Positions 1 through 64,000 of a stretch of 64,000 nt of DNA are shown piece after piece. The position numbers and the translations under genes were made by a program. Position 1 is the stretch's first letter. Every line of letters begins with the position of its first letter. Source of the stretch: Diphasiastrum complanatum (lineage: Eukaryota; Streptophyta; Lycopodiopsida; Lycopodiales; Lycopodiaceae); the NCBI GenBank assembly GCA_029204225.1, contig CM055092.1, positions 24,512,381 through 24,576,380 of the forward strand. Direction: 5' to 3'. The notes below the pieces were generated by a model. The model was given only the letters and a program-made list of their open reading frames with translations, was not told where the DNA came from and did not search any database.

Positions 1-1983
<1,983 letters not shown>

Positions 1984-2600
1984 TGACATTTTGAGCTCAC
2001 TATATGATGTGAAGGACGTAACTACTAAGTTACATCTACGAAAGAAATTCTTCACATTCAAAATGTCTACTGGTGATTCTCTTCATATACACATTAACCA
2101 GATTAAGAATCTCTTGCAACAGATGGCCGCTGTCGGATCAGTCATATACGATCAAGATGCAATTATGACATTGCTTTCAAGCTTGCTTTCTACATATATG
2201 AAAACTGGGTGATAATCATATCGATACACACAATTCCTACACGACTTACAGCATGAAGAAATGTGTTGATCTTGGTGACAATAGTACTCACACTATTGAA
2301 GGTGAAGGTACTATAAGATTGCAATTCCAGCATGATCAATTCAAATTACTATTAAAAGTCTTATATGTTTCTAAACTCTCTACAAATCTGTTATCAGTAA
2401 GTAGAATTACAGATTTAGGTCATAAGGTAAAATTTGAATTTGATCAATGCAAAATTATTGATAGGAGTGATAAGATCCTTGCACTCAAGAAGAGGCAGAG
2501 TTACTTATAGAGATTGGCACATTGTTATTCTGAGTCTAGTCAAGCCCTAAAACCTCTGTTCTATTCACTAAAGTCTGAAGGATTTCAGATCATTGTGATC
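1984..2600 (+). pseudogene. CopB copia retrotransposon remnant, gag and protease-end fragments
   Basis: Frame fragments match copia polyproteins. A UBN2-type gag piece (SLYDVKDVTTKLHLRKKFF, through SSLLSTYMKTG) ends at a stop near 2212. After a deletion of about 330 bp relative to the copy at 20403-21790, a protease-tail/GAG-pre-integrase lead-in (NLLSVSRITDLGHKVKFEF) runs to about 2510. The gag zinc knuckle and protease active site are lost in this copy by that deletion. The open frame begins at 1922 inside antisense R sequence, so R supplies an ATG to a gag fragment; the same fused frame exists at 21568-21858. No LTR of its own is visible. It is a fragment with no plausible activity. Confidence 0.8.
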
Positions 2601-3221
2601 CAATCCACTTAAATGATCTTTGGTTAGAAAGTGAAATACACCACCAATCTCACAAACGTAGAAAAATCAGCATCTACACACAAAATGAGATGCAAACACA
2701 AATAGAACTCAATGAAACTTGAATGAAATGATAAAGTATTGTTGTTGTATCTATGCAAAACTAGCGAGCTACTGTATTTCACATGTGAAACCAAAAATAG
2801 CAATAACTGACCATTCTCCACATAGAATTTTAAGCAATCACCAAGATAGTGCACCAATGAATAGTAGAACCCAAGAGAGCCATGTATAAGCATGAAATGA
2901 GATAGAGAAGAGAGAATATAGCTCTCTCCACGAGTTACGTTCTTTTATAACAGGTCCAAACCCTATTTGGTCACTTGGCTCTGCCTCCAAAATGTAAACC
3001 TACTATTTTTGAGTCTAGTTTCAATATACCCAATTATTCAACTTTGAATCTACTCAAACTCGCATTCTAACTTTCCCATACTTTCAAAAGGTGTTTATTC
3101 AAATGACAATTAGACTAATGAACTTTCAAAAGTCAATCTCTAAGTCTAAAACAAGTTTTGGCCTCAATATGCCAAATATGGAAATATAGCAAATATCATG
3201 AAACTAGTTGAATCTTTCACA
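2600..3221 (-). repeat. CopA long terminal repeat (3' LTR)
   Basis: On the minus strand a polypurine tract AAGAGGGAG (3222-3230) is followed by TGTGAAAGATTCAACTAG, the start of a block repeated at 19835-20402(+) and, as a fragment, at 50505-50742(-). The block holds a TATA-like element. The inner end near 2600 is fused to CopB and is approximate. The LTR start is well supported by the polypurine tract plus TG; the LTR end is not seen. Confidence 0.75.
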
Positions 3222-5010
3222 CTCCCTCTTCAACTAGTTTTAGCATACAGTTTGATAGCACTCCAAGTGAAGTCCTATGCTTCATGAACAAGTCCTTTCC
3301 CAATGCTTTGCTGAAGATATTAGCAACACATTCCCTTGAAGACAGATGTTGAAGCTCCACCTCCTTTGCAATGACTTGCTCCCTCACAAAGTGTTGTTGC
3401 ACCTCAATATGCTTGCTCCTAGCATAGTTTTTGATGATAGAACTTTGATCCACCATAAGAATGATCTTTTTCCCAAGAATAGATCTTTCAATGATTATTT
3501 AATGCTCAGAATAGAAACAACCATAATTGATATAGAGAATAATGTCCACTTGGATGCTTCACTATTTCTTACATTAATTTTACATGTAAAAATGTGACTA
3601 GAACATGAAGAATCAAATAGGATGTAAATGAAATTATTCCACCATGCTATCAACCTTGAACTCTATGGAAAAATTACAGCAAACAAGCAATAAATGTGAG
3701 TGATCAACTTTTGCTTGCATGTTTCCTCCTCCTTTGCTCTTTATTATCTTGTATCCACCATGATACTCCACAAGTGAGCCTCTGTCTCCATCTTGCCATA
3801 AGATGCCATCAAGCCTTGATGACTTGGACATGAATGAGTGACATAATGAACCTCCAATAGCTTCATTTCCATCAGCAAAACCAGCCAAGAATTCTAGTAC
3901 AAATCCAACATCAAAACAATGCGCACCAATGTAGCTAGTTACACCATATATATATTGCAAATCTACACACATCCACATGAAATTGCTCAAACATGAGATA
4001 GAAAAAGTAAAGCAAACTTGAAAAACACTTCCTTGCTACTCCTTTACCTTACTTGAGTCTTCAATATGCTGTAAAATCAGATCCATAACACCTTTGCCAA
4101 TTACCTCTCCTTTGATGCTCTTGACTAGTTCCAAATTGCCAACTTACCTTTTGACTAGTTGAAGCGCTTTGAGATCAACCTCTTGATCTTCAACTTGACC
4201 ATTAAAGTCATTGAAAAAAATTTGTCTTCCAGATCCAATACTTGATTCTACAGCAAGATAACATCCACCCACTTGCATAGCTCCATGTACACAAGAAGAT
4301 CCTCCAAAAGATCTTTCACTCTTCATAAGAGTTCGATACTCAAGATCCATTGCTTAGATCCACTCCTCTTCTTTCCTTGCTTGATCTACACTTGTAGGCT
4401 CATCCAAAGAGGCAACATAATTTCCAGAAACTACTTGCTTACCCTTTTGATCATATGTGAGCCTTGAAGGTACTTGTCTTTCTCTTGATGTTTTCCTTGG
4501 CTTTTGGCTTGATGAAGGTCCATCATCCTCACCATCAAAAATAGGATCAATTTCATCAACATCAAGAATGTTAGTTCCATCCACACTTCCATCAATCATG
4601 TTTGAAAAAACTTTTGGAATGTTCCCCTCATAAAAAAATGACATCTCTACCAACAATCACCTTGTTAGTAGAAGCAATGTAAACCTTGTAGGCTTTACTC
4701 ACCTCACTATATCCAACAAAAATACCACTTCTTGAATATGGTTCATCCTTGGTCCTATCATCAAGAGTAATGTTGACATAGCATATGCATCCAAAGGTTC
4801 TTAGAAAGTTGACACTTGGCCTCCTCTTGAATAGCATCTCAAAAGGTGTCCTTCCATCCAAAATAGCACTCGGCCACCTATTGCACAAGAAATTGGCACA
4901 CAACAAAGTTTGATCCCAAAATGGTTTTTCGATATTAGCACTTAACATCATAGCTTAAGCACTTTCACATAAAGTCTTATTCTTCCTTTCAACCACTCCA
5001 TTTTGCTGTG
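3222..5010 (-). pseudogene. CopA copia pol remnant with RT region replaced, copy 1
   Basis: Reading on the minus strand from 5010: the integrase C-terminal part (NIEKPFWDQTLLCANFLCNR, RTFGCICYVNITLDDRTK, GIFVGYSEVSKAYKVYI), then the pre-RT spacer (EEEWIQAMDLEYRTLMKSE). At about 4340 copia similarity stops. Instead of reverse transcriptase there is about 0.75 kb beginning RSFGGSSCVHGAMQV that I cannot assign. Copia similarity returns at 3217-3456 with the RNase H tail (YARSKHIEVQQHFVREQVIA, VANIFSKALGKDLF). The polypurine tract and LTR follow. Frames are interrupted by stops and shifts. The same replacement is present at 18030, 23030 and 46951, so it is ancestral to these copies. The integrase catalytic core and everything upstream are missing here. 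Confidence 0.85.
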
Positions 5011-5039
5011 GGGTCCTTGAAGGTACACACATATTGGCG

Positions 5040-5840
5040 ATCACGGGTGATGGAAGTGCGAGGTGGTGCCAGTTGGAAGCCATTGGGCAAGATAGCGGAC
5101 TTGCATTGGACGAGCTATGTGTGGTACATGCAAAAGGATGAAAAACGGGTCAATAATCACACTTTGGATGCTCTTGGTGAGTGGTGAGTGGTGAGTGTGA
5201 TGATTTTGGGGTTTTACAGTCGGTAAGTCAATTCTGATCAAGTCATTGTAGTTGTGGAGTAGTATATCAGGTTTGTCATCGTAGAGATACAGCTCAACTG
5301 CCAGTTTGGGTAAGTCAAGTCAATTTGCCATATCAGTATTGCATCAAGGATGCAGATTCCAGCGATGACAGGCTATAGATCGTTTGGTTTGGGCCATGGA
5401 AGATCTCACACGTTCACTAGGACGGATATTGGCATGCACCGTTATGTGAGGGACTTGATGGTGTCTTTTGAGTTCACATCTTAGTGTATTCTTAGGGAGT
5501 GGTTTGGAACCATTCACAGGAGCATCTTGGAGCTAGCTTGGGGGAATACAGGTGGGAAATACAGGGTAGATGCCCAAATCTTTGTGATCAGAGATGGCAT
5601 TGAAATACCCAGTAGGGATAACACTACAAGATGACATGGGATGATCATCAGGGGGCAGCTATTTTATACTGGACTTGAGTCATTGGCATAGACAGGACTT
5701 ACAGGTGGGATTCATGATGGAATCAAAACACTACAAACGCAAATGGACAAAGCGTGAAGCTTTGAGAGCCAGCTCTAGGTTGGAGAGTTGATGAAGATCA
5801 CACAGGGTGTGATCGGAGGGCCTTGTCACGGGAATTTAGA
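5040..5840 (+). repeat. U block of the U-R repeat, copy 1
   Basis: A unit of about 0.8 kb that recurs at 17250-18010(-) and, interrupted, at 24180-25400(+). In the other two copies its centre holds an open frame of 89-94 codons (SFGLGHGRSHRF, ILREWFGTIHRSSLELAW, FVIRDGIEI); in this copy that frame is interrupted by a TAG near 5485. I do not recognise the product. The left edge is fused to the CopA integrase at the sequence GGTCCTTGAAGGTACACACA in all three copies, so the CopA-U junction is itself part of the amplified unit. Confidence 0.65.
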
Positions 5841-6576
5841 TCTGAGTCAAAGTTTTATGTGGTTGTGCATTTGCTACGGTAAAACAAAGTAGTCATTTAT
5901 GATGATTGACTTGTCATTGTCTACTAGCTATCTATCTGGTGAGGGTGCAATCTTATGGTGGCAGTGAGATTTCATCAGGTTGAGCCTCAGCTGCTCATTT
6001 ATGTCAACTTTACAGGTTCGTACTTGTAAGTGTCTGATAGGATGTCAGCCTAGCTAGATGGAGGATGTAAGTCTCATGGTGGCAGTGGGATTTCCTCAGT
6101 TTGAGCCATGTCGCTCATGTGGTCCACTTGTGGTCAAGTTGGATTGGGGATGAGTCAGTTGGTCGAGAGTATGGTGGTAGACTCTCTGTATGAGCATTGT
6201 GGTTGCATGACACTTTGTGAGTCAAACCTGGTAATTTGTATATGTTATTATGCAGTGGTGATAAATATTCAAAATTTTCTTTGGCCTTGTTATGAATAGA
6301 TAATTTTTATCGTTATGTGGCTGCTAAAAATGCTTTTGATTCTCCTTTTCTATAGACAGGTTTTGCTTAGGAGCTCTAATCAGAGCAAATCTTCAGGTGA
6401 TGCGAAGCGAATCATTATCACTAAAGGTAGTGATGATACGTACAACACTATGCTTTTTTATCTCAAGATTTATAGAAAGCAAGATGTCACTAATAGTTGC
6501 TAAATCCAATCGTTGTTTATTTCCAATACGACCAAATTTTTTTCGTCTCCTTAACAATGTGCTGAAAATTCATATT

Positions 6577-6937
6577 GCCTTGAAGGTACTTGTCTTTCTC
6601 TTGATGTTCTCCTTGGCTTTTGGCTTGATGAAGGTCCATCATCGTCACCATCAAAAATAAAATCATTTTCATCAACATCAAGAATGTTAGTTCCATCCAC
6701 AGTTCCATCAATCATGTTTGAAATTTTTTTTGGAATGTTCCCCTCATAAAAAATGACATCTCTACCAACAATCACCTTGTTAGTAGAAGGAATGTAAACC
6801 TTGTAGGCTTTACTCACCTCACTATATCCAACAAAAATACCTTTGCTTGAAGATGGATCCTCCTTGGTCCTATAGTCAAGAGTAATGTTGACATAGCATA
6901 TGCATCCAAACGTTCTTAGAAAGTTGACACTTAGACT
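6577..6937 (-). pseudogene. CopA integrase-tail patch inside R copy 2
   Basis: About 360 bp of CopA pol on the minus strand (SVNFLRTFGCICYVNITLDY, GIFVGYSEVSKAYKVYIPST, then GTNILDVDENDFIFDGDDDG) sits where other R copies have about 280 bp including the NKAAIV exon. The R flanks on both sides are otherwise collinear with 32325-33775. There are no LTRs and no obvious target duplication, so this looks like a repair patch or template switch rather than transposition. Confidence 0.8.
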
Positions 6938-7412
6938 AGTCAACTTGCTTTCTTATTATCCAAGAAGGATCCAAGAAGATTGATTTCATAGGAAATTGTT
7001 GCAAGAAAAGCAAACTGTACTTTATGTTAGCTCTCAACATCAATAGGGATCTGAATCATACCTTGTTATCAAATGTTCTTCAAATAGTTATGTTTGTGTT
7101 TCTTTGCTTCGATTCTAGGTAATTGTGAGAAATGGTGAGAATTATTGAGCATGGTGATTCCATTAGGTTTAAGGAGTAAAATTTAGCACTACATGACTCC
7201 TATTGTGTATGTAAGCTAAGTGATAATTAGTTTAAGAAATCCTCAATTATTTGAGAGAGAGAGAGAGCGAGAGATCACATAGTGATTGAAGTCAATTTTA
7301 TTAATTCACATTTTAGATACCTAGCCTAAAAAAAAACCCTAACCTTAAAGATCCTAAATCTTCAATATCTCCCCGCTCTTTCAAATCTTCTCTCCTCTCA
7401 CGTTCTGCAACC

Positions 7413-7455
<43 letters not shown>

Positions 7456-7707
7456 GTCCTCTTAGTCTCTCAATCGCATTAACCTCTCTCTCTTTCTCAT
7501 CGCGTTTGTAACTGGGTTATTGCTTCAGATTACTACTGCCACCTCCCGCCTCTAAAACCCTGATCAATCAATAGCGTGGCAGCATATGTTCTTGATGATC
7601 GTTCAATCCAGCTCCAGAGTGAAGAGAAAATTATTTAGCGATTTGCAAGGAGTGTAGCAGCCGCTCCCCAGCATTTCAATTGTAAGCATCGAAGGCATCT
7701 TTGGTGC

Positions 7708-7709
<2 letters not shown>

Positions 7710-7774
<65 letters not shown>
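7710..7774. repeat. (CT)n microsatellite
   Basis: An uninterrupted CT run of about 65 bp at the outer edge of R copy 2. The homologous site near 33750-33770 has only about 20 bp, so length is variable between copies. Confidence 0.95.
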
Positions 7775-7778
<4 letters not shown>

Positions 7779-8329
7779 GAGCCGGGAAAGCAAATATGAA
7801 TCAGAATAAATCATACGCTTATCTGCAAACAAGATACATTAAAATGAATTAGAGAGTGTGTTTAATTTCCTCCTATCTCATCAAAGCAACCTTTCCCAAT
7901 CCACAAAAAGACACATTCTCCTCTCTCCATCTCTCAACTCCCTCTCTCAAACTCACATTCTTGTCTCTCGATCCATCGCTTGCGCGCACTCTGTGGACAG
8001 TTCGCTTTCCAGAAGTTTCTGAAAGCTCGTGTTCAGTCTCTCTAAAATGCACGTGTTTTCCTTTCATCCTCACTTGAACTGCCTTTCAACTGCCCATCAA
8101 ATACGTGGACCAATAAAATTTTAGAAAACCCATTTTGTCTAACTCGGGTGACATTCTATCTCATATGTTTGCTTCCACGCTAGCTCCAATTTTTCATACT
8201 TCATATCACAGTTAGCTAGTGCTGCTTCATTGTAAGTTTCAACTACAAATACTTTTTCTCAGGCAATCGCAATCCTCTACTTCGATTTTGCCGGTTATCT
8301 CTACGTGAGAGTGAAATTTACGGGCAGCT
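7775..8329 (+). other. Upstream region of AP2-like pseudogene 1
   Basis: This stretch has no convincing gene. The last 180 bp (from about 8145, CATTCTATCTCATATG) is shared with the sequence upstream of AP2-like pseudogene 2 (from 41752), so it was duplicated with that gene and is probably its 5' flank or leader. A CACGTG G-box at 8050-8055 and a CCAAT at 8110-8114 are present but occur by chance at such frequencies; they are noted only as possible promoter remnants. The open frames at 7856-8077(+) and 7873-8073(-) overlap each other and show nothing recognisable. Confidence 0.4.
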
Positions 8330-10496
8330 ATGGCAGGGAGGAGTAAGTATAAAGGTGTTGATCACAGAAAACGAACGGGAAGATGTGAAGCAAATATCTG
8401 GTATGGAAAGAAAATATGTTCCGCCGGATTACATGAATTCTTTGAAAAATAATTATTGTGAGAAATGGATGATATTTGTAAAGCTATTTACAGGTAAAGT
8501 CTCTTAGAACGAAAGTGATCTGTAGCTATGGCCTGAGCAAATTTGATTTGTTTTCAGTAAGATGTAGCATTTTTTATTTTCTTTACAAAGCTGCTTACAT
8601 ATGTTTGAAATGCAACCGGTTTATATGGTTTTTCATTTTCCAATAACAGGAGAAGAAAGGAGAAGAAAAAGCGACAAATGTTTTGGAAGAATGGCTAACC
8701 CAGGACAGCTCTCCATTGGTACGATTTTTGTGACAATGAATTTATGGATTGATACAACCTCATTAAAAAACAAGACCTCGAGGATGCTCGCAAATGACTT
8801 ATTCTTGATGCTAATGAGCGCCACTTTGCTTTGCAGGTGCCTATCATAATGAGATAGCAGTAGCCAGGTTTGTGTGAACTGGTGGCAGTTAACTGATTCT
8901 CAATGACTTTCTGGTTTATGAAATTACCATCCTAAATATCGTTCATAACTCCATTGGTCTGCTAATGTGTTAGAACTATTTTGTGGCTCAGGAATTATGA
9001 TAGGGCAGCAATTAAACTTGGTCACACCGAGAAACTTAACTTCCAACTATGAGTCTTAAATGCCACTAGTATGGTTAGAGTACAAAGTGTCGTCTACATT
9101 TAAAGTCAACTTTATTATATATAGTGGGTTATACAGCTACGTCACATTATAAAGCGCATTGCTCTCCAAATGTTTGAAGAAGGGTCTTTTGATTATAACG
9201 CGTGTTTAATCTTCCATATGTGAGAAATAAAAAGTGACAGTTTGTGGTTCCCTGGTTTGCAGTGGGAGAAATACGATGAAGACGACTTTTTTCATATAGT
9301 TCGGTACATGAGTCGGAAAAACCTTTCTTTGAGTTTTGTAGAAGTTGCAATTCTTCATGAACATTCACCTGAAAAGAAGACTAGTGGTCATGGTAGAAAA
9401 AGGTTGGAAATTTCAAGGCACATATATGTTATTATGCAGTGGTGACCAATAATCAAAATTTCCTTCTACCTTGTTTCGGGTAAAAATGATAATTTGCAAT
9501 GGTTCAGTGGCTTCTAAAAATGTTCTTGATTTTCATTTTCTGCAGACAGCTTTTGCTTCCGAGATCCAATCAGAGTAAATCTTCAGGTCATGCGAAGCGA
9601 ATTGTGTTTACTAAAGGTAGTGTTGATATGTGCAGTGTTTCATTTCAAGATTTATAGATAGCAAGATGTCATTAATAGTTGCCCAAATCTAATCATGTAT
9701 GTTTATTTGAGCTTAATTTCTAGTTGTTTGTTTCCAATAAGAGCAAATTGTCTCCATCTGCTTAACAATGTGCTGAAAACTCATATGTTCTTTTAGCAAC
9801 ACCCAACAAAGCAGCAATAGTACAAGAAGAATGGAAACTTGCTTATAGGGACCTATTTGGACCAGTAGATGATGTTGAGAAAGATGTTCCAACGACCAAA
9901 ACAATCAAGTTCACCTTTCTACATGAGCTTGCAAAATATTCCCTTGGAGGAGCTGGAGATGGTGAGAATTTTAAAAATCCCTTCTAGCCTAAAAGTATTG
10001 ATGCTTAAGATATTAGCCACTTCAATCCATGCTCTTTAAACTGTAATCATGTTTCTAGGCCATATATGTCTAGTCAACTCGCTTTATTATTATCCAAGAA
10101 GGATTGAATATGATTGCTTTCGAATGAAAATGTTGCAGGAAAAGGAAGCTGTACTTCATGCTAGTTCTCAACACCAATATGGTCTAAAGTACTAAGAACT
10201 TACATTCAATAGACTATACAAAACATTACTTGTTTAAATTCAATGTACTACATTCCTGTCCTCACGATGTTGGATTTTTTCTAGAAGCTTGGCAAATCAT
10301 ACCTTGTTATCAAATGCTCATAGCTCTTCAAATAGTTATATTTGTGTTACTTTGCTTCGATTCTAGATAATTGTGAGAAATGGTATTGAGCATGGTGATT
10401 CCATTAGGTTCAAGGAGTAATATTTAGCACTTAGCAGACATGACTCCTATTGTGCATGTATGCTAACAAATTAGTCTAAGAAACTCCAAATTATTT

Positions 10497-10555
<59 letters not shown>

Positions 10556-10655
10556 ACATAATTTATTAGTTGACATTTTAGATACCTTTGATTCAGTTGA
10601 TACACACACACACATACACTAATAAATATATAAATATATATAAACATAGAAAAGT

Positions 10656-10687
<32 letters not shown>

Positions 10688-10738
10688 TCAATTGTACTTC
10701 CCAGGATTGAATCTTGAAAGGAAAGAGCTAAATCCTAA
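8330..10738 (+). pseudogene. AP2/ERF-domain gene, degenerate copy 1
   Basis: Exon-like pieces with matching splice phases spell one AP2 DNA-binding domain. Exon 1 is 8330-8400 (M, then SKYKGVDHRKRTGR, ending at a GT donor). Exon 2 is 8650-8718. Exon 3 is only 31 nt, 8837-8867 (AYHNEIAVA). Exon 4 starts at 8992 (NYDRAAIKLGHTEKLNF). These give the YRG-type and RAYD-type elements of AP2 proteins, a nuclear transcription-factor family. Later pieces are 9262-9360 (EKYDEDDFFHIVRYMSRKN), about 9546-9610 (QLLLPRSNQSKSSG) and 9800-9960 (NKAAIVQEEWKLAYRDLFGP). Lesions: a 10-bp insertion shifts exon 2; 9 bp are lost in exon 4, which then meets a TAA; one extra A near 9940 shifts the last exon; the conserved Trp after TGR is Cys. 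I infer a dead gene copy. Subfamily is uncertain. Confidence 0.75.
10499..10686. repeat. (GA)n and (CA)n microsatellites downstream of AP2-like copy 1
   Basis: GA run at 10499-10552 and CA run at 10657-10686, with TA-rich spacer between. The same order occurs at 43908-44072(+) and, inverted, at 40840-41094, confirming that the whole 3' flank of the AP2-like gene was copied. Confidence 0.95.
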
Positions 10739-11333
10739 TTAAAAATTCCAACCCTATGTAGTGTTGTGTTTTCTTTTCTAGTGTCTCTCTATTTTTCGTT
10801 CTCGATGGTGCAATTATCCTCCAAAGTGCTTCTCGAAGTACTTGATCATCCTTACTAAAGCATCAGAGATAGAGATTTATTCAAATCCATATTGATAGAC
10901 TGTTGATATATTAAAAAATCTAGCAAAAGTTGATTGGGGCATCACACTAGCAGCATCTTGCCACCGGTCATGTTGACAAGCATACACTAGTGAGAGCCCA
11001 ATAGGTATACTTATACCCTCCAAGGCCCATGCACCACTAGTAGTGCACTGTGACACCTCACTGGACACCTCTGCAGTCTATTTGAGCCACATCATCTAGT
11101 TCCCCAATGACTCACTGATAGACCCATACAAATCCACCATCAAGTGTTTAGGCCTACAACCATTAATTATCACCATGTACACATAAGGGCCCTAATTCCC
11201 TTATAGTCACAATTAACTTATGGGTTGTTGGTCTACCGGTCCCTAGCGTGGACATGCTATCCGAGACCAGTCATGGACATGACACAAGTAGTAGCCAAAG
11301 AGATGCTACAAAAAGAAGAGTAACACGTGAAGC
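10739..11333. other. Gene-free junction region with a short D fragment
   Basis: The AP2 3' flank continues into the first 75 bp of repeat D (about 10862-10938) and then stops abruptly. From 10939 to 11333 there is unique-looking sequence leading to the next pseudogene. No coding similarity or RNA gene is visible. Confidence 0.5.
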
Positions 11334-14057
11334 ATGGGTCAACCAAAAAGTGATCTTTGGTCCTTGGATCATACAAAAATTGTAGCTGAGGGCTATATCT
11401 TGTTGGCATTCCCCTATGAGGCTATGGAATTTGAAGAGCTTGGAGATGAACATGTCGGTGTCATAATCTCCACAATGCATGCTAGCTTGGATAATAATTT
11501 AGCATGTCAAGATAGCAGCTTGGAGAACATGAATGTTCAACTTTTGAGATGGCCAATCAAACAAGTTACATTTGAAGATGGTAGTGAACTTTTAGATACA
11601 TCAGTCTTTGATGGTATAGAATGCCAAAATCAAGACGATATGCATGGTGAGAGAGGTGTCCATGAGATATTGAAAATTATGCAAGAAGATGTTGAGGGGC
11701 CAAAAGACTCTACAATATGTAAGAAAAAGATAAAATATAGAGTGGTCAATCGACAACTATCACAAAACAACAACATGTTGACATAGTCCAAAATTCATGA
11801 TCTTTTGTCCACGAAGAAAATCCATGAAGTTGCTACTAAAGATTGTTGTGATAAGTGTTGCTGCCAACATGTCAAGAGAAAACAAATAGAGGAAGCTCGA
11901 CGACAATATTGGAGTCAAACGTCATCAGATCGCATTACTTATGTTTGTGACATGTTGCTTACTTCACAAAAAAAAAGAAGGAAAGAAAAGAGCATTTTAT
12001 ATTACATTCGAGGGAGATTTGATCTATGCAAGGGCATGGTATATTATTCATGGAATACTAAAGGCTACAGATCACAGGTACAAAGCTGCATACGAACAAG
12101 GATCCAGAAAAGCATGCCATGGAAACACGCAAATTATTCGACGAGCTTGGGAGCATGTGGAGATGGCAAAGGCGATAATGCAACAATACGTTAATAACAA
12201 TGCTGAGCAAATGCCACACAAGAGTAAGACTACTTTTGATGGAGAAAGAGAGACACAGCAAATACTATCAAGTGTTTATAAACAACAAGACATATTGAGG
12301 GAAATAAACATGACACAAGTCTGGGATTATAAAACATATCACATTCTCCATTTAGTAGACTTCGTAAAATTGTATTCAAACAAGTGTCTCTTTCCAAATC
12401 TAGCCCATTTTTCAAAATATGATGTATGCACATCCTTGAAAGTGAAGCTAGAATCAACAAAGTTGTTGGAGAGCGAGCAAAAATATTCATGGAGAAAAGA
12501 AAACATATGCTTGCCCAAATGAGTTGTCGCAACTTGTACTATTTTTGGGTTGTGATCCTAGTAAGAACTTGTGCATTGTCCATTACAACATGGACTAGAT
12601 GAAGACATGCATACCATGACTAGAGCCACATCCAAAAATTTGAAGTCATGTCATGCAACTCTCCATATCTTTAACAGGAATGCTGACGCACGGACATGGA
12701 AGAGGTGCATATGGTCATTTTGCAATGGGATATTGGTCTTCTGATCCAAATTTTACAATTGGATCACTAGCACGATGTTTGAGACATTTAGAGCTTCCAA
12801 ATGAGGATAGAAAAGGTGATTTCAATTTTAGTAGTGTGCCACAACAATCCATTTTTGGAGGATTGTTGGTGAGACATGCATTTGATTTTCATCAACAAAT
12901 ATGAAACAGAGGAGAAAATTCATCAACAAAAAACACAGATACACTCATGAACATAAGCCATTCTTCGAGTCAAAATGGTCACTTTAAAGCTTTGCCAAGA
13001 ACTCTCTACCTACAACTTCATAATTGTGGTAGCGAGAACAAAAATAGATATTTGTTCACATTTCTCTCCCTTCTCACAACAAGGAACATATTTGAAATGA
13101 TACATCTTGGGTTCTTAATGGTGGGCCACACACATGAAGATGTTGATGCAATGTTTAGCAGACTATCGGAGAAGTTACAGACAGCTTGTGTTTTCACTTT
13201 TTCCCATTTGATGAATGCGTTCATTGAGAGCTCATGCCTTCATCCCAAACCATACTTAATGCAAGAAGTACCAAATTTCTAATCTTTTATTGAAAATTAT
13301 CTATGTGATGCAGGAGACACATTGGTTGGCCACAAAAAACCTCTCCAATTTCGCTTTTTTGTTAGAGATGGCATTCCTGTCATGCAATACATGATGAATC
13401 CCACAATGAAGATGTGGAAACCACAAGATGGAATACAATTATGGAAGAAAGACACAAATGGTTGTCCAATGTTGCCCAAAGGATATCTCCCTGCATTACC
13501 ACTTTTGTCGACCCTTAAGGATCAAAGTATGGTTATTGATGGAATAAATAAGCATGTTTCTTTTTGGAAGAAATATATGGAACACAAAAATGTCAATCCA
13601 AATTATAGGGAATTCATTTCGCCTATAATTGCTTATTGGGAGAACATTATCAACATTTTAAATTCAGATGAAAACATTCAGAGTTATGTGAATATGATGG
13701 ATGGTTTTTGGCCCAGGATGGGATGGATGGATGCTAATACAAACAACCCAACTAGCATGATAGAAGATGAAGAAGATGAATATGAAGAACACTATTGTGG
13801 TCCATTGAAAGATAAACCTAGGGTGCCATTCAAGAATCATATTGATGTGCATAAAGATCAATTTGTGCTGGTACGTCCCAATGACAAGATGTATCCAATT
13901 TGGCTAGGTGTTGCACTTTCAGACGTAAACCAACAAAAGACATCACCAAACTTCATGAAAGTGCTTCTTCAATATTGGGCTCCCATTTATTCGGAAAGAT
14001 ATAAGGATTGTTGGACGAAGCAACCCTTCCGATCCACAACGTTGGTCTATACAATTT
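11334..14057 (+). pseudogene. DUF7869-like (transposase-like) gene, degenerate
   Basis: Successive open frames in three phases line up with a family I recall as DUF7869 (eukaryotic, RNase H-fold-like, possibly transposon-derived). Landmarks: a Cys-rich start (CCDKCCCQH, then EEARRQYWSQTSSDR) near 11835-11935; after a shift at an A-run near 11966, ARAWYIIHGI and GNTQIIRRAWEH (12027-12155), then EQMPHKSKT; SKYDVCTSLKVKLEST near 12415; CRNLYYFW at 12525; GAYGHFAMGYWSSDPNFTIG near 12695; LQLHNCGSENKNRY (13010-13051) and FLMVGHTHEDVDAMFSRL (13112-13165), the signature block; FRFFVRDGIPVMQY (13351) and KDQFVLVRPND (13855). Stops at 11784, about 12592 and 13280 and several frameshifts prove it is broken. 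LQLHN has His where I recall Asp. The 3' end is cut by GypG. An alternative is a relic of an unclassified DNA transposon; no terminal repeats were found. Confidence 0.7.
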
Positions 14058-16355
14058 ACTTCAATTCCTGGTCAATTTGGTCTATACAATTTTAGACTCC
14101 CTCCGACGCATTAAGCATTGTCCACAATGGACATTTCTCAAATAAACATTTAAAATTTTTGGATACTCTTGGAAGAATTCTTCTTCCATCCATCTTTTTT
14201 TTGAGTCTTTTCTTTTCAAGTTTTAGGAGAACTAGTTCTCCTTCATCGTACTTGATTGCCCTCCGACACATATTTGCACTTTTTTGTTGTTTCTGTTGTG
14301 CATTTGCCATGGATTGTTGAACCTTTGAAAAGGTGTCTTGATAGTCCTACACAAATTCATCTGAGGCAAATATCTTTTCTTTAGTCCTTAATAGATGAGG
14401 CACAATTGGTTTTCCATACATTACTTCAAAAGGTGCTTTACCAGTAGAAGAATGAATGGTGTTATTGTAAGCAAATTCTAGAATAGGAAGATAGTGTTCC
14501 CATTGAGTCTTCTGATCACTTACATAATTTATCAACAAGTCTATGATGGTTCGATTAGTAATTTCACTTTGACCATCAGTCTGGGGGTGAAATAATGAAG
14601 AAAATTTAAGGGTTGTCCCCAGATTATCAAAAAGGGCTCTCCAAAAGATGCTAGTAAATCTTGATTCCTGATCCGACACTATACTTTTGGATAGTCCATG
14701 CGACCAAAAGGTACCACTAAACATTCATAAAGGCCAAAGTTAGTTCTGGAAGCAGTTTTATGGACATCTTCGGGTGCTACTCTGATTTGGTGGTATCCAC
14801 TTGTCAAATCAATTCTACTAAAAATGCAAGATCCATTTATCCTATCCATAATGTCATCTATTCTTGGAATAGGAAACCGGTTCTTAGTTGTATTCTTGTT
14901 TAAAGCACGATAGTCCACACACATCCTAAAACTCCCATCTTTCTTTTGTACCAAAAGTACAGGAGAGCAACAGGGGGAGTTACTGGGTTTTATAAGACCT
15001 TTCTCTAACAAATCATTAATTTGTTTAGAAATTTCTTCTTGTTGAGAATGGCTTACCCTATAAGGGAGGTCTATTGGGTATGGAACTATTGGGTAGGATA
15101 ATGTCTATCGTATGATCTTCAGGTCTTTCAGAGGGTAAGGATAACATCATCATCCATACTTTGAACAAACAACAAATAAGAAAATACTGCTTTCTTTAGT
15201 ACCTTTGATACCTGAATATGGCTTCCCAAAGGGATTATTTCGCCACTCTGTCCAGCATGCACACTAACATCTTTCCAGAGGGTTGTGCATTTTGTGCCAA
15301 GGCATGCCTAAGATTATATCTACTCCCTGTAAAGGACCTACCATGAATTCTATAGGCTCATAGTAATCGGAGATTTGAAGCTTAGTTTTTCCAATTACAG
15401 AGTAAATGTTTGCATCACCATCAACAAAAGCACCTTTAGCCTTAAGCATAGATTCAGAGAAGGAACCAACTCCAATCTCTTGTGCAAGCTTAAAAGAGAT
15501 GAAATTATGAGAGGAGCCTGCATCAAAGAGAATTAAACAGAGTTTGTTATGGACTTGTGCCCATGTCTTGAGGAGATCGTGGTTTTGAGTGTCTTAAATG
15601 CTTTGTACGGCAACTTGCTTCCCTTTGTCTGCACTTAAAGCTTTGGTATCTTTGAGTGGACATTTGAAAAAGAGGTGTCCATTTTCCCCACACTTGAAGC
15701 ATCTTCCTTTCTTGCGATAGGCCTGCACTTGTTCTTTGGAAAGGCGTTGAGTCTTCTCTTTTGGAGTTTGAGTGGTGGGATGTTCCTTCCTTTTGTTTCC
15801 GCTTCCATTTCGATGATTATCCTGTAGTTCAATTCTGGTAGCATAATGTATGTCTTGTTCCAAAATATCACCTTGTACTAGATCTAAGCCATATTGTATA
15901 CTTCTATGCAAACCCGAATAGAACTTTCTTTTCTGTTCTTTCTTGGAAATGGAATGTAAAGTCTGAACTTTCAAAAGCAACTCCCAAAATCTTTTTGCAT
16001 ACTCAACTACCTTCTCATTTTGTTTTTGACTAAAGATGTCCCATGCAACTAAAGTATCTTTTTTATATTCTTTTGGCAAAAAGTGGGCTTTAATTTGCTT
16101 TTTAAAGCTATGCCAAGTAGAAGCAGTTTCGTGATTAGATTCCATAGCTGCCCACCATAGAGATGCATACTTATCTAGATGTAACATTGCAAATCAAATC
16201 TTGGAATGATTTGAGTATCTGCTTTTCTCAAAGAAAGTATCAAGATTTCGAATCCAGACAAGCAAACTCTCTTCATTGCTACTATCTCCATCAAACTTAG
16301 AAAACTTAAAAAGTTTATTATCAATCTTAGCAAACCTCCTTTTCCTAGATCTAGT
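14058..16355 (-). pseudogene. GypG gypsy retrotransposon fragment 1, with internal deletion
   Basis: Minus strand, 5' to 3': gag (16187-15594; TASTWHSFKKQIKAHFLPKE, ending in the zinc knuckle CFKCGENGHLFFKC), an aspartic-protease region with its DARSS-like motif around 15530-15260, RT start (15011-14710; LEKGLIKPSNSPCCSPVLLV, FRMCVDYRALNKNT, IDLTSGYHQIRVAP). At about 14703 the frame jumps from RT (VVPFG) directly into the integrase core (LSKSIVSDQESRF), deleting about 1.4 kb that is present in the second copy (about 54100-55500). The integrase then runs to FEVMYGKPIVPHLLRTKEKI. Stops occur between domains. The YxDD box, RNase H and the integrase zinc finger are gone, so it is inactive. Its right edge abuts R at about 16356. 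Confidence 0.85.
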
Positions 16356-17240
16356 AGAGGATATTTACAAGTGCGAGTAGAAAGGGAAACTTGATTATTC
16401 TAGTGGTTGGAATAACATTCTCAACATCTTCTATTGGTTCAAATAGGTCCCTATAAGCGTGTTTGCATTATTCTTGTACTACTACTGCTTTGTTGGATGT
16501 TGCTAAAAAACATATGAATTTTCAGCACATTGTTAAGGAGATGGAAAAAATATGGTCGTATTGGAAACAAACAACGATTGGATTTTAGCAACTATTAGTG
16601 ACATCTTGCTTTCTATAAATCTTGAGATGAAAAAGCATAGTGTTGTACGTATCATCACTACCTTTAGCAATAACGATTCGCTTCGCATCACCTGAAGATT
16701 CGCTCTGATTAGAGCTCCTAAGCAAAAGCTGTCTATAGAAAACGAGAATCAAAAGCATTTTTAGCAGCCACAGAAACATGAAAATTATCTATTTATAACA
16801 AGGCCAAAGAAAATTTTGAATATTTACCACCACTGCATAATAACACATACAAACCACCAGGTTTGACTCACAAAGTGTCATGCAACCACAATGCTCATAC
16901 AGAGAGTCTACCACTATACTCTCGACCAACTGACTCGTCCCCAATCCAACTTGACCACAAGTGGACCACATGAACGACATGGCTCAAACTAAGGAGATCC
17001 CACTGCCACCATGAGACTTACATCCTCCATCTAGCTAGGCTAACATCCTATCAGACACTTACAAGTACGAACCTATAAAGCTAACATAAATGAGCAGCTG
17101 AGGAAATCTTACTGCCACCATAAGATTGCACCCTCACCAGATAGATAGCTAGTAGACAATGACAAGTCAATCAGCATAAATGACTACTTTGTTTTACCAT
17201 ACCAAATGCACAACCACATAAAACGCCGACTCAGATCTAA
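16356..17240 (-). repeat. Chimeric U-R repeat, copy 3 (R part)
   Basis: Minus-strand copy of the R block, containing the NKAAIV-type exon (about 16365-16510) with the shared TAA nonsense codon, the QLLLRSSNQSESSG exon-like stretch (about 16670-16740), and the fused non-AP2 part to about 17240. It corresponds to 5841-6560 in inverted orientation. Confidence 0.75.
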
Positions 17241-17249
17241 ATTCCCGTG

Positions 17250-18010
17250 AGAAGGCCCTCCGATCACACTCTGTGCGATCTCCATCAGCTCTCCAACCTA
17301 GAGCTAGCTCTCAAAGCTTCACGCTTTGTCCGTTTGTGTTTGCAGTGTTTTGATTCCATCATGAATCCCACCTGTAAGTCATGTCCATGCCAATGACTCA
17401 AGTCTAATATGAAATAGCTGCCCCTTGATGATCATCCCATGTCATCTTGTAGTGTTATCCCTACCAGGTATTTCAATGCCATCTCTGATAACAAAGGTTT
17501 GGGCATCTACCCTGCAGTGTCCACCTGTAGTCCCCCAAGCTAGCTCCAAGCTGCTCCTGTGAATGGTTCCAAACCACTCCCTAAGAATACACTGAAATGT
17601 GAACTCCAAAGCCACCATCAAGTCCCTCACATGACGGTGCATGCCAATATCCGTCCTAGTGAACCTGTGAGATCTCCCATGGCCCAAACCAAACGATCTA
17701 CATCCTGTCATCCCTGATGCAATACTGATATGGTAAATTGACTTGACTTACCCAAACTGGCAGTTGAACTGTATCTCTCCGATGACAAACCTGATATACT
17801 ACTCCACAGCTACAATGACTTGATCAAAATTGAGTTATCGATTGTAAAACCACGAAATCATCACACTCACCACTCACCACTCACCAAGAGCATCTAAAGT
17901 GTGATTATTGACCCGTTTTTCATCCTGTGCATGTCCCACACATAGCTCGTCCAGTGCAAGTCCGCTATCTTGCCCAATGGCTTCCAACTGGCACCACCTC
18001 ACACTTCCAT
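17250..18010 (-). repeat. U block of the U-R repeat, copy 2, with open frame 17442-17711
   Basis: Inverted copy of 5040-5840. The minus-strand frame at 17711-17442 gives 89 residues (SFGLGHGRSHRFTRTDIGMH, ILREWFGTIHRSSLELAWG, FVIRDGIEIPGRDNTTR). It is the most open version of the unknown U frame. I recognise no domain. Similar length and end (DNTTR stop) at 24921-25205 suggest a once-coding segment, but it could also be chance in young repeats. Confidence 0.6.
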
Positions 18011-18029
18011 CACCCTTGATCGTCAATAT

Positions 18030-19834
18030 GTGTGTACATTCAAGATAGCCAATATGTGTGTACCTTCAAGGACCCCACAGCAAAATGGAGTGGCTGAAAG
18101 GAAGAATAAGGCTTTATGTAAAAGTGCTTAAGCTAAGATGTTAAGTGCTAATATTGAAAAACCATTTTGGGATCAAGCTTTGTTGTGTGCCAATTTCTTG
18201 TGCAATAGGTGGCCGAGTGCTTTTTGGATGGAAGGACACCTTTTGAGATACTATTCAAGAGGAGGCCGAGTGTCAACTTTCTAAGAACGTTTGGATGCAT
18301 ATGCTATGTCAACATTACTCTTGATGATAGGACCAAGTAGGAACCATCTTCAAGAAGTGGTATTTTTGTTGGATATAGTGAGGTGAGTAAAGCCTACAAG
18401 GTTTACATTCCTTCTACTAACAAGGTGATTGTTGGTAGAGATGTCATTTTTTATGAGGGGAACATTCCAAAAGTTTTTTCAAACATGATTGATGGAAGTG
18501 TGGATGGAACTAACATTCTTGATGTTGACGAAAATGATCCTATTTTTTATGGTGATGATGATGGACCTTCATCAAGCCAAAAGCCAAGGAGAACATCACG
18601 AGAAAGACAAGTACCTTCAAGGATCACATATGATCAAAAGGGTAAGCAAGTAGCTTCTGGAAATTATGTTGCCTCTTTGGATGAGCCTACAAGTGTAGAT
18701 CAAGCAAGGAAATAAGAGGAGTGGATCCAAGCAATGGATCTTGAGTATCGAACTCTTATGAAGAGTGAAAGATCTTTTGGAGGATCTTCTTGTGTACATG
18801 GAGCTATGCATGTGGATGGATGTTATCTTGCTGTAAAATCAAGTATTGGATCTAGAAGACAAATTGTTCAATGACTTTAATGGTCAAGTTGAAGATTAAG
18901 AGGTTGATCTCAAAGCGCTTCAACTAGTCAAAAGGGAAGTTGGCAATTTGGAACTAGTCAAGAGCATCAAAGGAGAGGTAATTGGCAAAGGTGTTATGGA
19001 TATGATTTTACAGTATATTGAAGACTCAAGTAAGCTCAAAGGAGTAGCAAGGAAGTGTTTTTCAAGTTTACTTTACTTTTTCTATCTCATGTTTGAGCAA
19101 TTTTATGTGGATGTGTGCAAATCGTCAAGATATGGTAAAACTAGCTACATTGGTGAGCATTGTTTTGATGTTGGATTTGTACTAGAATTCTTGGCTGGTT
19201 TTGCTGATGGAAATGAAGCTATTGGAGGTTCATTATGTCACTCATTCATGTCCAAGTCATCAAGGCTTGATGGAATCTTATGGCAAGATGGAGATGGAGG
19301 CTCATTTGTGGAGTATCATGGTGGATACAAGATAACAAAGAGCAAAGGAGGAGGAAACATGCAAGCAAAAGTTGATCACTGTTTGTTTGCTGTAATTTTT
19401 CCATAGAGTTCAAGATTGATAGCATGGTGGAATCATTTCATTTACGTCCTATTTCATTCTTCATGTTACATGTAAAATTAATGTAAGAAATAGTGAAGCA
19501 TCCCAAGTGGACATTATTCTCTATATCAATTATGGTTGTTTCTATTTTGAGCATTAAATAATCATTGAAAGATCTATTCTTGGGAAGAAGATCATTCTTA
19601 TGATGGATCAAAGTTCTATCGTCAAAAACTATGCTAGGAGCAAGCATATTGAGGTGCAACAACACTTTGTTATGGAAAAAGTCATTGCAAAGGAGGTGGA
19701 GCTTCAACATGTGTCTTCAAGGGAATGTGTGGCTGATATCTTCAGCAAAGCATTGGGAAAGGACTTGTTCATGAACCATAGGACTTCACTTGGAGTGCTA
19801 TCAAAGTGTATGCTAAAACTAGTTGAAGAGGGAG
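18030..19834 (+). pseudogene. CopA copia pol remnant with RT region replaced, copy 2
   Basis: Starts at the CopA-U junction (about 18060, TTCAAGGACCCCACAGCAAA), which codes the integrase motif PQQNGVAERKNK carrying the catalytic Glu. Frameshifts follow. From 18383 an open frame covers the integrase C-terminus and spacer (SKAYKVYIPSTNKVIVGRDV, through DEPTSVDQARK, then TAA). The foreign segment (RSFGGSSCVHGAM, LVKSIKGEVIGKGVMDMIL, SYIGEHCFDVGFVLEFLAGF) replaces RT between about 18770 and 19440. The RNase H tail returns at 19600-19839 (MDQSSIVKNYARSKHIEVQQ, VADIFSKALGKDLF). Polypurine tract GAAGAGGGAG at 19825-19834 precedes the LTR. It is the inverted counterpart of 3222-5010. Confidence 0.85.
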
Positions 19835-20402
19835 TGTGAAAGATTCAACTAGTTTCATCATATTTGCTATATTTTCATATTTGGCATATTGAGGCCAAAA
19901 CTTGTTTTAGAATTAGAGATTGACTTGTCAAAGTTCATTAGTCAAAATGTCATTAGAATAAACACTTTTTGAAAGTGTGGGAAAGGTAGAATGCGAGTTT
20001 GAGTAGATTCAAATTTGAATAATTGGGTATATTGAATCTAGACCCAAAAATAGTAGGGTTTACATTTTGGAGGGAAATCCAAGTGGCCAAATAGGGTTTG
20101 GACCTGCTATAAAAGAATGTAACTCATGGAGAGAGCTATCTTCTCTCTTCTCTATCTCATTTCATGCTTATACATGGTTCTCTTGGGTTCTACTATTCAT
20201 TGGTGCACTATCTTGGTGATTGCTTGCAATTCTATGTGTATAATGGTCATTCATTGCTATTTTTGGTTTCACACATGTGAAATACAGCAGCTCGCTAGTT
20301 TTGCACAGAGAAAACAACAATACTTTATCATTTCATTCAAGTTTGATCAAGTTCTATTTGTGTTTGCATCTCATTTTATGTGTAGATGCTGATTTTTCTA
20401 CG
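19835..20402 (+). repeat. CopA 3' LTR
   Basis: Begins TGTGAAAGATTCAACTAG immediately after the polypurine tract. It aligns with 3221-2600 on the other strand. The end is lost where CopB begins at about 20403. Confidence 0.75.
20108..20115 (+). promoter_or_regulatory. TATA box of CopA LTR
   Basis: TATAAAAG lies about 275 bp into the LTR, the expected place for a U3 promoter. The matching elements are at about 2945(-) and 50510(-), so the box is conserved between LTR copies. Confidence 0.5.
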
Positions 20403-21790
20403 TTGGTAAGGATCTTATCACTCCTATCAATAATTTTGCATTGATCAAATTCGAATTCTACCTTATGACCTAAATCTGTAATTCTACTTACTGATAACAG
20501 ATTTGTAGAGAGTTTAGAAACATATAAGACTTTTGATAGTAATTTGAATAGATCATGCTGGAATTGCAATCTTATAGTACCTTCACCTTCAATAGTGTGA
20601 GTACCTTCACCGTCAATATTATTTTATGAATTTTTCTTGAAACTGAAAACCAAAATTTATGCACTTATTACCAACCTTCTGTATATATACACTCCATCAT
20701 GTCTAAACAAGTTTAGTCCTTTGAAAATTATTTTAGTTCTACTGACACCATCTGAAATCCTTCACACTTTATTGAATAGAACAGAGGTTTTCAAGGCCTG
20801 ACTAGACTCAGAATAACAGTGTGCCAATCTCTATAAGTAACTCCGCCTCTTGCCGAGTGCAAGGATCTTATCACACCTATCAATAATTTTGCATTGATCA
20901 AATTCAAATTCTACCTTATGACTTAAATTTGTAATTCTACTTACTGATAACAGATTTATAGAGAGTTTAGAAACATATAAGTCTTTTAATAGTAATTTGA
21001 ATTGATCATGATGGAATCGCGATCTTATAGTACCTTCACCTTCAATAGTGTGAGTACTATTGTCACCAAGATTAACACATTTCTTCATGTTGTAAGGCGT
21101 GTAGGAATTGAAGATCTCACATTGATTGGTCATGTGTTGAGTTCTTCCATAATAAAAAAACCATGAATCATCCAAAAGTGCGCTTTGATCTTTGACCATG
21201 AATGCACATTCGTCCACTTCGACCTGGGAGATGATGAAACTGTGTTTGCTTATTGATCAAGTTGCTTGGCTACATTCTTCGCTTGGAGAATTCGACAATC
21301 CTTAATCTCATGGTTATTACACTTGCAATATCTACAAAATACCTTCTTCTTTGATTATGATCTGATGATTGTGCTTGACTTTGAGTCTGTTTCTGATTCG
21401 TTGTAGTCTTCTTGGAGCTTTTCTACTTCTATCGCTTAGAGCCTTTGTTGACATATAGAGCCAAAGAGGAGGAAGTAGTCGTAGTGTCTCGACTTCTTCG
21501 ATTATCTTCTACAACAACATAGTGATAACTCTAGTAAGAGTTAAACCTGTGTGTGTTGATATGATCATCACTTAGTTTTCATATATGTAGAGAGCAAGCT
21601 TGAAAGCAATGTCATAATTGCATCTTGATCATCTATGACTGATCCGACAGCGGCCATCTGTTGCAAGAGATTCTTAATCTGGTTAATGTGTATATGAAGA
21701 GAATCACTAGTAGACATTTTGAATGTGAAGAATTTATTTCGTAGATGTAACTTAGTAGTTACGTCCTTCACATCATATAGTGAGTTCAAA
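20403..21790 (-). pseudogene. CopB copia remnant, with duplicated end
   Basis: Minus strand: gag (21790-21568; SLYDVKDVTTKLHLRNKFF, SSLLSTYMKT), a disrupted zinc-knuckle region, then the protease region at 21217-20831 (LLDDSWFFYYGRTQHMTNQ, NLLSVSRITNLSHKVEFEF). The protease catalytic triplet Asp-Ser/Thr-Gly is replaced by Tyr-Tyr-Gly. A second copy of the protease tail lies at 20569-20404, separated by about 130 bp of repeat-D end (about 20630-20760), so a D-CopB junction was duplicated. The gag frame is opened by an ATG in antisense R sequence at 21858. Integrase and RT are absent. Confidence 0.8.
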
Positions 21791-23014
21791 ATGTGCAGGC
21801 CATGGTTGAGGACCTGATTTGGTGACCAGTGGTGTAGCAGTGGATCTACAGGTGGCACAGGTGTTGGTACGATAGGATACGACTTATGTGCAGGCCTTGG
21901 TCATGTATTTGACGCTTTATCATTTGTGTTGATTTGCGTGAGTGTGTGTGGGCTTACATGTCGCCATGTCATGGGAGTTTAGATCTGAGTCGGAGTTTTA
22001 TGTGGTTGTGCATTTGCTATAGTAAAACAAAGTAGTCATTTATGCTGATTGACTTGTCATTATCTACTAGCTATATATCTGATGAGGGTGAAATCTTGTG
22101 GTGGCAGTAAGATTTCCTCAGGTTGAGCCTCAGTTGCGCATTTATGTCAACTTTACAGGTTTGTACTTGTAAGTGTCTGATAGGATGTCATCCTAGCTAG
22201 ATGGAGGATGTAAGCCTCATGGTGGCAGTGGGATTTCCTCAGTTTGAGCCATGTCGCTCATGTGTTCCACTTGTGGTCAAGTTGGATTGGGGACGAGTCA
22301 GTTGGTCGAGAGTATGGTGGTAGACTCTCTGTATGAGCATTGTGGTTGCATGATACTTTGTGAGTCAAACCTGGTGGTTTGTATATGTTATTATGCAGTG
22401 GTGATAAATATTCAAAAATTCCTTTGGCCTTGTTATGAATAGATAATCTCCATGGTTCCGTGGCTGCTAAAAATGTTTTTGATTCTCATTTTCTGTAGAC
22501 AACTTTTGCTTAGGAGCTCCAATCAGAGCGTAATCTTTAGGTGATGAGAAGCAAATCGTAATCACTAAAGGTAGTGATGATACTTATAACACTATGCTTT
22601 TTATCTCAAGATTTATAGAAATCAACATGTCATTAATAGTTGCTAAATTCCAATCATTGTTTGTTTCCAATACGACCAAATTTTTTCCATCTCCTTAACA
22701 ATGTGCTGAAAATTCATATGTTTTCTTAGCTACATCCAACAAAGCAGTAGTAGTAAACGAATAACGCAAACACACTTATAGGGACCTATTTGGACCAGTA
22801 GAAGATGTTGAGAATGTTATTCCAACCACTAGAAAAATCAAGTTTCCCTTTCTACTCACACTTGTAAATATTCTCTTGGAAGAGCTGGAGATGGTGAGAA
22901 TTTTGAAAATCCCTTCTACCCCAAGAGTATTGATTTTTAAGATATTAGCCACAGAAATCCATCCTCTTTAAATTGTAATCATGTTTCTAGGCCATTTATG
23001 TGTAGTCAAACCAA
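21791..23014 (+). repeat. Chimeric U-R repeat, copy 4 (R part)
   Basis: Plus-strand R block from GTGCAGGCCATGG (21796) through the non-AP2 part and the AP2 3' exons (NKAAIV-type exon 22725-22895 with the shared TAA) to about 23014, where CopA begins. It is the inverted counterpart of 1983-1. Confidence 0.75.
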
Positions 23015-23029
23015 GTTTAATTGATGCCC

Positions 23030-24125
23030 TATCATAATTCATGAGCCACACACACCAATGTAGCTAGTTTTACCATATCTTGACAATTTGCACACATCCA
23101 CATGAAATTGCTCAAACATGATATAGAAAAAGTAAAGTAAACTTGAACCTTGCTACTCCTTTGACCTTACTTGAGTCTTCAATATGCTGTAAAATCATAT
23201 CCATAACACCTTTGCCAATTACCACTCCTTTGATGCTCTTGACTAGCTCCAAATTGCCAACTTCCCTTTTGACTAGTTGAAGCGCTTTGAGATCAACCTC
23301 TTGATCTTTAACTTGACCATTAAAGTCATTGAACAAAATTTGTATTCCAGATCCAATACTTGATTTTATAGCAAGATAACATCCATCCACTTGCATAGCT
23401 CCATGTACACAAGAAGATCTTCCAAAAGATCTTTCACTCTTCATAAGAGTTCGATACTCAAGATTCATTGCTTGGATCCACTCCTCTTCTTTCCTTGCTT
23501 GATCTACACTTGTAGGCTCATCCAAAGAGGCAACATAGTTTCCAGAAACTACTTGCTTACCCTTTTGATCATATGTGAGCCTTGAAGGTACTTGTCTTTC
23601 TAGTGATGTTCTCCTTGGCTTTTGGCTTGATGAAGGTCCATCATCATCACCATAAAAAATAGGATCATTTTCATCAACATCAAGAATGTTAGTTCCATCC
23701 ACACTTCCATCAATCATGTTTGAAAAAACTTTTGGAATGTTCCCTCATAAAAAATGACATTTCTACCAACAATCACCTTGTTAGTAGAAGGAATGTAAAC
23801 CTTGTAGGCTTTACTCACCTCACTATATCCAACAAAAATACCTCTGCTTGAAGATGGATCCTCCTTGGCTCCTATCATCAAGAGTAATGTTGACATAGCA
23901 TATGCATCCAAAGGTTCTTAGAAAGTTGACACTCGGCCTCCTCTTGAATAGTATCTCAAAAGGTGTCCTTCCATCCAAAATAGCACTCGGCCACCTATTG
24001 CACAAGAAATTGGCACACAACAAAGCTTGATCCCAAAATGGTTTTTGAAGATTAGCACTTAACATCATAGCTTAAGCACTTTCACCTAAAGTCTTATTCT
24101 TCCTTTCAGCCACTCCATTTTGTTG
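23030..24125 (-). pseudogene. CopA copia pol remnant with RT region replaced, copy 3
   Basis: Minus strand from 24125: PQQNG/AERKNK region, integrase tail (KPFWDQALLCANFLCNRWPS), a frameshift at about 23870, then KAYKVYIPSTNKVIVGRNVI. The frame at 23717-23112 (201 codons) runs without a stop from the integrase C-terminal spacer straight through the replacement junction (LMKSE then RSFGRSSCVHGAMQV) into the foreign segment, ending at the same point (FLYHV stop) as the homologous frame at 48084-47329. The copy is truncated before the RNase H tail. It is fused to R at about 23020. Confidence 0.85.
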
Positions 24126-24212
24126 TGGGGTCCTTGAAGGTACACACATATTGGCTAGCTTGAAGGTACACACATATTGGTGCTCGCGGGTGATGGAAGT
24201 GTGAGGTGGTGC

Positions 24213-24772
24213 TAGGATCTGATAGAGGGGGTGAATATAAATTTGATGATTTTGAAGACTTTTGCAAAGAACATGGCATTAAAAGACAATTCACACAGTC
24301 ACACATGCCGCATAGTAATGGTGTAGCTGAACGGAAAAACAGAACTATTATGGAAAGTGCACACTCCATGATGAAGCAAATGGGCTTGACCGATTCACTT
24401 TGGTCGGAAGCGTGCAGTGCGGCAATGTTCTTGCAAAATAGGAGCCCTACAGTTGCGGTTCCAAATGTGACTCCTAAAGAAGCATTTACTGGAATAAAGC
24501 CAAAAATCGACAAATTTTGTGTCATTGGATGTAAGGCCTATGTACATGTGCCAAAGGAGGAGCAAAAGAAACTGGATGCCAAAGCAATCAAGTGTATCTT
24601 TGTCGGTTATGATGAAAGAACAAAAGCTTACAGGTGTTTTGATCCTGTAATGAACAAGATTCACATTAGCAAAGATGTGATCTTTGATGAAACGCATAGG
24701 TATGAAGATGAAGACCATGCAAAAGGTGAAAGCATCAAGAGACTTCCCACAATTCTGGAGGAAGAAAATGAT
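24213..24772 (+). pseudogene. CopE integrase patch (about 560 bp) inside U
   Basis: An open frame of 200 codons beginning near LGSDRGGEYKFDDFEDF and including PHSNGVAERKNRTIMESAHS (integrase Asp and Glu) and KCIFVGYDERTKAYR. It is nearly identical over its length to the integrase of CopE at 61190-60640(-). It has no start, LTR or polypurine tract. It replaces about 125 bp of U (compare 5080-5205). Left edge GGTGC and right edge GATGATTTTG show microhomology with CopE, and the frame then reads on into U by accident (FVVLQSVSQF). Confidence 0.9.
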
Positions 24773-25400
24773 GATTTTGTGGTTTTACAGTCAGTAAGTC
24801 AATTCTAATCAAGTCATTGTAGTTGTGGAGCAGTGTATCAAGTTTGTCATCGGAGAGATACATTTCAACTGCCAGTTTGGGTAAGTCAAGTCAATTTGTC
24901 ATATCAGTGTTGCATCAAGGATGCAGATTTCAGGGATGACAGGTCGTAGATCGTTTGGTTTGGGCCATGGAAGATCTCACAGGTTCACTTGGATGAATAT
25001 TGGCATGCACGATCATGTGAGGGACTTGCTGGTGGCTTTGGAGTTCACATCTCAGTGTATTCTTAGGGAATGGTTTGGAACCATTCACAGGAGTAGCTTG
25101 GAGCTAGCTTGGGCGAATACAGGTGGGCACTACAGGGTAGATGCCCAAATATTTGTGATCAGAGATGGCATTGAAATACTTGGTAGGGATAACACTACAC
25201 GATGACATGGGATGACCATCAGGGGGCAACTATTTCATACTGGACTTGAGTCATAGGCATGGACATGACTTATATGTGGGATTCATGATGGAATGAAAAC
25301 ACTGCAAAATGCAAATGGACAAAGTGTGAAGCTTTGAGAGCTAGCTCTAGGTTGGAGAGCTGATGGAGATCACACGGGGTGTGATCAGAGGGCAAAAACT
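24773..25400 (+). repeat. U block, copy 3, with open frame 24921-25205
   Basis: Continues U after the CopE patch. The 94-codon frame (MQISGMTGRRSFGLGHGRS, ILREWFGTIHRSSLELAWAN, FVIRDGIEILGRDNTTR) parallels 17711-17442. Unknown product; no domain recognised. Confidence 0.6.
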
Positions 25401-26260
25401 TTCATGGGTGTTTTGCTACTGATCTACTACTGTAGGGGACACTGATGGTGAGGACTTCATGGTGTGCTCATTTGGGAGTACAGGTTGGCATTATAGCAAG
25501 GGGCCAATTTTAGCATTGGCATCGATGGGGAGGCATCTACCATCACGGGCATGGATAAGCTATCTATAGCTTTCATGCAGTTGGCTGTATTTGTAAGAGT
25601 CTAGGCTTGGCACAGGTATTGGAATTTCCATGGTGCAGATTCTCAAGCTATATACCTCAGTATGAGGGATCAGCTTTCAGGACTTATTGGACAGTTGGAT
25701 ATGCCTAGACATGAGAGCATATTGGTACAGGTGCAGGCCATGGTTGAGGACGTGATTTGGTAACCAGTGGTGTAGCAGCAGGTCTACAAGGTGGCACAGG
25801 TTCTGGTACGACAGGATACCACTTATGTGCAGTCCTTGGTCATGTATTGATGCTTTATCATTCATGTTGGTTTGCGTGAGTGTGTGTGGGCTTGCATGTT
25901 GCCTTGTCACAGGAGTTTAGATTTGAGTTGGAGTTTTATGTGGTTGTGCATTTGCTACGGTAAAACAAAGTAGTCATTTATGCTGATTGACTTGTCATTT
26001 TCTACTAGCTATCTATTTGGTGAGGGTGCAATCTTATGGTGGCAGTAAGATTTCCTCAGGTTGAGCCTCAGCTGCTCATTTATATCAGCTTTACAGGTTC
26101 GTACTTGTAAGTGTCTGATAGGATGTCAACCTAGCTAGATGGAGGATGTAAGTCTGATGGTGGCAGTGGAATTTGCTCAGTTTGAGCCATGTCGCTCATG
26201 TGGTCCACTGTGGTCAAGTTGGATTGGGGACGAGTCAGTTGGTCAAGAGTATGGTGGTAG
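25401..26260 (+). repeat. Chimeric U-R repeat, copy 5, left part
   Basis: This is the longest U-to-R connection. It includes 25401-25905, a segment missing from copies 2 and 3 but partly matched at 57720-57960 (GGATCAGCTTTCAGGACTTA). R then continues to 26260, where GypH has inserted; the repeat resumes at 32320 after the duplicated GGTAG. Confidence 0.75.
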
Positions 26261-27168
26261 TGTTGCGTCGGTGCCTCAAAGGGCACTGGGACTTGAGCGG
26301 TTTCCCCAACACGTGCTTAAGTCTAACATTCATCCATCATGCACTTACGTAAAAGCCAACTCAGAAACGTAACAACCTTAACCATTCAGACTTAAGAAAA
26401 CTGGAATCCCAACCAACCCGAAAGCCAACTCAGAATCCGTCCCCAAAAGGTATCCAAAGGCAAAGACAAGCCACACATGAAACCCAAGGCATAGTGGTCA
26501 CCAAACTGACCAATTGGCATAGGGCAAGCCCCATGTCGATGACAGGGACCCTTAGGCGCCAGCGATGCAAAAAGGTTGTAGTAAGGGTCCTTCCACTTGG
26601 ACTAGTCCCGGAGGCAAAACTGAAATGGTAATCATCCCCAAGGATCAACTTTATTAGATTTGGAAGAGGTTACATTCATACATAGACTGACCGGTCTCGG
26701 GGTCACCAGCACGTGCTGGGCATTGTGCTTGGCTCATGCTGGTAGAGGGAGCTGAGACCTGGTGACTGGATTCTTGGCGCTGGTTGAGCTGCCCACGTTT
26801 TTGTCTGCCAGACTCCCCCTATAGTTTAGCTGTGATTCGGCGCACCCCCTCTGTTCTGAAACATAGTGCTTTCTGGTAAAGCACGCCTTTTGGGACTTAT
26901 TTTTTATTTTGCTGATTAAGCCTGGCAAAATCAGTCTGGCTCTCGGACATGGGTCCCGGGAGCCGTTCCGGTGGCAGAATCAACTTGCTTCCTGACTAGG
27001 CCATGACTCGAGCTCCAGAGCTAGCTCATGACTTGTGACTACTTGACTGGCTCACCACAGGTCGGAGGCTCAGTCCTTGATGTTCTAACTTGCTATGGGA
27101 CCTTAGGGAGTGTCACCCCTTAGAGTCTTATAGGGCACGCTGGGTGCACCTGAGTCAGCTTTACAACA
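26261..27168 (-). repeat. GypH 3' LTR
   Basis: 908 bp, begins TGTTGCGTCGG and ends GCTTTACAACA on the plus strand. It aligns throughout with 31402-32319, with scattered transitions (many at CpG) and a few small indels. The frame at 26648-26430 recurs at 31790-31533 only because it lies in the LTR pair. Confidence 0.95.
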
Positions 27169-27181
27169 TCCTCCCCTCGTT
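27169..27181 (-). promoter_or_regulatory. GypH polypurine tract
   Basis: AACGAGGGGAGGA on the minus strand, directly abutting the 3' LTR start. This is where second-strand DNA synthesis primes in LTR retrotransposons. Confidence 0.85.
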
Positions 27182-27409
27182 TGAAAAAGCTGATGTCCTT
27201 ATCAAGGCCAAACTAGACCTAGGACGTATGGCACGGGCTTAATTCACCGGCCTTTAAAACTTTGAATTACAAAATACATTGGCAGTAGCATAGGAAAAGT
27301 GTAGATAAAGTTCACTTACGTAAAACCTGTGTAAAGCTGCAAGTGATTTATTGGCAAACTTAAGAAAAATACCGGGAAGTTCCTTGAACTTCAGAATGGC
27401 CATGAATGT

Positions 27410-27787
27410 TTATGTAGGAGGCATGCCGCCAGGTAGTTCTTTGTGTGCTGATCTTGGAAAACGGCTATTGCGTTGGTTCTTCTGCAGATAATCTGCTAGT
27501 ACTTCAGGGGCTCCCTCCTTAAGTTTGTCTTCGTACTCCCAAGAAGCCTCAATAAGTGGAGCCCGTAGCCACTTCACTAGATATTCACGTTGAACGCCAG
27601 TTCGCTTTCTATGTGTCAATATTTGTTCTGGTACAAGCTGCCTCTTCGTATCATCAAGTGTCGTTGGTGGGTGACGGAGTTCGTGTTGCCGATCAAATCG
27701 CTCATCTAGTTTGTACCGTTTGAGTAATGAGATATGAAACACATTGTGTATATCCAAGCTGGATGGCAGCGCTAATCGGTAAGCCAC
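27410..27787 (-). pseudogene. GypH integrase C-terminus with chromodomain-like end
   Basis: 125-codon minus-strand frame in phase with the upstream integrase across a single in-frame TGA (after SRKFT). It shows the integrase tail PSSLDIHNVFHISLLKRYKL and a chromodomain-like stretch (REYLVKWLRAPLIEASWEYE). Such domains target chromovirus integration to particular chromatin. The aromatic and Glu-Ala-Ser-Trp pattern is retained. It is non-functional as part of the broken polyprotein. Confidence 0.8.
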
Positions 27788-27829
27788 TGGGTTGATCTTC
27801 TTGGTGACATAATATGGCCCCGCATAAGG

Positions 27830-29215
27830 TCAAGTGAACTTACGAGAAAAACCTTTTGGTAATGCAATGTTCTTTGTGTTCAGCCATACTTGATCACCTT
27901 CCTCAAATTCCAGTTCTCGTCGATGTGGGTTTACGTCAGCTGCCATACTCCTTTGTGACTGCTCTAAAAATGCCTTCACCTTTGTCAGCTTTGTGTGCCA
28001 CTCATTGATGAATTCCTCTACAGTGGGTACTGGTGTTTCCTGCACGCTTGTAAGAAAAGAGCTTGGAACAATCGGTAGCCGACCATTGCTTATCTCGAAG
28101 GGTGCCCTTCCAGTAGATCTGTTCACTTGGTTGTTATGTGCAAACTTGAGAATATCCAAGTAGTTGACCCAATCGGATTGGTCCCAAGCGACATAATTTC
28201 GTAAATATTGTTCAATCTGTCGATTGACTCGCTCCGTTTGCCCATCCGTCTGAGGGTGATATGTAGTACTGAAATTCAGTCCGGTTCCCACGAGGCGAAA
28301 TAGACAATTCCAAAACTTTCCGACGAACTTGGTGTCTCGGTCAGAAATAATCGTTCTAGGTAGGCCGTGGTATTTGAAAACACATTTGAAAAATAACCTT
28401 GCCACTTCTTCAGCTGTCACTGAACTTTTAGTTGGTACTAGATGAACTTGCTTTGAAAACCGGTCAACCACCACATAAATTGAGTCGAAGCCTTGGCACC
28501 GTGGTAGTTGAACAATAAAATCCATGCTCACCGAATCCCATGGGTATGCTGGTACTGGTAATGGTTGGAGTAGTCCAGCCGGAGCTAGCGGTTCCACCTT
28601 CACTTGTTGACATGTCGGGCATGTTTGCACATAGGATTCAACGTCTGCCCACATACTTGGCCAATAGAAGCCTCTTTTGAGAAGTTCATACATGCGATTC
28701 ACCCCTGGATGCCCGGTGGCTAGTATGTCATGATGTTCTTGCAAGACTTTCTTCCTCAGGTTGATGTTGTCTGGGACATATACTCTGCATTGTTTATAAA
28801 CAACCATTTGATCTTCCCAAGTGAAATGTTTATGAGGCTTTCCCAGATGGAATTTGATCATTAAGTCCTTCGCCAACGCATCTACACCATAATTCTCCCT
28901 GATTTCTTGGAGTAGGCCAGTCACCTGAGTTGTCACTGTTGCCATCAAGTATTCCTGTCTACTTAGTGTGTCCGCCACCACATTGTTCTTTCCCGCTGTG
29001 TGTAAAATGTCTATATTGAATTTTGAGAGAAAGTTTTGCCATCGCATTTGCTTTGGCGTGAGCATACCTTGGGATGAGAAGTACTTGAGTGATACATTAT
29101 CAGTGAACGCCTTAAAGGGTTTTCCTGCCACATAATGTCTCCAATGCTCCACTGCTTGAACTACTATGACCATTTCTTTTTCATGAGTTGGCCATCGTCG
29201 CTCTACGTCACTCAA
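27830..29215 (-). pseudogene. GypH RNase H end and integrase
   Basis: 461 open codons. Residues 1-90 are the RNase H/connection part (RWPTHEKEMVIVVQAVEHWR, FKAFTDNVSLKYFSSQGML). The integrase zinc-binding HHCC follows (HHDILATGHPGVNRMYELLK, then CPTCQQV). The catalytic core has Asp in SVSMDFIVQLP, Asp in IISDRDTKFVG and Glu in QTDGQTERVNRQIEQYL, all present. It is cut off from RT by a TAA where the family has Tyr-Phe-Ser (PVA stop FSKK) at about 29216-29226, and from the tail by a TGA. This is the best-preserved domain of the element. Confidence 0.9.
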
Positions 29216-29227
29216 TTTCTTTGAAAA

Positions 29228-30688
29228 TTATGCAACAGGTTTTCCGTCTTGCATCAGCACAGCCCCAATAGCAAAGTTTGACGCATCTGTATGTATTTCA
29301 AAAGGTTTGCTAAAGTCCGGTAAGGCAAGGATGGGTTCTTGAGTGATCTGTCGTTTTAGTTCTTGGAACGCTGCTTCACATTCTGGTGTCCATGTCATCT
29401 TCAGATGAGTTTTGGTCTGCCCCAACAGTGGTGCCACAATTTTGCTAAATGCCTCAATGAATCTCTTGTAAAAGTTACATAAGCCCACAAAGGATTTGAT
29501 GCCATGAACAGTTTTAGGTGCTAGCCAATCCAAGATAGTCTTGATCTTCTTAGGATCCATTCGAATCCATCCGTGGCCTATAACATGTCCAAGGAAGTCA
29601 ACTTCCTCCACCACAAACTCACATTTCTCTCTTTTCGCGAACAAGCAGTTCCTCCTCAGTCGTTGGAGAACTGTCCTTAAATGTTGAATGTGATCTTTAA
29701 GGTTCCAGCTAAATACTAATATGTCATCAATGTACACAATGACAAATTCATCCAGGCAGTCTTGAAATATATTGTTCATCAACGTGCAAAAAGTGGCTGG
29801 TGCGTTTGTTATACCGAATGGCATCACCAGGAATTCGTGACTCCCGAACCGCGTTCGAAATGCCATTTTGTGCTCATCACCTTTAGCTATTCGAATTTGA
29901 TGACATCCAGATCTGAGATCTATTCGGCTAAAGTATTTGGCATGTTTGAGTTGGTCGAATAGGTCATCAATTCTAGGCATGGGGTACTTGTTCTTGATGG
30001 TACTCTTGTTAAGCATGCGATAATCCACACACATTCGAAGAGTTTTGTCCACCTTTTCCACGAACACATCGCTAAATTTTTCTAACAGATCTGCCACTTC
30101 TTTTGGCAAGGTTTCTTGTCGCACACTTTTCCCTTCTGGGACTTCTCGACAGATGCAAAGAAAGCACTTTGACCTTTTCCCTTTCGCCATTATTTTCATC
30201 GCTAATGCTGCAACCAGATTTTGTTCAATATCGGTATCCTTAGCATTTCCTCCGGGCAGGGCTTTTGTCACGCAGATTTGTCCCTTATAATCCAAGAAGA
30301 CCAAGTTTGAGCTCCTACCCAAAACTGCGATACAGTGTTCATTTAACCAAGGGAGGCCCAAAATCACATCAAAGGCATCCATCTCTAAAATCACAAAGCT
30401 AAGTTTAGCCTTCCATCTTCCAATCTACACCGGGATGTTCAATGTCGCTTTGTCTGCATCTAGTGCTCCCTTCGCTGTTTCTACCTTGAGAGTAGATGTA
30501 ACATTCCTGGTCGGCAAGCTGAATTGTTCCATTACGCTCCTTGAGATATAGTTATGTAAAGCTCCGGAGTCGATCATGAAATCTGACTTCCTCCCCGCGA
30601 TCTTTCCTGATAAGAATAACAATCTTGAACCAATCTTGGGGGTTGCCCCATGGAAGTTCCTTTCCATACTTGTGCGTCGTCCACTCAT
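29228..30688 (-). pseudogene. GypH protease and reverse transcriptase/RNase H start
   Basis: The frame 30688-30425 holds the aspartic protease (DFMIDSGALHNYISRSV, catalytic DSG) and stops at a single TAG. In the same phase 30394-29228 continues ([17 protein letters not shown]) into RT. RT has [17 protein letters not shown] (first catalytic Asp), [12 protein letters not shown] and YIDDILVFS (the YxDD box, here with Ile), then the thumb and RNase H start ([20 protein letters not shown]). About 55-60 residues of the RT finger region are missing between FSDVFVE and [12 protein letters not shown], so RT would be dead even without the stops. No gag precedes the protease. Confidence 0.9.
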
Positions 30689-30699
30689 AAATGTAAGCT

Positions 30700-31387
30700 C
30701 CTCTCACAACTCCCAACTAGATTAGATCACCTAGATCAAAACAAGTAGTCAGGGATAATTCAGGTCCAGGCAAGCACACCACAAACGAACATACCAACCA
30801 AAGTTAAACAGAGGATCCCTCTCAAGTCACATTCCCCTTGAGACCGGACGTAGGATCTTTGACTAGCCGCGCCCACACAAATCTATCACAGAATTAGTCC
30901 ACGGGGAAACATCCATCCAACCATCCGTGCTTTCACCATTAAGCAGCACATTGCCTCAGTCACGCCCCACCACTTTTTGGTCGATAGCCCTTATAGCTAA
31001 ACGATCGGCAGCTATCCCGCACCGGCAGCTAACCAGCCGTGCTTTACACCCGAATTCGAGCAGCATCTCTGTATCAATGGTTAACCCATACAGTTCGCAT
31101 ATGTCGCCCCGCACCCCACAAGGTACAAACCGTCCTTCACCTACCTAGGTAGCACGTTGCCTCATTCGTCCTACGTGCAGACAGCGCCAGGCCCGAACCG
31201 CGAGAACTGACCGTGCTTACACCTCGAGGGCAGCACTTTGACTCATCAAGTCCCCCGTTCTGTCGACCACCCCGACCGTGGACGCACCCGTGCTTACACT
31301 GTGGGCAGCACCTTGCGCAACGGTTGTCTTGACAAATCCCAAAACGTGGCCATCCCTGTGAGACTTGCGTAGCTGACCGGCTAGTCG
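30700..31387 (-). other. GypH leader, no gag, with degenerate internal repeats
   Basis: Between the primer-binding site and protease there are about 690 bp in place of a gag gene. No gag or zinc-knuckle similarity is seen in any frame. The stretch contains at least four units of a degenerate motif CCGTGCTTACAC followed within about 20 bp by GCAGCAC (near 30927, 31038, 31211 and 31289). Confidence 0.7.
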
Positions 31388-31399
31388 GCTCTGATACCA
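31388..31399 (-). promoter_or_regulatory. GypH primer-binding site (initiator-Met tRNA)
   Basis: TGGTATCAGAGC on the minus strand, two bases inside the 5' LTR. It is complementary to the 3' end of plant initiator methionine tRNA, the usual primer for gypsy and copia elements. Confidence 0.9.
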
Positions 31400-31401
31400 C
31401 A

Positions 31402-32319
31402 CGTTGCACCGGCGCCTCAAAGGGCGCTGGGACTTGAGCAGTTTCCCCAACACGCGTTTAAGTCTATAATTCATCCATCCTGCACTTACGTAAAAGCCAA
31501 CTCAGAAACGTAACAAGCTTAACCATTCAGACCTAAGAAAACTGGAATCCCAACCAACTCGAAAGGCAACTTAGAATCCATCTCCAAAAGGTAACCAAAT
31601 GCAAAGACAAGCCACACATGAAACCCAAGGCATAGTGGTCGCCAAACTGACCAATTGGCATTGCGGCAAGCCCCATGTCGATGACAATGACCCTTAGGTG
31701 CCAGCGACGCAAAAAGGTTGTAGTAAGGGTCCTTCCACTTGGACCAGTCTTGGAGGCGAAACCGAAATGGTAATCATCCCCAAGGATCAACTTTATTAGA
31801 TTTGGAAGAGGTTACATTCATACATAGACTGACCGGTCTCGGGGCCACCAACACGTGCTGGGCATTGTGCTTGGCTCGTGCTGGTAGAGGGAGCTGAGAC
31901 CTGGTGACTGGATTCCTGGCGCTGGTTGAGCTGCCCAAGTTTCTGTCTGCCGGACTCCCGCTATTGTTCTGTTGTGATTCGGCGCACCCCCTCTGTTCTG
32001 AAAGATAATGCTTTCTGGTAAAGCACGCTTTTTGGGACTTAGTTTTTATTTTGCTGATTAAGCTTGGAAAGCCTGGCAGAATCAGTCTGGCTCCCGGACA
32101 TGGGTCCCGGGAGCCGTTCCGGTGGCAGAATCAACTTGCTTCCTGACTAGGCCATGACTCGAGCTCCAGAGCTAGCTCATGACCTGTGACTACTTGATTG
32201 GCTCACCACAGATCGGAGGCTCAGTCCTTGACATTCTAACTTGCTCTGGGACCTTAGGGAGTGTCACCCCTTAGCGTCTTACAGGGCACGATGGGTGCAC
32301 CTGAGTCAACTTTACAACA
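31402..32319 (-). repeat. GypH 5' LTR
   Basis: 918 bp partner of 26261-27168. The inner terminal base is C (CGTTGC) instead of T on the plus strand. The outer end CAACA is intact and abuts the target duplication GGTAG. Confidence 0.95.
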
Positions 32320-33775
32320 GGTAGACTCTCTGTATGAGCATTGTGGTTGCATGATACTTTGTGAGTCAAACCTCGTGGTTTGTATGTTATTATGCAGTGG
32401 TGATAAATATTCAAAATTTCCTTTGGCCTTGTTATGGATAGATAATTCTCATGGTTCTGTGGCTGCTTAAAATGTTTTTGATTCTCATTTTCTTTAGCCA
32501 ACTTTTGCTTACGAGCTCCAATCAGAGCGAATCTCCAGGTGATGTGAAGCGAATCGTTATCACTAAAGGTAGTGATGATACGTAAAACACTATGCTTTTT
32601 ATCTCAAGATTTATAGAAAGCAAGATGTCATTAGTAGTTGCTAAAATCTAATCGTTGTTTGTTTCCAATATGACCAAATGTTTTCCATCTCCTTAACAAT
32701 GTGCTGAAAATTCATATGTTTTTTAAGCTACATCCAACAAAGCAGTAGTAGTACCAGAATAACGCAAAAACGCTTATAGGGACCTATTTGGACCAGTAGA
32801 AGATGTTGAGAATGTTATTCCAACCATTAGAAAAATCAAGTTTCCCTTTCTACTCGCACTTGTAAATATTCTCTTGGAAGAGCTGGAGATGGTGAGAATT
32901 TTGAAAATCCCTTCTAGCCTAAAAGTGTTGACTTTTAAGATATTAGCCACTTCAATCCATCCTCTTTAAACTGTAATCATGTTTCTAGGCCATATATGAC
33001 TAGTCAACTTGCTTTCTTGTTATCCAAGAAGGATCCAAGAAGATTGATTTCATATGAAAATGTTGCAGGAAAAGCAAGCTATACTTTATGTTAGCTCTCA
33101 ACATCAATAGGGTCTGAATCATACCTTGTTATCAAATGCTCTTCAAATAGTTATGTTTGTGTTTCTTTGCTTCGATTCTAGGTAATTGTGAGAAATGGTG
33201 AGAATTATTGAGCATGGTGATTCCATTAGGTTTAAGGAGTATATGACTCATATTGTGTATGTAAGCTAAGTGATAATTAGTTTAAGAAATCCCCAATTAT
33301 TTGAGAGAGAGAGAGCGAGAGATCACATAGTGATTGAAGTCAATTTAATAAATTCACATTTTAGATACCTGGACTAAAAAAAACCCTAACCTTAAAGACC
33401 CTAAATCTTCAATATCTCCCCGCTCTCTCAAATCTTCTCTCCTCTCACGTTCTGCAACCTGCGCGCTCGCTCTCTCTATCTCTCTCTCTCACGTCCTCTT
33501 AGTCTCTCAATCGCATTAACCTCTCTCTCTCTCTCTCTCTCATCGCGTTTGTAACTGAGCTATTGTTGCAGATTACTACTGCCACCTCCCCCCTCTAAAA
33601 CCCTGATCAATCAATAGCGTGGCAGCATATGTTCTTGATGATCTTTCAATCCAGCTCCAGAGTAAAGAGATTATTTAGCGATTTGCAAGGAGTGTAGCAG
33701 CCGCTCCCCAGCATTTGAATTGTAAGCATCAAAGGCATCTTTGGTGCATCTCTCTCTCTCTCTCTCTCTCATTGA
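32320..33775 (+). repeat. Chimeric U-R repeat, copy 5, right part
   Basis: Resumes R exactly at the GypH target site. It contains the AP2 3' exons (NKAAIV-type exon about 32728-32892, with TAA after VPE), the intron-like stretch, GA/CT-rich segments near 33303-33316 and 33470-33542, and a terminal region ending in (CT)n at 33751-33770. It is the most complete right half of the R block and is collinear with 6240-7774. Confidence 0.75.
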
Positions 33776-34084
33776 TCCATGCACCTCTTAATTCTATTGG
33801 ACTATATTCAAGCACACCTCAATTTCCTATTGGACGTCACAAGGTTCCACCTCTAAATCCTATTAGACCTCTTGAAATTCATCAAACAAAAGCTTTACAC
33901 TTGTCTACACTCTAATTGGCACGTGTTTAGTCTCTTACTCTATTTTGGCTCAACAGTGGCATTACAAGTGGAAGTGCATAATTTGCCATCTATGCCAAAT
34001 TTATTCCTATCAACATCCTACACCTAGATGCTTGATGTAAAAAACATAAGACCCCTATATCTAACATAGATAATCTTTTTCAAT
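33776..34084. other. Unassigned stretch
   Basis: Between R copy 5 and the tandem units. It contains a loosely repeated ATTGGAC/ATTAGAC motif but no coding or RNA similarity that I can see. Confidence 0.4.
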
Positions 34085-36560
34085 TCTTCAGAGTTCCATG
34101 TTTACTAAAGGTAGTGTTGATATGTGCAGTGTTGTGGATTTCATCTCAAGATTTATAGAAAGCAAGATGTCATTAATAGTTGCTCAAATCTAATCATGTA
34201 TGTTTATTTGAGCTAAATTTCTAGTTGTTTGTTTCCAATAAGAGCAAATTGTTTCCATCTGCTTATCCATGTGTGGATAATCCACGCGGAATCCAGAATC
34301 TAGATAGAGATTTATTCAAATCCATATCAGTAGACTGTTGAAATATTAAGAAATCTAGCTGAAGTTGATTGGTGGTAGTTTTTGTGTTGATGCGTTAGTC
34401 ATGAAAAATGTATGGCGTAAGGCTTGGCATGATCGAAGATTGAATAGAAAAGATCATAAAGTTGGAGATTTGGTATTTATGATAAGATGAAGTTGTCTAC
34501 AGGGAAATTGAAGTTTACAGCATAAGTTCTTATCATGTGAGACAACTTGTTTTTAGGAGTGCTATTTTTGAAACGTTTAGATAGAGAGTGCTTTAATGCT
34601 CTATTTAATGACAGTCAGTTACACGAGCATTGGCAGCCTAAACTTATATCTAAATCAGCACCTTGTTTTTTTCTATCTATTTCAATCTTTACTTTGTTGT
34701 TTTCCAATAGTTAATTCTCTATTTTCTCTGAAAAACACAATAACTATACATACATATGTATGTATGTATAAAAAAAAAGCATAAAATAAAAAGTTCAAAA
34801 TAGTTACATTGTGTAAAACAATCTAAAATTAAACATGAAGAGACTAGAAATTATGCAGTGGTGACAAATAATCAACATTTCCTTCTGCCTTGTTTCGGGT
34901 AAAAATGATAATTTGCAATGGTTCAGTGGCATCTAAAAATATACTTCATTCTCATTTTCTGTAGACAGCTTCTGCTTCCGAGATCCAATCAGAATAAATC
35001 TTCAGGTCATGCGAAGTGAATCGTGTTTACTAAAGGTAGTGTTGATATGTGGAGTGTTGTGGATTTCATCTCAAGATTTATAGAAAGCAAGACATCATTA
35101 ATAGTTGCTCAAATCTAATCATGTATGTTTATTTGAGCTAGAATTCTAGTTGTTTGTTTCCAATAAGAGCAAATTGTTTCCATCTGCTTATCCATGCGTC
35201 GATAATCCACGCGGAATACAGAATCTAGATAGAGATTTATTCAAATCCATATCAGTAGACTGTTGAAATATTATGAAATCTAGTGAAAGTTGATTGGTGG
35301 TAGTTTTTGTGTTGATGCGTTAGTCATGAAAAATGTACGGCGTAAGGCTTGGCATGATCGAAGATTGAATAGAAAAGATCATAAATTTGAAGATTTGGTA
35401 TTTACGATAAGTTGAAGTTGTCTACAGGGAAATTGAAGTTTACAGCATAAGTTCTTATCATGTCAGACATCTTGTTTTTAGGAGTGTTATTTTTGAAATG
35501 TTTTGATAGAGCGTGCTTTAATTCTCTATTTAATAACAATTAGTTACACGAGCATTGGTAGCCTAAACTTATTTCTAAATCAACACCATGTTTTTTTCTA
35601 TCTATTTCATTATTTACTTTGTTGTTTTCCACTAGGTAATTATCTATTTTCTCTAAAAAACACAATAACTATACATACGATCCCAATTTGCCACTAAAGT
35701 CATAGAGGATTATATAATAATTGCCAAAAATTTCCGACTATTACAGAGTGACAATACTATTAACATCCATCAATGAACTAAAAACTAAACACTATCAATC
35801 TTCTCACTCACATTCATCCGCATCTCATCCTCACTCTCATCTATACTCTGTTTTTCTCTCTCCCACACAACAGAAAAAAAAAAGTCTATCTTTAATTTAT
35901 TAGCGAAACATATTTTGGTTCGCGCCAAACATTTTTTTATGGTCAAAAAAATTTGTGTGGATTATCCATGCGTGGATAATCCACGCGGAATCTAGGATCT
36001 AGATAGAGATTTATTCAAATCCATACTAGTAGACTGTTAAAATACTAAAAAATCTAGCGAAATTTGATTGGTGGTAGTTTTTTGTGTTGCTGCGTTAGTC
36101 ATAAGAAATGTATGGCGTAAGGCTTGGCATGATTGTAGATTGAATATAAAAGATCATAAAGTTGGAGATTTGGTATTTATGATAAGATGAAATTGTTTAC
36201 AGGAAAATTGAAGTTTACAACATAAGTTCTTATCATGTCAGACATCTTGTTTTTAGGAGTGCTTTTTTTGAAATGTTTAGATAGAGAGTGCTTAAATGCT
36301 CTATTTAAGGATAGTCAGTTACAAAAGCATTGGCAGCCTAAACTTATTTCTAAATCAGCACCATGTTTTTTTCTATCTATTTCATTGTTTACTTTGTTGT
36401 TTTCCAATAGTTAATTATCTATTTTCTCTTGAAAACACAATAACTATACATACATATGTATGTATGTATAAAAAATAAGCATAAAATAAGAAGTTCAAAA
36501 TAGTTACATTCTGTAAAACCATTTAAAATTAATTATGAAGAGACTAAAAATTACCAGAAT
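34085..36560 (+). repeat. Tandem array of R-fragment / palindrome / D units
   Basis: Two consecutive units (R fragment from about 34097 and again from about 35024, offset about 930 bp) each run AP2-flank sequence, then a GTGGATAATCCAC palindrome (34273-34285; 35196-35212 with one mismatch), then repeat D. A third D copy (from about 35995) is preceded by the same palindrome (35970-35986) but a different upstream sequence. D begins AGATAGAGATTTATTCAAAT. Early in D the frame VWRKAWHDRRLNRKDHKVGD looks like the C-terminal tail of a gypsy integrase. A 60-64 codon frame (34596-34784, 35503-35697, 36296-36478) follows. Confidence 0.65.
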
Positions 36561-37130
36561 TGATATTTTTTAAATAAAATAGTCAAACCAATCTTTGCAA
36601 AGTTTACCATTGATTCAAAATAGTACAATCTGCTTAACTTGAGCTTTGCGAGGGTTAGTTTGCATCATACGTAAGTTTGCTGTGCAATGTCATTATGAAC
36701 CATCCTCGACCTAGTTGATAGGCACTAAACATCAAAATTGACTCGAGAGAGGGTTAAAACCATGTGAAGCATGATTATTTATAGTACTTATGCGGGGGTA
36801 GTTCTTTGGTGAAGGTTCAACCCTCATCGAAGCTCTAGTTACTTATTGACCCTTCAAGAAGATCTAGAGATCGTGTTTAATAGTAATCTATATGTTTTGT
36901 AGTTTTTTTCCCATAATTGCCAAAGAAGGAATTTGTCTAATATATAAGTTTGAAATTCGACTCATTTTGCACAAATGCTAGTGAAGCTCATACACGTACT
37001 TTTTATGAATTTTGCTTGAAACTGAAAACCAAAATTTATGCACTTATTACCAACCTTCTGTATATATACACTCCATCATGTGTAAACAAATTTAGTCCTT
37101 TGAGAATTATTCTAGTTCTATTGACACCAT
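36561..37130 (+). repeat. Distal part of repeat D
   Basis: Continuation of the third D unit, shared with 39481-40080(-) and 44790-45288(+). It holds TTTGCGAGGGTTAGTTTGCA-like sequence and ends at ATGTGTAAACAA beside CopB. No gene is visible; the 36950-37180 frame straddles the D-CopB junction. Confidence 0.6.
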
Positions 37131-38285
37131 CTAAAATCGTTCACACTTTATTGAATAGAACAGAGGTTTTCAAGGCTTGACTAGACTCAGAATAGTAGTG
37201 TGCCAATCTCTATAAGTAACTCTGCCTCTTGCTGAGTGCAAGGATCTTATCACTCCTATCAATAATTTTTGCATTGATCAAATTTGAATTCTACCTTATG
37301 ACCTAAATATATAATTCTACTTACTGATAACAGATTTGTAGAGAGTTTAGAAACATATAAGACTTTTAATAGTAATTTGAATTGATCATGCTGGAATCGT
37401 GATCTTATAGTACCTTCACCTTCATTAGTGTGAGTACTATTGTCACCAAGATCAGCACATTTCTTCATGTTGTAAGGCGTGTAGGAGTTGAAGATCTCAC
37501 GTTTATTGGTCATGTGTTGAGTTATTCCATAATAAAAAAACCATGAATCATCCAAAAGTGTGCTTTGATCTTCGACCATGAATGTACCTTCGTCCACTTC
37601 GGCCTGGGAGAAGATGAAATTGTGTTTGCTTATTTTTCAAGTTGCTTGGCTACATTCTTCGCTTGGAGAATTTGACAATCCTTGATCTCATGTTTATTAT
37701 GCTTGCAATATCTACAAAACACCTTCTTATTTGATAATGGATCTGATGATTGTGCTTGACTTTGAGTCTGTTTCTGATTCGTTGCAGCCTTCTTGGAGCT
37801 TTTGTGCTTCTGTCACTTAGAGCCTTTGTTGACATATAGATCCAGAGAGGAGGAAGTAGTCGGAGTGTCTCGACTTCTTCAATTATCTTCTGCAACAACA
37901 TAGTGATAACTCTAGTAAGAGATAAACCTGTGTGCGTCGATATAATCATCACCCAGTTTTCATATATGTATAGAGCAAGCTTGAAAGCAATGTCATAATT
38001 GCATCTTGATCGTCTATGACTGATCCGATAATGGCCATTTGCAAGAGATTCTTAATTAGGTTAATGTGTATATGAAGAGAATCACCATTAGACATTTTGA
38101 ATGTGGAGAATTTCCTTCGTAGATGTAACTTAGTAGTTACGTCCTTCACATCATATAGTGAGTTCAAAATGTCCCAAACTTCTTTTGACGTTTTAGCTTC
38201 AGCTATGTTTCCAATCTGTGTATCTGATATATTAAGGATAATAAGCATGAAAGCTTTACCGTCCTTCAATTTCCACCACAAGAAC
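37131..38285 (-). pseudogene. CopB copia remnant, copy 3
   Basis: Minus strand: gag from 38285 (KAFMLIILNISDTQIGNIAE, DVKDVTTKLHLRRKFSTFK, SSLLYTYMKTG), a degraded zinc-knuckle zone, and the protease region 37597-37259 (LLDDSWFFYYGITQHMTNK, NLLSVSRIIYLGHKVEFKF). As in the other copies the catalytic Asp-Ser-Gly is Tyr-Tyr-Gly. The gag N-terminus is missing: upstream of KAFMLI the sequence becomes the palindrome cluster. Integrase and RT are absent. Confidence 0.8.
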
Positions 38286-38770
38286 ACATGTAGAAAATAT
38301 CCACATGAATATCCACGCACAATACAAAGGAGGACGCGCGGGCAAAAAAAATTTACGTGGATATATCCGTGGATTGGCTTGAATATTCGCATGGATATGG
38401 ACACATGGATGTTTCACGCAAGTGTCATTTTGGCAGCAGATCGGCCGGATGTTGGGAAATTTAAATTGCATGGATTATCCATGCCAACTCCGACACCCAG
38501 CAGCTAGGCAAACCTTGGACACCGGAGCCGGAAATAGAAAAATTAATTGCACGTGGATAATCCACGCCATAGTAAACTTTTTAAAAAGAAGACTCGGCTT
38601 TCGCGTGGATAATTATCCATGCAAAAGTATTTTTATCCCTGGGATATCCAGAGAGTTGGGGCGGTTAATACTGCGTGGATCAATTTTTTTATATCCACGC
38701 AATACTCACGCAAATAAGTTTCTGGATTCCGCGTGGATTATCCATGCGTGGATAAAACACACAAATTTTT
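38285..38770 (-). repeat. Cluster of short palindromes, left copy
   Basis: At least eight degenerate inverted repeats with core GTGGAT-N-ATCCAC lie in about 480 bp. Examples: 38468-38484 (17 nt, perfect 8+1+8), 38552-38566, 38603-38622 (one mismatch), 38673-38700 (8-bp stem, 12-nt loop) and 38731-38747. It is the inverted partner of 45660-46150. No protein or RNA family is recognised. Confidence 0.8.
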
Positions 38771-39193
38771 TTGACCAAAAAAAAACCTTTGGCGCGAACC
38801 AAAATTTGGTTCGGTCCTAAATTAGAGATCGACTTTCTTTTTTCTGTTGTGTGAGAGAGAGAGAAAAAGAGAGTATATATGAGAGTGAAGATGAGATGGG
38901 GATGAATGTGAGGGAGAAATTTGATAGTGTTTAGGATTTTGAGTTCACTGATGGATCTTAGTAGTATTGTCACTCTGTAATAATTGATATTTTTTGGCAA
39001 TTATTATGTAATCCTCTATGACTTTAGTGACAAATTGGGAACGAATGCCAACAGGCCAAAAATTGTCCCACTTCATTATTATTGTTGCTAGAAACACCAA
39101 ATCATGTGTAGATGTTGCAAATTGTTTGATGGTTGGATCTGGAGAATCTGTGCATTGCTCCACAAAAGATTTGAGACCTCTCAAAAAATCCAT
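38771..39193 (-). other. Repeat with hypothetical open frame (38945-39193)
   Basis: The minus-strand frame 39193-38945 gives 82 residues (MDFLRGLKSFVEQCTDSPDP, THDLVFLATIIMKWDNFWPV, VTKVIEDYIIIAKK). It is partly shared with 45291-45480(+), where a stop after VEQ and a frameshift break it. I do not recognise it. The lower part (38771-38940) shares GGTTCGCGCCAAA-type sequence and a CT-rich tract with 45560-45660 and 35800-35940. Confidence 0.4.
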
Positions 39194-39480
39194 TTGAATT
39201 TTGAAGCCTAAAGTTTAAGGTATAATGGGCCGATTTTAATGTGCACTGTAACCTTGTAGTCCATAGGAGTGCCACACTCTACCCATGTTCAGGTCCACAT
39301 AGGGTGGCCACCCTATGGGAAGAGGAAGCATGATCCCCTATGACTATTCCTGTGGTGGCAAGGGAGGCTTTATAGGCATGCAAAGTTAAAAATTTATTGG
39401 AGTAATATACAAAATGCATGAATGCCCATTGCTTAGAGTAATGGGTCAACAAAAAACGACTTTTTCCATGCTAGGGAGCA
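39194..39480. other. Unassigned stretch, left-arm insertion
   Basis: About 290 bp with no partner in the right arm of the 37-47 kb inverted repeat. No gene is seen. Confidence 0.4.
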
Positions 39481-40690
39481 GGAAAATATCATGTTGAGAA
39501 GGCATAAGTCACGGGCTTTGTTTTGAGGATTGGTGTGAATAGAACTAGAATAATTCTCAAAGGACTAAACTTGTTTACACATGATGGAGTGTATATATAC
39601 AGAAGGTTTGTAATAAGTGCATAAATTTTGGTTTTCAGTTTCAAGCAGAATTCATAAAAAGTACGTGTATGAGCTTTACAAGCCTTTGTGCAAAATGAGC
39701 GAATTTCAAACTTATATATTAGACAAATTGCTTCTTTGGCAATTATGGGAAAAAAACTACAAAACATATAGAGTACTATGAAACAAGATCTCAAAATCTT
39801 CTTGAAGGGTCAATAAGTAACTAGAGCTTCGACGAGGGTTGAACCTTCACCAAAGAACAACCCCCACATAAGGACTCCAAATAATTATGCATCACATGGT
39901 TTTAACCCTCTCTCGAGTCAATTTTGATGTTTTGTGTCTATCGACTAGGTCGACGATGGTTCATAATGACATTGCACAACAAACTAACTTGTGATGCAAA
40001 CTAACCCTCGCAAAGCTCAAGTTGAGCAAATTGTACTATTTTGAAACAATGGTAAACTTTTCAAAGATTGGGTTGACTATTTTATTTGAAAAATAGCAAT
40101 TCTAGTAATTTTTAGTCTCTTCATGTTTAATTTTATATTGTTTCACATAATGTAACTATTTTGAACTTTTTATTTTATGCTTTTCTTTTATACATACATA
40201 CATATGTATGTATAGTTATTGTGTTTTTCAGAGAAAATAGATAATTAACTATTGGAAAACAACAAAGTAAAGAATGAAATAGATAGAAAGAAACAAGATG
40301 CTGATTTAGAAATAAGTTTAGGCTGCCAATGCTTTTGTAACTGACTATCATTAAATAGAGCATTGTAGCACCCTCTATCTAAACATTTCAAAAAAAGCAC
40401 TCCTAAAAACAAGATGTTTGACATGATAAGAACTTATGTTGTAAACTTCAATTTCCCTGTAAACAACTTCATCTTATTATAAATACTATATCTCCAACTT
40501 TATGATCTTTTCTATTCAATCTTCGATCATGCCAAGCCTTATGCCATACATTTTTCATGACTAACGCATCAACACAAAAAACTACCACCAATCAACTTTC
40601 GCTAGATTTTTTAATATTTCAACAGTCTACTAAAATGGATTTGAATAAATCTCTATCTTTGATGCCTTAGTAAGGATGATAAAGAGCTTC
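39481..40690 (-). repeat. Repeat D, inverted copy
   Basis: Reverse-strand copy of D, including the 62-codon frame at 40363-40175 and the integrase-tail-like segment near 40500-40570. It pairs with 44246-45288(+). Confidence 0.7.
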
Positions 40691-40839
40691 TAAAACCACT
40701 TCGGAGGATACTTCCTCCACCGAGAACAAAAAATAGAGAGACACTAGAAAAAAAAACACAACACTACATAGGGTTGGAATTTTTAATTAGGTTTTAGCTC
40801 TTTCCTTTCAAGATTCGATCCTTGGAAGTACAATTGAAT

Positions 40840-41094
<255 letters not shown>

Positions 41095-41742
41095 AAATAA
41101 TTTGGAGTTTCTTAGACTAATTTGTTAGCATACATGCACAATAGGAGTCATGTCTGCTAAGTGCTAAATATTACTCCTTGAACCTAATGGAATCACCATG
41201 CTCAATACCATTTCTCACAATTACCTACAATTGAAGCAAAAGAACACAAACATAACTATTTGAAGAGCTATGAGCATTTGATAACAAGGTATGATTTGCC
41301 AAGCTTCTAAAAAAAATCCAACATTTGCAAAGCAGGCATGTAGTACATTCAATTTAAACAAGTAATGTTTTGTATAGTCTATTGAAAGTAAGTTCCTAGT
41401 GCTTTAGACCATATTGATGTTGAGAACTAGCATGAAGTACAGCTTCCTTTTCCTGCAATATTTTCATTTGAAAGCAATCATATTCAATCCTTCTTGGATA
41501 ATAATAAAGCGAATTGACTAGACATATATGGCCTAGAATCATGATTACAGTTTAAAGAGCATGGATTGAAGTGGCTAATATCTTAAGCATCAATACTTTT
41601 AGGCTAGAAGGGCTTTTTAAAATTCTCACCATCTCCAGCTCCTCCAAGGGAATATTTGCAAGCTCGTGTAGAAAGGTGAACTTGATTTTTTTGGTCGTTG
41701 GAACATCTTTCTCAACATCATCTACTGGTCCAAATAGGTCCC
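41095..41742 (-). pseudogene. AP2-like gene 3' fragment, inverted
   Basis: Minus strand from 41742: the last recognised exon from its middle (YRDLFGPVDDVEKDVPTTKK, KFTFLHELANIPLEELE), then the intron, then the short EKEAVLH exon-like stretch and the 3' flank. It keeps the gene-type version of the exon without the R-type TAA, so it derives from a parental-like copy and not from the R repeat. It is cut at CTTATAGGGACC, where it meets the 5' flank of AP2-like pseudogene 2 in opposite orientation. Confidence 0.75.
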
Positions 41743-44245
41743 TATAAGTGACATTCTATCTCATATGTTTGCTTCCACGTTAGCTCCGATTTTTCATACT
41801 TCATATCACAGTTAGCTATTGTGCTGCTTCATTGTAAGTTTCAACTACAAATAATTTTTTCTTAGGCAATCGCAATCCTCTACATCGATTTTGCCGGTTA
41901 ACTCTACGTGAGAGTGAAATTCACGGGCAGCTATGGTAGGGAGGAGTAAGTATAAAGGTGTTTATCACAGAAAACGAACGGGAAGATGGGAAGCAAATAT
42001 CTGGTATGGAAAGGAAATCTGTTCCGCCGGATTACATGAATTCTTTGAAAAATAATTATTGTGAAAAATCGATGATATTTGTAAAGCTATTTACATGTAA
42101 AGTCTCTTAGAACGCAAGTGATCTGTAGCTATGGCCTGAGCAAATTTGATTTTTTTTTTGTAAGATCTAGCGTTTTTTATTTTCTTCACAAAGCTACTTA
42201 CATATGTTTGAAATGCAACCAGTTTATATGCTTTTCCATTTTCCAATAATAGGAAAAGAAAAGGCGACAAACGTTTTGGAGCAATGGCTAACCCAGGACA
42301 GCTCTCCATTGGTACGATTTTTGTGAAAAAGAATTTATGGATTGATACAACCTCTTTAAAAAACAAGACCTCGAGGATGCTCGGAAATGACTTATTCTTG
42401 ACGCTAATGAGTGCCACTTTGCTTTGCAGGTGCCTATCATAATGAGATAGCAGCAGCCAGGTTTGTGTGAACTGGTGGCGGTTAACTGATTCTCAATGAA
42501 TTTCTGGTTTATGAAATTACCATCCTAAATATCGTTCATAACTCCGTTGGTATGCTAATGTGTTAGAATTATTTTGTGGCTCTCGAATTATGATATGGCA
42601 GCAATTAAACTTGGTCACACCGAGAAACTTAACTTCCCATTAGAAGACTATGAGTCTGCAATGCCGCTGGTATGGTTAGAGTACAGAGGGTCGTCTGCAT
42701 TCAAAGTCAACTTTATTATATATAGTGGGTTATACAACTAGGTCGCATTATAAAGCGCATTGCTCTCCAAATGTTTGAAGAATGGTCTTTTGATTTTAAC
42801 GCGTGTTCAATCTCCCATATGTGAGAAATAAAAAGTGATAATTTATAGTTCCCTGGTGTACATTGGTGACTGAAATACGATGAAGACGACTTTTTTCATA
42901 TAGTTTGGTACATGAGTCGGAAAAACTTTTCTTTGAGTTTTGTAGAAGCTGCAATTCTTCATGAACATCACCTGAAAAGAAGACTGGTGGTCAAGGTAGA
43001 AAAAATTTGGAAATTTCAAGGCACATATATGTTATTATGCAGTGGTGACAAAGGTAGTGTTGATACGTGCAGTGTTGTGCGTTTCATCTCAAGATTTATA
43101 GAAAGCAAGATGTCATTAACAGTTGCTCAAATCTAATCATGTATGTTTATTTGAGCTAAATTTCTAGTTCTTTGTTTCCAATTCGAGCAAATTGTTTCCA
43201 TCTGCTTAACAATGTGCTGATAACTCATATGTTCTTTTAGCAACACCCAACAAAGCAGCAATAGTACAAGAAGAATGCAAACACGCTTATAGGGACGTAG
43301 ATGTTCCAACGACCAAAAAAATCAAGTTCACCTTTCTACACGAGCTTGCAAATATTCCCTTGGAGGAGCTGGAGATGGTGAGAATTTTAAAAATCCCTTC
43401 TAGCCTAAAAGAATTGATGTTTAAGATATTAGCCACTTCAATCCATGCTCTTTAAACTATAATCATGTTTCTAGGCCATATATGTCTAGTCAACTCGTTT
43501 TATGATTATCCAAGAAGGATCGAATATGATTGCTTTCAAATGAAAATGTTGCAGGAAAAGGAAGCTGTACTTCATGTTAGTTCTCAACATCAATATGGTC
43601 TAAAGAAGTAGGAACTTACATTCAATAGACTATAGAAAACAATACTTGTTTAAATTAAATGTACTACATGCCTGCTTTGAAAATGTTGGATATTTTTAGA
43701 AGCTTGGCAAATCATATTTATCAAATGCTCATAGCTCTTCAAATAGTTATGTTTGTGTTATTTTGCTTCAATTCTAGGTAATTGTGAGAACTCGTATTGA
43801 GCATGGTGATTCCATTAGGTTCAAGGAGTAATATTTAGCACTTAGCAAGCATGACTCCTATTGTGCATGTATGCTAACAAATTAGTCTAAGAAACTCCAA
43901 ATTATTTCAGAGAGAGAGAGAGAGAGAGAGAGAGATCCACATAATGAGCCAAGTAAAGTTGTTACTTGGCATTTTAGATACCTTTGATTCAGTTGATACA
44001 CACACACACACATACACTAATAAATATATAAATATATATAAACACAGAAAAGTGCACACACACACACACACATTCAATTGTACTTCCAAGGATTGAATCT
44101 TGAAAGAAAAGAGCTAAATCCTATTTAAAAATTCCAACCCTACGTAGTGTTGTCTTTTTTTTTCTAGTGTCTCTCTATTTTTTGTTCTCGGTGGTGCAAT
44201 TATCCTCCGAAGTGGTTCTAGAAGTTCTTTATCATCCTTACTAAG
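41743..44245 (+). pseudogene. AP2/ERF-domain gene, degenerate copy 2 (best preserved)
   Basis: Exons inferred from splice signals and phase: 41933-42003 (SKYKGVYHRKRTGRWEANI, GT donor), 42253-42311 (GDKRFGAMANPGQLSI), 42430-42460 (31 nt, AYHNEIAAA), and from 42591 (NYDMAAIKLGHTEKLNF, PLEDYESAMP). Joined in phase they give one AP2-type domain of expected length with the Trp after TGR and the AAR-x-YD element retained; such proteins bind DNA in the nucleus. The linker-like exon near 42880 (YDEDDFFHIVRYMSRKN is clearer in copy 1) and the NKAAIVQEECKHAYRD exon (43242-43376, with a 27-bp in-frame deletion) follow. The acceptor before exon 4 reads CTCTCG instead of the CTCAG of copy 1, so it cannot splice as such; I infer a pseudogene. 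EYRGSSAF further on resembles the end of a second AP2 domain. Confidence 0.75.
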
Positions 44246-45288
44246 GCATCAGAGATAGAGATTTAGTCAAATCCATATTTGTAGACTATTGAAATAATAA
44301 AAAATCTAGCAAAAGTTGATTGGTGGTAGTTTTTTGTGTTGATGCAATCATGAAAAATGTATGGCATAAGGCTTGGCATGATTGAATAGAAAAGATCATA
44401 AAGTTGGAGATATGGTATTTATGATAAGATGAAGTTGTTTATAGGGAAATTGAAGTTTATAACATAAGTTCTTATCATGTCAGACATCTTGTTTTTAGGA
44501 GTGCTATTTTTGATGTGTCTAGATAGAGAGTGCTTTAATGCTCTATTTAATGACAGTCAGTTACAAAAGCATTGGCAGCCTAAACTTATTTCTAAATCAG
44601 CACCTTGTTTTTTTCTATCTATTTCATTCTTTACTTTGTTGTTTTTCAATAGTTAATTATCTATTTTCTCTGAAAAACACAATAACTATACATACATATG
44701 TATGTATGTATAAAAAAAAAGCATAAAATAAAAAGTTCAAAATAGTTACATTCTGTGAAACAATTTAAAATTAAACATGGAGAGACTAAAAATTACCAAA
44801 ATTGCTATTTTTTAAATAAAATAGTCAAACCAATCTTTGCAAAGTTTACCATTGATTCAAAATAGTACAATTTGCTCAACTTGAGCTTTGCGAGGGTTAG
44901 TTTCCATCATCAGTTAGTTTGTTGTGCAATGTCATTATGAACCATCGTCGACCTAGTTGATGGACTCAAAACATCAAAATTGACTCAAGAGAGGGTTAAA
45001 ACCATGTGAAGCATGATTATTTATAGTCCTTATGCGGGGGTTGTTCTTTGGTGAAGGTTTAACCCTCATCAAAGCTCTAGTTACTTATTGACCCTTCAAG
45101 AAGATTTTGAGATCTCGTTTCATAGTACTCTATATGTTTTGTAGTTTTTTTCCCATAATTGCCAAAGAAGCAATTTGTCTAATATATAAGTTTGCAATTC
45201 GACTCATTTTGCAAAAATGCTAGTGAAGCTCATACACGTACTTTTTATGAATTTTGCTTGAAACTGAAAACCAAAATTTATGCACTTC
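44246..45288 (+). repeat. Repeat D, copy following AP2-like pseudogene 2
   Basis: D follows the AP2 3' flank without a palindrome between them, which is probably the original arrangement. It contains the integrase-tail-like segment (about 44335-44400), the 62-codon frame 44538-44726 and a perfect ATACATACATATGTATGTAT palindrome near 44690-44710. The distal end is truncated at about 45288 relative to 39481-40690. Confidence 0.65.
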
Positions 45289-45659
45289 TTTTGTGGAGCA
45301 ATGAACAGATTCTCCAGATCCAACCATCAAACAATTTGCAACATCTACACATGATTTGGTGTTTCTAGCAAGAATAATAATAAGTGGGACAATTTTTGGC
45401 CTGGTGGCATTCGATCCCAATTTGCCACTAAAGTCATAGAGGATTACATAATAATTGCCAAAAATTTCCAATTATTACAGGGTGACAATACTATTAACAT
45501 CCATCAATGAACTAAAAACTAAACACTATCAATCTTCTCACTCATATTCATCCCCATCTGATCTTCACTCTCATCCATACTCTTTTTTTTTCTCTCTCTC
45601 ACACAACAGAAAAAAGAAAGTCGATCTCTAATTTAGGAGTGAGCCACATTTTGGTTCGC
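45289..45659 (+). other. Right-arm copy of the hypothetical frame region
   Basis: Shares with 38771-39193 the sequence coding TDSPDPTIKQFATSTHDLVF, but a TGA after VEQ and a frameshift break it. A CT-rich tract and GTTCGCGCCAAAGG lead into the palindrome cluster. Confidence 0.4.
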
Positions 45660-46150
45660 GCCAAAGGTTTTTTTTTTGTCAAAAAAATTTGTGTGGATTA
45701 TCCACACAGAATCCAGAAACTTATTTGCGTGAATAAAGCGTGGATATAAAAAAATTGATCCACGCAATATTAACCACCCCAGCTGTCTAGATATTCCATG
45801 GATAAAAATAATTTCGCGTGGATAATTATCCACGCGAAAGCCGAGTCTTTTTTTTAAAAAGTTTACTATGGCGTAGATTATCCATGCACAATTAATTTTT
45901 TTATTTCTGGCTCCGGTGTCCAAGGTTTGCCCAGCTACTGGTTGTCGGAGTTGGCGTGGATAATCCACGCAATTTGAATTTCTCCACATCCGGCCGATCT
46001 GCTGCCAAAATGACACTTGCGTGGAACATCCACGCGCCCATATCCACGCGAATATTCACGCCAATCCACGGATATATCCACGCAAAGTTTTTTTTGCCTG
46101 CGCGTCCTCCTTTGTATTGTGCATGGATATTTGCGTGGATATTTTCTACA
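45660..46150 (+). repeat. Cluster of short palindromes, right copy
   Basis: Contains 45690-45708 (19 nt, perfect), 45738-45765 (8-bp stem, 12-nt loop), 45812-45839 (28-nt perfect palindrome centred on GGATAATTATCC), 45954-45970 (GCGTGGATAATCCACGC) and 46019-46035 (7+3+7), plus several half-matches. Less decayed than the left copy: several arms that mismatch at 38.3-38.8 kb are perfect here. Confidence 0.85.
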
Positions 46151-46950
46151 TGTGTTCTTGTGGTGGAAATTGAAGGAAAGTAAAGCTTTCATGCTTATTA
46201 TCCTCAATATATCAGATAGACAGATTGGAAACATAGCTGAAGCTAAAACGTCAAAAGACATTTGGGACATTTTGAACTCACTACTAAGCTACAACTACGA
46301 AGGAAATTCTTCACATTCAAAATGTCTACTGGTGATTCTCTTCATATACACATTAACCAAATTAAGAACCTCTTGCACCAAATGGCCGTTGTCGGATCAG
46401 TCATAGAAGATCAAAATGCAATTATGACATTGCTTTCAAGCTTGCTCTCTACATATATGAAAACTGGGTGATGATCATATTGACACACACAGGTTTAACT
46501 CTTACTAGAGTTATTACTATGTTGTTGCAGAAGATAATCGAAGAAGTCGAGACACTCCGACTCCTTCCTCCTCTCTGGCTCTATATGTCAACAAAGGCTC
46601 TAAGCGACAGGAGCAGAAAAGCTCCAAGAAGGCTGCAATGAATCAGAAACAGACTCAAAGTCAAGCACAATCATCAGATCCATAATCAAAGAAGAAGATG
46701 TTTTGTAGATATTGCAAGCGTAATAACCATGAGATCAAGGATTGTCGAATTCTTCAAGCGAAGAATGTAGCCAAGCAACTCGAACAATAAGCAAACACAG
46801 TTTGATCATCTCCCAGGTCGAAGTGGACGAAGGTGCATTCATGATCAAAGATCAAAGCACACTTTTGGATGATTCTTGGTTTTTTTACTATGGAACAACT
46901 CAACACATGACCAATCAATGTCAGATCTTCATCTCCTACATGTCTTACAA
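46151..46950 (+). pseudogene. CopB copia remnant, copy 4
   Basis: Gag from about 46165 (KAFMLIILNISDRQIGNIAE, then FKMSTGDSLHIHINQIKNLL, SSLLSTYMKTG), with about 30 bp deleted near 46285. A clean zinc knuckle CRYCKRNNHEIKDC is encoded near 46700-46745. The protease region follows (LLDDSWFFYYGTTQHMTNQ, 46860-46920) with Tyr-Tyr-Gly at the active site. It then fuses to CopA inside ACATGAAGAA. Frames change three times. The N-terminal part of gag is replaced by the palindrome cluster, exactly as in copy 3. Confidence 0.8.
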
Positions 46951-48845
46951 CATGAAGAATCAAATACAATGTAAATGAAATGATTCCACCATGCTTCCAA
47001 CTCTGAACTCTGTGGAAAAATACAGCAAACAAACAATGAATGTGAGTGATCAACTTTTGCTTGCATGTTTCCTCCTCCTTTGCTCTTTGTTGCCTTGTAT
47101 CCACCATGATACTCCACAAATGAGCCTCCATCTCCATCTTCCCATAAGATGCCATCAAGCCTTGATGACTTGGACATGAATGAGTGACATAATGAATCTC
47201 CAATAGCTTCATTTCCATCAGAAAAACCATCCAGGAATGCTAGTACAAATCCAACATCAAAACAATGCTCACCAATGTAGCTAGTTTTACCATATCTTGA
47301 CAATTTGCACACATCCACATGAAATTGCTCAAACATGACATAGAAAAAGTAAAGTAAACTTGAACCTTGCTACTCCTTTGACTTTACTTGAGTCTTCAAT
47401 ATGCTGTAAAATCAAATCCATAACATCTTTGTCAATTACCACTCCTTTGATGCTCTTGACTAGCTCCAAATTGTCAACTTCCCTTTTGACTAGTTGAAGC
47501 GCTTTGAGATCAACCTCTTGATCTTCAACTTGACCATCAAAGCCATTGAACAAAATTTGTCTTCCAGATCCAATACTTGATTTTACAGCAAGATAACATC
47601 CATCCACTTGCATAGCTCCATGTACACAAGAAGATCCTCCAAAAGATCTTTCACTCCTCATAAGAGTTCGATACTCAAGATCCATTGCTTGGATCCACTC
47701 CTCTTCTTTCCTTGCTTGATCTACACTTGTAGGCTCATCCAAAGAGGCAACATAGTTTCCAGAAACTACTTGCTTACCCTTTTGATCATATGTGAGCCTT
47801 GAAGGTACTTGTCTTTCTAGTGATGTTCTCCTTGGCTTTTGGCTTGATGAAGGTCCATCATCATCACCATAAAAAATAGGATCATTTTCATCAACATCAA
47901 GAATGTTAGTTCCATCCACACTTCCATCAATCATGTTTGAAGAAACTTTTGGAATGTTCCGCTCATAAAAAATGACATCTCTACCAACAATCACCTTGTT
48001 AGTAGAAGGAATGTAAACCTTGTAGGCTTTTCTTGATGATGGATCCTCCTTGGTCCTATCATCAAGAGTAATGTTGACATCCAAAGGTTCTTAGAAAGTT
48101 GACATCCGGCCTCCTCTTGAATAGCATCTCAAAAGATGTCCTTCCATCCAAAATAGCACTCGGCCACCTATTGCACAAGAAATTGGCACACAACAAAGCT
48201 TGATCCCAAAATGGTTTTTCAAGATTAGCACTTAACCTCATAGCTTTAGCACTTTCACATAAAGTCTTATTCTTCCTTTCAGTCCATTTTGTTGTGGGGT
48301 CCTTGATGTTGTATACTCCCTCTTGATCCCATGCTCCTTGCAAAAGGCCTTGAACTTGGTAGATATGTACTCACCACCATTGTCACTCCTCAAGCAATTA
48401 ATCTTTGTGGAAAATTGGTTCTCCTTTGCATTCTTGAATTTGATAAAGACATCATACACTTCATCCTTACTTTTTAGTAGATGGATCCAACAAAATCTAC
48501 TAAAAGCATCAATGAATGTTACATACATCTTAGCTCCACTATTGCTGATCGTAGTAAATCCATGATTGTAGATTTTGATATAGATCTAGTATAGGGTTGT
48601 CTATGTGACTTTGACAAAGCACAAGACTCACAAACATGTTTGATGCCACTTAAGGAGCTTGGAAGACCTATCACAATCTTCTTCCTAGCCATTACCTCCA
48701 ATGACTTGAAGTTGAGGTGTCCCATCCTTTTATGCCAAACCTCTTGAATAGGTATTTGCTCCCTTGCAACACATCCAACTTGGTTAGCAATAACAAAAGC
48801 ATCTAGTTTGAACAACTTCCCTTGCCTTTTACCTTTTTCAATCAA
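46951..48845 (-). pseudogene. CopA pol, copy 4: integrase and RT-replacing segment
   Basis: Minus strand: GAG-pre-integrase (WHKRMGHLNFKSLEVMARKK, HVCESCALSKSHRQPY, 48790-48600), integrase core (VTFIDAFSRFCWIHLLKS and CLRSDNGGEYISTKFKAFC carry the two Asp). The Glu region is shifted by a 4-bp deletion at PQQNG. The integrase tail follows (PFWDQALLCANFLCNRWPSA). Frame 48084-47329 (251 codons) crosses from the integrase spacer (EEWIQAMDLEYRTLMRSE) into the foreign segment (RSFGGSSCVHGAMQVDGCYL) and ends at FLCHV. A second frame, 47336-46929, covers SYIGEHCFDVGFVLAFLDGF. Reverse transcriptase is absent. The copy is truncated before the RNase H tail at the CopB fusion. Confidence 0.85.
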
Positions 48846-48857
48846 GACATCCTTCCT

Positions 48858-50053
48858 TTAGATCAAACGAGCATCTCTATCAAACTCCACCTTGAGGCCT
48901 TTACTTAGCATTTGACTCACACTAAGCAAATTCTTGGTAATAGCTGGAATAAACAAGACATCCTTCAAATGAACATTCCTATTTGTAGAGAGAGATACAG
49001 AGAAAATCCCTTTGATTGCACACTCACCATCATTGGCCATGTAGATCACCCTCTTGTCATCTCCATATGCCAACAAAGAAGTGAAGTACTCTTTGTGAAA
49101 GGTCATGTGTGAACTTGCTCCACTATCAATCCACCGATGATCTAGATCTCCATCATTAGCAAGCATACATGAAGACATCAAAAAAGCATCATCATTTGCA
49201 TCTTGAACATCCAAAACATCTTCATCAAGAGTAAGATTACTTTGCTTGTCTCCTTGATCTCTCTTCTTCTTGTAACACTCACTTGCAAAGTGTCCTTTGA
49301 TGCCACAAAGCACTTGAGCGTTGATCTATCCTTCTTTTTTCCACTTGAAGAAGCATCCACTTGATCTTGCCCTCTAGAGCACTTACTTTGGGTTTTTCCC
49401 TTTGTGAACATAGCATCCTCTTGAAGTGTCGATGTAGAACCACCTCTTGCTTGAAGCCTATATTCCTCATTGATCAAGATCTCTTGAAGATCCATCAAAC
49501 TTGCCAAAGTCATTTGAATAGCAAGACTTTGAACAATTTGAGCATGAGCATCCAACAAGCCATTAAGAATTACTCGAATAAGCTCTCCTTCCTAAATGCT
49601 TTCGTCAATGCAATCCAACTCATCATTCAATGCTTTCATTCTCAAAACAAAAGTACTTGGACTTTCTTCATTCTTTTGAAAACACGAAAAGATTTGCCTT
49701 ATTAGAGTCAACACTCTAGAATTAGACTTGGATTCATAAAGCTTCTTTAATGAATTCCAAGTTTTCAGAGATGATGTGCACTTACCAACTTCCTTGAGAA
49801 GTTCATTGGTAACATTCACCTTTATCATGTGTAGAGCCTTCTTGGCCCTCTTGTCATACCTCATTTGATCTTGTTGTGTTGCTGGTCTCTCCTCCAAACC
49901 TACAACAATATCCAAAACATCATTTATCTCAAAAAGTGACTCTATCTTCACTTTCCACAATGAGGTAAGCCTATCATTGGCTTCCCCCATACATGCATTC
50001 CTGGAGGTAAGCCTATCATTGGCTTTCAACATGACTCCAATTGAGGTTGCCAT
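48858..50053 (-). pseudogene. CopA gag and protease, copy 4
   Basis: The gag frame starts at 50053 (MATSIGVMLKANDRLTS) and is a UBN2-type copia gag (LKKLYESKSNSRVLTLIRQI, FVLRMKALNDELDCIDESI). A 42-bp direct duplication (49962-49983 repeated at 50004-50025) adds 14 residues in frame. A stop after DESI and a frameshift split it from the zinc-knuckle region; the last half (CGIKGHFASEC) is at the start of frame 49313-48858. The protease there is intact at its active site (RWIDSGASSHMTFHKEYF) and runs through KDVLFIPAITKNLLSVSQML to a stop at 48858. This is the only CopA copy in the window with a 5' half. Confidence 0.85.
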
Positions 50054-50742
50054 GTAGCAATGACCTGATCATCTCTTTCAACCTGTTTCAATGCACAAAG
50101 CACTCCTTTGAACAATAGCAAATGCTTTCAAACGAAATCACCAAGATTTGAATCTATCTCAAAAATTCTCTTCTAGCACTTACATTAAGCAAATCAACAT
50201 ATAGAATCATGGAATCTTGATCAACCTATGATCTATCCTCAATCTAATGACTTTTGCCACTTCTTAAGATTTAAACACACTCAAATGAAGTCCAACAACC
50301 TCGCTATCTAGAGATCCAATCAAAATTAGGGTTTTGACAAAATCACAAAAAATTGACTATTTCAAATCTACATGTAAATGCTTGAAAATTTGATATGCAA
50401 TCTATAAGCCACCACTTAGGCTAATCCAATGATCCAAAAATTGGCCAAATCCAGTATGTGAACACAAAAATCAGAATTGATCAAGTTTATAGACCTATAT
50501 AGGGCCTTTTATAGTAGGTGCAAACCCTATTTGGCCACTTGGATTTCCCTCCAAAATGCAAACCCTACTATTTTTGGGTCCAGATTCAATGTACCCAATA
50601 ATTCAAATTTGAATCTACTCAAACTCACATTCTTACTCTCCCACACTTTCAAAAAGTGTTTATTCAAATGACATTTAGACTAATGAACTTTGAAAAGTCA
50701 ATCTCTAAGTCTAAAACAAGTTTTGGCCTCAATATGCCAAAA
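50054..50742 (-). repeat. CopA 5' leader and LTR fragment, copy 4
   Basis: 50742-50505 on the minus strand matches the U3 half of the other CopA LTRs (GCCAAAACTTGTTTTAGACT through the TATA box TATAAAAG near 50510). Downstream of the TATA box it diverges from 20116-20402. 50504-50054 is leader to the gag ATG; I could not find an initiator-Met primer-binding site in it. The outer end of the LTR is cut by CopC. Confidence 0.6.
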
Positions 50743-52768
50743 ATGAATCCTTCTAGTAAGGTCGATCTCCGTGTCTGTCATAGCTGCATCCTTGGAAAGC
50801 AAGCTAGGATTCCTTTTAGATCAAACCATATGCATGCAACGAAAGATCTGTTAGATGTTGTTCATACAGATATGTGGGCCTATGCAAACTCCCTCATTGC
50901 TAGATGCAAAGTATTTCATTACCTTCATTGACGAATTATCTAGAAGAACATTTGTTTATTTCATTAAACAAAAATCAGAGACTTTCATCAAACTTAGAGA
51001 ATTCAAAGAGCATGATGAGAATAAAAATGGTAAACAAATCAAAGCATTGAGGTTAGATAACAAGGGAGAATACATCTCCAATGAATTCAAGGAGTATTGC
51101 CTTAACAATGGCATTGAGCAACAATACATCACTTCCTATTTGCCTAAATCAAATCGTCTTGTTGAGAGAAAGAACAGAATCCTAGTTGGATCGACAAAGT
51201 GCACATGTGATACTTATAAAGTGCTTCTGGGCCGAAGTTGTTTCAACAACAACCTATATTTAGAACAGATGTTCTACTAAAGGCCTCTTAGACAAAACAC
51301 CATTTGAAGTTTGGATAGGTACCAAACCTTCTTTATCAATTTATGAGTTTTTGGAGGTACTACTTTTGCGCAGATTCCTCATGATCTCAGAAAGAAGCTC
51401 AATATCTAGAGTATCAAGTGTGTTTTCATCAGCTACACTACTTCAGATCAAGCCTACAAGTTGTTCAATCCCATCGAGTCGAAGATATTCACTAGCCGAG
51501 ATGTCATCTTCATCGAAGATCAGTTTCAAGGCCTGAAAGAAAAGGGAAGCTGTTGCTTTGAACTTTCCAGTTCCTTAGTTGACCATTCCTATTGAAGCTC
51601 CAAGCTCTTCTACTCTTGACGAACAACAAATCAATAATAGATCGGAAGATGATGATGTTGCAGATCAGCAACTACAGTATGATGTAAATAAACAACTTCC
51701 TGTATTACCCAAAAGATCTTCAATGACTAGCAGACCACCTAACTGGTATATTGACAAGTTTGTAGATTATCTTGTTTAGGAACCAACATCTGTCCAAGAA
51801 GCACTCAGTCAGCCTAATTCATATCTCTGAAAAAAGCTATGAATAAAGAGTATTCATTGCTTATCAAGAACCAAACATGGACGATTGTTTAATTACTTGC
51901 CAACAGAAATGTAGTTGATTGCAAATGGATTTTCAAAGTCAAGTACAACGCAGATGGAAGCATCAACAGAAGAAAGGCACGACTTGTAGCCAAAGGATTT
52001 TCTCAGGTTTACAATGTCAATTACACTGAAACTTTCAGTCCAGTAGTCAAGCATTCTTCTATTCGGCTTTTGCTATCATTTGCCGTTGTATCAGATTTGG
52101 AAATACATCCAATGGATGTACAAACAACATAACTCAATGGAGTTATCGAAGAAGGCATTTACATGGTGCAACTCGAAGGTTATATTATCAAGAGTAAACG
52201 CAAACATGTGTGCAAACTCCATAAGGCACTATATGGCTTGAAGAAATCTACTAGAGCATGGTTTCAAAGGATCAATACTTTTCTTATTGATCACGACTAT
52301 ACACCTAGCTCTTCAGATTCAAACGTTTACTTCAAAGCAATGTAGCAATCTTTTATCATTATCACTTAGTATGTGGATGATACATTGCTTTTCAGCAACA
52401 GTACTGATTTGATAAAAGAAGCTAAGACAATGCTATCTTTCGAATTCGACATGACCGATCTGGGATTGGTATACAAATCCACAGAGATAGAAAACAGAAG
52501 TTGATCCACATTACACAACAGAGGTACATCTTCAACAATTTAGTCAGATATAATCTGATCAATTTCAAGTTAGCTCTCCCGCCAATGGAACCAGGACTCA
52601 AATTGTCAAAGGACCAATGTCTCCAAGCAATTCACGAGAAGCAGCAGATGCGTGAGTATTCTTACCATTCTATTATAGGATTTCTTATGTACGCCACGAT
52701 CAATATTAGGCCAAATATAGCTTTTGCATTCAGCTCTCTTAGTTAATATATGACAAATCCTGGTATGT
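50743..52768 (+). pseudogene. CopC copia pol remnant
   Basis: Plus strand: pre-integrase (CHSCILGKQARIPFRSNHMH), integrase core (FITFIDELSRRTFVYFIKQK; LRLDNKGEYISNEFKEYC; RLVERKNRILVGS; catalytic Asp, Asp, Glu present but NKGEY replaces NGGEY), integrase tail (KIFTSRDVIFIEDQFQG in another frame), spacer, then RT (CKWIFKVKYNADGSINRRKA, ARLVAKGFSQVYNVNYTETF, KLHKALYGLKKSTRAWFQRI, YVDDTLLFS). Stops interrupt RT repeatedly, including where the family has Ala-Phe-Leu-Asn (TT stop LNG near 52130) and before YVDD. Ends at about 52768 within the RT C-terminal region, fused to GypG at AAAAAGATTTTGGG. Gag, protease and RNase H are absent; no LTR is seen. Confidence 0.85.
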
Positions 52769-55700
52769 AAAAAGATTTTGGGAGTTGCTTTTGAAAGTTC
52801 AGAGTTTACATTCCATTTCCAAGAAAGAACAGAAAAGAAAGTTCTATTCGGGCTTAGATCTAGTGCAAGCTGATACTTTGGAACAAGACATGTATTATGT
52901 TACTAGAATTGAACTGCAGGATAATCATCGAAATGGAAACATAAACAAAAGGAAAGAACATCCCGCCACTCAAACTCCAAAAGAGAAGATTGAACGCCTT
53001 TCCAAAGAACAAGTCAAGTGTGGGAAAAAGGGACACCTTTTCTTCAAATTCCACTCAAAGATACCAAAGCTTCAAGTGCAAACAAAGGGAAGCAGGTTGT
53101 CGTACAAAGCATTTAAGACACTCAAAACCACGATCTCCTCAAGACATGGGGAAAATCCATAATAAACTCTGTTTAATTCTCTTTGATGCACGCTCCTCTC
53201 ATAATTTCATCTATTTTAAGCTTGCACAAGAGATAGGAGTTGGTTCCTTCTCTGAATCTATGCTTAAGGCTAAAGGTGCTTGGAAAACTTAAGCTTCAAA
53301 TCTCCGATTAATATGAACCTATAGAATTCATGGTAGGTCCTTTACAAAGAGTAGATGTAATCTTAGGCATGCCTTGGCACAAAATGCACAGCCCTCTGGT
53401 GGACTATAATAAGCATTTGATTTCATGGAAGCACAAGGGTAAAGATGTTACTATGCATGCAGGACAGAGTGGCGAAACAATCTCTTTGGGAAGCCATATT
53501 CAGGCATCAAAGGTACTAAAGAAAGCAGTATTTTCTTATTTGTTTTTTGTTCAAAGTATGGATGATGATGTTGATGGAAATACGTATTCTTTGGACAATA
53601 ATAGAAAAGACTTTTTACTAAAGTATTCTTCTTGTTTTTTTGATGAGCTACCAAAATCCTTACCCCCTGAAAGACCTTAAGATCATACGATAGACATTAT
53701 CCCTAGAAGTTCCATACCCAATAGGCCTCCCTATAGGGTAAGCCATTCTCAACAAGAATAAATTTCTAAACAAATTAATGATTTGTTAGAGAAAGGTCTT
53801 ATAAAACCCAGTAATTCCCCCTGTTGCTCTCTTGTGCTTTTGGTACAAAAGAAAGATGGGAGTTTTAGGATGTGTGTGGACTATCGTGCTTTAACAAGAT
53901 TACAGCTAAGAACCGTTTTCCTATTCCAAGAATAGATGACATTATGGATAGGATAAATGGATCTTGTATCTTTAGTAGAATGGATTTGACAAGTGGATAC
54001 CACCAGATCAGAGTAGCACCCAAAGAAGTCTATAAAACTGCTTTCAGATTTAACTCTGGCCTTTATGAACTTGTAGTGGTACCTTTTGGTCTTACTAATG
54101 CTCCCGCAACATTCAATAGAATGATGGAACGAATCTTTCGACCTCATAAACGTTTTGTAGGAACATTCTTTGATGATATCTTAGTCTTCAGTGCAAATGA
54201 AGAAGAACATAAAAGACATCTAGATATCGTCTTTAGAACTCTACAAGAAAACTCACTTCTCATAAAAGGTAAGAAAACAAATTCTTTCTAGAAAAGATAC
54301 ACTTTCTAGGACATATGATTTCAAAGGAAGGAATCCAAATGGACCCTTCTTAAAGCCATACAAGACTGGCCTAAACCAAGAAATATTCATGAATTTCGGT
54401 CTTTCCTAGGCTTATGTTCCTATTATAGAAAATTTATTCGCCATTTTGCTCATATAGCCTCACCACTACATGAACTCATTAAGAAGAGAGTAAATTTTTA
54501 TTGGTATAAGAAAGAGCAAAATGCCTTTGATAATCCGAAGCATGCACTTACCACTGGACCTGTTCTTATCATTCCTGACCTTCGTAAAGCTTTCTTTGTG
54601 GAAGTGAATGCAAGTTTAGACTGTATTGGGGCAGTCTTAAACCAAGAAGGTCATGTTGTAGCCTTTGAAAGCAGACGACTTCAAGGGGCAGAAGTACAGT
54701 ATGACATTTATGAAAAAGAACTTTTGGCCATTATTCATGCCCTTAAGTTATGGAAGCACTATCTACTAGGAAATGATTTCCTAGTTAAAACAGATCATCA
54801 AAGCCTTAGGTACTTTCTCACCCAGCAACTAATTCGAGAAAAACATCTAAAATGGGCTAACTACCTTAGCACTTTCCATTTTTAGCTACTTCATCACCCA
54901 GGAAAGGACAATAAGGTCGCCGATGCATTATCAAGAATCCCCAAGGTCAACCATATTTCTCTAGCATATCATGAAGATTTCCTTCCTATGAAAAGTATGT
55001 ATGCTAGTGATTCCGACATCCAGCATATCTTTGAAATATTTGAAAGAAATCAAAGTCATAAAGACTATGTTTTGAAAGAAGAATATTTATTCAAAGAGGA
55101 TAAGCTATGTATTCCTATAGCATTTAGAACCAAGATCCTTCAAGAAACCCATAGTCCTCCCTATGCATGACATAGAGGAATTAACTCTGGAATCTCTGAA
55201 AAGGTTCTTTTACTGGCCTACCATGCATCAAGACACAAGGCATTACATAAATGCATGTCTAATCTGTCAACACAATAAAGATGAGCGAGGATTAAAAACT
55301 CCAGGGTTACTTCATCCCTTGCCTATTCCTGAAGCACCGTGGGAACATATTACCATGGACTTTATCTCTGGGTTCCCTAAAACCAAAAATGGAAATGAGA
55401 TGATATGGGATTTAGCAAACAGGCTCATTTTATTCCCTGTAAGAAAACGCTTAAAGGACCCGCAACTGCTCATTTGTTTATTCGTCACATCTTTAGGTTG
55501 CATGGACTACCCAAAAGTATAGTGTCGGATCGGGATACAAGATTTACTAGCAACTTTTGGAGACCCATTTTTGATAAGCTGGGGACAACCCTTAAATTCT
55601 CTTCTTCCTTTCACCCCTAGACTGATGGTCAAAGTGAAAGTACTAATCGAGCCATCATAGATTTGTTGAGAAATTATGTCAGTGATCAGAAGACTTAATG

Positions 55701-56470
55701 GGAACACTATCTTCCTATTCTAGAATTTGCTTACAATAACACCGTTCATTCTTCTACTGGTAAAGCAGCTTTTGAAGTAATGTATGGAAAACCAATTGTG
55801 CCTCCTGTATTAAGGATTAAAGAAAAGATATTTGCCTCAAATGAATTTGTGCAAGATTATCAAGACACCTTTTCAAAGGTTCAACAATCCATTGCAAATG
55901 CACAACAGAAACATTAGAAAAGTGCAAATATGCGTGGAGGGCAATCAAGTACGATGAAGGAGAACTAGTTCTCCTAAAATCTGAAAAGAAAAGACTTAGG
56001 AAAAAGAAGGGCAGCATGAAAGTCTACCCAAAACTAGCCCAAAAGTATTATGTACCTTTTAAAGTCAAGAAAGTAATCAATGAAGTTACATGTGAGCTTG
56101 ACTTACCTATTACTTGGAAAATCCATAACAAATTCCATGTAAGCTTGCTCAAAAAATTCAATGGTCCGGAACCATAAGGATTTTCAGATTCCGAACCACC
56201 AGAAATTCAAGGAACTGAAAAAATCCTTCAACCTGAGCAGATATTGATGCACCAGATGAGAACTGGAAGAAAAGAGATAACTTCTACATTATACCTCCTC
56301 AAATGTAAGAACTATCCTACTACGGATGCAAGACGGATGGAAGAAGAATTCTTCCAAGAGTATCCAGAAATTTTAAATGTTTATTTGAGAAATGTCCGTT
56401 GAGGACAATGCTTAATGCGTCGGATGGAATGTAAAATTGTATAGACCAAATTGACCAGGAAATAAAGGCT
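52769..56470 (+). pseudogene. GypG gypsy retrotransposon fragment 2 (gag end to 3' end)
   Basis: Gag end (52785-53160, zinc knuckle degraded to a KCGKKGHLFFKF-like form), protease region (LFDARSSHNFIYFKLAQEIG, where DARSS stands for DAGSS), DVILGMPWHKM, then RT (KNRFPIPRIDDIMDRINGS, MDLTSGYHQIRVAPKEV, PFGLTNAPATF, FFDDILVFS at the YxDD box). RNase H is 54598-54885, with FFVEVNAS where Asp is expected (EVNAS for ETDAS). Integrase: CLICQHNKDERG, TMDFISGFPKTKNG, SIVSDRDTRFTSNFWRP and DGQSESTNRAIIDLL, holding Asp, Asp and Glu. The end resembles a chromodomain (LLKCKNYPTTDARRMEEEFF). At least eight stops or shifts. It is the longer relative of 14058-16355 and lacks its 5' gag half and LTRs. Confidence 0.85.
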
Positions 56471-57236
56471 ATCCAGTCTTCCATTCTTTTTGTATGAAAC
56501 GTATTTTGAGTATTATAGCTTATTACTCTAACTGATGAATTATGAGTGCAAGTATCATTACTTGAAGACAAGAAATGAAACTGTAGAGCAATGCTAACAA
56601 TGTGATATGCAGGTTCAAGAAATATAATCTAGTGATGAACCATTTGATGGTATGGCTTCTAACCTTTTCCTAAGGGTGTGTGCAGGTACTAAGAAGAGTA
56701 CCTGAAGAAAGAATTCAAAGAAGCTTCTTAAAGCTTAAAGATGGTACCTGAAGAAGGCTCACTCGAGTCTATAAAGAAGGCTCACTCAAGTCTATAAAGA
56801 CTGGGAGAAGAAACCAAAGGACTGATCACCCTTTGTGTCACACTCCACTATGATTGGGGATGGGCAACCAATAGAAAAAAAAGCCTAGGAACTGATGAAA
56901 ATTATGCGCGGTAAGATGGACATATGCAAAGCCTTTTTTATGACATGAAAAACACTTGGGTGGATCTCAATATTGTACACAAAGAAATATTCAACTTAAA
57001 AGTGACTAACATTGAATGTTAGGCTACCTACCTTTTATCCTTATCAATATAAATCTTGAAATGAAACGCACAACATTGCACGTATCAACACTACCTTTAA
57101 GATCCATAATTTGTAAACTTCTGGTTGATGTAAAAATCTAAGAATCCATCTTCCCAAAACCACTCTATATGTAATTGGCCTTGGGCCAATTGATCTTGCA
57201 TAATTTTAAAAAAAAAATCCTTCGCGGGGGGGCGGT
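56471..57236. other. Gene-free region after GypG
   Basis: No gene is visible. A direct duplication of about 25 bp, AGAAGGCTCACTC(G/A)AGTC plus TATAA, occurs near 56752-56800. At 57043-57102 a piece of the AP2 flank appears on the minus strand (matching 43050-43100). The end is G-rich (CGCGGGGGGGCGGTGGG) just before the telomere-type repeat. Confidence 0.5.
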
Positions 57237-57277
57237 GGGTTTAGGGTTTAGGGTTTAGGGTTTAGGGTTTAGGGTTA
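57237..57277 (+). repeat. Interstitial telomere-type repeat (TTTAGGG)n
   Basis: About five uninterrupted units of TTTAGGG, the common plant telomere repeat, between a G-rich stretch and the U-R related sequence. It is not at a chromosome end since retroelement sequence continues for 6.7 kb. Confidence 0.95.
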
Positions 57278-58824
57278 AAGCTCTTCCCTATGTTTTTGAG
57301 TTCTTTTTCAAGTTCTATTTAACAATGTTTTGATGACTTGTTCTTTGTTTTAAGTCACAACTTCTAATGTCAGGAAATAGTAGACCTTCACTTCAAGTTC
57401 ACATGGTACAGGAGGGTATAGGGTTCTGGAGCTATCCTACCTAATATGCTATGGATCATGGGTGAGTTGTTCACCACAATAGTGGATCTAGTGCATCTGC
57501 TTTGGCTTGGATGCTATGATGGATGTTGTGGGGAGATAGGCTCCTTGGTGGGAGGCCTATATACTGTCAAATCAGAGTTGGCAACGTCAAGTATGGGAAG
57601 TTGAGCCTGCATGAGATGTAGGAGAGGCAAATCATCATCAATATCTCTGGGAGATGGGCGAGCTACTCAGGTATAGCCTATGGTGAGGTTTGTCTACATT
57701 CATTCATTGAGTCCTTGGAAATGGATGGGGATCAGCTTTCAGGACTTATTGGACAGTTGGATATGCTTGGACGTGAGAGCATCTTGGTAGAGGTGCAGGC
57801 CATGGTTGAGGACCTGATTTGGTGACCAGTGGTGTAGTAGTGGATCTACAGGTGGCACAGGTGTTGGTACGATAGGATACCACTTATGGGTAGGCCTTGG
57901 TCATGTATGTGACACTTTATCATTCGTGTTGGTTTGCGTGAGTGTGTGTGGGCTTGCATGTTGCCTTGTCACGAGAGTTTAGATCTAAGTCGGAGTTTTA
58001 TGTGGTTGTGCATTTGCTACAGTAAAACAAAGAAGTCATTTATGCTGATTGACTTGTCATTGTCTACTAGCTATCTATCTGGTGAGGTTGAAATCTTATG
58101 GTGGCAGTAAGATTTCCTCAGGTTGAGTCTCAACTGCGCATTTATGTCAGGTTTACAGGTTTGTACTTGTAAGTGTCTCATAGGATGTCAGGCTAGCTAG
58201 ATGGAGGATGTAAGTCTCATGGTGGCAGTGAGATTTCCTCAGTTTGAGCCATGTCACTCATGTGGTCCACTTGTGGTCAAGTTGGATTGGGGACGAGTCA
58301 GTTGGTCGAGAGTATGGTGGTAGACTCTCTGTATGAGCATTGTGGTTGCATGATACTTTGTGAGTCAAAGCTGGTGGTTTGTATATGTTATTATGTAGTG
58401 GTGATAAATATTCAAAATTTCCTTTGGCCTTGTTATGAATAGATAATTTCCATGGTTTTGTGGCTGCTAAAAATGTTTTTAATTCTCCTTTTCTGCAGAC
58501 AGCTTTTGCTTTCAGAGCAAATCTTCAGGTAATTCGAAGCGAATTGTTATCACTAAAGGTAGTGATGATACGTACAACACTATGCTTTTTATCTCTAGAT
58601 TTATAGAAAGCAAGATGTCATTAATAGTTGCTAAAATCCAATCGTTCTTTGTTTCCAATACGACAAATTTTTTTCCATCTCCTTAACAATGTGCTGGAAA
58701 TTCATATGTTTTCTTAGCTACATCCAACAAAGCAGTAATAGTACAAGAATAACACAAACATGCTTATAGGGACCTATTTGGACCAGTACAAGATGTTGAG
58801 AATGTTATTCCAACCACTAGAAAG
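57278..58824 (+). repeat. Chimeric U-R repeat, copy 6, with unique left extension
   Basis: From about 57690 it matches copy 5 (QLSGLIGQLDM and VQAMVEDLIW coded near 57738-57825), then R proper through the AP2 exons to CCAACCACTAGAAA at 58824, where CopE begins. 57278-57690 is not matched elsewhere in the window; it contains a frame ending in the same VEDLIW stop, suggesting that U-R once encoded a longer protein. Not recognised. Confidence 0.65.
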
Positions 58825-59157
58825 TTAAGAAAACACAATTGAAAGCACCCGACCGGATCAATCACCACAACACAACTTCCAGTGCAACAAGAATACATAA
58901 TTACTCTCTTCAAACTGTATATTCCAGAACTAAAAAAAAAGATGAGTTCCTTAAAAACACTCAAAGGGCTCGTAAAAGAAAGATGGCCCGATAACTCTAG
59001 AACTAAGCACACATGGTGCCGTCGAAATAGGAAAGCACTGTAAAAGTCAATCATTGCTATTTTAACTCTCTCCCTCAATGATCACGTCACTTTTCATTTT
59101 AGAGTATACTCTATTCATGGAACATACCTCCATGATAGCATTACAAATAAAAGCTTT
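58825..59157 (-). other. CopE 3' end (LTR or 3' flank)
   Basis: Downstream of the RNase H stop on the minus strand there is a purine tract GAGGGAGAGAG (about 59064-59074), the expected place for second-strand priming, followed by about 240 bp that should be the 3' LTR, abutting R at 58824. I could not match this 240 bp to anything in 62878-64000, so a paired LTR is not shown. Confidence 0.5.
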
Positions 59158-59928
59158 TTACATAACTTGGTCTAAGCCAAGTTTAGCTCTAAAAGTTTCA
59201 AACTTTTCTTTACTTAAAGCTTTTGTAAATATATCAGCAACTTGTAACAACGTAGAACAATGTACAATACCAATGTCTTTAGATTGTAATTTTTCACGCA
59301 CAAAGTGATATTTTACTTGAATATGTTTTGTCCTTGCATGAAAGATTGGATTTTTAGCCAATTGTATTCCGCTTTGACTGTCACAAAAAATAATAGTGGG
59401 ATTTTCCTGCTTCATGCCAATCTCACATAACAACTTATGTAGCCAAATAGCTTCCTGGGTAGCAAAACTCAATGCTTTATATTCGGCTTCTGTGGAAGAA
59501 AGAGAAATAGTATCTTGCTTCTTGCTAGACCATGAAAAATAGCCGCTACCAAAATTGAAGGTATAACTTGTTGTTGACTTTCTATCATCTATACTTCCAG
59601 CCCAATCAGCATCAATATAACCTTGCAACTTAGGTAAAACACTTTGTCTTTTGTAGACTAGACCAAGGTTCGGTGTACCTTTTACATATCCCAAAGTCCT
59701 TTTTGCAGCTTTCCAATGGTTCAAAGTGGGTGATGACATGAATTGGCTAATCAAACTAACAGCGTAGCAGATATCAGGACGTGTAGTTGTAAGATATATT
59801 AAACTTCCAACTAGCTGACAAAATAGTGTAGTATCAACATGTGCACTATCATCAATACAAGATAATTTCTTACTAGCTTCGTAAGGGGTGATGAAAGGTT
59901 TGCACTCTGTCATGTGAAATCTCTCCAA
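59158..59928 (-). pseudogene. CopE RT end and RNase H
   Basis: 256 open codons in the same phase as the upstream 910-codon frame, separated by one TAG (about 59941-59946). It reads MERFHMTECKPFITPYEAS, LVGSLIYLTTTRPDICYAV, then RNase H: GYIDADWAGSIDDRKSTTSY (catalytic Asp), KQDTISLSSTEAEYKALSFA (Glu), FCDSQSGIQLAKNPIFHART (Asp), KHIQVKYHFVREKLQ and QVADIFTKALSKEKFETFRA. All RNase H residues expected for copia are present. It follows the Tork/Tnt1-like arrangement with RNase H last. Confidence 0.9.
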
Positions 59929-59943
59929 TATCTTGCCTACATA

Positions 59944-62877
59944 CTAGTTTTGACATAACCTGATATCACTGCTAGTTTGCCATACTTCGACACCCAAGCA
60001 ATAGTGCATAAGATCTAAATCTGTCATCTCAAATTGTTTGCACAAGTTGGCTTTGATAGAACAAGTAAGATTCTCATCATTGCCAGTGATAATGATATCA
60101 TCAACGTAAAGTACAATCAAGGCAATGCTATCATCATTTATAAGAACATAAAGATTTGGATCTGAATTTGTTCCCCCCCATGTGTCATGTCTTTGGATGG
60201 ATTCTATCTCTTCTTCCATTGCCCTTTGCCACTCTTTGTGATATTTTGTCTCATGAAAGGTTGATGGCTCTCGACACTTCAAAATGTCAGCCATTAAGGC
60301 ATAGTTCACATGATAACGATCGGGAGACTTCCTTTCCCATGTTGATCTTCTCACTTCACTTTGTGTGCTAGATCCTGTTTGATTTAGCTTTGCATCCTTC
60401 ATGATCTTTTCATACCATTTTGATATCTTAGATTCAGGTGATACACTACGTGGAGAGTACGTATCCCAAGGAGTGTCCAAGTAATGTCTCTTACTTCCAA
60501 CCAATTTCTCCTTCATTGCTCCTATTGGCAAGTACCTCCCCTTAGGCTCTTGAATAGGTGGTGTTTTTTCATATTCGCCCTCTCGACTTTCGTCCTCATG
60601 TGCATCATTTTGTGGAGCATCTTCATCATTTTCTTCCTCCAGAATTGTAAAAAGTCTCTTGATGCTTTCACCTTTTGCATGGTCTTCATCTTCATACCTA
60701 TGCGTTTCATCAAAGATCACATCTTTGCTAATGTGAATCTTGTTCATTACAGGATCAAAACACCTGTAAGCTTTTGTTCTTTCATCATAACCGACGAAGA
60801 TACACTTGATTGCTTTGGCATCAAGTTTCTTTTGCTCCTCCTTTGGCACATGTACATAGGCCTTACATCCAATGACACAAAATTTGTCGATTTTTGGCTT
60901 TATTCCAGTAAATGCTTCTTTAGGAGTCACATTTGGAACCGCAACTGTAGGGCTCCTATTTTGCAAGAACATTGCCGCACTGCACGCTTCCGACCAAAGT
61001 GAATCGGTCAAGCCCATTTGCTTCATCATGGAGTGTGCACTTTCCATAATAGTTCTGTTTTTCCGTTCAGCTACACCATTACTATGCGGCATGTGTGACT
61101 GTGTGAATTGTCTTTTAATGCCATGTTCTTTGCAAAAGTCTTCAAAATCATCAAATTTATATTCACCCCCTCTATCAGATCTTAGCACTTTTATGCATGC
61201 CTCTAGTTGGTTCTCTACCATAGTTTTGAACTCCTTGAAACGAGCAAAAGCGTCAGATTTCTTCTTCAAGTAATAAATCCATGTCCTTCTCGAGTAATCA
61301 TCTATGAAAGTCATAAAATAATATGCTTTTCCCAATGACATGGTCTTCATTGGACCGCACAGGTCGCTGTGAACTAGTTTTAGCGGTTTCTTAGCTCTTG
61401 CAGCTCCACGTTTCTTGAATGTCTCTCTGTGATGCTTTTCCATGATGCATCCTTCATATATTGCATGGTGATCATCCTGAAATGCTGGTAAGCCTATTAC
61501 CATCTTCAGCTTCGCCATCAATCTCAAGCTCCCATAGTTCAAATGACCAAGTCTTCTGTGCCATAACTCGGATTGAGATGCTGTTGAGATGGCCAAACCA
61601 TATTCACCTGATTTTGTAGCATCCAATTTATAAAGGCCACAGTTACTATCTCTATAACCCTTTGCCACCACTTTGCGGTTATGGTTCGTATCCTTCATAA
61701 GGCATCCATCCTTGACAAATTCAACTTTAAGATGTTGATTTGCCATTACACCAACAGAAAGCAAACTCTTTTTGAGTCCAGGAACATAAAGTACATTAGG
61801 GATATTTTTAATTTTGCCATCAGGAAATTGCACATGTACATTGCCCACACCCTGTATCTGGCATTCCTCTCCATTGGCTTGAGTGACCTTATCCCCATCA
61901 TGGATTGGTGAGAACTTTTCAAACCAATCATGTTTTCCGGTCATATGCCTTGTGGCGCCTGAATCTATGAACCATCTGGCACCATCATCAACTTGGGATG
62001 AGAATGTCGATGAGAAAACACTTGTCTCATCATCTTCTCCATCATCTTCGGCAATGTTTCCTTGTTGAGTCACTTTTCCCGCCTTTATGTCTGCTTTCTT
62101 CTTATAACACTCGCGTGCCCAATGGCCCGGTTTGTGGCAATAGTAACATTTTTCTTTCTTCTTCTTTTTTCCTTTTGAAGACGATTCTCCTTCGTCATCA
62201 TCATCCTTGGATTTCTTAGAAATCATTTTCCATCCTTTCTGCTTGCCTTTAGCAAGCAAGGCTTGATCCTCCTGTGGAGTTTGTCTTGACTTCACCACTT
62301 CGCGACGCTGCTCTTCTTGCAACATGATTCTGTGGAAGTCTTCAAAAGTAGGCAGCCTCTCCCTCGAAGCAATGCCGCTCACAAGCATCTGTAGCCCTTC
62401 CGAGACACCGCTAATTGTGGTATGTACCAATTCAATATCTCTGATTGGTTCTCCAATTGCCACAAGTTGATCTCTTAGCTCCTTTATCCTGGTGAAGAAG
62501 GATCCCACTGATTCATTTTCTTCCATCCTTATTGTGTTCAATCTCGACTTCAAGTACATGGCTCGAGCTAGATTGCAAGTTTGAAATTGCATTCTAAGAG
62601 CTTCCCAAACTCCCCTAGCTGTTGTGGCATCACTTATGTGAGTCATCACATGGTCTTTCACTGAAAGATTGATCAAGGATAATGCTCTCTATGACTTTTT
62701 ATCAAAGGCCCTTATATCACCTGGAGTGGTATTTGGTTAGACTTCAATACCTGCCACAATTTCCCACAACTCTTTTTCCATCAAAATGCTCTTCATTTTG
62801 AATTTCCAGATGTTGTAGTTAGAAGCCCCATCAAGTTTGCTTGCATCACTTAAAATGGCCTCATGGATGTTTGCCAT
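59944..62877 (-). pseudogene. CopE gag-protease-integrase-RT polyprotein with in-frame RT deletion
   Basis: Gag begins at an ATG at 62877-62875 (MANIHEAILSDASKLDGASN, WKFKMKSILMEKELWEIVAG). Two in-frame stops follow (TAA 62737-62739, TAG 62689-62691), then 910 open codons from 62676: gag to residue about 175, zinc knuckle CYYCHKPGHWAREC (177-190), protease DSG (238-240), pre-integrase with YEGCIMEKHHRETF (first Cys of the usual CEGC pair is Tyr), integrase Asp, Asp, Glu (FIDDYSRRTWIYYL, VLRSDRGGEYKFDD, NGVAERKNRTIMES), KCIFVGYDERTKAY, and RT. RT jumps in frame from RAMEEEIESIQRHDTWG to GTNSDPNLYVL, losing about 115 residues including the first catalytic Asp, while LYVDDIIITGND remains. It is the youngest-looking element here, with intact frames around precise lesions. 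It cannot reverse transcribe by itself. Confidence 0.9.
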
Positions 62878-64000
62878 CTCCGAACTGCTTAAAACTTCAC
62901 CTGCAGGCTATAAAGTGTATGCTAGAGCCAACCGTGATGTCAGAAATCGAAAATAATGACCTCCAATTTTTAGCTTACCATGCCACCCGCCGCTCTTTCG
63001 CCAAATTGAAAGCAAAACTGGTGTCGTTTTCCAAAATGCTTCACGTCACCAACTCCCAGCTTCTTGCCCAGTAGAATGGTGTAATCACTTTTGACGCACT
63101 TCGAACACTTTCTCCACGGCAATCACTATGTTTTGGTGTACCGTACTTGTAGGTACAGTCAGGGTGCCCTTCGTTCGGAGGCTATAGCCTTTCGTTTGGT
63201 CAAAATAAGCTAAAGGAGGTGAAAATAAGGGCAATTTGGGTTTTTAAACTGTTTCATCAGTGTAAAAAAACTTCACCCTTCAAAGACTTGGGACCCAACA
63301 ATTTTTTCAGTTTGAAGATTTTTAATGAGGTTTCAATGCACTTTGCACTTTAGACCCCTTCAGACTTTTTCACTTCAATCCAACGGATCCTTTAGATCCA
63401 ACGACCCACCCATTGTGAATGACCATCGTTGATCTGTATGAATCAAGATCAGACGGTTGTCAACGCGTTTGTGCGTTGATCAAAGGCCCTCGAAGTACTG
63501 AACACTTCGGGCCGCTAGCTGGTGATCACGACTGAGCGTGCGACAGCTCTCGCGACCTCTCCTCTTTCTCTCTCTACCAACGATGGAGTTTTCTCACTCC
63601 TTCACAGGCTATGGCAGCTCCTCATTAATCGCACTAGTTGCCTTCCTCCTCCACAGCCAGTCGCGGCCTTCCTACTTTCACAGCTTTGAAAATGTCCTCC
63701 TACAAGGAGATATCTCTGATTTTGTCTCTTGAAACCCTAGCAATTTTAAAGAGAAAAATATACTGAGAATTACTCAGGCTTTCCCCGAGCTTTCCTTTGC
63801 AGCTCCTAGCTGACTGAGGTCGTCCTACTGTAGGTTATCTTCTGCTCCAAACCGCTCTTCAAACCGTAATTCAAACCAATTACAAATGCCAAGCAACCCT
63901 CCAGAAGAATTTTTCAGCTTCAAACTTGCTTGCTTTTTTATTCAACCAACAATTTCCTGTCTCTGAATCCTTTTTACAGTTTTGAGACGTTCCACGAATC
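62878..64000. other. CopE 5' flank, unassigned
   Basis: Upstream of the CopE gag ATG. No LTR match to 58825-59060 and no TGGTATCAGAGC primer site is visible, so either the 5' LTR lies further out or this part was replaced. The short frames at 62841-63074 and 63538-63732 show no known domain; the latter starts in CT-rich sequence. No RNA gene is seen. Confidence 0.4.

Follow-up and report, generated by a model that had tools for sequence, protein, structure and literature searches.

The window analysed here comprises 64,000 nucleotides of Diphasiastrum complanatum (C1:24.51-24.58 Mb, in a genome of 1.74 Gb), and a full reading covered the surrounding 266 kb (C1:24.34-24.606 Mb), which form one end of a larger cluster. 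The window contains several copies of an AP2-like gene. Copy G1 occupies 8148..10937 (+) and ends, at 10937/10938, at a segmental-duplication boundary; copy G2 (41748..44323, +) is without the sequence corresponding to G1 9447-9612 and adjoins an AP2-like 3' half that is inverted with respect to it (40588..41748, -). Two short AP2-like fragments (34099-34273 and 34850-35196) are found in tandem units at 34099..35196 (+).

The gene is AP2-like and probably degenerate, and G1 is probably a pseudogene. The best score of a hand-spliced peptide against the Pfam AP2 domain was 30.7 bits, below the gathering cut-off of 33.3, and the exon alone reached 24.5 bits in the Pfam comparison; among 96 candidate protein relatives of the peptide, none attained an E-value of 0.001. 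Diversity at codon positions 1, 2 and 3 was 0.047, 0.035 and 0.054 in exon 1 (12 copies) and 0.059, 0.037 and 0.043 in exon 6 (17 copies). A clearly constrained gene was rejected, diversity dipping slightly at codon position 2 only. Most reading frames of the AP2-like copies are open.

A second class of structure, the R blocks, joins the 3' half of this gene (M', representing G1 9423-10588) to a different sequence on its left (L). The sequence-only reading had counted six such blocks in the window, and all six are there, at revised coordinates. Copy A (1-1983, -) consists of repeat (1399-1983), M' (~420-1398) and 5' flank (1-420). Copy B (5820-7774, +) starts with L (5820..6238), followed by M' in two portions, 6239..6575 (homologous to G1 9423-9786) and 6936..7318 (homologous to G1 10070-10588), between which 356 bp of a Copia-derived repeat (Z; 6577..6932, +) form a patch that replaces part of M'. 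In copies C (16356-17256, -) and D (21793-23009, +), M' is truncated. Copy E (25666-26260 and 32320-33770, +) is split: its repeat part (Y, X and L) spans 24769..26260 (+), and the remaining L, M' and spacer occupy 32320..33770 (+), stopping at a segmental-duplication boundary at 33770. Copy F (57399..58823, +; block 57728-58823) contains repeat from 57399 and M' at 58382-58823. The R copies are 90.9-95.5% identical among themselves and, over the shared part, 81.0-86.2% identical to G1 and G2. Altogether, 24 R copies were examined, 14 in the 266-kb stretch and ten fetched from elsewhere.

Three features proposed from the sequence alone, namely a constant AP2 junction, a common stop codon and the amplification of a single fusion that was already dead, are borne out. 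All six blocks share one entry point into the gene, G1 ~9423 (TATATGTTATTATGCAGTGG), with a 2-base shift in E-type copies; only 1 bp of sequence is shared at the founding junction. Throughout the 266-kb stretch, the L blocks that reach the junction run straight into M' (14/14). Within C1:24.34-24.606 Mb, the TAA, which had been noted in every R copy of the window that keeps the NKAAIV exon, is present in 12/12 matched R-type exons versus 0/11 gene-type exons (matches with up to 5 substitutions and no indels), and it is carried by all 22 R copies in which the exon was found among the 24 examined. The exon was not found in the remaining two, B and c24452, which have the same Z patch at its position (the Z piece of B recurs at C1:24451647-24452333). 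One of the gene-type copies cited earlier as lacking the TAA, that at 41742, does not bear on the matter: its homology begins at G1 9842 and stops short of that codon. The identical junction, together with the identical stop wherever the exon is found, supports the conclusion that one already-dead fusion was amplified.

The sequence on the left, previously described as unrelated to the gene, represents part of a dispersed repeat. Genome-wide, the core of this repeat was found at 653 sites, and at 1,226 sites the repeat is intact through the point at which R is fused to the gene. Six out of six dispersed copies read past this point; four have a common right end ~580-600 bp beyond it and two diverge earlier. 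The right part of the repeat, with one copy as the query, has no match inside the 266-kb stretch, where the query matches over 53 bp only, beyond the repeat's right end. Frames, ends and target-site duplications (TSDs) led to no class assignment: the longest frame in the repeat pieces has 115 aa, the left ends differ between the two copies read, and of the two dispersed copies tested for TSDs, that on C9 has no common word of at least 6 letters and that on C10 shares only AATTTC, which is located in the repeat's own end. No match was obtained in Rfam at the gathering threshold. A 129-aa frame on C9 falls outside the repeat.

The outer ends vary among the six R copies. The left limit of R is not an end, as the repeat continues via Y/X (24769-25900) and at 57399-57728. 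An element terminus on the right was likewise rejected: E ends at the segmental-duplication boundary 33770, and the right part of B (~7320-7774) is not carrier sequence but runs collinear with 5' flanking DNA of the gene copy that comes next. This flank, comprising the spacer and the CT-rich sequence (RR and following) of G1 at 7320..8147 (+), is collinear in other copies and by this collinearity may be the native promoter of the AP2-like gene. In 14/24 R copies (7/14 in the 266-kb stretch and 7/10 of those fetched elsewhere), M' leads into gene 5' sequence of matching orientation, some of it present only as fragments; 13 of these copies do so via the common spacer. The other ten stop short of the gene: in seven the truncation falls inside M' (C, C', D, D', F, L033 and L035), two (E and c24398) are interrupted beyond the spacer or flank, and in L036 no spacer is seen over ~960 bp. 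Conversely, M' precedes all seven spacer blocks with a full start in the 266-kb stretch; for an eighth, which starts at 63, no neighbour lies closer than 300 bp. A, B and E have the right M' junction in common.

Much of this architecture is shared through segmental duplication, with 215,493 of the 254,620 non-N bases of the 266-kb stretch being duplicated within it. Copies C, D and E are contained in a 22.8-kb segment (10938..33770, +) that duplicates C1:24457919-24479283 in five pieces at 97.8-99.3% identity, and A-B (771-6575) duplicates D-C (23009-16512) in inverted orientation, in three pieces at 92.8-94.1%; an independent origin of the six R copies was therefore rejected. The split of E is due to one Gypsy LTR element (26261..32319, -; TSD GGTAG). 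The sister copy of E, E', ~66 kb away, has the Gypsy at the identical nucleotide, with both borders identical and within a 21-23-kb duplicate, and the right border is at the same point in c24394. Both this later nested insertion and the collinear flanks that the copies have in common beyond R are as expected of local segmental duplication.

On the genome-wide scale, a 37-base junction pattern yielded 68 matches and its reversed control none, so that the count is far above chance. The sequence-only reading had named purely local duplication, with no copies elsewhere in the genome, as the finding that would speak against its interpretation. The distribution comes close to this: of at least 68 fusion sites, 34 lie in the C1 cluster (C1:24.36-25.38 Mb), a further 33 are distributed over seven small contigs of 56-192 kb that are unplaced on chromosomes, and one is on C2. 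Apart from the latter, no large contig contains the fusion beyond the C1 cluster, and the C2 copy, which has the same derived structure as the copy on C74, is read as a segmental duplicate.

In addition to duplications, the window contains templated patches, of which four were recognized. Besides the Z patch in B, these are a 41-bp inverted patch (23010..23050, -) that matches G1 8982-9022 at 95%, a 51-bp patch (57048..57098, -) with 96% identity to G2 43050-43100, and a 553-bp internal Copia piece (24216..24768, +) with 99% identity to 60623-61188. The last forms a before/after pair with E', which retains the 117-bp spacer that the Copia piece replaces in E; ~6 letters are common at each join. 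It has the features of a break-repair filler: an internal piece of a nearby element, no target duplication, and deletion with microhomology. Shared letters at the joins, together with deletion, were seen in some of the patches.

Since the fusion, one C2 site apart, shows no dispersal over the large contigs, the repeat is intact elsewhere and the sequence on the right is gene 5' flank, R is very probably a 5'-truncated copy of the gene beside a truncated repeat, multiplied by segmental duplication with no capturing carrier. The retained introns indicate copying at the DNA level, and multiplication of a gene fusion as a passenger of a ~1-Mb duplicated cluster makes the mechanism appear ordinary. 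R lies head-to-tail with another AP2-like copy, immediately upstream of it, and with the 5' half missing, the 3' half abuts the interior of a common dispersed repeat piece. For the origin of this arrangement we infer either tandem duplication of the gene and one deletion, or a break repaired by copying in a 3' half. The dead fusion with its stop very probably then rode as a passenger in blocks comprising repeat, 3' half, 5' flank, gene and downstream units (S, Q), amplified by direct and inverted segmental duplication inside the ~1-Mb cluster, and later break repair could have introduced short templated patches and truncations, giving the copies their differing ends. An allele in which the upstream gene copy is intact was not seen among the copies examined.

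Within this explanation of R as a truncated gene copy, the patch variant, in which a break between L and the spacer was filled with the 1.17-kb 3' half of a nearby gene copy, is tenable but not the probable course. The four patches of the window and the right M' junction common to A, B and E are in its favour; yet 1.17 kb exceeds every one of these patches, no allele examined has L joined directly to the spacer, and a tandem copy accounts equally for the head-to-tail order with the gene. A simple insertion of the repeat into an upstream gene copy, with later loss of that copy's 5' half, is unlikely. The repeat does sit directly against the gene's 3' half, but the junction is not a repeat end, as the continuation of the dispersed copies demonstrates, and in the layout of the 266 kb no gene 5' half lies beside the far side of the repeat in the R orientation. 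Transduplication, the interpretation originally advanced, in which the repeat or a Helitron- or Pack-MULE-like element captured the 3' half and moved the copies, is very improbable: the single junction, the retained introns and the dispersed repeat on the left would suit it, but the fusion was found only in the C1 cluster, on the small contigs and at the one C2 site, the repeat occurs uninterrupted without the fragment, the junction is internal to a repeat whose remainder has no match in the 266 kb, gene and not element sequence lies on the other flank, the outer ends differ, and E and E' were duplicated together with their nested Gypsy.

For R as a passenger of duplication, the wider message is that a local duplication cluster can mimic gene capture by a transposon, with one junction, many copies and a repeat at the border. 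Three genome-wide checks part the two: the dispersal of the junction, the continuation of the repeat without the gene, and later insertions held in common. The ~1-Mb cluster of many AP2-like copies, probably pseudogenes, would make a useful natural archive of patches left by break repair, at least one of them with its before and after states preserved; it opens no long-standing question to new testing. There is only a slim chance that the cluster amplifies actively as an array of ~25-kb units, in which 10937|10938, where the 3' end of G1 meets the start of the 22.8-kb duplicate, would be a head-to-tail junction, possibly derived from an extrachromosomal circle, and inverted AP2-like pairs such as 41067-41708 / 43299-43935 would feed hairpin small RNAs acting on AP2 genes elsewhere.

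With Helitron and Pack-MULE transduplication, as described in PMC13317346, R shares a multi-copy gene fragment with introns beside a repeat; unlike there, no element carrying the fragment was identified, and the repeat is dispersed without it. In wheat, gene movement by filler DNA during double-strand-break repair has been reported (PMC3445842), where gene pieces were likewise copied as filler and pseudogenes and fragments are among the moved genes; those genes are at non-collinear places and tied to transposon insertion, whereas local duplication dominates in R. At maize p2/p1, according to PMC2686159, adjacent gene copies were joined by break repair that deleted one 3' end and the next 5' end, with short filler DNA copied from nearby sequence, and a duplicated, probably dead gene copy with 91.2% identity is also described. 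The maize product is a hybrid of paralogues presented as a new functional gene, whereas R is a dead 3' half set against a repeat and present in at least 68 copies.

The window corresponds to C1:24,512,381-24,576,380, and its Copia, Gypsy and AP2-like sequences suggest a land-plant source. Self-comparison of the window revealed six R blocks (copies A-F), in each of which a left sequence, L, is joined to M', the 3' half of an AP2-like gene, at one point, equivalent to ~9423 in the AP2-like gene copy G1 (8148-10937). Identity is 90.9-95.5% among R copies and 81.0-86.2% between R and G1 or the second gene copy, G2, and small deletions relative to the gene are common to all six. A TAA after VQE, or variants of VQE, is present in 12/12 matched R-type exons versus 0/11 gene-type exons of the 266-kb stretch C1:24.34-24.606 Mb, and in all 22 R copies with the exon found among the 24 examined. 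The sequence-only reading, that six blocks share one AP2-like junction and an R-specific stop and that one already-dead fusion was amplified, is borne out by the common junction and by the common stop wherever the exon survives. At the founding junction, 1 bp of sequence is in common. Several gene fragments (R, the G2 deletion, the 34850 and 34099 fragments and a 51-bp patch) break near two apparent exon/intron borders of G1, at 9431-9449 and 9605-9613, which may be coincidence.

The right side of R is gene flank: right of M' (~7320-7774), the sequence leads through a (CT)n tract to the 5' flank and the gene. The order from this spacer to the gene is collinear in B/G1, c24395, c24478, c24490 (with a deletion) and c24368 (from part-way). 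In c24451 collinearity begins at the CT tract, where R copy E diverges; copy A carries an internal deletion, and c24397 breaks off before the gene. Throughout the 266-kb stretch, M' directly follows L in all 14 L blocks reaching the junction, and R-type M' precedes 7/7 spacer blocks with a full start; within 300 bp of a further block, which starts at spacer position 63, there is no neighbour. Eight of the 14 R copies in this stretch reach the spacer and seven the gene 5' sequence (six via the spacer, 24356 directly), and five are truncated within M'. In seven of ten R copies from elsewhere, the spacer leads on to gene 5' sequence, which in three (L030, L034, L038) is present only in fragments; two show an F-like truncation, and in one no spacer was found within the ~960 bp examined. 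Since gene flank lies right of M', R reads as the truncated upstream partner of a head-to-tail pair. It may have originated from a tandem gene copy by deletion, or from a 1.17-kb patch.

Duplication is extensive in the region: 215,493 of the 254,620 non-N bases of the 266-kb stretch are internally duplicated. The segment carrying A and B (771-6575) is an inverted duplicate of that carrying D and C (23009-16512; pieces 92.8-94.1% identical), and 10938-33770, with C, D and E inside, is a 22.8-kb duplicate of C1:24457919-24479283 (five pieces, 97.8-99.3%), the two edges of which are the apparent "ends" of G1 and R copy E. Copy E is split by a minus-strand Gypsy LTR element (26261-32319; LTRs 26262-27168 and 31403-32319, 92.6% alike), and the sister copy E', ~66 kb away, shares the insertion (C1:24472838-24477814) at the identical nucleotide with the same target-site duplication (TSD), GGTAG; in c24394 the right Gypsy border lies at the identical point. 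Copies of units G, S, Q, Z, Y, X and the spacer have median identities of 88-95%, also the range of R, and R is therefore not special; the mechanism of its multiplication looks ordinary. At 10937/10938, the 3' end of G1 abuts the start of the 22.8-kb duplicate, and in the source the matching gene copy follows the block; this looks like the head-to-tail junction of a ~25-kb unit. Six S units of ~0.5-0.9 kb each lie in a row, in one orientation, at C1:24494528-24503382 (L025, L009). The highest identity among listed pairs of at least 3 kb, 99.5%, belongs to a 3.75-kb pair (C1:24348881-24352630 and 24370403-24374156), the first copy of which starts after 8,880 N.

In the whole genome (1.7447 Gb, 5,176 contigs), a 37-base junction pattern allowing up to 3 mismatches has at least 68 sites, against 0 for the reversed control; this is a lower bound, the pattern detecting 11 of the 14 R junctions of the 266-kb stretch and missing three of E type. 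Thirty-four sites fall in C1:24,356,645-25,382,098, 33 on the small, unplaced contigs C33, C38, C48, C74, C128, C942 and C1971 (56-192 kb), and a sole C2 site is at C2:1,404,712. For a 39-base core of L, 653 sites were counted (control 0). Among these, 94 exact matches are listed: 16 belong to the C1 cluster, 50 to large contigs but outside that cluster, 19 to contigs that carry the junction and 9 to other small contigs. All six chosen repeat copies (C3, C5, C8, C9, C10, C12) continue beyond the R junction point, four to a common right end ~580-600 bp past it, and two diverge after ~60-200 bp. R thus contains a truncated, internally broken piece of this repeat, of which the C10 copy, at least 3.37 kb long, takes in the window's repeat pieces Y, X and F-left as well as L. 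The repeat's right part, with the C9 copy as query, has no match in the 266-kb stretch, where 53-bp matches represent sequence past its right end. Among the exact matches listed (C1 to the start of C6), no unbroken repeat lies in C1:24.35-25.38 Mb, and the nearest to the cluster is at 24,265,071. Variable left ends and a common right end would fit a LINE-like element; neither a tail nor a TSD was found. One dispersed copy (L041, C5:20239900-20242100) has its left part inverted. The proposal that a mobile carrier captured and spread the AP2-like fragment is rejected: the repeat is dispersed without it, unbroken across the junction point at 1,226 sites (control 0), the fusion was found only in the C1 cluster, on seven small contigs and at one C2 site, and the right side of M' is gene flank.

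"AP2-like" is a fair but weak label for the gene: the hand-spliced G2 peptide scores 30.7 bits against Pfam AP2, under the cut-off of 33.3, and a protein search with the AP2-like peptide found no relative. The exons are mostly open, and codon-position diversity dips only slightly, at position 2 (12 and 17 copies), hence no good evidence of constraint. A gene-derived query gave at least 44 genome matches (40 of 270 candidates scored); besides C1:24.36-25.38 Mb, they are on C128, C48, C74, C33, C38, C3648, C2 (1.37 Mb) and C24. Two inverted 3' halves, 41067-41708 and 43299-43935 (94.9% alike, ~1.6 kb between), could, if transcribed, be a candidate source of hairpin RNA.

The scale is moderately interesting, with a ~1-Mb cluster and at least 68 fusion copies including those on unplaced contigs. 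Within the window, breakpoints are filled by short pieces of neighbouring sequence in four patches: 553 bp of Copia interior (24216-24768) for 117 bp that E' retains, with ~6 letters common at each join; an inverted 41-bp gene patch (23010-23050); a 51-bp gene patch (57048-57098); and, in R copy B, 356 bp of unit Z in place of part of M'. The Copia patch, absent from E', is 99% like the inner part of the Copia element at 59158-62688, which has a long pol frame. Unequal crossing over, together with break repair, is reported as the origin of large changes in wheat (PMC6097286), and the patches of the window resemble the templated break repair described in maize (PMC2686159) and wheat (PMC3445842).
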